Below are positions 1-44,885 of a DNA stretch of 44,885 nucleotides, piece after piece (position 1 is the stretch's first letter; each line of letters opens with the position of its first letter). The stretch is from an uncultured Clostridia bacterium (GTDB lineage: Bacteria > Bacillota > Clostridia > TANB77 > CAG-508): the NCBI GenBank assembly GCA_944387505.1, contig CALXFG010000015.1:1-44885 (forward strand), read 5' to 3'. The translations under genes were made by a program, and so were the position numbers. The notes under the pieces are model-generated. The model made no database searches and had not been told where the DNA came from. It worked only from the letters and a program-made list of their open reading frames with translations.

Positions 1-231
1 GTGTTGATGCTGGTGCTGTTGGTGTTGACACTGGTCTTGTTGGTGTTGATGCCGGTGCTGTTGGTGTTGACACTGGTCTTGTTGGTGTTGATGCCGGTGC
101 TGTTGGTGTTGACACTGGTCTTGTTGGTGTTGATGCCGGTGCTGTTGGTGTTGACACTGGTGTTGTTGGTGTTGATACTGGTGTTGTTGGTGTTGATACT
201 GGTGTTGTTGGTGTTGATGCTGGTGCTGTTA
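1..231 (-). repeat. 21-bp coding tandem repeat (STPTxPx)
   Basis: Eleven 21-bp units begin at 1, 22, 43, 64, 85, 106, 127, 148, 169, 190 and 211 and continue past the window edge. On the minus strand each encodes a heptapeptide STPT-(T/A/R)-P-(V/A). Near the edge, units alternate between an Arg/Val and an Ala/Ala form, which gives a 42-bp higher-order period. The plus-strand Leu/Val-rich frame here is only the antisense of this repeat. Confidence 0.9.
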
Positions 232-766
232 TTCTAACATTATCTATTTTATCTAATACATCTAATTCTATTGCATATTTTTCAATATCCATTTCCCAAT
301 CTTGCAAATTTTTCATTTGATTTTCATGTTCTGCTTGATATTTCTGTTTTTCATTTTGTAAATCCGTTATTGCTTTATCTCTGCTTTGTATTGCCCAATC
401 CATTTTTTCTTTGTCTAATCCTCTTTGTTGCATTCTGTTAAATTTACTTTCTATTTCCTTTTCTTCACTTTGCATTTGTAGTAATTTATCAATATATTCC
501 TTTTCTATATCTTGTTTCAATTCAAGAATATCTTTTTTTGCATTTACCATAGCATTTACTGTCATTTCGTCGAATTCTGCTTTTTCTAGCTTTTTACTTT
601 CTATTTGCTCTTTTTCTTTATCCACCATCATGATTCTTGTTTCTTCATTTAATTCTTGTTGTAATTTGTCTAATTCCTCTTTTCTCTGATTGCTTATTTG
701 CATAGATTCCTGTATTTTTTTCATATATTCACTTAATTCATCATATCTCCTCTTATTTTCTTCCAT
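1..766 (-). CDS. Coiled-coil protein with Ser/Thr/Pro heptapeptide repeat tail (3' end beyond window)
   Basis: An open minus-strand frame starts at ATG 766-764, a few bases behind an AGGAGGT site at 771-776, and runs without a stop off the left edge, so the C-terminus is missing. About 175 N-terminal residues are highly charged, rich in Glu, Lys and Gln and free of Pro and Gly, as in a long alpha-helical coiled coil (it begins MEENKRRYDELSEYMKK). From about residue 178 the chain changes to seven-residue repeats of the type STPT-x-P-V/A. No signal peptide or membrane segment is visible in the part shown. I do not recognise the family. The shape, a coiled coil followed by a Pro/Thr stalk, would suit a structural or linker protein, but that is inference. 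A good promoter at 808-836 suggests it is transcribed on its own. Confidence 0.75.
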   Translation of the reverse strand, partial: MEENKRRYDELSEYMKKIQESMQISNQRKEELDKLQQELNEETRIMMVDKEKEQIESKKLEKAEFDEMTVNAMVNAKKDILELKQDIEKEYIDKLLQMQSEEKEIESKFNRMQQRGLDKEKMDWAIQSRDKAITDLQNEKQKYQAEHENQMKNLQDWEMDIEKYAIELDVLDKIDNVRITAPASTPTTPVSTPTTPVSTPTTPVSTPTAPASTPTRPVSTPTAPASTPTRPVSTPTAPASTPTRPVSTPTAPAST

Positions 767-807
767 AATTACCTCCTATAAAAACGGTTATTTTTTCCTT
801 CTTTTCT

Positions 808-836
808 ATTTTAACATAAAACCATTGTTTTTGCAA
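808..836 (-). promoter_or_regulatory. Sigma-A-type promoter for the coiled-coil gene
   Basis: On the minus strand there is a -35 TTGCAA (831-836), a 17-bp spacer and a -10 TAAAAT (808-813), followed by the AGGAGGT site and ATG at 766. It lies directly after the stop of the glycosyltransferase gene. Confidence 0.6.
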
Positions 837-846
837 CTATTTTATG

Positions 847-1932
847 TTAATTAATTGCTTTCGAATTTTTATTTGCGTTATCTAGAATTTCTTTATTATA
901 TAAATATGTTGTGTCTTTTGGTCTCATTTTTCCTGCCTTTTCATTATATTCATATGCTTTTTTTATGTCTCCTATCCAATAATAACATACACCTATACAA
1001 ATATTAGAATAATAATTTTGATAAGAAGAATCTGCTATATCTTCAATTTCCAATGCTTTTTCAAACCAAAATATAGCTTCACTATATTTCTTTTCCCTAA
1101 AAAATATATCTGCCATTCTATTTAAGCACTCTTTTCCAGGAATTTGATTTCGTAATATGAATAGCAACGTCTCCCATTCTTTTTCCTCATTACCAATTCT
1201 TTTATAGCAATCCGAAAGTTCTATAAGTGCAGAATACAATAAATCTTTTCTTTTATCGTATTCTTTAATATATTTATTAATAAATTGGTTATACTGTTTA
1301 ATAGCTTCTGGTATCTTCTGTAAAAAATATAATTCTTTTGCGTAACAATATTCTTGCCTATCATCAAATTCCACATGATCTTTTATCATTTGTTCAAATA
1401 TTTTTAAATTTCTATTCATATCTTTTATTTCATGTTTTTCATGTGTCACCATTATATCTGTATCTACTATATTTCCCGTTGGGACAATGACTTCATGTAT
1501 TGGGCTTATCCATTGATAGTTATTTTTTCTTTTAACTATTCTTTCTCTTCTTTGAACAATTATAGGTGTTCCATTTTCATCTTGACTATAATTATATAGC
1601 ATTGTATACACATCTACTGTTCCGTCCATACCTTCTTTTAACTTAAGTAATTTTTTTCTATCTTCTTCAAGAAATACATCATCCGCATCTAACCAAAGTA
1701 TATACTCTTTAGTTGCCTTAGAAAAAGAATAATTTCTTGCCTTTGCAAAATCATTGACCCATTCAAAATCATAAATTTTATCTGTATACTGATTTACTAT
1801 ACTTTTAGTTCTATCTGTAGAACCTGTGTCTACAACAATAATCTCATCTACAATATCACATATACTATCTAAACATCTTCCTATCACTTTTTCCTCATTT
1901 TTGACAATCATACACAATGATATTTTTTTCAC
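847..1932 (-). CDS. Family 2 glycosyltransferase with C-terminal TPR-like helices
   Basis: A 361-residue protein. Its N-terminal 110 residues are a GT-A fold: KKISLCMIVKNEE (first strand), VVDTGSTDRT around 34-42 and the DxD-type motif LDADD at 81-85, which binds a metal and nucleotide sugar. Residues about 200-350 contain tetratricopeptide-like helix pairs (for example AIFWFEKALEIED), as in the SunS-like GT2 group, where they may bind a protein or peptide acceptor. The start is GTG at 1932 with only a weak GAGAAGAG site; an ATG at residue 8 lies inside the conserved first strand, so GTG is preferred. The acceptor is unknown. Upstream lies trmFO at 95 bp, but the gene has its own promoter candidate. 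A glycosylation role for the neighbouring Ser/Thr-rich repeat protein is possible but unproven. Confidence 0.85.
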   Translation of the reverse strand: MKKISLCMIVKNEEKVIGRCLDSICDIVDEIIVVDTGSTDRTKSIVNQYTDKIYDFEWVNDFAKARNYSFSKATKEYILWLDADDVFLEEDRKKLLKLKEGMDGTVDVYTMLYNYSQDENGTPIIVQRRERIVKRKNNYQWISPIHEVIVPTGNIVDTDIMVTHEKHEIKDMNRNLKIFEQMIKDHVEFDDRQEYCYAKELYFLQKIPEAIKQYNQFINKYIKEYDKRKDLLYSALIELSDCYKRIGNEEKEWETLLFILRNQIPGKECLNRMADIFFREKKYSEAIFWFEKALEIEDIADSSYQNYYSNICIGVCYYWIGDIKKAYEYNEKAGKMRPKDTTYLYNKEILDNANKNSKAIN

Positions 1933-1950
1933 TCTCTTCTCACCACTATC

Positions 1951-1979
1951 ATTTTATCAATAATTGCATTTAATATCAA
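1951..1979 (-). promoter_or_regulatory. Sigma-A-type promoter for the glycosyltransferase gene
   Basis: On the minus strand, -35 TTGATA (1974-1979), 17-bp spacer, -10 TAAAAT (1951-1956), about 20 bp ahead of the GTG start. No terminator is visible between trmFO and this site, so read-through from trmFO is also possible. Confidence 0.5.
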
Positions 1980-2027
1980 TATTGTCACACTCTTTTAATA
2001 TATCTGTAACTATTTTGTAATCAATCA

Positions 2028-3398
2028 TTATAAATTCTCTAAACTTCTTTCTGCTAATTTCATATATCTTTCTTTTTTATCCTTTATTTTCTTTCCTTCT
2101 AATTCTGGTAAAATACCAAAATTGGCATTCATCGGCTGAAATTTTGTGTTTGGAGTTGAAATATATTTGGCTAATGCACCAATCACGGTATATTCTGAAA
2201 AAGTAATTTTACATTTGTCACATTCTTCTTTGGAACTTTTAAATTGCTGTACAGCATTTAGTCCAGCCACCATACCAGAAGAAATCGATTCCACATAACC
2301 TTCTACACCTGTGATTTGTCCAGCAAAATAAATACTTGGATTACTTTTTAAATGATATGTATCATCTAATAATTCTGTAGAATTAATATACGTGTTTCTA
2401 TGCATCACACCATATTTGATAAATTCTGCATTTTCTAATCCTGGTATCATAGAAAAGACTCTTTTTTGCTCTCCATATTTTAAATTGGTTTGAAAACCAA
2501 CCATGTTGTACATGGTAGCCTGTTTGTCATCTTGTCTTAATTGTACAACCGCATATGGTCTTCTACCTGTTCTTGGATCATCAAATCCCACTGGTTTTAA
2601 TGGACCAAATCGTAACGTATCTAATCCTCTTTTAGCCATAATTTCTATTGGCATACAGCCTTCAAAAATTTCCCTTTTTTCAAAATCATGTAAGGTTACA
2701 ACTTCTGCATTTACCAATTCTTTTACAAAATCTTCGTATTCTTCTTGATTCATAGGAAGATTAATATAGCTTTGTTCTTCTTTTTCTTCTTCTAATCGTT
2801 TTTTCCAATCATCTATACTCTCTTCTTTCTTCTTTTCTTGTGCATATCTATCTCCATAAAAAGCAATATCAAAGTTTATACTATCTTTGTTAACGATTGG
2901 AGCTGCTGCATCATAAAAATATAGCTTATCTTGACTTGTTATTTTTTGAATATCTTTTGCCAATCCTTCTGAAGTTAATGGTCCTGTGGCGATAATCACA
3001 ATTCCTTCTTTTGCCATCTCTTCAATGTTGGTAATTTCTTCATGTACAACTTCTATATTTTCATTTTCTTCAATCGCCTTTGTTACTTTTTCTGAAAACA
3101 CTTCTCTATCTACTGCCAATGCTTGTCCAGCAGGCACACTAGTCTCATCCGCTATTTTGATTAACAAAGAGTCTAATCTTCTTAATTCTTCTTTTAATAA
3201 GCCACATGCATTTGTTAGTAAATTGGATTTAAAAGAATTACTACATACAATTTCTGCTAAATTTTGATTGCTATGCGCTGGTGAAAATTTTACTGGTTTC
3301 ATTTCATATAATTTTACTCTTATTCCTCTTTTGGCAATTTGATAAGCTGCTTCCGTTCCAGCTAGACCTCCACCTATAATTGTTATATAATCTTTCAT
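2028..3398 (-). CDS. trmFO: TrmFO, folate/FAD-dependent tRNA (uracil-54 C5) methyltransferase
   Basis: TrmFO makes 5-methyluridine at position 54 of tRNA, using methylenetetrahydrofolate and FAD in the cytoplasm. The dinucleotide-binding motif [12 protein letters not shown] begins at residue 7, followed by the family block [14 protein letters not shown] and C52 in VCSNSFKS. C248 lies in EGCMPIE. These two Cys correspond to the catalytic pair known for the family (C53 and C226 in Bacillus subtilis, from memory). At 456 residues it is about 20 longer than usual, because a charged insert lies at about 185-210. The start is one base beyond the stop of the upstream unknown gene (3400), implying translational coupling. 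It is probably the last gene of the SNF2/unknown/trmFO operon. Confidence 0.95.
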
Positions 3399-3399
3399 A

Positions 3400-4224
3400 T
3401 TAATACTCCATTTCTTCTCCTACCGTATTTTTATCCAATTTTCTTTTTTCTATTTCTTCTGCAATTATTTTTACTTCTTCTGGAATATCATAACTCCCAG
3501 TGATATATTGTTCTAATGTTTTTGGCATTTCAAAAGAAATTTCTTTATTTTCTATTAACTTTTTTATATTTTCTAGAGATATAGATGTTTTCATCTCATT
3601 CTTTTCATTTCTTTTAGAATTGATGTTTTCTGCTAAATATTTTCCATCTTCTTGTAAGATATAATATTTACCAAGTCTTTCTTTACCATTATTCATGATT
3701 AATGTGATCTTTATTGGTAATTTTTGTTCTATATAATCTTTTTTCTCTTTATATGTAGCTCTTAACATATAATTAGCCATCATTCCTCTTCCTTTGATGA
3801 CATGCACTTTAGATTCTGTTATAAAGTCTTCTTCATCTTCTGCAATCCTACTTGTTAAAATGATTGTTCCTTTTGGTGTTTCTAACTGCATATCTTCTGT
3901 TGCTGATTGCATTGTAGGTTCTATCTTTAATCTTAATTGATGTTGCCATCCTTGTTCATCTTTGCTTCTTTCTATATAAAAGATATGAGAAAAATCTGTG
4001 CTATCATACTCCATACATTTGCTATTTTGTATAATCGCAATTTCTTTTTTCTTAGAATCCATTCGTTCAAACGCCATAAATTTTTCTCCATCTATTTGAC
4101 CTGTAACGGATGGATTTTCCTCATACCCATTTCCAATTTGTATGCCTTTTCTAAAGTGTTGTAATCTATTTTTTAAATTTCTATCGTTTTTTGGTTTTCT
4201 ATCAAAAATAATTTCTTTTGTCAT
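3400..4224 (-). CDS. Conserved-looking protein of unknown function between SNF2 helicase and trmFO
   Basis: A 274-residue soluble protein with no signal peptide and no membrane segment. It looks beta-rich in the middle, with alternating hydrophobics around 60-180, and has a charged helical C-terminus ending [14 protein letters not shown] recognise no domain. It starts at ATG 4224 behind an AAAGGAA site, 41 bp after the SNF2 stop, and ends one base before trmFO, so the three genes are very likely one transcript. The coupling suggests a partner in nucleic-acid metabolism, but that is only context. Codon use looks like its neighbours. Confidence 0.7.
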
Positions 4225-4265
4225 TTGATATATTCCTTTCTAAAAATTGTAACAATTAATTTATT

Positions 4266-7200
4266 TCATTCTTCAAACAATCTCATGATATCTTCTTTAG
4301 ACAATGTATTGATAAAAGAAGTTTTAGTGTCAAGCATATTATCAATTAGTTCCGCTTTCTTTTGTTGTAGTTCATATATTTTTTCTTCAATTGAATTTTT
4401 TGTAATTAATTTATATACTTGTACATTATTTTTTTGTCCAATCCTATATGCTCTGTCTGTTGCCTGATTTTCTGTGGATAAATTCCACCATGGGTCGTAA
4501 TGTATTACCATATCTGCTCCTGTTAAATTTAATCCTGTTCCTCCAGCTTTTAGAGATATTAAAAAGACTTTAATATTTGGATTTTCGTTAAATTCATCTA
4601 CTAAATCTATTCTCTCATCTACTTTTGTTGCTCCAGTTAATTTAAAATATTTTATGTTTAATTTTTGTAATTCTTTTTCAATGATTGGAAACATAGATGT
4701 ATATCCAGAAAATAGTAATATTTTATGCCCACCTTTTACAGCATCTTCTACAATTTCCATACACTGATTTAATTTACTGCTTCCACTTGTATAATCTTTA
4801 ATAAATAAACTTGGATGACAACAAATTTGTCTTAACCTTGTTAAAACTGCTAATATTTTAATATGACTTTTTTCAATACCATTTAAGTTAATTTCTTCAG
4901 CCACTTCTTCTCTTGCCTGCGCTAAATACGAAACATATAGATTTTTTTGTTCTTCTTCCATTTCATTATTCAAAACCGTTACTGTTTTTTCAGGTAATTC
5001 TGTTAATACTTCCGCTTTTGTTCTCCTTAAGATGAATGGTTCTATCAACATTTTTAATTTATTCAATGCCTGTGTATTATTTTCCTTTACAATTGGTGTT
5101 TCATAAAGGCTTTTAAATTTCTTATATGAGAATAGATATCCAGGCATGATATAATCAAAAATTGACCATAGTTCTGCTAAAGAATTTTCAATTGGTGTTC
5201 CTGTTAAAGCATATCTTGTATCTGCACTAATTTTCTTGATGGATTTTGCATTTTGTGTATTACTATTTTTCAAATATTGTGCTTCATCTGCAATCATATA
5301 TCGAAATTTGTAGTTTTTTTCTTTATATAATTCTATGTCTCTTTTTAATAAATCATAAGAGGTTATCACTAAATCATAATGTTCAATGTCTGCAATTTTT
5401 CTTTTTCTTTCTGCCAATGTACCATTGATAACAAGTGTCTGTAATTCTCCTGTGAATTTTTCTGCTTCATTCTGCCAATTTAATGCTAATGAGCTTGGTG
5501 ACACTACAAGACTTGTTCTTCTTTCTTCTTTAGGTGTATTTTCTACATAATCTACAATTATGGATAACATTTGTACTGTTTTACCTAATCCCATGTCATC
5601 TGCAAGTATTCCACCAAATTTGTATTTATCTAATGTTTTTAACCATTTGAATCCGATTTTTTGATAATATCTTAAAGTGTTTTCTAGTATTTCTGGAACT
5701 TTGACTTTATCATTTTCATTGTCTTTGTTTAGCTCATTTACAATATCTTTATAATTTTCATTTTTGATAACTTGCTTTCCTTTTGCCCCTTTTAATAATT
5801 CTTCTAAATATAGACTTCTATACATAGGAAGATTCACTTCTCCCTCTTCTAAGTCTTTATATTCAATGTCCATTCCAGTAACTAATTTATCAATGAAATC
5901 TAATTCTTTATTATCTTCTAATTCTAAAAAGCTTCCATCTTTTAATCTGTAATATTTTTTCTTTAAGTTATACTTTTGCATGATTTTTTCTAGTTCTTTT
6001 ATGTCTATATCTAAATTATTTAAGTCAATAGAAAGTAAATTATTCTCTATTTTTACACCAATTGTTCCCATTTTAGGTTGTCTAATTTGTTTTTTCTTAA
6101 AATTCTCTGTTACCAAAACCTCAAAATTTTGCATATAATAATTGATATCTTGTGTTAAGAATTGATAAATTTTATCATTATCTGGCAAAATAAATCTTAG
6201 GTTTTTGACATCTAACATAAATCCTGTTTTTCTAAAAATATTTAAGGCTTTTGTTTCTTTTATCATGTTTCTTGGTATTTCTATTTTTTGTTTTTCATCT
6301 AAAGGATTAAATTCCTGATTATCATAACAAAATTTTACATCTGCTATTAAATAATCATGATTGTCAAAATCTAAATATACTTTTGTTATCAATGTTTTTG
6401 GTTTGTATTTTTCGATTTCTTCTTCAGAAATATTTTCCAATTTGATAGCATTTTTCACTTTTGGAATAATGACAGAAAATAGCTGTGATAATTCTTCTTT
6501 TCCTAATTTTACTTCTGTCATATAGTTTTGTCTGAAAATTTCTAATAATTTTAAATTTGATTTTTCAAATTTCTTATTGCAGCGATATAATTTGTGTTCA
6601 TCTAAAATATATTTATATAGTTTTCCTTTTATAATAGAAATTTTAAAAATCTCAACATTTGGTACAATTTCATAATTATCTTCATCTATTTTTCTTAATT
6701 CAAATTGAATATTGGGTTGTTCTTCTGTAAATTCAATTTCTGTTTGTTTATATTCTCTTTGAAAACTTACCTTTTTTCCTTTCAAAATTTCAAATATATC
6801 ATCAATTCCACTATTGCTTAATATAATATTTGTTTCACTTAAAGCGTTTCCATAGAATCGATAATTACTATTGGAATTTGAATTTGCATATTTAATAATT
6901 TCTGCATATTTCATTAAAAAATCTAATAATGGTAAACTTTCTTTTTCAAAGCTTTCTCTTGTGTGAACAAATTGTAATTTTTGTCCATATCGATATAATT
7001 CTTTGTTCAACATTCTTGTATAAAATTCTGATAAATTCTTAATTTTATACATTCTTTTATTTCCTACTTTAAACTCAACTTTCATATCTCCTGTAAATTT
7101 ATCATAAAAAATTTCAGGCTCTAATTTAATTGTTCCTTGTTCTTTTAGCTCTGTTTCTTCTTCGTCAATCCCTTCAATTTCCTCATTATAAAAGATATTG

Positions 7201-7598
7201 ACAATTTGCTTAAATCCTCTATATTTATCATAACTTGAAGGTAAGTCATGTCTATCTGACATATCATCATTCTTAGAATCTGTTTCTTCTCTATTATGAT
7301 TTTCATTATCTGCAAATTCTAGTACAGTTGCTAATGTATGTTTACAAATTCCATAATGATTATAATAATCTGGGCAATCACATGTAATATCTTCTACCTC
7401 TCCATTTTTTACGAAAATATATGTATGGTATTCTTCATTTCCATACACACTTCCTTTAATTTCAAAATTTAATGGGTTTTGATATTCAAAATCGATAATC
7501 TCTACTCTTCCTTCTTCTTTATATTCATGTGCTTTTTTTGTTCTAGCTGTTCCTGCATCATCACATAAATTATCTATTATATGTTTATTTATCTCCAT
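4266..7598 (-). CDS. SNF2-family helicase/ATPase with SWIM zinc finger
   Basis: A 1110-residue ATP-dependent DNA translocase of the Swi2/Snf2 class. Residues 73-87 form a SWIM finger (CxC and CxH: C73, C75, C85, H87), probably for DNA or protein binding. The middle 150-600 is the poorly conserved region usual for bacterial SNF2 proteins. Helicase motifs follow: I DDMGLGKT near 664, II DEAQ near 768, III ALTGTPIENS, V LKAGGTGLNLTGA and VI QATDRAYRIGQ near the C-terminus. All key residues are present, so the enzyme should be active. It is the first gene of an operon with an unknown gene and trmFO, driven from the promoter at 7626-7654, with a GAGAGG ribosome site. Bacterial members are linked to transcription recycling or DNA repair; which applies here is unknown. 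Confidence 0.93.
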   Translation of the reverse strand: MEINKHIIDNLCDDAGTARTKKAHEYKEEGRVEIIDFEYQNPLNFEIKGSVYGNEEYHTYIFVKNGEVEDITCDCPDYYNHYGICKHTLATVLEFADNENHNREETDSKNDDMSDRHDLPSSYDKYRGFKQIVNIFYNEEIEGIDEEETELKEQGTIKLEPEIFYDKFTGDMKVEFKVGNKRMYKIKNLSEFYTRMLNKELYRYGQKLQFVHTRESFEKESLPLLDFLMKYAEIIKYANSNSNSNYRFYGNALSETNIILSNSGIDDIFEILKGKKVSFQREYKQTEIEFTEEQPNIQFELRKIDEDNYEIVPNVEIFKISIIKGKLYKYILDEHKLYRCNKKFEKSNLKLLEIFRQNYMTEVKLGKEELSQLFSVIIPKVKNAIKLENISEEEIEKYKPKTLITKVYLDFDNHDYLIADVKFCYDNQEFNPLDEKQKIEIPRNMIKETKALNIFRKTGFMLDVKNLRFILPDNDKIYQFLTQDINYYMQNFEVLVTENFKKKQIRQPKMGTIGVKIENNLLSIDLNNLDIDIKELEKIMQKYNLKKKYYRLKDGSFLELEDNKELDFIDKLVTGMDIEYKDLEEGEVNLPMYRSLYLEELLKGAKGKQVIKNENYKDIVNELNKDNENDKVKVPEILENTLRYYQKIGFKWLKTLDKYKFGGILADDMGLGKTVQMLSIIVDYVENTPKEERRTSLVVSPSSLALNWQNEAEKFTGELQTLVINGTLAERKRKIADIEHYDLVITSYDLLKRDIELYKEKNYKFRYMIADEAQYLKNSNTQNAKSIKKISADTRYALTGTPIENSLAELWSIFDYIMPGYLFSYKKFKSLYETPIVKENNTQALNKLKMLIEPFILRRTKAEVLTELPEKTVTVLNNEMEEEQKNLYVSYLAQAREEVAEEINLNGIEKSHIKILAVLTRLRQICCHPSLFIKDYTSGSSKLNQCMEIVEDAVKGGHKILLFSGYTSMFPIIEKELQKLNIKYFKLTGATKVDERIDLVDEFNENPNIKVFLISLKAGGTGLNLTGADMVIHYDPWWNLSTENQATDRAYRIGQKNNVQVYKLITKNSIEEKIYELQQKKAELIDNMLDTKTSFINTLSKEDIMRLFEE

Positions 7599-7625
7599 AA
7601 TTTTTTACCTCTCACTTGGCAAAAA

Positions 7626-7654
7626 ATTATATACCATTTTTGTATTTTTTTCAA
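7626..7654 (-). promoter_or_regulatory. Sigma-A promoter of the SNF2-trmFO operon
   Basis: On the minus strand, -35 TTGAAA (7649-7654), 17-bp spacer, perfect -10 TATAAT (7626-7631), leading into a GAGAGG ribosome site and ATG 7598. Confidence 0.75.
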
Positions 7655-7672
7655 GTGGTTTGAAAGAAATTT

Positions 7673-7736
7673 TGTCCCGTTGAGATCGTTTTTCTGTGGG
7701 ACATTTATCCCGTTGAGATCGTTTTTCTGTGGGACA
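7673..7736 (+). repeat. Family A 31-bp palindrome, tandem direct pair
   Basis: Copy 1 (7673-7703) reads TGTCCC, 19 nt, GGGACA. Copy 2 (7706-7736) is identical except for its second base (TATCCC). The two copies are separated by 2 bp. Both share the spacer core GAGATCGTTTTTCTGT with other family A members. They lie just upstream of the SNF2 promoter. Confidence 0.85.
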
Positions 7737-7745
7737 CTAATGGAC

Positions 7746-7780
7746 AAAAAACATTCCCTACAACACAATACTGTAGGGAA
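7746..7780 (-). terminator. Rho-independent terminator of the Spo0E-like gene
   Basis: A 9-bp stem TTCCCTACA (7754-7762) / TGTAGGGAA (7772-7780). On the minus strand it is followed by GTTTTTTG, nine bases after the stop of the small gene. A T-rich stretch on the other side could also make it work on the plus strand. Confidence 0.75.
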
Positions 7781-7788
7781 TTATTTTT

Positions 7789-7953
7789 TTAAATCAACGC
7801 TATTACCGGTTTTTTTTTATGATCTTTATCATAATAAGATGCAATTAATTCGTCAAGCTCTACACTAATCTTATAAATGATATGATAATCTTTTCCTTCT
7901 TCTATACTTTTATTTAATTTATCTCGTAATTTACAAATTTCATCATTTAACAT
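7789..7953 (-). CDS. Spo0E-like aspartyl-phosphate phosphatase (54 residues)
   Basis: A small gene with ATG at 7953, a good AGGAGA site and a TAA at 7791-7789. The protein begins MLNDEICKLRDKLNKSIEEG and contains the Spo0E-family signature ISVELDELIASYY at about 29-41. In that family the S-x-x-L-D motif carries the acidic residue that dephosphorylates Spo0A~P. Two predicted helices joined by a short turn, and a length of 54, fit the family (about 50-85). By analogy it would remove phosphate from a sporulation response regulator and so delay sporulation; other response-regulator targets are possible. It is monocistronic, with promoter 7996-8024 and terminator 7746-7780. Confidence 0.75.
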   Translation of the reverse strand: MLNDEICKLRDKLNKSIEEGKDYHIIYKISVELDELIASYYDKDHKKKPVIALI

Positions 7954-7995
7954 TTCTATCTCTCCTTTTCTCTATTTTATCTTCTGTATATTTAT

Positions 7996-8024
7996 AAATT
8001 ACCACACAAAAATCTCTCAGTCAA
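7996..8024 (-). promoter_or_regulatory. Sigma-A-type promoter for the Spo0E-like gene
   Basis: On the minus strand, -35 TTGACT (8019-8024), 17-bp spacer, -10 TAATTT (7996-8001), about 43 bp before the ATG. Confidence 0.5.
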
Positions 8025-8091
8025 GCTATTTCACTTGTTTTTGTCAAGTTTCGTATGACTTATTTTTACAATTTTCGACACCAAAAAATAG

Positions 8092-8135
8092 AAAAAAACA
8101 GTATTTTGATTTTTCTTATCTGAATACTGTTTTTT
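8092..8135 (-). terminator. Terminator of the M16 peptidase operon
   Basis: The stem AAAAACAGTATT (8094-8105) pairs with AATACTGTTTTT (8123-8134), with a 17-nt loop. On the minus strand the A/T ends give a U-run after the hairpin, 118 bp beyond the last M16 stop. The region between 8136 and 8252 holds nothing else I can identify. Confidence 0.7.
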
Positions 8136-8252
8136 CTACCTTCCACATTTTCCACCAGTTAATGTCAAAAATTTTTTCATTTCACTACAATCTTACTTTA
8201 TTTTTTCACTTAATCATTTTTTACAATAAATATTTCTTTTGGTCTAACAATT

Positions 8253-9527
8253 TTAATTTCTGACAATAGAAATGACCATTTTTTCTTCTTTAAATACATC
8301 ATTTAACAATTGTTTTAGATATTCTACATTGATAGTGTCTATTTGATTTAAATAATCAAAACTATTGATTCCCATAAAATAATTGGTTAAAAACATATTC
8401 GCAATATTTTCAACATCATCATAATCTTTTACATATTCTCCATACAGTTTCTTTTTGATTCTGTTAAAATCATTTTCAGATATCCCTTCTTGTTTTTGTC
8501 TATTGATTTCCTGCTTTATTCTGCTGTAGACTTGTTCTGGATCATTTGATTGTCCTGAAATTAATACATGAGCATAGTTTTCTGAAAATTCATAACTTCC
8601 TCCAATTCCCCCAGAGATAACTCCTTCATCATATAATTTCTTATATAATGGTGAACTTTTTCCTACTAATAATTCTAATAAAATTTGAATTGCCATATCT
8701 CGTTTTACCATTTCTTCTGGATTATCTGTTGGTTTTACTTTTATACCAATTGTATACATTGGTTGACTAACTTCCATCTTTTGTTCTATTTTTTCTTTTA
8801 CAATCGTATCTGGTTCTTCTGGATAAAATGTTTGTATTTTTCCATTTGCTTTACTATTTTTTAATCTTTTTTTAATTTCTTCTAATATGTTTTCTGGTTC
8901 AAAATCACCACATACAACAATTGCCATATTAGATAGGTTATAAAATGTATGATAACATTTATATAAAATTTCTTTATCAATTTTACTAATAGAATCGATT
9001 GTTCCGACAACATCAATTTTTACTGGATGATTATGATATAAAATCTGCATGGCATTTAAGTATACTTTCCAGTCTGGAGAATCATCATACATCATAATTT
9101 CTTGTCCTATTATTCCTTTTTCTTTTTCAACATTTTCATCTGTAAAATAAGGATTTTGTACATAATCCATTAACTCATCCATTGCTGGATAAAAGTTATC
9201 TGTACATCCAAATAAATATGCTGTCATATCATTTGTTGTAAAAGCATTTGCATCCACTCCTAAAGCTGTTAATGTATCTAAGCTATTGGTTCCATTTTCT
9301 TGCTCAAATAATTTATGCTCTAAAAAATGAGCAACACCATTTGGCACTTCTGTTTTTTCATTTTCTCCAGGAACAATAAACACATTTTCATTTGAACCAT
9401 AATTGGTTCCCCATATCATATATTTTTTCTTCATTCCTTTTTTCGGAATAATCATGACTGTTAAGCCATTTTCTAATTTTTCTAAATATAATGTTTCTTT
9501 TACCTTTGAATTTTCTATCACTTGCAT
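8253..9527 (-). CDS. M16-family zinc metallopeptidase, catalytic subunit (YmfH-like)
   Basis: A 424-residue pitrilysin-type peptidase. The inverted zinc motif HxxEH is present as H67-F-L-E70-H71, and the third zinc ligand is E143 in IGQEIMMYDD, at the usual distance. A second, non-catalytic M16 domain follows (about 220-424). No signal peptide is present, so it probably acts in the cytoplasm. It lies 20 bp after a second M16 gene that lacks the motif. Such active/inactive pairs (ymfF/ymfH in Bacillus) form a closed two-subunit chamber for peptides. The substrate is unknown. The operon ends at the hairpin 8092-8135. Confidence 0.9.
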   Translation of the reverse strand: MQVIENSKVKETLYLEKLENGLTVMIIPKKGMKKKYMIWGTNYGSNENVFIVPGENEKTEVPNGVAHFLEHKLFEQENGTNSLDTLTALGVDANAFTTNDMTAYLFGCTDNFYPAMDELMDYVQNPYFTDENVEKEKGIIGQEIMMYDDSPDWKVYLNAMQILYHNHPVKIDVVGTIDSISKIDKEILYKCYHTFYNLSNMAIVVCGDFEPENILEEIKKRLKNSKANGKIQTFYPEEPDTIVKEKIEQKMEVSQPMYTIGIKVKPTDNPEEMVKRDMAIQILLELLVGKSSPLYKKLYDEGVISGGIGGSYEFSENYAHVLISGQSNDPEQVYSRIKQEINRQKQEGISENDFNRIKKKLYGEYVKDYDDVENIANMFLTNYFMGINSFDYLNQIDTINVEYLKQLLNDVFKEEKMVISIVRN

Positions 9528-9547
9528 CTATTTTTCTCCCATCATCA

Positions 9548-10810
9548 TTAATTTCTTAAAAAATAAATTGTGTTGATTTCCACTTGTTTAGCAACTTGCA
9601 CAACATTTTCTTTTGTAACTTCTCCTATTCTTTCTATATACTCATCAACTGATTTTTGATTTCCTGACATTTCTTGTCCAAAATAATAGGTAATGCTTGT
9701 ATCTTGCTCATCATCAATTGTTTTGATTGATGATATAATTGCTTTTTTAGCATTTTCCACCTCTTCTTCTGTAAAATTCCCATTTTTCATATCTTTTAAT
9801 TGTTCTTTTATTAAATTTAATGCCTTTTCATAATTTGAAATTTCTATTCCGCAATTTACAAATATATTGTCTTTATATCTAAAATATCTAGAACTAGCTT
9901 CATAAGCTAAATTTGCTTTTTCTCTGACATTTTGAAATATTTTAGAATTGGCACTTCCACCCAAAATAGTGTTATATATCATAACATTATATTTTTCATC
10001 TTCATTTTGTGAATTGACATCTAAACCAACCACCAGTTTTCCTTGCATTACATCCATTTTTTCTATTTTTTTGCCTTGTTTAACTGTATTTTTTTCACTT
10101 TCTGTATTATAACTAGGTTCTCTTTCTTCCAATTTTTTAATATTTTGGTTCTCTGTTATGATATTTTCCACTTCTTCATTTACATTTCCTGAAACAAAGA
10201 TATCTATTTTACATTGTTTCATTAATTGTTGATATCTTTCATATAAATTGACTTCATTGATATTCTTTAAATCTTCTACATAACCAAATCTATATAGTCC
10301 AAATGGTTTTCCCTTATACATTTCTTCTATACATCTATCTAATGCATATCTTCTTTTATTATCAATTCTTCCTTCTATTCTTAACTTCATATTGTTTTTT
10401 TCTTGTTCTACATATTCTTTTTTGAAAGCATTGTTCTCAATCAATGGATTAAATATAATATCTAAGATATTTTCAATAGATTTTTTTAATATATTTTCAT
10501 TTGATTGTGTTAAAAATGTATCATTTATAGATTCAATATAAAACTTTAATACTTGATTGTCTCCTGTTTTATCAATACCGCAGTCGAAACTAGCGCCATA
10601 TAACTCTTCTAGTTGCTTACTTATCTCTTCTTGTGTTTTTAATGTATGACTTCCTCTTCTTAGTACTGCTGAAATAAGTGCATTTGACGTTACTGTTTCT
10701 CTTTCTAGTTTTGTCGTTAAAAAAACAGCCACTAAATTTGTTTTAAATTTGTCTGTATTTAAAACATGAAGTTTAATTCCTTTTTTGATTTCTTTTTTTG
10801 TATAGTTCAT
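9548..10810 (-). CDS. M16-family protein, non-catalytic partner (YmfF-like)
   Basis: A 420-residue protein related to the M16 peptidase downstream, but with no HxxEH. It keeps M16 features such as AVLRRGSHTLKTQEEISKQLEELYGASF and the R/Y-type substrate region late in the protein (GGSANSKIFQNVREKANLAYEASS). It is expected to pair with the active subunit at 8253-9527 and supply substrate binding. The start is taken at ATG 10810 (MNYTKKEIKK), with an AAGGAAAGG site just upstream; the frame stays open to an ATG at 10870, but that would place the ribosome site inside the gene. First gene of the two-gene operon. Confidence 0.88.
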   Translation of the reverse strand: MNYTKKEIKKGIKLHVLNTDKFKTNLVAVFLTTKLERETVTSNALISAVLRRGSHTLKTQEEISKQLEELYGASFDCGIDKTGDNQVLKFYIESINDTFLTQSNENILKKSIENILDIIFNPLIENNAFKKEYVEQEKNNMKLRIEGRIDNKRRYALDRCIEEMYKGKPFGLYRFGYVEDLKNINEVNLYERYQQLMKQCKIDIFVSGNVNEEVENIITENQNIKKLEEREPSYNTESEKNTVKQGKKIEKMDVMQGKLVVGLDVNSQNEDEKYNVMIYNTILGGSANSKIFQNVREKANLAYEASSRYFRYKDNIFVNCGIEISNYEKALNLIKEQLKDMKNGNFTEEEVENAKKAIISSIKTIDDEQDTSITYYFGQEMSGNQKSVDEYIERIGEVTKENVVQVAKQVEINTIYFLRN

Positions 10811-10989
10811 ATGTTTCCTTTCCTTGATATTTCGTATTTTTGAGATTGAATTTTCTTTATACACATACATTTTTTATATATACTAAATATCAAATTTTTT
10901 TAATTTTTCTTATTCATTCTGTTGTATATTATAACACATTTTTTACTTTATTATTATGCTTTTTATAAATTTTCAAGTATTTTATATAG

Positions 10990-11199
10990 TTCACTATACA
11001 TAAGAGTATTCTATATTTTATAAATTTTTCGGTTCAATACAAATTATAAGAACTTCTAAAATAAGTTTATGGCACCCTTTCACTTAGTCCTCGCTACGCT
11101 CGACGTGAACATTTTCCATAAAATTATTTAAGAAGTTCTAATAATTTTCCAATCACATTCAAAATTTATAAAATATAGAATACTCTTATGTATAGTGAA
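10990..11199. mobile_element. MITE-like 210-bp inverted-repeat element
   Basis: A near-palindrome. The outer 39 bases, beginning TTCACTATACATAAGAGTAT, are perfectly repeated in inverted orientation ending at 11199, and weaker complementarity (AGAACTTCT blocks, TTTATGG/CCATAAA) continues inward to a GC-richer centre at about 11070-11110 containing CCTCGCTACGCTCG. It has no coding capacity. It occupies the intergenic space between the M16 operon and rpsU. No clear target-site duplication is visible. The remainder of 10811-11277 is AT-rich leader and the rpsU terminator. Confidence 0.7.
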
Positions 11200-11230
11200 T
11201 CAAAAAAACTGTAACTTATTATTTTAGCTA

Positions 11231-11252
11231 CAAAAAACGAGATATTAATCTC
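11231..11252 (-). terminator. Terminator of rpsU
   Basis: The hairpin GAGATATTAATCTC (11239-11252) is followed on the minus strand by CGTTTTTTG, 26 bp after the rpsU stop. Confidence 0.65.
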
Positions 11253-11277
11253 TATTAATACCCCGATCTTATATGTA

Positions 11278-11448
11278 TTAGAATTTTCTTTTTCTTGCTG
11301 CCTCAGATTTTTTCTTTCTTCTTACACTAGGTTTTTCATAATGCTCTCTCTTACGAACTTCTTGTAATACTCCATTTCTAGCACATTGTCTTTTAAATCT
11401 TTTTAGAGCATCTTCTATATTACCATTATTAACTTTTATTTCTAACAT
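11278..11448 (-). CDS. rpsU: 30S ribosomal protein S21
   Basis: A 56-residue basic protein, [20 protein letters not shown] followed by [20 protein letters not shown] and the typical Lys/Arg-rich tail ending EAARKRKF. It is part of the small ribosomal subunit and helps with initiation. The start is ATG 11448, preceded by GGAGGGG; the frame extends upstream to 11505, but that part contains the ribosome site and is not conserved in S21. Monocistronic, with a consensus promoter at 11514-11542. Confidence 0.95.
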
Positions 11449-11513
11449 TAAATTCCCCTCCTTCCGGTCATACGAAAACTGTATGTTGGGATAACCCTTA
11501 TTCAACGATATAT

Positions 11514-11542
11514 ATTATACCCTATTGCCTTTTAGTTGTCAA
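11514..11542 (-). promoter_or_regulatory. Consensus sigma-A promoter of rpsU
   Basis: On the minus strand, perfect TTGACA (11537-11542), 17-bp spacer, perfect TATAAT (11514-11519). It begins right after the dnaJ-like gene stops at 11559. Confidence 0.85.
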
Positions 11543-11558
11543 TAGAATTATTTCTAAA

Positions 11559-12155
11559 TTAAGAAAATAAACTTCCTATAAAGTTGAATATTGGATTTTC
11601 AAATAATAACTGCCTCATCCAACCATTTGTAAAAGGAATAAACCATAATATAACACCAATGATAAGAAGTGCCACAATTGTTAGTCCTACTGCTAACCAA
11701 TCTATTTGACTCATTTTCTTTCTTTCGCTTTTTTTAGGTTTGTTTGCCCATAAATCTTTCACCAAATCTACCAGTCCAAATATAGTACCAACATTGCTTT
11801 TATTTTTTACATATCCTGTTCTTTTCTGTTTACTTTTATTTCCTGACATATTTTCATTTCTTTTTTGAGTAACATTTTGTTGATAATTATAAATATTTTT
11901 CTCATATATATTTTGATTGGTTTGCGCACGATTTTTCTCTTTTTGTAATTCTAAATCATATTGTGATCTTAAAAAGTTATCTGATAAGATATTATATGCT
12001 TCATTAATATCTTTTAACTTTCTTTCTGCTTCTCTCTTCTCAAGAGATGAATATAAATCAGGATGGTATTTTTTCACTAATGTTTTATATGCTTTTTCTA
12101 TAATTTCCTGTGATGCTTTTTCATTTACTTCTAATATTCCATAATAATCTTTCAT
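11559..12155 (-). CDS. J-domain protein with C-terminal membrane anchor
   Basis: A 198-residue protein. Residues 1-68 are a J domain ([20 protein letters not shown] onward) with the HPD triad at 31-33, which stimulates DnaK ATPase. There is no Gly/Phe region and no zinc fingers, so this is not classical DnaJ. A polar, Asn/Lys-rich linker follows, then a single hydrophobic segment ([20 protein letters not shown]) and a short tail ending NFIGSLFS. It probably recruits Hsp70 to the membrane face. Two in-frame ATGs lie 6 bp apart; the second (12155) is at good distance from the GAGG site, while the first touches it. It may be co-transcribed with ftsH upstream, although the ftsH hairpin at 12203-12240 lies between them. 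Confidence 0.88.
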
Positions 12156-12202
12156 ATTCATTCCTCTATCTTATTTTTTCCTTCGTACTTTTATTGTATC
12201 CT

Positions 12203-12240
12203 AAAAAAAAGAAAATAGCAATATATTTGCTACTTTCTTT
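12203..12240 (-). terminator. Terminator downstream of ftsH
   Basis: On the minus strand, GAAAGTAGCAAATATATTGC is followed by TATTTTC and a run of eight T. The stem pairs TAGCAA with TTGCTA plus the GAAA/TTTC extension. Confidence 0.75.
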
Positions 12241-12265
12241 CTTCTTTTTCTCTCTTTCAACCGAA

Positions 12266-12296
12266 TGTCCCATTGACAAACGAACTCTATGGGACA
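12266..12296 (-). repeat. Family A 31-bp palindrome touching the ftsH stop
   Basis: TGTCCC, 19 nt, GGGACA. On the minus strand its spacer reads AGAGTTCGTTTGTC, matching other family A copies. One base separates it from the TAA of ftsH at 12298-12300. Confidence 0.85.
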
Positions 12297-12297
12297 T

Positions 12298-14106
12298 TTA
12301 TTCTGTAAAGATTGCCTCGAATTCATCAGAAGTAATTTTTTCTTTTTCAAGTAAAATTCCTGCAACTTTGTGTAGTTTATCGACATTATCTGATAATATT
12401 TTCTTTGCTCTGTTATATCCAGTGTCTACAATTCTCTTTGTTTCTTCATCAATAACAGCTGCTGTTTCTTCTGAATATTCTTTTGTATGTCCAAAATCTC
12501 TTCCTAAGAAGACTTCATCTTGACTAGAGCCTAGCATTAATGCTCCTATTCTTTCACTCATACCATATTTGGTTACCATACTTCTTGCAATTTGTGTTGC
12601 TCTTTCTATATCATTACTTGCACCTGTTGATATATCATTTAAGATAAGTGCTTCTGCCACTCTACCACCTAAAAGTGATACAATATTTTCTTCCATTTCT
12701 GTTTTTGACATGAAGTTTTTATCTTCTGTTGGTCTATACATTGTATATCCACCAGCCATACCTCTAGGTACAATTGATATTTCATGTACAGGATCTTGCG
12801 TTTCTAGATAATGACTAACAACTGCATGACCTGCTTCATGATAAGCTACTAATTTATTTTCTTTATCACTTCTTACTCTTGTTTTCTTTTCAGGTCCCAT
12901 GGTTACTTTTACCATAGCATCTTCAATTTCTCTCATACCAATTTCATTCATATTTCTTCTAGCAGCTAGTAATGCTGCTTCATTTAATACGTTTTCCAAA
13001 TCTGCTCCGGCAAATCCTGATGTATTTTTTGCAATAATTTTTAAGTCTACATCATCTGCTAATCTTTTCTTTCTACTATGCACTTCTAAGATTTGTTCTC
13101 TTGCTTTTACATCTGGTAATCCTACAACAATTTGTCTATCAAATCTTCCTGCTCTTAATAATGCTTTATCTAATACATCTGGTCTGTTAGTTGCTGCTAA
13201 GACAATAACACCTTCATTTTCTGCAAATCCGTCCATTTCAACTAACAATTGGTTTAAGGTTTGTTCTCTTTCATCATGTCCTCCACCAAGTCCTGCACCT
13301 CTTTGACGTCCAACAGCGTCAATCTCGTCTATAAAGATAATACATGGTGCATTTTTCTTAGCTTGGTCAAATAAATCTCTTACTCTTGAAGCACCAACAC
13401 CTACAAACATTTCTACAAAGTCTGATCCACTGATGATAAAGAATGGCACACCTGCTTCTCCTGCAACAGCTTTTGCAAGTAAGGTTTTACCTGTACCTGG
13501 TTGACCAACTAATAAAACACCTTTTGGTATTCTTGCTCCCATATCTGTAAATTTCTTTGGATTTTTTAAGAATTGTACAATCTCTTCTAATTCTTCTTTT
13601 TCTTCATCTACACCTGCAACGTCTTCAAATGTAATTCTATTTTTCTCTGCTGGTGTCATCATTCTTGCTTTACTTTTTCCAAATGACATGGTTTTATTTC
13701 CAGGGTTTCCACTGCTAGCGCCTCCCATTGTTAAGAACCAGAAAAGCATGAATATGATTAATATTGCAAATGGTGTTACTAATGGAAGTAATGTCATAAA
13801 TATTGATTCTGATTTTTCTTCTAATGTAAAGTTTCCATTATTTATGAATTCTTCTACATATGTCATAAATGTACCTATATCTGGTATATTTGTTTCTTTT
13901 CTTATATTATCATCTTTTAATTCTACTTCTGCTGTTTTTCCATCAGCATTGATTACGATAGATTTTACATTATTACTGTTAATGTTTGTCATCAATTCTG
14001 AATAGGTTAGTCTAGAATTACTATTTTCTACTATTGATGATAATACAACTAAAAAAATTACGATGATAATTAGCCACATTGCTAATGTTTTTATTCCGTT
14101 TTTCAA
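12298..14106 (-). CDS. ftsH: ATP-dependent zinc metalloprotease FtsH
   Basis: A 602-residue membrane AAA+ protease that degrades misfolded membrane and regulatory proteins. There are two membrane segments, at about 8-27 and 105-126, with a small extracytoplasmic domain between them. Walker A GQPGTGKT is at about 201-208, Walker B IIFIDEID follows, and the second region of homology holds [20 protein letters not shown]. The zinc site HEAGH is at 423-427. The start is TTG 14106 ([10 protein letters not shown]), with AGGAGG seven bases upstream. The frame also stays open from an ATG at 14151, but its codons for Arg-Gly-Gly are the ribosome site itself, so that start is rejected. A half-site resembling CIRCE lies upstream at 14170-14178 but has no partner. 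Confidence 0.96.
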
Positions 14107-14264
14107 AATAATTCCTCCTCTTTGTACTTGATGTTTACTGGTTTTGCACATTTTGTGCTCTTATATCTTTTAGCACTCTATCATATTGTTTTTGCTTTTT
14201 CAATAGTTTTTTGTATTTCTTTTTTATTACAATTTGCATATATTTTCTAAAATATTACGGCTAC

Positions 14265-15389
14265 TCATACTTCCTTGGAAATTTCTATTTTGCCATTTTT
14301 GATAAAAACTTTCAAATTTTTATTTGGCATTAAATATTTGTTTCCTATATTATTTGTACATAATTTTATAATATCTTCTATATGTACCCTTTCAATTCCT
14401 TTTGTTGTATTAAAAAGTCTTGTTATAGTATATAAAATTATATTGGTTTTTATTACCTTTTCTTGTTCATTAAATTTTTTTAAATCTAATATAATGTATC
14501 CTTTATCGTTTGTATTCTGAATCATTTCTTCGTTTCTTGTTCCATTTATTTGTTCTTCTTTATTTTCTTTTGATTTAAGATTTTGATGAAATTGTATGTT
14601 TTCCTGTAGCAAAATTTTCTCATACACAATTTCAGTTTGTTTTTCTATATATTCTTCTTGTTCTGTTACAAGATTAGAAAGTCTATTCATTGTTTCTATA
14701 AAATTTGGATTAAATTCTTGTTCTATATAGGGAATAATGATATTCCTAATCTTATTTCTGGTATAAACATTTTCAAAGTTTGTTTTATCAATTCTTGGTT
14801 CTATATCATTATCTCTACAATATTCTTCAATCTCTTTTCTTTCACATTCTATAAGTGGTCTAATATACTTATCTCTTATTGGTTCAATTCCTTTCAAACC
14901 TTGTAACCCGCACCCGCGTAGCTCGTTCATAATCATTGTTTCTACTTTATCATTTTTATTATGGGCAATAGCAATCTTGTTTCCCTTAATTTTTTGTAAA
15001 ACTTCATCAAAAAATTTATATCTTGCATTTCTTCCAGCTTCTTCCGTACTGATTTTATTAGTATTGGCTATTTTTTGGACATCTATACTTTTTCCGTAAA
15101 ATTGTATATCATTTTTCATACAATAATTTTTGACATATTCTTCGTCTTCTTTTGCTTCTTCCCTAATCATATGATTCACATGTGCCACTACAAAATCAAA
15201 TGTTGCCAAAGGGGACGTGCCATTTTGGCAACTTTTTTGCTTAATTTTTGTCAAAATCTCTAACAAGCACATAGAATCAGGTCCTCCTGATACACCTACA
15301 ACTATTTTGTCCCCTGGACATATTAATCTATATTTTTTTATTGTTCTGATTGCTTTTACATAACAATCTTCTTTTATTCTTGTTCCCAT
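14265..15389 (-). CDS. tilS: tRNA(Ile)-lysidine synthetase TilS (with palindrome insert)
   Basis: TilS attaches lysine to C34 of the CAU-anticodon tRNA-Ile using ATP, an essential decoding step. The PP-loop SGGPDSM is at about 34-40, followed by AHVNH and HNKNDKVET. The TilS C-terminal domain is recognisable near the end (KYLMPNKNLKVFIKNGKIEI). Length 374. The odd feature is a short loop, SCQNGTSPLAT at about residues 53-63 between the first helix and the AHVNH strand, which is encoded by a complete 31-bp family B palindrome (15202-15232) and keeps the frame. The gene starts 12 bp after the RAYT stop, with its GGAGA site overlapping that gap, so the two are probably coupled. The hpt gene that often sits between tilS and ftsH is absent. 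Confidence 0.93.
   Translation of the reverse strand: MGTRIKEDCYVKAIRTIKKYRLICPGDKIVVGVSGGPDSMCLLEILTKIKQKSCQNGTSPLATFDFVVAHVNHMIREEAKEDEEYVKNYCMKNDIQFYGKSIDVQKIANTNKISTEEAGRNARYKFFDEVLQKIKGNKIAIAHNKNDKVETMIMNELRGCGLQGLKGIEPIRDKYIRPLIECERKEIEEYCRDNDIEPRIDKTNFENVYTRNKIRNIIIPYIEQEFNPNFIETMNRLSNLVTEQEEYIEKQTEIVYEKILLQENIQFHQNLKSKENKEEQINGTRNEEMIQNTNDKGYIILDLKKFNEQEKVIKTNIILYTITRLFNTTKGIERVHIEDIIKLCTNNIGNKYLMPNKNLKVFIKNGKIEISKEV
15202..15232 (+). repeat. Family B 31-bp palindrome inside tilS
   Basis: GTTGCCAAA (15202-15210), 13 nt containing GGGGACGTGCC, TTTGGCAAC (15224-15232). The 9-bp arms are perfectly complementary. It differs from the copy at 38644-38674 (read in reverse) at one base. Here it is translated. 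Confidence 0.92.
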
Positions 15390-15401
15390 ATTTTCTCCTA
15401 T

Positions 15402-16181
15402 CTATTTGCTCGATTCTATATTTAATCTTCTTAATGTTTCTCTTCCAATTCCTAATTTTTCCGCCATTATTCTATATGAAATTTTTTTAGATTTCAATCT
15501 ACTAACTATTTCTCTTAAATTTTCTTTATTTTTTAACAAAATCTTTCTGTCTATTTGTTTTTCTACTATATATTTATTTATTTCCTTTTCACATATACTT
15601 TGTTTATCTTCATCCATATCTTCTAAAAAAATTATATTATCATTGTCTTCTAAATTATTTTCATCGCTATCATGTTTCTTATCGATAAAACTATCTTTAA
15701 GATATCTTTCTAATGCTATCATCGCTTTTGTTTGACTACATTGATATAATTTTGTAAAACTAGAATATTGATATTGATTCCTATTTTTACAAATTCCAGC
15801 TTTTACTGGGTTATCATGAATATAATCTATACATCTATATAAGTGTTTCAATGAGTTAATCATTTGCGCTTTGTATCGATTTTTGAAAACATATCCCGTT
15901 CTACCATATTTCTTGTTATAATATGTAGCATACTGAGTGTTTACTTTATGCATGAACTTTGACATACTTTCTACTGTTTCGACTTTAATTAATATATGTG
16001 TATGATTATCCATAATAGAATACGATAATATATTAACATCAAATTCATCTTTGTATAGAAATATTAATTTTTCATACATTGTTTTGTCTTTCTTATTTTC
16101 AAAAATATATTCTTTATTAATTCCTTGTGTCATTAAATGAAAAAAGGACACTGTCATATACTTTCTTGCAATTCTTGGCAT
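15402..16181 (-). CDS. REP-associated tyrosine transposase (RAYT, Y1/HUH superfamily)
   Basis: A 259-residue single-strand DNA transposase-like protein related to TnpA of IS200/IS605. H15 in SFFHLMTQG starts the fold. The HUH pair is H60-T-H62 in MDNHTHILI, and nucleophile candidates are Tyr 84, 87 and 88 in NTQYATYYNKKYG. The family block GRTGYVFKNRYKAQ and DYIHDNPVKAGI follow. The C-terminus (about 222-259) looks like a helix-turn-helix (SYRIMAEKLGIGRETLRRL). The domains look intact. It is embedded between dnaB and tilS on the same strand and flanked within 90-170 bp by two inverted family B palindromes, its likely DNA substrates. RAYTs are normally single-copy, domesticated genes that act on REP palindromes. 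Confidence 0.88.
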   Translation of the reverse strand: MPRIARKYMTVSFFHLMTQGINKEYIFENKKDKTMYEKLIFLYKDEFDVNILSYSIMDNHTHILIKVETVESMSKFMHKVNTQYATYYNKKYGRTGYVFKNRYKAQMINSLKHLYRCIDYIHDNPVKAGICKNRNQYQYSSFTKLYQCSQTKAMIALERYLKDSFIDKKHDSDENNLEDNDNIIFLEDMDEDKQSICEKEINKYIVEKQIDRKILLKNKENLREIVSRLKSKKISYRIMAEKLGIGRETLRRLNIESSK

Positions 16182-16267
16182 TATTCACCTCTTATAATAA
16201 AATATATGCCCCTATATAACATTGCCCCTATTCTCTTTTTAGTAAAAGTAATTATATTATGAAAAAA

Positions 16268-16298
16268 GTTGCCAAAATACCCCGTCCCCTTTGGCACA
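16268..16298 (-). repeat. Family B 31-bp palindrome touching the dnaB stop
   Basis: GTTGCCAAA, 13 nt, TTTGGCACA. Read on the minus strand it aligns without gaps to the tilS copy, with changes in the first bases and the spacer. It directly abuts the dnaB stop codon (16299-16301). Confidence 0.88.
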
Positions 16299-17633
16299 TT
16301 AATCATCAAATCGTTTTTCTAAATTAACAAATTTTGTATAACTGCCTAACCATAGAAGATCTACTGTTCCTAAAGAACCGCCTCTATGTTTTGCTATAAT
16401 GACTTCTGCAATATCTTTTTTCTCACTGTCTGGGTTATAATAGTCGTCTCTATATAAGAACATTACAATATCGGCATCTTGCTCAATTGCTCCTGATTCC
16501 CTTAAGTCTGATAACATTGGCCTATGGTCTGGTCTTTGTTCTACAGCTCTTGATAATTGTGATAATGCGATTACTGGTACATTTAGTTCTTTAGCTAGTA
16601 TTTTTAATGATCTACTGATTTCTGATATCTCTTGTTCACGACTTCCATTTCTTCTATTACTTCCTTGTACCAATTGCAAATAGTCAATAACAACCATTCC
16701 TATATTTTTTTCTAGTTTTAGTTTTCTACATTTTGCTCTGATTTCCATAACAGATATTCCTGGCGTATCATCTATATAGATTTCCGCATCTGACAATGGT
16801 CCTATACTTCCTGCTAGTTTTGTCCAGTCATCTTCTTCTAATTTTCCTGTTCTGACTTTATTACTATCTACCATAGCTTCACTACATAAAATTCTGTTTA
16901 CCATTTGTTCTTTTGACATCTCTAAACTAAAGATGACAACTGGCACGTTAGCACGCACTGCTGCGTTTGTTGCTATATTTAATGCAAATGCAGATTTACC
17001 CATTGCAGGTCTTGCAGCAATCAAGACTAAATCTGATCCATGAAATCCTGCTGTTTTATAATCTAGTTCTGTAAAACCAGATGGAACACCTGTAATATGT
17101 TGTTTTCGATTATATAATTCTTCCAATTGCGTAAAACTATCAACCAATATATCTTTTATGGGTGAGTAGCTTTTTTTATCATTATTTTGCATAATGTTAA
17201 AAATCTTTTTTTCCGCACCTTCCATAATATCTGATACATCTTCTGTTGGGTCATATCCTAATTCGATAATTTCATTTGCTGTTTTAATTAAATTTCTTAA
17301 AGTTGATTTTTCTTCCACAATTTTTATATATTTCATCGCATTTGCTGTTGTTGGAACTTTGTCTGGTAAACTTGCTAAATATTCCAATCCACCTACTTGC
17401 TCAAATTTTCCTAAAGATTCTAATTCTGCTTTTACCGTAATGATATCAATTGGTTCTGCTCGATTATACAAATTGATTATTGCTTCATAAATAGATTTGT
17501 TATCTGTTCTATAAAAATCGTCTTCTTTTAAAACTTCTATTGCTGATATAACAGCATCTTTGTCTGTTAGCATACTTCCTAAAACAGCTTGTTCTGCTTC
17601 TATATCATGTGGTGGTACTTTTCCTAATTCCAT
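16299..17633 (-). CDS. dnaB: Replicative DNA helicase DnaB
   Basis: A 444-residue hexameric helicase that unwinds DNA at the replication fork. The N-terminal domain (EAEQAVLGSML, 13-23) is followed by a RecA-like motor: Walker A AARPAMGKS at 206-214, Walker B VVIDYLQL, then GSREQEISEISRSLKILAKE and RESGAIEQDADIVMFLYR. Normal length. The ribosome site GGAGG is nine bases before ATG 17633. It lies 102 bp after rplI, the usual gdpP-rplI-dnaB order, and that gap contains an 8-bp inverted repeat ATTGTATG/CATACAAT (17661-17668 and 17710-17717). A family B palindrome touches its stop codon. Confidence 0.96.
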   Translation of the reverse strand: MELGKVPPHDIEAEQAVLGSMLTDKDAVISAIEVLKEDDFYRTDNKSIYEAIINLYNRAEPIDIITVKAELESLGKFEQVGGLEYLASLPDKVPTTANAMKYIKIVEEKSTLRNLIKTANEIIELGYDPTEDVSDIMEGAEKKIFNIMQNNDKKSYSPIKDILVDSFTQLEELYNRKQHITGVPSGFTELDYKTAGFHGSDLVLIAARPAMGKSAFALNIATNAAVRANVPVVIFSLEMSKEQMVNRILCSEAMVDSNKVRTGKLEEDDWTKLAGSIGPLSDAEIYIDDTPGISVMEIRAKCRKLKLEKNIGMVVIDYLQLVQGSNRRNGSREQEISEISRSLKILAKELNVPVIALSQLSRAVEQRPDHRPMLSDLRESGAIEQDADIVMFLYRDDYYNPDSEKKDIAEVIIAKHRGGSLGTVDLLWLGSYTKFVNLEKRFDD

Positions 17634-17735
17634 CTTTTCTAGCCTCCACTATTTTCTTTTATTGTATGGAAATTTCTACTTGTATCTTCATCAAATATCA
17701 ATTTTTTCACATACAATAGATTTCATTTTTACTCT

Positions 17736-18182
17736 TTATTCTGAAATAACATCAACTCTTAGTTTTCCCACTACACCTTCGAATAATTTTATTTCAATAT
17801 TGTGAACACCAAGTGTCTTAATGGTTTCTTTTAAGTCAATTTTCTTTTTATCTACCTCAATACTATATTGCTTTGCTAATTCTTGAGCAATATCTTTACT
17901 AGAAACGCCTCCAAAAATCTTTCCGTTTTCTCCTGCTTTTACTTTTATTTTCAATAATATTTTTGATAGTTTATCTGCTGTTTTCATTGCTTCTTCTTTT
18001 TCTTGATCTTTTTGATATTTTGCAGAATCTTGTTTTGATTTTAATTTTGCCATATTCTCTTTATTTGCCTCTACTGCTAAATTTTTAGGAAATAAAAAAT
18101 TTCTTGCATATCCATCTGATGCATTAATTACTTCATCTTTCTTTCCTACCCCTTTTATATCTGCCTTTAAAATTACTTTCAT
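17736..18182 (-). CDS. rplI: 50S ribosomal protein L9
   Basis: A 148-residue two-domain ribosomal protein. The N-terminal 23S-rRNA binding part is MKVILKADIKGVGKKDEVIN and DGYARNFLFPKNLA, followed by a long charged helix (about 40-75) and a C-terminal alpha/beta domain (KIFGGVSSKDIA onward). An AGGAGG site precedes ATG 18182. It keeps the usual place before dnaB, but two foreign-looking genes now separate it from gdpP. Confidence 0.96.
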   Translation of the reverse strand: MKVILKADIKGVGKKDEVINASDGYARNFLFPKNLAVEANKENMAKLKSKQDSAKYQKDQEKEEAMKTADKLSKILLKIKVKAGENGKIFGGVSSKDIAQELAKQYSIEVDKKKIDLKETIKTLGVHNIEIKLFEGVVGKLRVDVISE

Positions 18183-18219
18183 TTATCCATTTCCTCCTAT
18201 CCAATACTTAATATTGTTC

Positions 18220-19110
18220 TTATTTATCATATTCTATCTCTTTTTTTCCATAAATCCTGTCTATCTCTTTTACATTTTCAGCAAATTTTTCTAATATAGG
18301 TACAGTTAATTTTATGGGATTACTTGTTAATTTTCTTAATTGTTCTTCATCTTTATTTATTAAACATTTCATGACTTGTCGTACTTCTTCGCACTCAAAT
18401 TGAAGTCCTAATAATTTCATTGCTGCTTCTAGTTGACTTTGTGGCATATCTATTCCATTCCATCCACAATAATTTCTTAGATTTTGTAAGAATTTATTTG
18501 TTGAATAAAAACAATTTTCATATACTGTATCTTCTGGCATTTCATCACTATTAAATGTAAATTCACATGTTTCACCATCTACTGTCCATGTTAAATATCT
18601 GTATTCCCTTCTCTTTAACATATCAATACAATAATCCAATCCTTCATGTGCATTCAAAATATCTTCGATTGTATATCTTACAGCTCTAAATCTACCAATA
18701 CAATCTTCTCCATCAACTATCCTGTATCTTTTTGCATATGCATATTTATGCGTTATTGGTAAAAAATCATCTAATTGCTTTTCTTCATGAATCATTGCAT
18801 GTATTAGAAAGTTTTTTTCACTTGTAGAAATATTATGATTTACAGGTCCAACTAAACAACTATAATTTACCCCTATTTTTTCTGTTGATAATTTTTGAGT
18901 TAATCCTATCAAGAAATTCTCAAAGTCTTGTAATTGTCTTGGTGTGACTTTTGTTGATACAGCTCTTATATCATAGTCATTGTCTGCCCTTTCAATATAA
19001 TCGTCAAATGCCATAGATCCTGCTACAAATATTGATTTTATATTTTCATCATTTTTAAAATATCTTTTAAATTCATTATCTACTGCTCTTGCTATTTCTT
19101 TAATTGTCAT
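18220..19110 (-). CDS. Nucleotidyltransferase-fold protein
   Basis: A 296-residue protein with a polymerase-beta-type nucleotidyltransferase motif: GS at 31-32 (FVAGSMAFDDY) and the acidic pair D45-Y-D47 (ADNDYDIRAV). These match the G-S ... D-x-D metal and nucleotide site of the superfamily. A helical domain follows, with NLRNYCGWNG. The third catalytic Asp is not obvious. It could be a stand-alone transferase of the resistance or signalling type; substrate unknown. It starts at ATG 19110 behind GGAGATG, 12 bp after the phosphodiesterase-like gene, so they form a pair. Confidence 0.65.
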   Translation of the reverse strand: MTIKEIARAVDNEFKRYFKNDENIKSIFVAGSMAFDDYIERADNDYDIRAVSTKVTPRQLQDFENFLIGLTQKLSTEKIGVNYSCLVGPVNHNISTSEKNFLIHAMIHEEKQLDDFLPITHKYAYAKRYRIVDGEDCIGRFRAVRYTIEDILNAHEGLDYCIDMLKRREYRYLTWTVDGETCEFTFNSDEMPEDTVYENCFYSTNKFLQNLRNYCGWNGIDMPQSQLEAAMKLLGLQFECEEVRQVMKCLINKDEEQLRKLTSNPIKLTVPILEKFAENVKEIDRIYGKKEIEYDK

Positions 19111-19122
19111 AATTTACATCTC

Positions 19123-20253
19123 CTATTTTCCAAAAACTATTAATGGTATTTCCATTTCTTCTTTAGTAATCCCTGCATGATATGTTTTAAATTTTTTACC
19201 ATTTTTATCATAAAGTAAACATACATCTTTTGTAGCAACAGCAATATAATCACTTATATTATCATTAATTGTACTATGTATTAGGTTTTTTCCAAAAAGT
19301 TGATTTTGTAAAATCTCTTCCTTTGAATAAATCCTAAAACTATTTCCATATAACTGTAAAAATTTCTTTCTAAAATATTCTTCATCTACACCATCTTTTA
19401 ATTTCATAGCACATGCCCTAGATTCTATAGCAGTTGTCCTTGCTAACATATCAAACAATTCTTCATTTTCGCTTAATATTTCGTATCTACATTCTATATG
19501 TCCATGGTCTGCAATAGCTATTACTATAGTTTCTGATGGTAATTTTTTACACAAATTTTTTGTTGCATTATTTATTTTAATCATTTCTTCTTTAACATTT
19601 ACACTGTCAAAACCTTCATTGTGTAATATTTTGTCTGGATTGACATAATAGGCATAAATGAATTTTTTGTTTATGCTATTAGCACATATTTCATGTATTC
19701 TGCTACTTATTTCTTCTAATGTATTACATGGATGTTTTTCATCAAAAGGCCAAACGATATATGCTTCATTAGATGTTTCTTCATTTATTCTTTCTATAAT
19801 AGTTTTATATCTCATTTCTGGTCTTTCTTTCACTTTATGCTTTGATGGAATGTTAGTATCTTTAACAACATTCATATATACAGAAACAGTTTCATTATCA
19901 TCTTTAAAAAACATATCCCATCCTAACCATCCATGTTCACTTGGTTCTAATCCTGTTAAAACACTTGTAGTTGCTGCTACTGTAGTTGCTGGGAATATTG
20001 AAGAAAAGTTACAAACTTTATTTTGAATCATAAAATCTTCTTTTGACAAATACTTGTCTAATATGCTACTTCCCATACCATCATATAAAAGTAGAATAAT
20101 ATTTTTATATTCTTTTTGTTGTAATTGGTCATCCAATTCTTTTAATGTATTATGTTTTGTTTTACAATTCATTTCCTTTAAAATTGAATTGCTCAAATTT
20201 ACTAGATTTCTATCTTCTATAGGTAACATCACTTCAAATTCTAATTGTTTCAT
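19123..20253 (-). CDS. Alkaline-phosphatase-superfamily phosphodiesterase/pyrophosphatase
   Basis: A 376-residue protein of the type I phosphodiesterase/nucleotide pyrophosphatase group. The metal Asp is D58 in LLYDGMGSS, and the nucleophile Thr is T90 or T91 in FPATTVAATT. YVNPDKILHNEG and ADHGH supply further metal ligands, and TYHAGITKEEMEIPLIVFG closes the fold. There is no signal peptide, so it is probably cytoplasmic. The start is ATG 20253, six bases behind AAGGGTG; an in-frame GTG at 20262 overlaps that site. It forms a two-gene unit with the nucleotidyltransferase-like gene, which suggests related making and breaking of a phosphoester, but that is inference. The gdpP remnant ends 38 bp upstream. 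Confidence 0.8.
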   Translation of the reverse strand: MKQLEFEVMLPIEDRNLVNLSNSILKEMNCKTKHNTLKELDDQLQQKEYKNIILLLYDGMGSSILDKYLSKEDFMIQNKVCNFSSIFPATTVAATTSVLTGLEPSEHGWLGWDMFFKDDNETVSVYMNVVKDTNIPSKHKVKERPEMRYKTIIERINEETSNEAYIVWPFDEKHPCNTLEEISSRIHEICANSINKKFIYAYYVNPDKILHNEGFDSVNVKEEMIKINNATKNLCKKLPSETIVIAIADHGHIECRYEILSENEELFDMLARTTAIESRACAMKLKDGVDEEYFRKKFLQLYGNSFRIYSKEEILQNQLFGKNLIHSTINDNISDYIAVATKDVCLLYDKNGKKFKTYHAGITKEEMEIPLIVFGK

Positions 20254-20290
20254 CTTTTTCACCCTTATTAATATTTTTTAAAACAAGGCA

Positions 20291-20596
20291 TTAATTTTCT
20301 ATTTCTGAAAAATATTCATTAATTCTATTGATTAATTCTTGTTTGGTTTCTTCCATTGTCATTCCCTCTACTTGTGCACCAGCTAACGTGATATGTCCGC
20401 CACCACCTAGTTTTTCTAATATAACTTGTACATTAATGTCTCCTATTGACCTTCCACTAATACAGATTTTATTTCCTACTTTTCCCATAACAAATGATGC
20501 TGTTATATCACTGATTGTTAATAATTCATCTGTTGCTTTTGCGCATATTAAACTCGTTTCTTTGTCTTTCCTTTCATAGGTTGCAATGGCAATGTA
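20291..20596 (-). pseudogene. Detached 3' end of gdpP (about 100 codons)
   Basis: This matches the last part of the intact gdpP (35171-35475) at roughly 90% DNA identity by eye, without gaps until its last few bases. The encoded residues TYERKDKETSLICAKATDEL... to FSEIEN differ from GdpP at only five of about 98 positions, and it keeps the DHHA1 motif GGGGHITLAGAQ and the same stop. It lacks everything upstream, including the DHH catalytic part, so it cannot be a working phosphodiesterase. A 65-residue frame from ATG 20488 exists but has no convincing ribosome site. Homology stops exactly where a family A palindrome starts (20597). Its position ahead of the rplI-side genes suggests it is the original gdpP tail. 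Confidence 0.9.
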
Positions 20597-20627
20597 TGTC
20601 GCATTGGGTTCGTTTGTCTGTGCGACA
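20597..20627 (+). repeat. Family A 31-bp palindrome at the gdpP-remnant boundary
   Basis: TGTCGC, 19 nt (ATTGGGTTCGTTTGTCTGT), GCGACA. It is nearly identical to the copy at 37284-37314 (two spacer differences). It begins immediately after the last base with gdpP homology. Confidence 0.9.
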
Positions 20628-20692
20628 TTTTCTCTGTATGGTATATTTTACATCATTTTTTCACTTTTTTCAACTAAAATTTGTAAAAATTA

Positions 20693-20742
20693 GGACCATT
20701 GGGGTCCATTGGTACCGGGTCCGTTTGGCCCCACCGCACATT
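20693..20742. repeat. Degenerate GC-rich palindrome related to family A
   Basis: GGACC-ATTGG-GGTCC (20693-20707) is overlapped by TGGGG (20700-20704) ... CCCCA (20729-20733). The inside contains GGGTCCGTTTGG, close to the GGGTTCGTTTGTC core of family A. It is a GC island in AT-rich DNA. Confidence 0.6.
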
Positions 20743-20777
20743 AAAAAGGCCTTTACTATTTTAGTAAAAGCCTTTTA
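20743..20777 (-). terminator. Terminator of the giant surface-protein gene
   Basis: On the minus strand, AAAAGGCTTTTACT pairs with AGTAAAGGCCTTTTT, then TTTTTAAT. It begins 11 bp after the stop at 20788. Confidence 0.85.
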
Positions 20778-20787
20778 TTTTATCCTG

Positions 20788-23700
20788 TTAATTTTCTTTT
20801 TTCTTGTAGGCAACGAATAGTCCTATGTTAACTGCTAATATAATTGATAATACCATCGTGATACTAGCTGTTAAGATGATTCTACCATTTGTGTCTAATC
20901 CTGTTGCTACTGTTATTATCATCTTTGATGTTGAGTGGTTATCGTCTTTATTGACATCTTCATATCCTGCTGGGTTGTTTTCTCCTGTTAAGATAACTAA
21001 GTTTTCTTTTTCTCCAAAGTTTTCTTCTCCTTTATTCCATCTTAGTACTATTTGAATTTCCTTGTATTCTCCTGGTTGAATGATGTTATCTTTTAGGGCA
21101 TCTGTCACAAATGTTCCATTTCTTTCTTCCCAATAAATATCATTGTCTTCTTGATAATAGCTATATCCTGCTGGGATAACTTCCACAATTTCTCCTGCTG
21201 TTCCTTCTATTTCTCCTGTATTGGTTACCCTAATTTTATATGATACTTTTACATCAGCCGTATCTGCTTTACTTCTATGGATGTCTACTACATACATTTC
21301 ATCTTTATTATTGATATTTCTTGCTCCTTGGCTGATTCCGTTTACATTAACATTTGATACCCATTTATCTATACTTAGGTTGAATATCTGTTTTTCATAA
21401 TAGTAGATAACTGTAATTTTCTCTTTTTCCATTGTTCCTTTATAGTTTTCTGTTCTTTCTACAAAGTTATAATATGGAATATCTTTTACTGATGTCTCAT
21501 AGTCATCTCCTATTAATCCCTCTAGCGTTTCACTTGGTGCTATTTCATATTCTGTTCCTTTTTCTAAGTATTTGACTTCGACTTCTGCTTTTCTTGCATA
21601 ATAGTATTTTACTACTATTTCTTCTTCTGTCATTTCTCCTGTACTATTTGATGGTTTTTCTACAAGCTCATATCCGTCAAATTCTTTTTCTTCTGTCTCA
21701 TAGCTATCTCCTATATGTCCCTTGTTTTCTTCTTCATCTAGTTTTTCTCCTGTTTGCTTGTCTATATACTCTACTTTTACTTTCGCTTGTTTGATATAGT
21801 AGTAGTTTACTACTATTTCTTCTTCTGTCATGGTTCCTTTTGCATTTTCTGGTAGCATATTGTCTCCTTCTGAATCTATCTCTACTAAGTCATATCCTTC
21901 AAATTCTCTTGATGGGATATCATATGGATCTCCTACATTTCCTTCATGCTTTTCAGTTGCTAATTTATTTCCTGTTGTGATATCTATATGATTTTCTATG
22001 ACTCCTCCTGCTACCTTTTTGTAGTAGTATATAACTTCTATTTCTGTATGATAGGTTCCGTCTGGATTTTTGGTTATTACCATGGTTCCTGTTGCATTTT
22101 CTGGTGTTTTTACTAGATTGTAGTCTTCTATTTCTTTGGCTTCTGTTTCATATTTATCATTTTCATGTCCTTCTATGATTTCTTCCTCTGCCAATACTTC
22201 GTTATCTGTTGTATCTTCTGGTGTATCATCTTCTTCTAAGTATTTTACGATAACTTTTGCTTTTTTGATATAATAGTATTTTACTTCAATTACTTCATCA
22301 CGTTTCATTTCTCCTTCTGCGTTGTCTGGTAATCTACTATTTCCTTCCTCATCTTCTGTTACTAAATCATATCCTTCAAATGCTTTTGATGGTATGTTAT
22401 ATGCGTCTCCTTCATTTCCTTGATGTTCTTCACTATATAACAATTCTCCTGTGATGTCGTCAATATGTTTTTCGATAACTCCTGCTGATACATGTGCATA
22501 ATAGTATATAACTACTTGCTCTCCTGTTTTATCCATAATGATATTTGGTTCTTCTGGACTTTCTACTAATACATATCCTTCAAAGTCTTCTGGATGTGTT
22601 TCAAATAGATCTCCTACTTTTCCTTCTTTGGTTTCCTCTTTTAGGATTTCTCCTGTTTCTCTATCTACATGTTGTACAGTTGCTTTTGTGTTTTGTGCAT
22701 AGTAGTAGATAACTTCTATAACATCTTTTGTCATTTGTCCACTTGTGTTTTCTGTATCTTTTACAAATGTATAATTATCTATTTCTTTTTGCTCTGTCTC
22801 ATAGTCTAATCCTTCATATCCAGAAATGACTATTTCATCTGCTAACACTAAGTTATCTGTATTATCGTCTGGTGTATCATCTTGTTCTAAGTATTTTACA
22901 ATAACTTTCGTGTTTTGTGCATAATAGTAAATAACTTCGATTGGATCTTTTGTCATGGTTCCTTCTGTGTTTTCTGTATCTTTTACCCATGTGTATCCTG
23001 GTATATCTTCTTTTACAGTTGTGTAATCTTTTCCAACATATCCATCAATCATTACTTCTGGTAGTAATACTGTATTATCACTATTATCATTTGGTGTATT
23101 ATCTTGCTCTAGATATTTTACGATAACATTCGTATTTGGAGCATAGTAGTAGATAACAATAATTTCATCTCTTTGCATTGTTCCTTCTAAGTTGTCTGTT
23201 GTTGCAACTAAGGTATATCCTGAAATTTCTTCTTCGACTGTTGTATAGTCTTTTCCTTCATATCCTTCAATTGTAACTTCTTTAGCTAATACCTTGTTAT
23301 CTGCTATATCTTCTGGTGTATCGTCTTGTTCTAAGTATTTTACAATGACCCTTGTATTTTTTGCATAGTAGTAAATTTTTTCTTGTGGTTCTGGTGTATA
23401 TATACCTGTTTTTTCTTCTGGTTCTTTCACCAAAGTATATCCTTCTATGTCTTTTTTATCTTCTGTTACATCAAATGGATCTCCTATAATTCCTTCTTTT
23501 GTTTTTCTATCTGATATCTCTTCTCCTGTATTGATATCCACATATTTTACCTCAACTGTTGATGGGATTTTTGTCATTGTATTTTTTATAATAGCTTCTT
23601 TTTCATCTATTGTTCCTACCTTATCTGTTACTTCTCCTATTTCTTTTTCATAGTTGAACAAGTCATTTTCCATTACTTCTTCTTCATCTACTGTATACTT

Positions 23701-26700
23701 AATTTCTTGTCCATTATCATCATATTTTGGTAAATCTACAAATGTAGCTGACCATTCCTCATCTTTTGTAACCACTGCAGAGTTAACCACTGTTTCTCCA
23801 TCTTTTACTTCCAATCTGATAGATACTGGTCTCTTCTCATAGGCATTGTCGTAGTCTATCCATTCTTTATACACTGTTATACTAATAGTATCTGTTGGTT
23901 TTGTAAATGTATTGGTAATGGTTGTTCCTTCTACTTTACTTGTATAGAAATATAGGTCTCCTGTTATTTTTTCTTCTTCCTCTACTGTGTAGTTGATAAT
24001 ATCATTATTCTCATCATATTTTGGTAAATCTTTAAATGTATATGTCCAAGTGTTTTCAGTTACTGTATCTGCTGTTTCTTCACTTAGTTCATATATTTGA
24101 TTGTCTTGTCCATTTGCTTTTAGAATAACTATGACACTTTCTGGTCTTCTTTGGGCTTGTATTGCATTATCTTCCCAAATCTTTGTCACTGGTACATCCA
24201 CTTTTGTTGTATCTTGTGTAAATGTATTGATGACTGTGGTTCCTTCTATTGATTTTCTATAGAATTGTAGGTCATTACTATTTACCTCTGTTTCATCTAC
24301 TGTATATACAATTTCTTGTCCATCTTCGTTGTATTTTTCTACATCTGTAAATGTGTATTGCCATGTGTTTGTATCTCCACTAACGGCATTTGATACATTC
24401 ACTTCTTGTTCTTTTACTGTTGCATTTCCATTTTTCAATTGTAACTTAATGCTTTCTGGACGTTTTCCTGCTTTGTCATTACTATCATTCCATACTTTTG
24501 TTACCGTTACTTCTGTTACATCATTTGGTTTTTCAAAAGTATTCGTTATCGTTACTTCTTTCGTGTTTTCGCCTGTGTTTTCCACAGTTCCTACACTAAT
24601 TGTGTAGAAATGTAAATCTCCTGGATTCTTTTCTTGCTCTTCTACTGTGTATTGGATTTCATTTCCTTGGCTATTGTACTTTTTCAAACCTGTAAATGTA
24701 TGACTGTTTTCTGTTGCCGTATTTAGTTCATATGTATCGATAACCTCTTCTGGATTTTGATTATCTGCATTTTCTGCCTTTACATTAATCACAATCGTTT
24801 CTGGTCTTCTTTGGGCTTGTATTTCGTTGTCGTTCCATACTTTATTCACCGTTAATTCGATTCTTTCATCTGGTACTGTAAATGTATTGGTGATTGTGTA
24901 ACCACTTGTCATATCTCCTGTAATGCCATCATTTGTATAGAATTTCAAGTCATCTGCATTTACTTCTGCTTCAGATGCTGTATATACAATTTCTTGTCCA
25001 TTCTCATCATATTTTGGTAAGTCTGTAAATGTATATGTCCAAGTGTTGGTGTCTCCTCCATTAGCATTATCTACATTAACGACTTGTTCTTTTACAACAC
25101 TTTCTCCGTTTTTTACTTGTAATTTAATGCTTTCTGGACGTTTTCCATTTGCATCATTGTTATCATTCCATACTTTGTTTACAGTTACCGTTGTTGTATC
25201 ATCCGGTTTTACAAAGTTATTTCTGATAGTTGCTTGATGATCTTCTACTGTTACAGGATTTTCTTCTGCTTCATAGAATTTTAGGTCTCCTTCTGTCTTT
25301 TCTCTTTCCTCTACTGTATATTCAATTTCTTGTCCATTGTCATCATATTTTTGTAATCCATCAATGATAATTGACCATTGATTTGTTGTTCCTTCTACCA
25401 TATCGTCTTTGGTAATTTCGACTGTTTTTACTTCTTGGTCTCCGTTTTTTACCACTAATGTTAGACTTTCTGGCCTTCTTTGGGCTTGTGTTTCATTATC
25501 ATTCCAGATTTTATTAACAATAATGCTAATTTCATCGTCTGGTCTTGTAAAGGTGTTTGTAATCGTTGCTTGTTTATGGTCTTTTTCACCTTCTACATCT
25601 GTTATTTCACTAACACTTGATGTATAGAAATGTAAATCTCCTAATGTTTTTTCTTGTTCTTCTATTCTATAGTTTATTTCATTTCCTTCACGATTGTATT
25701 TTGGTAAATCTGTAAATGTATGGCTTGTTTCTCCTTCTTTTACTTTTAAGTCGTAGCTTTGTACAACTCTATCATCTTCTCCAATGACATTGATGGTTAT
25801 CACGTCTGGTCTTCTTTGTGCTTGTGTTTCATTATCTTCCCATACTTTATTGACTGTAATATCCATTTTAAATTCTGTATTGGTTGTTGCTGTATTTGTT
25901 ACCTCTTCACTTGTTTTATCTGGAGTAAATAGTTTTACTTTTCCAGATACATTGTTTTCTATGGTTTCTTTTGATACATCCATATTTAGATATACCACTT
26001 TGATTGTTTTACTAATTTCAATATTTCCACTTTCAGGTGTTGTATATGTATCAATTCCATTTACTAATTCTACCCATGTAATGGTTTGATTTTCTTCATC
26101 ATATGTTCCACCATTTAAGCTAGATTTTGCTACATCGATTTTATATGGTAATGTATCGACAATTGTTACTTGTGCTTTTCCTATGTAGTTTTCAATGTTT
26201 GTTGTATAGGTAATTCCATATTCGATTTCTGCTTTTGGAGTATCAATACTTGATGTTGCTGTTTTAGAAATATTTTGATTTGTTACATTTGGATCTACCA
26301 ATCTATATTCATAGGTAACTTCTGTTAAGGTATCTACCATTGTTCCTTCCCAGTTGTCTGTTCTGGTTACATATTCATAATTTGCTGGTATTTCTTGACT
26401 TACTTCTGTTGTATAGCTATCTCCATATTTTCCTGTTCCATTTGCTGGAATTACAACATCTGGTGCAATTTGTTCTTTTGTGTCTGTGTCTATATGATGT
26501 ACGATGACACCTGCTGAGTCTTTGACTTTATAGTAGTATGTAACAACGGTTTCATTTTCTGTTAGTGTTCCTGTTGGATTTCCAGAAATACTTACTAACT
26601 CGTATTTTTCATCTATTCCAGTTGCCATACTTGTTGTATATTCTGAACCTCTATCTCTTTCTTCATTGATTTGATAAGCTTCTGAACCTGGTACAATCTC

Positions 26701-29700
26701 TTCTGTTCCTTCTATATAGTGATGTACGATGAATTTTGCAGGTGACTGTTTATAGAAGTAGATAACTTCTTGCACATCTTCTGTAAACTCACCACTTGCG
26801 TTGCTTGGTAATTCTTCCATTACCACTTCATAACCTTCTATATCTTTTGGTGCAGTTGTATAATTATCACCAATTTCTCCTACTAATGTTTCATCTTCTG
26901 CCAATGATTCATATGGTTCTGTTGTTCCATATTTATAGTGATGAACAATGACTGTTGAAACTGAATTACTAAATTGTACAACGACATGTTTATCACTTGT
27001 CATATTAACAAATTTATCTAATATGACACTTCCATCCTCTTCTGGTACAAATTCTATTTCTTCTCCATTTACGGTGATTTTTAGAATTTGGTATCCCTCT
27101 TCTGGTGTTATGACAATTTCTTTTGTACTATCTGATCCATCTTCTACAATTTCATATGGATTGTCAGCCGTTGAGCCTTGTCCTGATATACTTCCTCCTT
27201 CTCCTTCTACTTCTGTTGTGATTTTGTATTCTTTTTTATAGTTTTCTACAGTTAATTCTTGTTGTTCTGGGATTTCGGCTGAGATGGTGTTTTCTTGGAA
27301 TTTGGCAATTTGAGCTACATTGACACTATTTACTGTTGTACGTCCAACTTGAATATATTCTGTTTCATTGTTTAGTGGTTTGGTTACTGCTGCATATATC
27401 CCTTTATAGCTATATTCTATATTTAATTCAGCATCTAACTTATATGTATAATTAGCACCATTTAATATGTATCCATTGTCATTTGTATTGCTAATTTTAA
27501 CATTTCCTTGATATTCATGAGCATCTATTTGTTTAAAATTTTCAAACAAACCATCTTGGTTATATTTTATTAAAAATATATTATATCCTGGTGTACTTAC
27601 TTCTATTTCTTTGTTGTCTATAGTTTCTTCTGCTGGAATAATCATGGAGTTCGTCCAAACGCTTCTTATAGCAACAATATATCCACTATTTTTAGTATTA
27701 ATTACATCAAATCCATCAGCACAAAATTGATTAATAACATTAGCTGTACCCACTTTACCATTTTCGTTAAATTTTATAACAATTAATCCTCCACTTCCAT
27801 CTGTAATGGTTTTTATTATGGATTCATTTTTTTCAGTATCTTCTGCATTAATTGTAAAATCTCCCGGATCCACTCTACCAATAGCCACATACTCTCCATT
27901 AGATAAGCTTTCCACTCTCATAAATCCCTTTTGATTATTATATGTTAAAGCAATAGTTCGAATCCATTCTATTTTATCATCACTATTATATTTTAATATA
28001 ATTCCGTTTTGAGCACCTGTTACAGTAATATCTATAGCCATGCCATCAGCAGTATCTTCTGCCGGTATTGTCATATTAGCATTTACAAATCCTACTATAA
28101 CATAGCCATCTTCTGATTTAGAAATAGCATTGAATTTTTCAATACTTGTATTACTCAACTTGTTGACTTTGATAATTTTACCATCTTCATTAAATATGAT
28201 AGCCATAGCATTATAATTAGTATTTGCATTTGTTACTTGTATAGCTTCGTTATTTACAGTATCTTCTGCAGGTATTGTTATATTTCCACAATAATATCCA
28301 ACTGCTATATATTTATCATCAACTTTCTCAATGTCATTAATTACATCTCCATTGTTTGAACCTATATTGCTAATCCATTCTATTTTTCCTTCTGCATTAT
28401 ATTTTGTTATAAGGGCATCAGATTGTCCATTACTTAATAAATCAATGTCTTCCCCTGTTGATGTTTGTTCTCCATCAATATGTAATTTTCCTGTCATTTG
28501 TCCTACTGCAATTTGTCCACCATCACTTGTTGCAACTGCTGAATTATATTGTGAACTACTACTTACTTCACTTGATGCATATTCTACTAATCCATCACTG
28601 TTGTATATTAAGGTTGTGTTTCCTAATAACTCAACATCTTGACCTAATGTTGTTTGGTCACTTGGTATTATTGCTTTGACTGTTAGATATACTTGTACTA
28701 GGTATCTGTTGCTTGGTAATTCTGTAACTGATTTTATATTTGCATCAGTTTCCTCAGCAATACTACCAAATTGTCCTGCCCATTCTACCTTATTATCTTT
28801 ATTAAATTTTAAGACAAGATAATCTCTTGAGCCATTACTTGAAAGTTGTATTTCTTGGTTAGAGGCTGTTTGGTCTGCTTTAATACTACTAGCATTATCA
28901 TTAAATCTACCTACTTGAATATATCCATCATCTTTTGTTTCAGTTGATTTCACTGCGTGAGAAGTATAAGTTCCTGTATTATATCCTTCTGCCCACTCTA
29001 TCTTGCCATTTTCATTATATATAATATTGCAACTATTTCCCGATATACTCATACTTTTTCCATCTTGAGTTTGATCTGCTGATATCTCTAAAGAACCAGT
29101 TGCTAAATACCCATTTACAATATACTTATTTTCATTATTTACATCTATTGTATTAAATTTTTCGTTACTCCATGTTCCTCCTGGATATCCTACCCACTCT
29201 ATAAGACCTTCCTGATTATATTTTATTATAAATGGATCATTGTTTCCTGCGTTGGTTAATATTATTTCTTCGCCATTTACTGTTTCTTCAGTAGGTATTA
29301 TTAAATTACTTGTTAAAAAGTATCCTACAACTATAATATTACCATCTTTATCTACCTCAAAATCATTGATTTTATCTTCTGCATCTCCTCCTATACTTCT
29401 AGCCCATTCCACTTTATGTTCTGAGTTATATTTAATTAGTATAGCATCAAAGCTACCTCTACTTTCAAATACTATTTCTTCATTATTTACTGTAGCTTCA
29501 GCAGGGATCGTTTTTGTTTCACTAAAGTTTTCAATTTCCACAAATCCGCCATCACTTGTTTCTTTTATATTTATTTGTCCTGGATTTGTTACCCTATCCG
29601 TCAATTCTATATATTCATTTAATAAGTTTCCAGAATCATTATATTTTATATGAATTTTAGTAGCCCCTTTTGCTCCTGAAACCACATATTCATTTGAATC

Positions 29701-32700
29701 TGTCTTTGTGATAGAATAAAAATAATCATGACCTCCTGATACATATGTATTACTCCATACAATTTTATTATTACTATTGTATTTAATAATAACAGCGTCA
29801 CTATTAGCATTTGTTGATGTTAATACTAATTCCTCTCCACTCTCTGTTTCATCTGCGTCAAATTTTACTGTTCCTTTAAAAAATCCTATCTTAATATACC
29901 CACCATCATCTGTTGCAATAGAATCTGTATAACTAATCTCTCCATTACCTTCGAAACTTTGACTCCATAATTCTACCATTTCTTTTACTGCTGGTTTTGT
30001 TTTTCCAATTCCAAAGAAATAGGTTCTGTCTTGTTCATTTTCTGGTAATTGGTATCCTTCGGCAGTTTCTATTTCCACTACCTTGTAATATCCTTCTGGT
30101 AAGTCTTCCGTAATTCTTCCTTGTTCGTCTGTTGTGATAACTTGGTATGTTTTATCATCTATTTGTACTGTTTCTCCTATCACTTCTCCTTTACTATTTA
30201 CTGCTTGTGTTTCTGTTCCATCATCTTCTACTTTTGTAATAGCAAATTTTACATTTGGCAATGGTTCTTGTGTTTCTCCATCGATTTTGGTTAGGCTAAA
30301 TAATGGTTCATTATCTAGCGCAATTTCCATATAGTTTCCAGTAACACTGACACATTTATCATCTATAATATTACCATCTTTATCTATTACTGGTACACTT
30401 ACTAATCCAAATGTACTAGTTCCTTCTTCTCCTTCTTGAATATCTGTTACTGGTCTTATGTCTCCTGTATTAAAGTCCTCTAATGCTTTAATTTCTCCCT
30501 CTAATATTTGTAAATATGAACCTCCTTCTTCATCTTTTTTTACTACAAATTTTACTGTATTATCACTTAATGCATATCCTGCTGGTGGCATAACTTCTTC
30601 TATGGTATATTCTATACCTTCATATAATGGTCCTACCTCTAATTCTCCATATTCATCTGTTGTATACTCATTATCCAACCATTTTCCTGTTACTCTAAAT
30701 ACTGCTCCTTCTAATGGAATTGGTGTTTCTTTTTCAAATTTGTCTAAGTATAAATAATATTCATCTAATTTTGTATTCACAATACTTGCACTCATAATTG
30801 GTTGTTTTTCTTGTGTGTTGTCTACTGTAGGTTGTGTTTTAAAACTTCCTTCTATCACTTGTGCTTCTAGCTCATTTCCATTCCATACAGTTTTAAATTT
30901 GATTGGTGCTTCACTGTATTCGTATCCTTCTGCATATACCTCTTTCAATGTATATTCTTCATTTGGATATAGTCCTGTTATGGTAAGTTCACCTTTGCTG
31001 TTTGTTGTTACCGTTCTTCCTGTTGTTGGTAAACCTTTTCCTATTAAATTAAATCTAACACCTGGTACTAAATTTCCATATTGGTCCTCTTTTGTTAATT
31101 TAAATGTGTATTTAGGCTCATTGGTTACAGTAAAGCTTACTTTTGCTGGTTCTTCTTCTGTTGCTTGCTCTACATTTAGATTGCTATTTCCTTCCAATCT
31201 TTCTACTTGTAAATCTCCATTGTCATCTACTGTTGTTGTAAATTTAATTGTTTCACCATTTAATACATAATCACTTGGTGCTTTTATTTCTTTTACTGTA
31301 TATACTTTTCCTACATACAAATCTTGTATGTTAATTTTTCCTTGTGCATCACTTGCAATAATTCTTGAGCTTTCTTCTCCTTCTTCTTGTACACTAAATG
31401 ATGCTCCTTGAATTGGGCTATTGGTTCCTTGTTTTACTTTATTAATTTCTAAATTGTATTTTCTTGCTATTTTAAATCCTAGTTTATTCGTCTCTGTTTG
31501 GTCTGCTAATTTTCCTTCATCTGTTTCTAAATAGAAATATACGGCATGTGTTGAATAACTTACATCATTGTAGTTTACATCTTGTGGTACTTCTATTTCA
31601 TAAGTACAAATATATTCTTCACTTTTTTCTACTACATAATCTCTTAAATCAATTGCATAAGTTCTGATTTTTGAAAAATCTGTGATTTCATCTGCTGTTT
31701 TCCAGTTGTTACTGCTATCGTTTAAATCACTATTGACTGTTTCATTTTCTGAATAATATACAGTTGCAATTCCTTGTAAGTTTTCTGGAAGTTCTATTGG
31801 TCCTGTCATTTTTGCTGTAAATGTTGAACCTAGATTGTTTCCTAATACTTGTGATGTATTTCCTGCAAATGGTGTTTTTCCTACTACGATAATTCCACTG
31901 ATATTTCCAGAATAGTTATTGGTAATTTGTACACTGATTTTTGCTGTTCTATTATTTTGTGTTTTATCAATTTCTGCTACTTGTGGTGCTACGGTTGTCT
32001 TTATTTCGTCTCCTTCTTCATTATAGTCTGACGCTGTTTCTGTTGTTAAAAGGGTTGAAGGTCCTACAAATGTAATTGATTTTTTACTATAGTCTACTAA
32101 ATCTTGTGTATTTCCATCCCCATTGATATCATAGATATCTTGTGCTCTTAAAGTATCTTTATAGTTATTACATTCTTCATTATAGGCATATAATTCAATA
32201 TCTTTTGTTGCTGATATTTTTCTTGGGTCTGGTGTGATATTGGCATCTACTGTGATTGTATAATTTTCTGGATTTTCATTTTCTGTTAATATTTTTAGAA
32301 AATAGTTTCCGTCTTGTTCATATATATCATATCCAAGTATGCTCACATTTCCATTGTTTATGGTAATATCGTTTATATCTGCTACTAGCACTTCTTCTGG
32401 AAATTTTAATAAAAATGTTCCATTTTTCCATGATTCCACATTATATCCCAAGTTTACAGTTCCTATATTTATTTTCATATTGGTTGTTTCTTGTGTAGAC
32501 AATGTTGTAGGTGTCACACTTGAGATTTGTGCCATTGATAATGGTTCATCATAGTTGGCGATTCCTGTGTCATCTTTTAATTTTTGATATTCTTCCTCTT
32601 CACTATATTTTGCATATCCACTTAAGTATGAATAGATTTTACTTAGTTGATTAAATTCTTCTCTTATTTTATCTGTTGTTAATTGGGCATTATTCATTTC

Positions 32701-34494
32701 TTTAATGCTTGTTGCTGTAAAACTACTTACTCTTTCTGCTTGACTTGTTTCTATTCTGATATGGTCTATTGGTGTGCTGTAATAATATGGATTTTCTTTT
32801 GTATAATTTTCCCAATCTTCACTTGTAAATTCATGGATTAATTCATCTGTTTCATCATTATATACACGTATCCATCCATTTTCTCCAAACATAGCTCCTG
32901 GTGTTGTAAAATAGATTCCTATATTTTTGCTGTATGGTAACATATCTTCATATGTTCCATCTGTTTTTTGGAATTTATCTGTATAGTTGGTGTCTTGCTC
33001 TCTTAATTGTACATTTGCTATTTCTCCTGAGTTTCCTCTTGATACATACCATCTTACTTCATAGGTATCTTTTGTGTCATCTTGGACTTGGTTATAGTAT
33101 TTGACTGCATTTTCTTTTGACACAACATATACATTATATGGATTTCCTACCCATGTTCCCACTTGTACATCATACCCTATAACATCTCCTCCACCTCTTT
33201 CATATGTTACGGTTATGATATCTTCTGCTGTGTTACTGATGTATGGGTTATTAAATTCTTCATTTTGATTGTTATATCCTTCAAATGTTGCTTTTACTGG
33301 TATATTTAATATCACTGTTCCATTTGCTTGTTCATATGCTTCTAATGGATAGGTTACTTTTAGCTTGTATTCGCTATATCTTGCTGTACCCCAGCTTGAT
33401 GTATAGGCTTCTTTAGTTACTACTCCATCTTCTCCTATTGTTGCTTCTCTATATGCTGTAAAGTTTCCTGTTTCTTCTTCATAACTGTATTGTACATTAT
33501 CTCCTGTTATTTCTACTTTTGTTGGTTTATATCCATTTAATTCTGGAATTGTTCCCTCAATTGTTGATTTTTTTAATAATAATTTATTATTGCTTTCTTG
33601 TGATACAATTTTAAATTCTAGATTTACTTCTTGGTTTTCTTCATCTACGATACTTTCTGTGTTGTAATTTTGGTATTTATTTTTTTCTGCATTTGATCCA
33701 TATGTGTATGGTATTTCTGCTTTTGTTGTTCCATACCAATCTACTGGTACTTCTATTTCTTTCTTTATTTGTGTTTCTGTTCCGTCATTTTTTACATGTG
33801 TTCCTGTTAATGTTATTTTGTTAATTCCACTATATTTGTTTGTATCTTTTCCTATGGCATCTCTTTTGCTACTTGTATATCGATAATCTCCTGAACGCAC
33901 TTGTCCAAAGATTAGCTTTTGTGTTCCTGCTTGTACTTGTTTTAGATTGATCGTTGTTGTATTTTCACTTATGTAGTTTCCATCTATAACTTCATCATCT
34001 ACTAATGCTGTTTTAAAATATATATTATCTGCTTCAATTTCAATTTTTGCGTCTTTTAGATATCCATCTTCAAGCACGTTTAAGCTCATGTAAAGTGTGT
34101 CTTCTCCTTCCACCTCTTTACATGTTCCTTTTACTTTATCAGCATAACCATCCCCATTTAAATCTCTGGCAAAATACACACTAAACCTTACATTTTCACT
34201 TTGTGTTTCTTCATCCTTTTCTGTTACTTCTCCATATGTCATTGCTCTTGCAAGTTCTGGATTTGTTGCAATTAGATTTCTTCTTTTTTGTGTTTCATTT
34301 GCATGATAAATAGCAGTCATTACCATTGTAATAATTGCTAATACTGCTATCGTGCTTGATATCACTTTTTCTTTATTTTGCACAATAGCTGTTTTTAAAT
34401 TACGCATGCCTAATGCAAGTTTTTGGTGTATTAAAGTTTTGTGTGCTAAATTGCCTTTTTCTTTGCCATTTTTGCCATTAAAACTTTTCTTCAT
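20788..34494 (-). CDS. Giant multidomain surface protein (4568 residues; SpaA, beta-propeller, MucBP and Cna-B repeats)
   Basis: The N-terminus is basic with one hydrophobic segment (about 44-66), acting as signal or anchor. Residues about 70-1010 form a beta-rich adhesin head with Asp/Asn-rich calcium-type loops such as DLNGDGYADK. About 1010-1500 are four SpaA/prealbumin-like Cna domains. About 1505-2400 are twelve related beta-propeller-like repeats ending in KYNxxGKIEW. A short InlB-B-like domain and three MucBP-type repeats follow. About 2875-3645 are seven Cna-B domains with VNKVW, YTVEE and ITNTF, the residues that form internal isopeptide bonds in this family. About 3645-4370 are ten more MucBP-like repeats, then a DUF11-like domain and a C-terminal membrane helix ending AYKKKEN. 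No LPXTG motif is seen, so it is probably held by the membrane helix. The likely role is adhesion to mucus or other cells. ATG 34494 follows GGTGAG; the promoter is uncertain. Confidence 0.93.
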   Translation of the reverse strand: MKKSFNGKNGKEKGNLAHKTLIHQKLALGMRNLKTAIVQNKEKVISSTIAVLAIITMVMTAIYHANETQKRRNLIATNPELARAMTYGEVTEKDEETQSENVRFSVYFARDLNGDGYADKVKGTCKEVEGEDTLYMSLNVLEDGYLKDAKIEIEADNIYFKTALVDDEVIDGNYISENTTTINLKQVQAGTQKLIFGQVRSGDYRYTSSKRDAIGKDTNKYSGINKITLTGTHVKNDGTETQIKKEIEVPVDWYGTTKAEIPYTYGSNAEKNKYQNYNTESIVDEENQEVNLEFKIVSQESNNKLLLKKSTIEGTIPELNGYKPTKVEITGDNVQYSYEEETGNFTAYREATIGEDGVVTKEAYTSSWGTARYSEYKLKVTYPLEAYEQANGTVILNIPVKATFEGYNNQNEEFNNPYISNTAEDIITVTYERGGGDVIGYDVQVGTWVGNPYNVYVVSKENAVKYYNQVQDDTKDTYEVRWYVSRGNSGEIANVQLREQDTNYTDKFQKTDGTYEDMLPYSKNIGIYFTTPGAMFGENGWIRVYNDETDELIHEFTSEDWENYTKENPYYYSTPIDHIRIETSQAERVSSFTATSIKEMNNAQLTTDKIREEFNQLSKIYSYLSGYAKYSEEEEYQKLKDDTGIANYDEPLSMAQISSVTPTTLSTQETTNMKINIGTVNLGYNVESWKNGTFLLKFPEEVLVADINDITINNGNVSILGYDIYEQDGNYFLKILTENENPENYTITVDANITPDPRKISATKDIELYAYNEECNNYKDTLRAQDIYDINGDGNTQDLVDYSKKSITFVGPSTLLTTETASDYNEEGDEIKTTVAPQVAEIDKTQNNRTAKISVQITNNYSGNISGIIVVGKTPFAGNTSQVLGNNLGSTFTAKMTGPIELPENLQGIATVYYSENETVNSDLNDSSNNWKTADEITDFSKIRTYAIDLRDYVVEKSEEYICTYEIEVPQDVNYNDVSYSTHAVYFYLETDEGKLADQTETNKLGFKIARKYNLEINKVKQGTNSPIQGASFSVQEEGEESSRIIASDAQGKINIQDLYVGKVYTVKEIKAPSDYVLNGETIKFTTTVDDNGDLQVERLEGNSNLNVEQATEEEPAKVSFTVTNEPKYTFKLTKEDQYGNLVPGVRFNLIGKGLPTTGRTVTTNSKGELTITGLYPNEEYTLKEVYAEGYEYSEAPIKFKTVWNGNELEAQVIEGSFKTQPTVDNTQEKQPIMSASIVNTKLDEYYLYLDKFEKETPIPLEGAVFRVTGKWLDNEYTTDEYGELEVGPLYEGIEYTIEEVMPPAGYALSDNTVKFVVKKDEEGGSYLQILEGEIKALEDFNTGDIRPVTDIQEGEEGTSTFGLVSVPVIDKDGNIIDDKCVSVTGNYMEIALDNEPLFSLTKIDGETQEPLPNVKFAITKVEDDGTETQAVNSKGEVIGETVQIDDKTYQVITTDEQGRITEDLPEGYYKVVEIETAEGYQLPENEQDRTYFFGIGKTKPAVKEMVELWSQSFEGNGEISYTDSIATDDGGYIKIGFFKGTVKFDADETESGEELVLTSTNANSDAVIIKYNSNNKIVWSNTYVSGGHDYFYSITKTDSNEYVVSGAKGATKIHIKYNDSGNLLNEYIELTDRVTNPGQINIKETSDGGFVEIENFSETKTIPAEATVNNEEIVFESRGSFDAILIKYNSEHKVEWARSIGGDAEDKINDFEVDKDGNIIVVGYFLTSNLIIPTEETVNGEEIILTNAGNNDPFIIKYNQEGLIEWVGYPGGTWSNEKFNTIDVNNENKYIVNGYLATGSLEISADQTQDGKSMSISGNSCNIIYNENGKIEWAEGYNTGTYTSHAVKSTETKDDGYIQVGRFNDNASSIKADQTASNQEIQLSSNGSRDYLVLKFNKDNKVEWAGQFGSIAEETDANIKSVTELPSNRYLVQVYLTVKAIIPSDQTTLGQDVELLGNTTLIYNSDGLVEYASSEVSSSSQYNSAVATSDGGQIAVGQMTGKLHIDGEQTSTGEDIDLLSNGQSDALITKYNAEGKIEWISNIGSNNGDVINDIEKVDDKYIAVGYYCGNITIPAEDTVNNEAIQVTNANTNYNAMAIIFNEDGKIIKVNKLSNTSIEKFNAISKSEDGYVIVGFVNANMTIPAEDTADGMAIDITVTGAQNGIILKYNSDDKIEWIRTIALTYNNQKGFMRVESLSNGEYVAIGRVDPGDFTINAEDTEKNESIIKTITDGSGGLIVIKFNENGKVGTANVINQFCADGFDVINTKNSGYIVAIRSVWTNSMIIPAEETIDNKEIEVSTPGYNIFLIKYNQDGLFENFKQIDAHEYQGNVKISNTNDNGYILNGANYTYKLDAELNIEYSYKGIYAAVTKPLNNETEYIQVGRTTVNSVNVAQIAKFQENTISAEIPEQQELTVENYKKEYKITTEVEGEGGSISGQGSTADNPYEIVEDGSDSTKEIVITPEEGYQILKITVNGEEIEFVPEEDGSVILDKFVNMTSDKHVVVQFSNSVSTVIVHHYKYGTTEPYESLAEDETLVGEIGDNYTTAPKDIEGYEVVMEELPSNASGEFTEDVQEVIYFYKQSPAKFIVHHYIEGTEEIVPGSEAYQINEERDRGSEYTTSMATGIDEKYELVSISGNPTGTLTENETVVTYYYKVKDSAGVIVHHIDTDTKEQIAPDVVIPANGTGKYGDSYTTEVSQEIPANYEYVTRTDNWEGTMVDTLTEVTYEYRLVDPNVTNQNISKTATSSIDTPKAEIEYGITYTTNIENYIGKAQVTIVDTLPYKIDVAKSSLNGGTYDEENQTITWVELVNGIDTYTTPESGNIEISKTIKVVYLNMDVSKETIENNVSGKVKLFTPDKTSEEVTNTATTNTEFKMDITVNKVWEDNETQAQRRPDVITINVIGEDDRVVQSYDLKVKEGETSHTFTDLPKYNREGNEINYRIEEQEKTLGDLHFYTSSVSEITDVEGEKDHKQATITNTFTRPDDEISIIVNKIWNDNETQAQRRPESLTLVVKNGDQEVKTVEITKDDMVEGTTNQWSIIIDGLQKYDDNGQEIEYTVEEREKTEGDLKFYEAEENPVTVEDHQATIRNNFVKPDDTTTVTVNKVWNDNNDANGKRPESIKLQVKNGESVVKEQVVNVDNANGGDTNTWTYTFTDLPKYDENGQEIVYTASEAEVNADDLKFYTNDGITGDMTSGYTITNTFTVPDERIELTVNKVWNDNEIQAQRRPETIVINVKAENADNQNPEEVIDTYELNTATENSHTFTGLKKYNSQGNEIQYTVEEQEKNPGDLHFYTISVGTVENTGENTKEVTITNTFEKPNDVTEVTVTKVWNDSNDKAGKRPESIKLQLKNGNATVKEQEVNVSNAVSGDTNTWQYTFTDVEKYNEDGQEIVYTVDETEVNSNDLQFYRKSIEGTTVINTFTQDTTKVDVPVTKIWEDNAIQAQRRPESVIVILKANGQDNQIYELSEETADTVTENTWTYTFKDLPKYDENNDIINYTVEEEEKITGDLYFYTSKVEGTTITNTFTKPTDTISITVYKEWIDYDNAYEKRPVSIRLEVKDGETVVNSAVVTKDEEWSATFVDLPKYDDNGQEIKYTVDEEEVMENDLFNYEKEIGEVTDKVGTIDEKEAIIKNTMTKIPSTVEVKYVDINTGEEISDRKTKEGIIGDPFDVTEDKKDIEGYTLVKEPEEKTGIYTPEPQEKIYYYAKNTRVIVKYLEQDDTPEDIADNKVLAKEVTIEGYEGKDYTTVEEEISGYTLVATTDNLEGTMQRDEIIVIYYYAPNTNVIVKYLEQDNTPNDNSDNTVLLPEVMIDGYVGKDYTTVKEDIPGYTWVKDTENTEGTMTKDPIEVIYYYAQNTKVIVKYLEQDDTPDDNTDNLVLADEIVISGYEGLDYETEQKEIDNYTFVKDTENTSGQMTKDVIEVIYYYAQNTKATVQHVDRETGEILKEETKEGKVGDLFETHPEDFEGYVLVESPEEPNIIMDKTGEQVVIYYYAHVSAGVIEKHIDDITGELLYSEEHQGNEGDAYNIPSKAFEGYDLVTEDEEGNSRLPDNAEGEMKRDEVIEVKYYYIKKAKVIVKYLEEDDTPEDTTDNEVLAEEEIIEGHENDKYETEAKEIEDYNLVKTPENATGTMVITKNPDGTYHTEIEVIYYYKKVAGGVIENHIDITTGNKLATEKHEGNVGDPYDIPSREFEGYDLVEIDSEGDNMLPENAKGTMTEEEIVVNYYYIKQAKVKVEYIDKQTGEKLDEEENKGHIGDSYETEEKEFDGYELVEKPSNSTGEMTEEEIVVKYYYARKAEVEVKYLEKGTEYEIAPSETLEGLIGDDYETSVKDIPYYNFVERTENYKGTMEKEKITVIYYYEKQIFNLSIDKWVSNVNVNGISQGARNINNKDEMYVVDIHRSKADTADVKVSYKIRVTNTGEIEGTAGEIVEVIPAGYSYYQEDNDIYWEERNGTFVTDALKDNIIQPGEYKEIQIVLRWNKGEENFGEKENLVILTGENNPAGYEDVNKDDNHSTSKMIITVATGLDTNGRIILTASITMVLSIILAVNIGLFVAYKKKEN
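21385..23565 (-). repeat. Ten MucBP-like repeats in the giant protein
   Basis: Each unit is about 65-80 residues and ends with IYYYA or a close variant. Three neighbours start VIVKYLEQDDTP or VIVKYLEQDNTP and are nearly identical, pointing to recent duplication. Boundaries are approximate. Confidence 0.8.
23565..25875 (-). repeat. Seven Cna-B repeats in the giant protein
   Basis: Units of about 100-110 residues begin with VNKVWNDN-like strands and end ITNTF. Two subtypes occur: QAQRRPE (units 1, 2, 4, 6) and GKRPESIKLQ (units 3, 5, and 7 in diverged form). Confidence 0.85.
27290..29985 (-). repeat. Twelve beta-propeller-like repeats in the giant protein
   Basis: Units of roughly 70-80 residues contain DGGYI-x-VG, IPAEETVN-type loops and a closing KYNxxGKIEW. 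Similar repeats build beta-propellers in other secreted proteins. The count is from the KYN/KFN/IYN motif. Confidence 0.7.
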
Positions 34495-34707
34495 ATTTGC
34501 TCACCGTTTCCTTTCCTTGTATGCTGTAAGTATATATTTTATTTTAATATACTAGAGACTGTAAGTAAATATGTCGAAGGCTGTCAAATTTTGGCTTATT
34601 TCATCTTATTTTACGGATTCTTAGCATCCGAGAACTTTTATGTAATATTATATTTATTTTACAATTGTTTTACATCTGTGTAATTATTCGTGTTTTTCAC
34701 TAGGGAA

Positions 34708-34792
34708 TGTCGCATTGAGATCATTTTTGTCCTTTTGGGATCGTTTTTGTTTGGGACATTTGGGACATTTGGGATCGTTTTTGTTTGGGACA
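34708..34792 (+). repeat. Degenerate cluster of family A palindrome pieces
   Basis: It starts TGTCGCATTGAGATC and contains two copies of GGGATCGTTTTTGTTTGGGA followed by CA, plus an extra TTTGGGACA. It looks like two or three family A copies collapsed by partial duplication, upstream of the giant gene. Confidence 0.7.
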
Positions 34793-34865
34793 TTTTTCTT
34801 TTTTAATTCCAATTTTTGGTTGTAGTATTAGTGTACTTTTTTGCTATCTGATTTTTTCTTTTTGA

Positions 34866-35112
34866 GTAACTATTTAGTGGAGAGGTATTTATTATTAAAA
34901 GAGTTCTTGAATATTTATTTTTTATAAATGACGAATGTGATTGGAGTGCTTGTAGCCTTTCTTATTAGAAAAAAAATGAGGAAGCGCGATAGAGCGAGAG
35001 GCTCGTTTCTTTTATAATTAGAAAGGCTAGAGCACGTATTGAGCCGAGGAATTTATTAAAAATAAATATTCAAAAACTCATAATTAGAAATTTTATACCA
35101 CTGAATAGTTAC
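34866..35112. mobile_element. MITE-like imperfect inverted repeat, 247 bp
   Basis: The left end GTAACTATTTAGTGG matches the inverted right end CCACTGAATAGTTAC with one mismatch. Inner blocks (TTGAATATTTATT, TAGCCTTTCT) are also inverted. The centre at about 34980-35005 is GC-richer (GCGCGATAGAGCGAGAGGC). It is non-coding. Together with the palindromes at 34708 and 35140 it fills most of the 676-bp space between gdpP and the giant gene. Confidence 0.65.
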
Positions 35113-35139
35113 CTTGTTGATAATTTTTGTTTAAGAAAA

Positions 35140-35170
35140 TGTCGCATAAGGATCTGATCCCAATGCGACA
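35140..35170 (-). repeat. Family A 31-bp palindrome touching the gdpP stop
   Basis: TGTCGC, 19 nt, GCGACA, directly adjoining the TTA (stop on the minus strand) of intact gdpP at 35171. Its spacer holds a nested GGATC-t-GATCC. Confidence 0.88.
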
Positions 35171-37195
35171 TTAATTTTCTATTTCTGAAAAATATTCATT
35201 GATTCTATTGATTAGTTCTTGTTTTGTTTCTTCCATTGTCATGCCTTCTACTTGTGCACCAGCTAGAGTAATATGTCCTCCACCACCTAGCTTTTCTAAT
35301 ATAATTTGTACATTAATATCTCCTATTGATCTTCCACTAATACAAATTTTATTTCCTGCTTTTCCCATAACAAATGATGCAGTTATATCACTAATGGTTA
35401 ATAACTCGTCTGCTGCTTTTGCACATATTAGGCTTGCTTCTTTATCTTTTTTCTCATATGTTGCAATAGCTATTGTATCATTAACAATTTCTGCTTTTTT
35501 CACAATTGCTGCAATTTTATTAAATGTTTCTAAATTACTTTGGAACCATTTTTTTACTCTAATGATATTGACACCACATCTACGTAAATATGCAGCTGCT
35601 TCAAATGTTCTAACACCTGTTTTAAATGTGAAGTTCTTCGTATCCATCATAATTCCTGCATACAAGCTTTCTGCCTCAATGGTTTTTAAATCTACATGTA
35701 CTTCTGCATATTGTAATAACTCTGTTACCAATTCTGCTGCAGATGAAGCATATACTTCTTGGAACGTTAATGTTGCATTTTCTATATAATCGGTACTTCT
35801 TCTATGATGGTCTATAATAACAATTTTATCTGTTCTATTTAATAATTCTGGCGCTTCTACATAGGTCGTTTTATGGGTATCTACAATAACCACTAATGTT
35901 TCTTTATCAATATTTTCTTCTGCTACCTCTTTTGAAATTAATATATCTTCATATTCCGCTTCTTTTGCTAAATCTGCTTTAAAGCTTTGTAATGTATTTG
36001 TTTCATTACTATCAATAATATATGCTTTTTTCCCTAAACTTTTTGTTAATCGATAAATTCCCATGCTAGATCCCATAGAATCTATATCTGGATTTGTATG
36101 TCCCATAATCATAACTTTACTTGCATCTTTTATTAAATTCTCTAATGCATGTGCTACAACTCTTGCTTTTACCTTTGTCCTTTTTTCTACTTCTTGGGCT
36201 CTTCCACCATAGAATTTATAGATTTCGTTTTCTCTAATGACTGCTTGGTCTCCTCCACGTCCTAAGACAACATCCATCGCTGCTTGTGCTGATTTGTATT
36301 TTTCTTTGTCTGTCATACCGTCATTTGAGATTGCTATACTTAATGTGATTTGTACATTTTCCTTTGTTTTAATATCTTTTACTTTATCTAAAATACTAAA
36401 TTTATCTTCTTTTACTTTTTCAAAATATCTTTGTTCAAATAAATAAACATATCTATCTCTATCAGATTTTATTAATACTCCATTACTTTTATCTGTCCAT
36501 TCATAAATACATTTATCAATTTCCGCAATAACTTGTGGCTTTTCTTCACTTTCTAGCTGTTGCATGGTTTCTTCATAATTGTCTATCATGATAATGGTTA
36601 TACATGATTTTGAATCTTTGTATTCTTCTTTTAATTTGACGATTTCTGTTTCGTCTATAAAGTATAACATTATCATATATTTATCAGCATGTCTCTTATC
36701 ATATTTTCTTGAATGCACAAATTTTCCTAATACTTCATAGTTTTTATTGTTTAATTCAATATGCTTTGAAATTTCTTTTTCTTTTGAATCATCCTTTTCT
36801 ATTTCTTTTATATCTAATTTGATGTCATCAATTAAATTGGTTAAATATTGGTTAATATCAAATCCTTCAAATTCAGATATGAATTTTGCACTTCTCCATA
36901 TGACATTTCCATTTGATTCCATAATAATTAATGGGAATGGAGAATTAATTAAGCTACTTTTAGCAGCTGTATCTACTGATAAGGTTAAGTCCTGTAATGT
37001 TTCTGATATCTCACTTTTTCTTCTATTATTAGCATAATATGAATATGCAACAACCGCCATAAATATCAATATGGCTGGTATGATCATAATCGCATTTTCT
37101 ATACAAACTATGACTAACAATATAAATATAATTGCTAAATATATCTTTGTTTTTGATAATAATTTATCAAAAACTTTTCTATTTGTATTTTGCAT
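35171..37195 (-). CDS. gdpP: Cyclic-di-AMP phosphodiesterase GdpP
   Basis: A 674-residue membrane protein that hydrolyses c-di-AMP and so affects wall and osmotic homeostasis. Two membrane segments lie in residues 14-52, followed by a degenerate PAS-like domain, then a degenerate GGDEF domain (GRGGDQAVI near 313-321) that should not make c-di-GMP. The DHH domain begins at MGHTNPDIDSMG (about 364) and contains VDTHKT and IDHHRRS; the DHHA1 domain ends in GGGGHITLAGAQ near 636. Motifs are complete. It has its own promoter (37228-37256) and an AGGAGA site. Its last 100 codons have a second, diverged copy 14.9 kb away, and its stop codon touches a palindrome. I suspect the present 3' end was brought in with the giant gene. 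Confidence 0.95.
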   Translation of the reverse strand: MQNTNRKVFDKLLSKTKIYLAIIFILLVIVCIENAIMIIPAILIFMAVVAYSYYANNRRKSEISETLQDLTLSVDTAAKSSLINSPFPLIIMESNGNVIWRSAKFISEFEGFDINQYLTNLIDDIKLDIKEIEKDDSKEKEISKHIELNNKNYEVLGKFVHSRKYDKRHADKYMIMLYFIDETEIVKLKEEYKDSKSCITIIMIDNYEETMQQLESEEKPQVIAEIDKCIYEWTDKSNGVLIKSDRDRYVYLFEQRYFEKVKEDKFSILDKVKDIKTKENVQITLSIAISNDGMTDKEKYKSAQAAMDVVLGRGGDQAVIRENEIYKFYGGRAQEVEKRTKVKARVVAHALENLIKDASKVMIMGHTNPDIDSMGSSMGIYRLTKSLGKKAYIIDSNETNTLQSFKADLAKEAEYEDILISKEVAEENIDKETLVVIVDTHKTTYVEAPELLNRTDKIVIIDHHRRSTDYIENATLTFQEVYASSAAELVTELLQYAEVHVDLKTIEAESLYAGIMMDTKNFTFKTGVRTFEAAAYLRRCGVNIIRVKKWFQSNLETFNKIAAIVKKAEIVNDTIAIATYEKKDKEASLICAKAADELLTISDITASFVMGKAGNKICISGRSIGDINVQIILEKLGGGGHITLAGAQVEGMTMEETKQELINRINEYFSEIEN

Positions 37196-37227
37196 AAATA
37201 TATTTCTCCTTATAATTACTCTATTAT

Positions 37228-37256
37228 ATTTTACTTGGAAATAGCTATTTTGTCAA
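37228..37256 (-). promoter_or_regulatory. Sigma-A promoter of gdpP
   Basis: On the minus strand, TTGACA (37251-37256), 17-bp spacer, TAAAAT (37228-37233), followed by AGGAGA and the start at 37195. Confidence 0.75.
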
Positions 37257-37283
37257 GTTTGGCGAGAGATGGAACCATTGGGG

Positions 37284-37314
37284 TGTCGCATTAGGTTCGT
37301 TTGTCTATGCGACA
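37284..37314 (+). repeat. Family A 31-bp palindrome upstream of gdpP
   Basis: TGTCGC, 19 nt, GCGACA, flanked by GGAACCATTGGGG on the left and a second degenerate palindrome (GGAACC ... GGTCACA) to about 37358 on the right. Confidence 0.88.
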
Positions 37315-37390
37315 TTTCAGGAACAATTGGAACCAGTCTGTTTGGTCACATTTGCTCCCAAATTTTATTGAATGCTTACAAAAAACTTGA

Positions 37391-37440
37391 AAAATCTATA
37401 AGAATGTTGTAAAATATTATCAATATTCTTATAGATTTTT
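37391..37440. other. Long AT-rich hairpin (possible bidirectional terminator)
   Basis: AAAATCTATAAGAATGTTG pairs with CAATATTCTTATAGATTTT across an 11-nt loop, with one G-T pair and T-runs on both sides. It lies between the divergent gdpP and Rpn genes with no gene pointing into it, so its role is unclear. Confidence 0.5.
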
Positions 37441-37707
37441 TATTTTTCTATTAAGAATACAAATTTTAATTTATATATTTATGTTCATAATATTTTATTT
37501 TTTATATTACTTTTAATTTCATATATTTATTTTATTTTAAAATTTTTTATTATTTTATATTCAAATCTTTTCATTTATCACATATTCTAATAAAAATTTC
37601 ACCTATTGCTTATAGTATTATTTTCAACTTTTATATGTTTTATAGAACAAAAATTTAAATGGTTAATTGAATATCTAATAAAAATTTGCTAAAATAAAGG
37701 AGGAAAA
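37441..37707. other. Very AT-rich spacer before the Rpn gene
   Basis: Almost pure A/T. I see no gene or convincing promoter. A TTGAAT-17-TAAAAT match sits too close to the ribosome site to be used. Confidence 0.5.
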
Positions 37708-38502
37708 ATGGAAAATAAATCACAAACTGTTGATTTACTACCTTTATCATCTGATTATGTATTTAAACGCATATTTGGAAAAGGTGGTAATGAAAGAATT
37801 TTAAAAAGTTTATTAGAAGCAATCTTAGAAATCAAAATACAAAAAATAGAGCTTAAAAATCCTGAAATACCCAAAGAAACAATAAGAGAAAAGTTAAGTG
37901 TACTAGATATAAGAGCAGAAATTAACGAAAATACAATATTAGATATCGAAATGCAAGTAGGAAATACTACATCTATTGATAAAAGATTAGTTGTCTATAA
38001 TGCCAAACTCATAGCAGGAGATATAAAAGTCTCAGAAAAATATCAAAATGTGAAAGATACAATCGTAATTTGTATTGTAAATGATTGTATTTTAAAAAGA
38101 AATGCATATGTAAGTTTAGCACGAATAAAATTTGAAAAAACAAATGCTAGAAGATATGTTAATATTGGGTATAAGAAGGAACAAGAATACTTAACAGATA
38201 TGGTTAGATTCTACATAATCGAATTGCCAAAATTTAAAAAAACTAAACCTAAAACTGCTGATGTATTAGAAAAATGGTTATATATAATTGGGGGCGATGT
38301 AAAAATGATGGAAGAATATAAAAAGGAAGAAGGCGAATTGAAAGAAGCAATCAAACAACTAGAAAAAATGAGTGCTGATGAAAAAGAAAGAGAATTGTAT
38401 GAAATAAGAGAAAGAAGTAGATTGACTTATAATACAGAAATTTATGAAGCAAAAAGAAAAGGTATAGAAGAAGGTAAAAAAATAGGAGAAAAAGTTCGGT
38501 GA
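37708..38502 (+). CDS. Rpn-family PD-(D/E)XK nuclease/putative transposase, frameshifted near the end
   Basis: The only clear plus-strand gene. The 264-residue frame opens MENKSQTVDLLPLSSDYVFK followed by RIFG, the typical N-terminus of Rpn recombination-promoting nucleases. The nuclease core is LDIRAEI ... ILDIEMQVG (acidic pair and E-x-Q near 70-90). A strong AAGGAGG site precedes ATG 37708. The frame stops at 38502, but the expected tail (GEKRGEKRGEKREKQNIAKK and MTIEEISEITQLAKQEIEQ) continues in the +1 frame to 38638. A single extra base, probably in the A-runs at 38475-38493, would explain this. The nuclease core is intact, so the shortened protein may still be active. Such genes are often mobile or phase-variable. 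Confidence 0.85.
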   Translation: MENKSQTVDLLPLSSDYVFKRIFGKGGNERILKSLLEAILEIKIQKIELKNPEIPKETIREKLSVLDIRAEINENTILDIEMQVGNTTSIDKRLVVYNAKLIAGDIKVSEKYQNVKDTIVICIVNDCILKRNAYVSLARIKFEKTNARRYVNIGYKKEQEYLTDMVRFYIIELPKFKKTKPKTADVLEKWLYIIGGDVKMMEEYKKEEGELKEAIKQLEKMSADEKERELYEIRERSRLTYNTEIYEAKRKGIEEGKKIGEKVR

Positions 38503-38533
38503 AAAGCGTGGTGAAAAGCGTGGCGAAAAGCGC
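38498..38533 (+). repeat. Three 12-bp repeats at the Rpn frameshift
   Basis: GGTGAAAAGCGT occurs three times with minor changes. In the restored frame it encodes GEKR x3. It lies right at the frame break. Confidence 0.85.
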
Positions 38534-38638
38534 GAGAAACAAAACATTGCTAAAAAATTACTATTAAAAGGTATGACCATTGAAGAAATTTCAGAAATAA
38601 CACAATTAGCAAAACAAGAAATTGAACAACTAAAATAA
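38503..38638 (+). pseudogene. Out-of-frame C-terminal tail of the Rpn gene
   Basis: Open in the +1 frame to TAA 38636-38638, encoding KQNIAKKLLLKGMTIEEISE and more, which resembles the short helical tails of full-length Rpn proteins. Joined to the main frame by a one-base correction it would give 309 residues. Confidence 0.75.
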
Positions 38639-38643
38639 ACAAA

Positions 38644-38674
38644 GTTGCCAAAAGGGCACGTCCCCTTTGGCAAC
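38644..38674. repeat. Family B 31-bp palindrome acting as convergent terminator
   Basis: GTTGCCAAA, 13 nt, TTTGGCAAC, followed by TTTTTATTTTA on the plus strand and by a T-rich stretch on the minus strand. It lies between the convergent ends of the Rpn gene (38638) and rpoC (38683), so it can serve as a terminator for both. Confidence 0.88.
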
Positions 38675-38682
38675 TTTTTATT

Positions 38683-41600
38683 TTACTGCATATTTTCTGT
38701 ATCTGTTACTTGTTCTAATTCTTTTTCTGTATTAATATGAATATCTTGATATTTCTTCATTCCTGTACCTGCTGGAATTAATTTACCAATGATAACATTT
38801 TCTTTTAATCCCATTAAGTCATCTGTTTTACCTTTAACGGCTGCATCTGTAAGAACTCTTGTTGTTTCTTGGAATGATGCTGCTGATAGGAAACTATCTG
38901 TTGCAAGAGCTGCTTTTGTAATACCAAGTAATACTCTTTTTCCTGTTGCAGGTCTCTTTCCTTCTGCAATAGCTTCTGCATTTTTGTCTTCAAATTCATA
39001 CATATCAATTAATGAACCTGGGAACATATCTGTATCTGCATTATCTTCAACTCTTACTTTCTTAAGCATTTGTCTACCAATTACCTCGATATGTTTATCA
39101 TTAATATCAACACCTTGGTTTCTATATACTTTTTGTACTTCTGAAATCAAGTATTCATATACACCTTCTGGTCCTTTTAATGTTAAGATTTCAGCTGGGT
39201 TAATTGAACCTTCAATTAATGGTTCTCCTACTTCTACCATATCTCCATCTTTTACCTTCATCTTTGAACCAAATGGAATGGTATAAGATTTTGAATTATC
39301 TTTACCAGTAACAATAACTTCTTTCTTTTTCTTTGTTTCTTTAATTTTTACTTTACCATCAATTTCTGAAATAATGGCAAGTCCCTTTGGTTTTCTAGCT
39401 TCAAATAGCTCTTCAACTCTTGGAAGACCTTGTGTAATATCTGCTACACCAGCAACACCACCAGAGTGGATAGTTCTCATTGTAAGCTGTGTACCTGGTT
39501 CACCGATTGATTGTGCTGCAATGATACCAATTGCTTCACCAATTGATACTAAGTCTCTTCTTGCTAATCCCATACCATAACATTTTTGACATACACCATG
39601 TTTTGAACGACATCCAAGAACAGAACGTACTTTTAGTCTATCAATTCCGGCTGCTACAATTTCATCAGCAATTTTTTCTGTAATCATGGTATTTGTATCA
39701 ACAATTAGTTCTTTTGTTTCTGGATTGTATACATCTTCAACAGGGAATCTTCCTAATAATCTTTCTTGCATTTTTTCAATCACTTGTTGTCCATCTTTAA
39801 TGTCATAAACAATGATTCCATCATCTGTACCACAATCATGTTCTCTTACGATAATATCTTGTGATACGTCAACTAATCTTCTTGTTAAATATCCAGAGTC
39901 AGCTGTTCTTAAAGCTGTATCTGAAAGTCCTTTTCTAGCACCATGTGCTGAAATGAAGTACTCTAAGGCATCTAGTCCTTCTGCAAATGATGATTTAATT
40001 GGTATTTCAACTGCTTTACCTGTTGTACTTGCCATCAATCCACGCATACCAGCAATTTGTCTTAACTGGCTCATGTTACCTCTGGCTCCTGATTTAACCA
40101 TCATATAGATTGGGTTTAATTCATCAAAGTTTTCTTCCATGGCATCACTAACTTTGTTTGTTGTATCTTCCCATACTTTGATAACTTCTGAATAACGTTC
40201 ATCGTTTGTAATTAAACCTCTTGCATATTGTTTTCTAATATTTTCAATCTTTTTATCAGCCTCTTCTAATAATCCTTTTTTAGCCTCTGGTACTTGTACA
40301 TCACTCATTGAGAATGTAATACCTGCTAAAGTTGAATATTTAAATCCTAATGCTTTGATATAGTCAATAACTTCTGCTGATTCTGTTAATCCATGTGTTC
40401 TAATGACTCTTTCAATGATATTTCCCATTGATTTTTTCATAACTGGGAAACTAATTTCATATTGGAATGGATCTTCTTTTCTATCAATAAATCCTAAATC
40501 TTGTGGAATTCCTTGATTGAAGATGATTCTTCCAACACTGGTTTCTACTTTCTTAGTTTTGATTTCTCCATCAATTTCTTTAGAAATTCTAACAAAGATT
40601 TTTGCGTGAATACCAACATCATGATTTTCAAATGCCATTAAAGCTTCATCTGGATCTTTATAATAAGTTCCTTCACCTTTTTCTCCATCTAATACCATTG
40701 TTAAATAGTAACTTCCTAAGATCATGTCTAGTCTTGGTACAGCTACTGGTTTACCATCTTGTGGTTTTAACAAGTTATTTGTTGAAAGCATTAAATATCT
40801 AGATTCTGCTTGTGCTTCTGGTGATAATGGTAAATGTACAGCCATTTGGTCACCATCGAAGTCAGCGTTAAATGCTTCACAAACTAATGGGTGAAGTTTG
40901 ATTGCTCTACCTTCTACTAATACTGGCTCAAAACTTTGAATACCTAATCTATGTAGTGTAGGCGCACGGTTTAGCATAACTGGGTGATCTTTAATAACTT
41001 CTTCTAGGATTCCCCATACTTCTGGTCTTAATCTTTCTACCATTCTTTTTGCATTTTTTATATTTTGTGCAATTCCTCTTCCTACTAATTCTCTCATAAC
41101 AAATGGTTTAAATAATTCTACAGCCATTTCTTTTGGAAGACCACATTGATAGATTTTAAGTTCTGGACCAACAACGATAACAGAACGTCCTGAATAGTCA
41201 ACACGTTTTCCAAGTAAGTTTTGACGGAAACGACCTTGTTTTCCTTTTAATAAATCTGATAAAGATTTTAATGGTCTATTTCCAGCACCTGTTACTGGTC
41301 TACCTCTTCTTCCATTATCAATTAAGGCATCTACAGATTCTTGTAACATTCTTTTTTCATTTCTAACAATAATTTCTGGTGCCCCTAATTCTAATAGTCT
41401 TTTTAATCTGTTATTTCTGTTAATAACTCTTCTATATAAATCATTTAAGTCTGATGTTGCAAATCTACCACCATCTAATTGTACCATTGGTCTTAAATCT
41501 GGTGGAATAACTGGAATAACATTCATAACCATCCATTCAGGTCTATTTCCTGAAAGTCTGAATGCTTCTACAGTATCTAATCTTTTGATTAGTTTACTTT

Positions 41601-42210
41601 TCTTTTGCTCACTTGCATTTTCTAATTCTTTTCTAATTTGTAATGCTAATTTTTCTACATCAATTTGTTCTAGTAATTCTCTTAAAGCTTCTGCACCCAT
41701 TTTTGCTTTAAAAGAACCTCTTCCATATTTTTCTTCTGCTTCATGATATTCTTTTTCATTTAATACTTGACATTTTTCTAAATTTGTTGTTCCTTTATCA
41801 ATAACCACATATGAAGCAAAATAAATAATTCTTTCTAGGTTTCTTGGTGAAATATCAAGCATTAAAGCAATTCTACTTGGAATTCCTTTAAAATACCATA
41901 TATGTGCAACTGGTGCTGCCAATTCAATATGCCCCATTCTTTCTCTTCTTACTTTTGATTTGGTTACTTCAACACCACATCTATCACACACAATACCTTT
42001 ATATCTTACTCTTTTATATTTACCACAATGACATTCCCAGTCTTTTGTTGGACCAAATATTCTTTCACAGAAAAGTCCATCTTTTTCTGGTTTTAATGTT
42101 CTATAGTTAATGGTCTCTGGTTTTTTTACTTCTCCTTTTGACCACTCTCTGATTTTTTCATCTGATGCAATTCCTATTTTTAATTTATTAAAAATATCTA
42201 ATTCGTCCAC
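38683..42210 (-). CDS. rpoC: RNA polymerase beta' subunit
   Basis: A 1175-residue catalytic subunit. The N-terminal zinc site is C60, C62, C75, C78 ([20 protein letters not shown]). The active-site magnesium motif NADFDGD lies near 447-455. The trigger-loop and bridge-helix regions follow ([19 protein letters not shown]), then a second zinc cluster ([15 protein letters not shown]). The sequence looks complete. The start is GTG 42210, behind AAGGGGGA. It is normally directly after rpoB, but here 1.44 kb intervenes, and a long hairpin lies just upstream of its ribosome site. Confidence 0.97.
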
Positions 42211-42230
42211 TTTATTTCCCCCTTGAACAA

Positions 42231-42351
42231 TAGGGACGTGCCAAATCGTTCCAAAATGAAACGAAAGGGACAGACCCCATATTTTTATTATTCAGAAACA
42301 TTAGAGGTGTGTCCCTTTCGTTTCATTTTGGAACGATTTGGCACGTCCCTA
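42231..42351. repeat. Perfect 42-bp inverted repeat upstream of rpoC
   Basis: The left arm 42231-42272 and right arm 42310-42351 are fully complementary, with a 37-nt loop. Arms begin TAGGGACGTGCCAAATCG; the GGGACGTGCC core is also in family B. Its inner edge contains GGGACAGACCCC. It is about 10 bp from the rpoC ribosome site. Confidence 0.92.
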
Positions 42352-42366
42352 ACGTTTCTTTTGGGT

Positions 42367-42441
42367 AATTCTAAAACAGGTGAAGAGGTCTAGCCACCGC
42401 TGGTGCAATTCCTTCCTGTCGCCCCTTTCCTTTTTAGAATT
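42367..42441 (-). other. GC-rich structured element between the insert and rpoC
   Basis: The outer stem AATTCTAAAA (42367-42376) / TTTTTAGAATT (42431-42441) encloses a GC-rich stretch with inner complementarity CAGG/CCTG and CACC-gct-GGTG. It has no frame of note. It could be a folded leader RNA or a small MITE. Confidence 0.5.
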
Positions 42442-42476
42442 TATTCAGTTAATTTTATTTTTTATTCTTTGTATAA

Positions 42477-42974
42477 TTAATTTTGATTTTTTAAGCTATC
42501 ATAAAAACTTTTTCTATATTCTTCTATTTTTTCATAACTTACTATACCAATTTTAAAAATTATTTGTTCATTTGGTATCTTATATATAACATCTGTTTTT
42601 ACTAAACTATCTTTGTGCAAATTATTTGTTTCGTCTTTTTCTAATAGTTTATTTGTTTTAAACTTTAATTTGTTCAAATTAGATGATACAAGCATACCAA
42701 AATTTTCTATTGGAACAGCAGTATTATCTTGGTCTATTATTACAAAAAAATGATTATTTCCAATTTTACCATCAGGATAACTATATTCTCTAACAAAAAC
42801 TATATCCCCAATTTCGTAAAGATTATAAGATTCACTATTTTCTTTTAGAACATTTTCGATTTTTCCTTTATGCCATTCTTCGTCAACAGGATATTCTTCA
42901 AAAGCATCTTTTAAATCTTTAACTTTTCCATATTCATAAGCTGTTTTTAAAAAATCACTTAATTCTTCTTTCAT
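42477..42974 (-). CDS. MazF/PemK-like (SH3-fold) protein in the rpoB-rpoC gap
   Basis: A 165-residue protein. The core from about 50 reads YEIGDIVFVREYSYPDGKIG followed by NNHFFVIID. This resembles the opening of PemK/MazF toxins (GDIV..., then a strand before the active site), with VSSNLNK and FKIGIVSYEKIEEY at the places of later family strands. The N-terminal 50 charged residues are extra and could be a fused regulatory part. No separate antitoxin gene is obvious next to it. The ATG at 42974 follows AAGGAGA; an ATG at 42992 overlaps that site. Function by similarity only. Confidence 0.5.
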   Translation of the reverse strand: MKEELSDFLKTAYEYGKVKDLKDAFEEYPVDEEWHKGKIENVLKENSESYNLYEIGDIVFVREYSYPDGKIGNNHFFVIIDQDNTAVPIENFGMLVSSNLNKLKFKTNKLLEKDETNNLHKDSLVKTDVIYKIPNEQIIFKIGIVSYEKIEEYRKSFYDSLKNQN

Positions 42975-43045
42975 AGTTAATCTCCTTTCCATTTCATTTT
43001 TTTGTAATCATTATTTTCTCTAAATAACAACATATTTGAAATTTT

Positions 43046-43462
43046 CTAGTCGATTATTTCACATATTTCTTTATATATAGTTGTTGCTTTTTCACTAAAT
43101 TCATCAATATTATAAGTTTTTCCGTATATAGTTATTCTATAACTCCCATAACTTTCTCCCGTATCTTTAATTTCATTATATAATAAATTTAATTTTTCAT
43201 TTAAAATCTTCATTGCTTCTGAATCGAATGTTTTTACTTTTTCCATTTCTTTTTCATAGTATCCTTCATATTTCCTTCCAGCTTTATCTATCTTTATATA
43301 ATGTGGCATTACTTGTGGAGTTAGTCCACCTTGCCAAGTAGGAGCGTCAGCAATTATAACAATCGGTTTAAAAAACAAATTATAGATTACATTATAAATG
43401 AATATAGATAATATTACTAAAACAGCTAAAATTAGAATGATTATCAGTAATTTTTTTTTCAT
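43046..43462 (-). CDS. Small membrane-anchored protein of unknown function
   Basis: A 138-residue protein. Residues 5-34 are a strong hydrophobic helix (LLIIILILAVLVILSIFIYN), giving an N-in anchor or uncleaved signal. The outside part has YIKIDKAGRKYEGYYEKEME and GSYRITIYGKTYNIDEF, with no motif I recognise. The ATG at 43462 follows AAAGGGGA. It lies between rpoB and the MazF-like gene on the same strand. Confidence 0.65.
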   Translation of the reverse strand: MKKKLLIIILILAVLVILSIFIYNVIYNLFFKPIVIIADAPTWQGGLTPQVMPHYIKIDKAGRKYEGYYEKEMEKVKTFDSEAMKILNEKLNLLYNEIKDTGESYGSYRITIYGKTYNIDEFSEKATTIYKEICEIID

Positions 43463-43530
43463 TTATTTTCCCCTTTTCATTCACTCTCTTCGTAAACGAA
43501 GCAAAAGTAATCATCTTTTTTCTCATTCAC

Positions 43531-43654
43531 AAAACGAAATAAATTAGGTATATTACTAGGTAATTCGGAAAAGAAAACCGGAGGCGTACTTTTTGTACAT
43601 CGAGGATTTTCTTTTTCGAATTAACGACGTAAGATGCCTGATTTAGTTCGTTTT
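43531..43654. repeat. 124-bp imperfect inverted repeat covering the rpoB stop
   Basis: The outer AAAACGAA (43531-43538) is inverted at 43647-43654 and overlaps the rpoB stop codon. The inner stem AATTCGGAAAAGAAAA pairs with TTTTCTTTTTCGAATT, with a GTAC-ttttt-GTAC tip. It may serve as a terminator or be a MITE-like insert. Confidence 0.7.
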
Positions 43655-44885
43655 ACATGATATCATTATCATTATCAATATTATCCCCTGCCAAATCATT
43701 GCCAAAGAACATCTCATCATCCTCATCATCTAGTCCTTCAAATAACTCGTCATTTCCATCATCTAGTGATTCATTTTCATCTTCTAGTAGGATATCATCC
43801 TCTGTACTCTCTTCTGTATAACCATCATCTAAGTCTCCGTCTGCTACCACTTCATCTTCAGCTAGATATTTCTTTTCTTTTTCTGGGTCATATTCGATTC
43901 CATCTTCGATATTTTCTTTCAATTCTAGCTCTTGGTTATCATCAGAATATAATCTAACATCTAATCCTAAAGATTGAAGTTCTTTTACTAATACTTTAAA
44001 GCTTTCTGGAACACCTGGTTCTGGAACATTTTCACCTTTAACAATAGCTTCATAAGTTTTAACTCTTCCGACAACATCGTCAGATTTAACCGTTAACATT
44101 TCTTGTAATGTATATGAAGCACCATAAGCCTCTAATGCCCAAACCTCCATTTCTCCAAAACGTTGTCCACCAAATTGTGCTTTTCCTCCTAGAGGTTGTT
44201 GTGTAACTAATGAGTATGGTCCAGTTGAACGCGCATGGATTTTATCATCTACTAAGTGGTGTAGTTTTAACATATACATAACACCAACTGTAATTGGGCT
44301 TGCAAATGGCTCTCCTGTTCTACCATCATATAGTGTTGTTTTACCATCTTTGTTCATTCCAGCTTCTGCTAATAACTCTTCAACATCTTCTTGTGTTGCA
44401 CCATCAAATACTGGTGTAGATACATGCCATCCTAATGCTTTTGCAGCTCCTCCTAAATGAACTTCTAGTACTTGACCTAAGTTCATACGAGATGGAACTC
44501 CAAGAGGGTTCAATAAGATGTCAATTGGTGTACCATCTGGCATAAATGGCATATCTTCTTCTGGTAATACTCTTGAAATAACACCTTTGTTACCATGACG
44601 TCCTGCCATTTTATCTCCAACAGATATTTTTCTCTTTGTAGCAATATAACATCTAATGATTTGATTAACACCAGGTCCTAATTCATCTGAATTTTCTCTT
44701 GTAAAGATTTTAACATCTACGATGGTTCCTGCTTCTCCATGAGGTACTCTTAATGATGTATCTCTTACTTCTCTTGCTTTTTCACCAAAGATAGCTCTTA
44801 ATAATCTTTCTTCAGCTGTTAATTCTGTTTCTCCTTTTGGTGTTACTTTTCCAACTAAGATATCTCCTGGTCTTACTTCTGCACC
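43653..44885 (-). CDS. rpoB: RNA polymerase beta subunit, C-terminal part (5' end beyond window)
   Basis: A frame open from the right edge ([20 protein letters not shown]) to the stop at 43653, about 410 residues. Conserved RpoB blocks include [40 protein letters not shown] and [20 protein letters not shown], ending in the usual clamp-anchor region. An internal ATG at 44609 is not the start. Unusual is a long acidic, Asp/Glu/Asn-rich tail of about 60 residues (ending NDNDIM) after the conserved part. Expected next gene rpoC is displaced by 1.44 kb. Confidence 0.97.

What the first reader, a model, noticed from the sequence alone, without database searches (positions are those of the whole stretch)
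20289..37195. Giant surface-protein gene inserted in gdpP, with gdpP rebuilt
Seen: about 300 bp of the gdpP 3' end occurs twice as direct repeats, 14.88 kb apart, around the 13.7-kb giant gene. The copies are about 90% identical, but the proteins differ at only about five of 98 positions, so most changes are silent. Known: gdpP-rplI-dnaB is a common Firmicutes order. Inference: the detached copy next to the rplI side is the original tail. The giant gene arrived on DNA carrying a related strain's gdpP tail and entered by one crossover, which rebuilt the gene. A fresh tandem duplication would not give 10% silent divergence.
Basis: partly seen in the sequence, partly recalled or inferred. Interest (0 to 1): 0.88.

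Follow-up and report, generated by a model that had tools for sequence, protein, structure and literature searches.

The report
Foreign gdpP tail wedged before rplI
A gut bacterium's genome carries a leftover piece of a housekeeping gene from another species, most likely dragged in when a two-gene cassette recombined into a spot that already held a giant surface-protein gene; an ordinary kind of event at an unusually busy site.

Summary
In detail: 303 bp of the gdpP 3' end occurs twice, 14.88 kb apart, 89.1% identical, 33 differences, five amino-acid changes. The divergence is ordinary between-species divergence. gdpP is not interrupted; the giant gene lies in the gdpP-rplI gap, as in G036 and G152, which show one gdpP tail. 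In the window the rplI promoter motif and a leader hairpin lie between giant gene and detached tail, 2477 bp from rplI; in 14 of 30 relatives' loci with rplI the motif is 55-137 bp upstream of it. So the extra piece is the detached tail plus two genes (a phosphodiesterase and a nucleotidyltransferase-like gene), wedged between rplI and its promoter. rplI is a mosaic: bases 1-213 100% to G047, bases 196-506 99.4% to G036. Best model: donor DNA "gdpP tail-pde-p296-rplI start" entered by one homologous crossover in rplI and one nearly homology-free join at a hairpin. The tail tree is unresolved; no donor genome was found; polarity stays inferred. The gdpP-rplI gap is a cargo hotspot in this genus (24 of 104 measured gaps are 900 bp or more).

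The parts
35171..37195 (-). intact gdpP (c-di-AMP phosphodiesterase family; GGDEF_GdpP, DHH, DHHA1), 674 aa
35171..35473 (-). tail of intact gdpP (copy 1 of the direct repeat)
35140..35170 (-). 31-bp palindrome TGTCGCA-N17-TGCGACA followed by T residues, directly after the gdpP stop (terminator-like)
20788..34494 (-). giant surface-protein gene, 4568 aa, SpaA/Cna_B/MucBP repeats, C-terminal hydrophobic segment and basic tail
   Evidence: orthologues after gdpP in G036, G047, G152
20645..20673 (-). rplI promoter-like motif (TTGAAA-17-TAAAAT); its surroundings are 55-137 bp upstream of rplI in 14 of 30 relatives' loci, here about 2.48 kb upstream
20597..20627 (-). 31-bp leader palindrome; the detached tail begins three bases from its edge
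20291..20593 (-). detached gdpP tail (copy 2), open to the gdpP stop; foreign
19123..20262 (-). pde: type I phosphodiesterase / nucleotide pyrophosphatase family gene, 379 aa; part of the newcomer
18220..19110 (-). p296: 296 aa, weak pol-beta nucleotidyltransferase match (E = 0.0075, below Pfam's cut-off); part of the newcomer
17970..18182 (-). rplI bases 1-213, 100% identical to G047
17677..17987 (-). rplI 3' part and most of the rplI-dnaB spacer, 99.4% identical to G036
16299..17633 (-). dnaB, conserved flank

Best explanation
The locus is a recombinant of two arrangements. Arrangement 1, gdpP - giant gene - rplI promoter/leader - rplI, was probably the resident. Arrangement 2, gdpP - pde - p296 - rplI from another species of the genus, was the donor. 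A donor fragment beginning inside gdpP and running through pde and p296 into rplI entered the resident chromosome. One end was fixed by a homologous crossover inside rplI, about 200 bp from its start. The other end was joined with little or no homology at the edge of the 31-bp hairpin in the rplI leader. This left the foreign gdpP tail as a dead 303-bp remnant, kept the resident's own gdpP, giant gene and rplI promoter, and placed pde, p296 and rplI behind that promoter. Shown: the repeat, its mostly silent divergence, the displaced promoter motif, the rplI mosaic, the single-tail giant arrangement in relatives. Inferred: the arrangement-2 donor (not seen in any genome), which side was resident, linear incoming DNA, promoter activity, the order of events.
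For: (1) gdpP-giant-rplI with a single tail in G036 and G152; gdpP-giant to the contig end in G047. By eye, the promoter motif lies directly upstream of rplI on contigs of G047, G086 and G137 too, in G137 and G086 after surface-type ORFs. (2) The motif was found once in each of 14 of 30 loci with rplI, always 55-137 bp upstream of it, and in none of 5 loci without rplI; in the window it occurs once, 2477 bp upstream, on the giant side of the detached tail (gdpP-sense strand, up to 5 substitutions). (3) rplI mosaic: 15 differences to G036 in bases 1-195 and 2 in 196-505 (Fisher p = 2.6e-5, break chosen after looking). Among 25 relatives, where their loci reached, over 22.7 kb, four near-identical tracts were found; two lie back to back directly after the insertion. 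(4) Of 33 differences, 12 fall on the detached side, 3 of them non-synonymous; 73% expected if neutral, P = 7e-4. It diverged mostly as a working gene elsewhere (11 unpolarised sites set aside). (5) Tail-to-tail identity equals between-species identity. (6) pde and p296 occur as a pair at other places in two other genomes. (7) No N in the window; the left junction shares about 3 nt and the two parental rplI tracts overlap by 18 bp, too short for a usual assembler join (inference).
Against: No genome with gdpP-pde-p296-rplI was found. pde was sought in 210 genomes including the own; 57 have a match at E <= 1e-20, and the best outside the own genome, G195 (66%), has it on another contig than gdpP and rplI. 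The tail tree does not resolve and does not reject the two tails as sisters (AU p = 0.64). The 100% match of rplI 1-213 is to G047, which itself carries the giant gene and whose gdpP tail is only about 90-91% like the detached one, so the donor's identity does not fall out simply. G000-G036 identity in the giant gene is 86-88% by DNA over the two long aligned parts, with one near-identical 200-bp tract, so the G036 likeness right of the insert does not continue on its left. The two histories are formally symmetric; the rplI mosaic and the fragment size favour this one. Metagenome-type assembly in 65 contigs, no reads to check.
Confidence: 0.6

Rival explanations
1. Reversed polarity, close to the first reader: the resident was gdpP-pde-p296-rplI (detached tail original). 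DNA with gdpP-giant-rplI leader from a G036/G047-like donor came in with a homologous crossover in or before gdpP and an illegitimate join of its leader hairpin to the resident gdpP tail; the resident gdpP was replaced, not mended.
For: Same anatomy by symmetry; the giant family is itself mobile: 41 of 210 genomes (own included) match its first 400 residues at E <= 1e-15, and in G034 and G038 it lies on other contigs than gdpP and rplI.
Against: Needs an imported stretch of about 14 kb or more against about 2.6 kb. The rplI 3' part and spacer on the far side of the insert are like G036, a giant-carrying species. No near-identical tract to any of 25 relatives was found in gdpP, nor upstream of it as far as their loci reached; with no donor sampled this is weak.
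Confidence: 0.22
2. Campbell-type integration: a circular molecule carrying gdpP tail and giant gene integrated by a single crossover in the tail, giving two hybrid tails.
For: A single crossover with a circle duplicates the homologous stretch and keeps gdpP whole.
Against: Needs a circle in which a giant gene is followed by an rplI leader joined to a gdpP tail; the one long ORF between the tails is the giant gene, with surface-repeat domains only; in G036 and G152 the giant gene follows gdpP with no second tail.
Confidence: 0.06
3. Duplication of the gdpP tail within this lineage followed by long divergence.
For: The AU test does not reject the two tails as sisters (p = 0.61 and 0.64).
Against: On the detached side 9 of 12 changes are silent where neutral decay predicts about 27%, P = 7e-4. 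The copies are 89.1% identical to each other, no more than to other species (detached tail 92.1% to G205). It does not explain pde-p296 or the displaced promoter motif.
Confidence: 0.05
4. Assembly chimera.
For: 65 contigs, 93.9% complete, 2.2% contamination; no reads available.
Against: No N in the window; the two sides share about 3 nt at the left junction and the two rplI tracts overlap by 18 bp, below usual assembly word lengths (recalled).
Confidence: 0.07

Closest known systems
Homology-facilitated illegitimate recombination (HFIR), reported for S. pneumoniae, A. baylyi, P. stutzeri and E. coli (PMC3240628; abstract and passages seen)
   Same: one homologous end (rplI) and one end without real homology; insert of about kb size
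   Different: inferred from one genome, not observed; about 3 nt at the junction where 3-10 bp micro-homology is usual; any deletion in the resident is of unknown size
Displacement arrays of T6SS effector-immunity genes in Vibrio cholerae, compared there with Rhs loci (PMC5361080; abstract parts and passages seen)
   Same: incoming module joined through a conserved flank, leaving an orphaned gene or gene part; HFIR proposed there too
   Different: there the remnant is the resident's displaced gene; here it is most likely the donor's housekeeping-gene tail, and no toxin-immunity pair was recognised
REP palindromes and REP-associated tyrosine transposases (PMC2817692, PMC3733652; starts of abstracts in a search listing only)
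   Same: 31-bp palindrome, 23 copies in the genome; 6 of 6 distinct copies examined outside the window lie outside ORFs of 90 aa or more; four Y1_Tnp matches in the genome, one in this window
   Different: low copy number; no cognate pairing shown; mobility not shown

Membership tests
HFIR product | homologous crossover at one end | tested here: inconclusive
   rplI is a two-source mosaic with the switch at about bases 196-213, but the sources are not proven donor and resident
HFIR product | illegitimate join, usually with 3-10 bp micro-homology, at the other end | tested here: inconclusive
   three bases (TAC) between hairpin edge and clear gdpP homology; this strain's leader before insertion is unknown
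HFIR product | RecA dependence, linear incoming DNA | not testable with these tools
   ComEC and DprA family matches are present, but both families also match in 10 and 11 of 14 control genomes and prove no competence
Fresh tandem duplication | near-identical copies | tested here: not met
   89.1% identity
Giant gene inserted into gdpP | gdpP coding sequence split by the insert | tested here: not met
   gdpP is complete at 35171-37195 and the giant gene lies beyond its stop, as in G036 and G152
Transposon insertion with target-site duplication | short identical direct repeats plus a transposase within the insert | tested here: not met
   the repeat is 303 bp and 89%; the one long ORF between the tails matches SpaA, Cna_B, MucBP and, below cut-off, CarboxypepD_reg
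REP element (31-bp palindrome) | repeated intergenic palindrome with a cognate Y1 transposase | tested here: inconclusive
   23 copies, none for the reversed control; 6 of 6 distinct copies examined outside long ORFs; single half-motifs near one of four Y1_Tnp genes, none near the other three

The most novel reading that the evidence does not exclude
The gdpP-rplI gap is a genus-wide exchange site in which giant surface-protein genes are swapped between species by recombination in the conserved flanks, under selection to keep the rplI promoter next to rplI or its new operon; and the 31-bp palindromes, one of which marks the illegitimate junction to within 3 nt, act as break or join points, possibly through the Y1 (REP-type) transposases encoded in the genome, one of them just beyond dnaB.
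Probability: 0.15. Interest if true: 0.62.

Novelty: new member of a known kind. Interest (0 to 1): 0.36.

Why it matters
It shows, at base resolution in an uncultured gut Clostridia genus, how DNA from another species can be joined into an operon with only one homologous side, leaving a datable fossil of the donor's housekeeping gene. It also points to a compact site, gdpP-rplI, where cargo such as giant surface proteins is gained and replaced between species, which can be followed across the 210 species genomes held.

Tried and rejected
Phylogeny of the two tails: 36 rows (both tails and 34 of 209 relatives), then 34 rows after dropping G156 and G093, which gave very long branches. Polytomy both times; AU p = 0.61 and 0.64 for the two tails as one clade, 0.52 for the detached and 0.48 for the intact tail with G205+G073. 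Per-gene identity tables of 27 relatives show a star-like radiation at about 90% DNA and name no donor. Defence-system models: no match for pde or p296. A second tail match counted for G133: the one G133 contig fetched holds one whole gdpP; the place of the other match was not listed and was not followed. Papers: a search for gdpP, rplI and insertion gave 3 papers, seen in listing only, none apparently on such a site; one for giant surface proteins at hotspots gave 3, none apparently related; one on illegitimate recombination with orphan or truncated genes gave 25, 12 listed, led by PMC5361080. I considered the palindromes at 35140 and 20597 as terminal repeats of one mobile element carrying the giant gene. 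The sequences around the giant gene in G036, G047 and G152 do not show such fixed ends, the palindrome occurs 23 times in the genome and often looks like a terminator, so I dropped it as the main reading.
Full report
What is there. The direct repeat is real. Intact gdpP is 35171-37195 (-), 674 aa, with GGDEF_GdpP, DHH and DHHA1 domains. Its last 303 nt recur at 20291-20593 (-), in frame to the stop with no internal stop. The two differ at 33 of 303 nt, 26 of them in synonymous codons, and at 5 residues. Between them lies the 4568-aa giant ORF 20788-34494 with Cna_B, MucBP and SpaA domains. The finding did not mention that two genes separate the detached tail from rplI: a type I phosphodiesterase family gene (pde, 19123-20262) and a 296-aa gene with a weak pol-beta nucleotidyltransferase match (p296, 18220-19110; E = 0.0075, below the Pfam cut-off).

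Relatives. The window lies in a 1.86-Mb, 65-contig genome; 210 genomes of its genus, the own included, could be searched. In the 20 relatives' regions first fetched, gdpP is followed within 1 kb by rplI in 14, at 2.9-13 kb in three (G005, G091, G058), by the giant gene in two (G036, whole, about 1.1 kb after gdpP, then rplI; G047, to the contig end), and in one (G086) the fetched stretch shows no rplI. G152 also has gdpP-giant-rplI-dnaB. G036 and G152 each show one tail. A DNA search of 210 genomes, which scored three candidates per genome, counted two matches in G000 and G133 and at most one in the rest; the G133 contig fetched holds one whole gdpP and its other match was not followed.

Gap sizes. 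In 104 of these, gdpP and rplI could be measured on one contig; 17 were on different contigs or not listed, 5 were rearranged. Of the 104 (own included), the median gap is 154.5 bp; 24 are 900 bp or more, 11 are 2 kb or more, 6 are 7 kb or more. Large gaps hold giant surface-type genes in G000, G036 and G152 and in G058 (3299 aa) and G129 (2240 aa), both with Listeria-Bacteroides repeats, and a 702-aa gene with one such repeat in G068. Others hold different genes: an N-6 DNA methylase match in G199, radical SAM and metallo-beta-lactamase family genes in G091; of the 14 ORFs scanned from such gaps or their contigs, 5 gave no Pfam match. G137 (SpaA, Cna_B, MucBP) and G086 (DUF11) carry surface-type ORFs upstream of rplI on contigs that do not reach gdpP. 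So the gap is a cargo site and the giant gene is one of several cargoes.

Which piece is extra. A motif matching AAAATGATGTAAAATATACCATACAGA with up to five substitutions lies 55-137 bp upstream of rplI in 14 of 30 loci with rplI, and at no other place on that strand in the 35 loci searched; 16 of the 30 do not show it at that stringency. In the window it occurs once, with no mismatch, 2477 bp upstream of rplI, between the giant gene and the detached tail. It overlaps a promoter-like sequence TTGAAA-17-TAAAAT at 20673-20645, one of 21 such matches in the 2.7 kb scanned against 19.1 in shuffles, so the score alone means nothing; its conserved place does. In G036 the same motif and similar hairpins lie directly between the giant gene and rplI, and by eye the motif is also upstream of rplI on the G047, G086 and G137 contigs. 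Hence the tail and the two genes stand between the rplI promoter motif and rplI, downstream of an otherwise normal gdpP-giant-leader order.

The right edge. Bases 1-213 of rplI are 100% identical to G047; bases 196-506 (rplI end and most of the spacer) are 99.4% identical to G036, while the other relatives aligned match bases 448-500 at 55% or less, gaps counted as mismatches. A scan of 25 relatives over 16001-38700, where their loci reached, found four such near-identical tracts: these two, a 122-bp tract in dnaB (G138) and a 200-bp tract in the giant gene (G036). Differences to G036 are unevenly spread (15 of 195 against 2 of 310, p = 2.6e-5), but I placed the break after seeing the data. 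That G047 also carries the giant gene, while its gdpP tail is not especially close to the detached one, speaks against a simple donor assignment.

The left edge. Clear gdpP homology begins three bases from the edge of a 31-bp palindrome at 20597-20627. That palindrome family has 23 copies in the genome, against none for the reversed pattern, and two copies fold well as single DNA strands (z = -4.1 and -8.1).

Age and source of the tail. Tail identity between the copies, 89.1%, is ordinary for pairs of related species: 105 pairs among 15 close relatives average 90.2%, range 84.8-98.3. The best match of the detached tail is G205 at 92.1%; of the intact tail, G073 at 91.7%. Using 22 of the 34 collected relatives to polarise the 33 differences, 12 fall on the detached side (3 non-synonymous), 10 on the intact side (none) and 11 are undecided (2 non-synonymous); 73% non-synonymous is expected without selection, P = 7e-4 for the detached side. 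The tail therefore diverged mainly as part of a working gdpP in another lineage. The three detached-side residue changes, at bases invariant in those 22 relatives, fit a short time as a dead fragment. The tree is a polytomy and cannot place either tail.

The cassette. Of 57 genomes with a pde-like match (own included), one other, G195, reaches 66%; the other listed matches are at 40% or less. pde and p296 stand side by side in G195 and in one chicken-gut Clostridia record. In the latter the pair lies after a gene that reads like prfA (by eye) and is flanked by an 85-bp direct repeat, 82 of 85 identical, which is itself nearly palindromic. So the pair occurs in three different settings.

Mechanism. 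The simplest history is entry of a fragment gdpP tail-pde-p296-rplI start into a gdpP-giant-rplI chromosome, anchored by homology in rplI and joined almost without homology at the leader hairpin. This is the pattern of homology-facilitated illegitimate recombination (abstract and passages of PMC3240628), and a similar process has been proposed for retained genes in Vibrio T6SS clusters (passages of PMC5361080). The recombinant keeps gdpP, the giant gene and a promoter for rplI. The mirror history, with the giant side coming in, is not excluded; I give it 0.22. ComEC and DprA family genes are present, which permits but does not show natural transformation.

Verdict. Observation confirmed; interpretation partly right. 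An ordinary kind of recombination event with unusually clear footprints, at a site that is a cargo hotspot in its genus.

Noticed in passing
window 15402-16181 (-): Y1_Tnp (IS200/REP-type transposase) family gene right after dnaB, one of four Y1_Tnp matches in the genome; hairpins of the GTTGCCAAA-GGGGACG type lie on both sides, near 16283 and 15211, and a third near 38659 beyond rpoC.
   Followed up: partly
window near 15211, inside ORF 14265-15389 (-): One of these GTTGCCAAA hairpins lies in frame within an ORF that reads like tilS (SGGPDS motif, recalled, not searched), adding residues such as SCQNGTSPLATF: a palindrome inside a coding gene.
   Followed up: no
window 20597-20627, 35140-35170, 37284-37314 and 20 further places in the genome: 31-bp palindrome family TGTCGCA-N17-TGCGACA with two main core types, 23 copies; two copies bracket gdpP.
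   Followed up: partly
L165 about 4640-7030: pde-p296 pair flanked by an 85-bp, 96% identical, near-palindromic direct repeat in a chicken-gut Clostridia record.
   Followed up: partly
L166 (G195) 640-5930: pde-p296 pair beside a gene reading like a VirD4/TraG coupling protein and a P-loop kinase-like gene, upstream of genes reading like sbcD-sbcC-prfA (names by eye, not tested).
   Followed up: no
L160 (G034) and L161 (G038): Giant-gene relatives 75% and 72% identical on contigs other than those of gdpP-rplI, so the giant family is mobile.
   Followed up: partly
L054 3314-13213, L178 1116-7838: Giant proteins of another repeat type (3299 and 2240 aa) between gdpP and rplI in G058 and G129.
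   Followed up: partly
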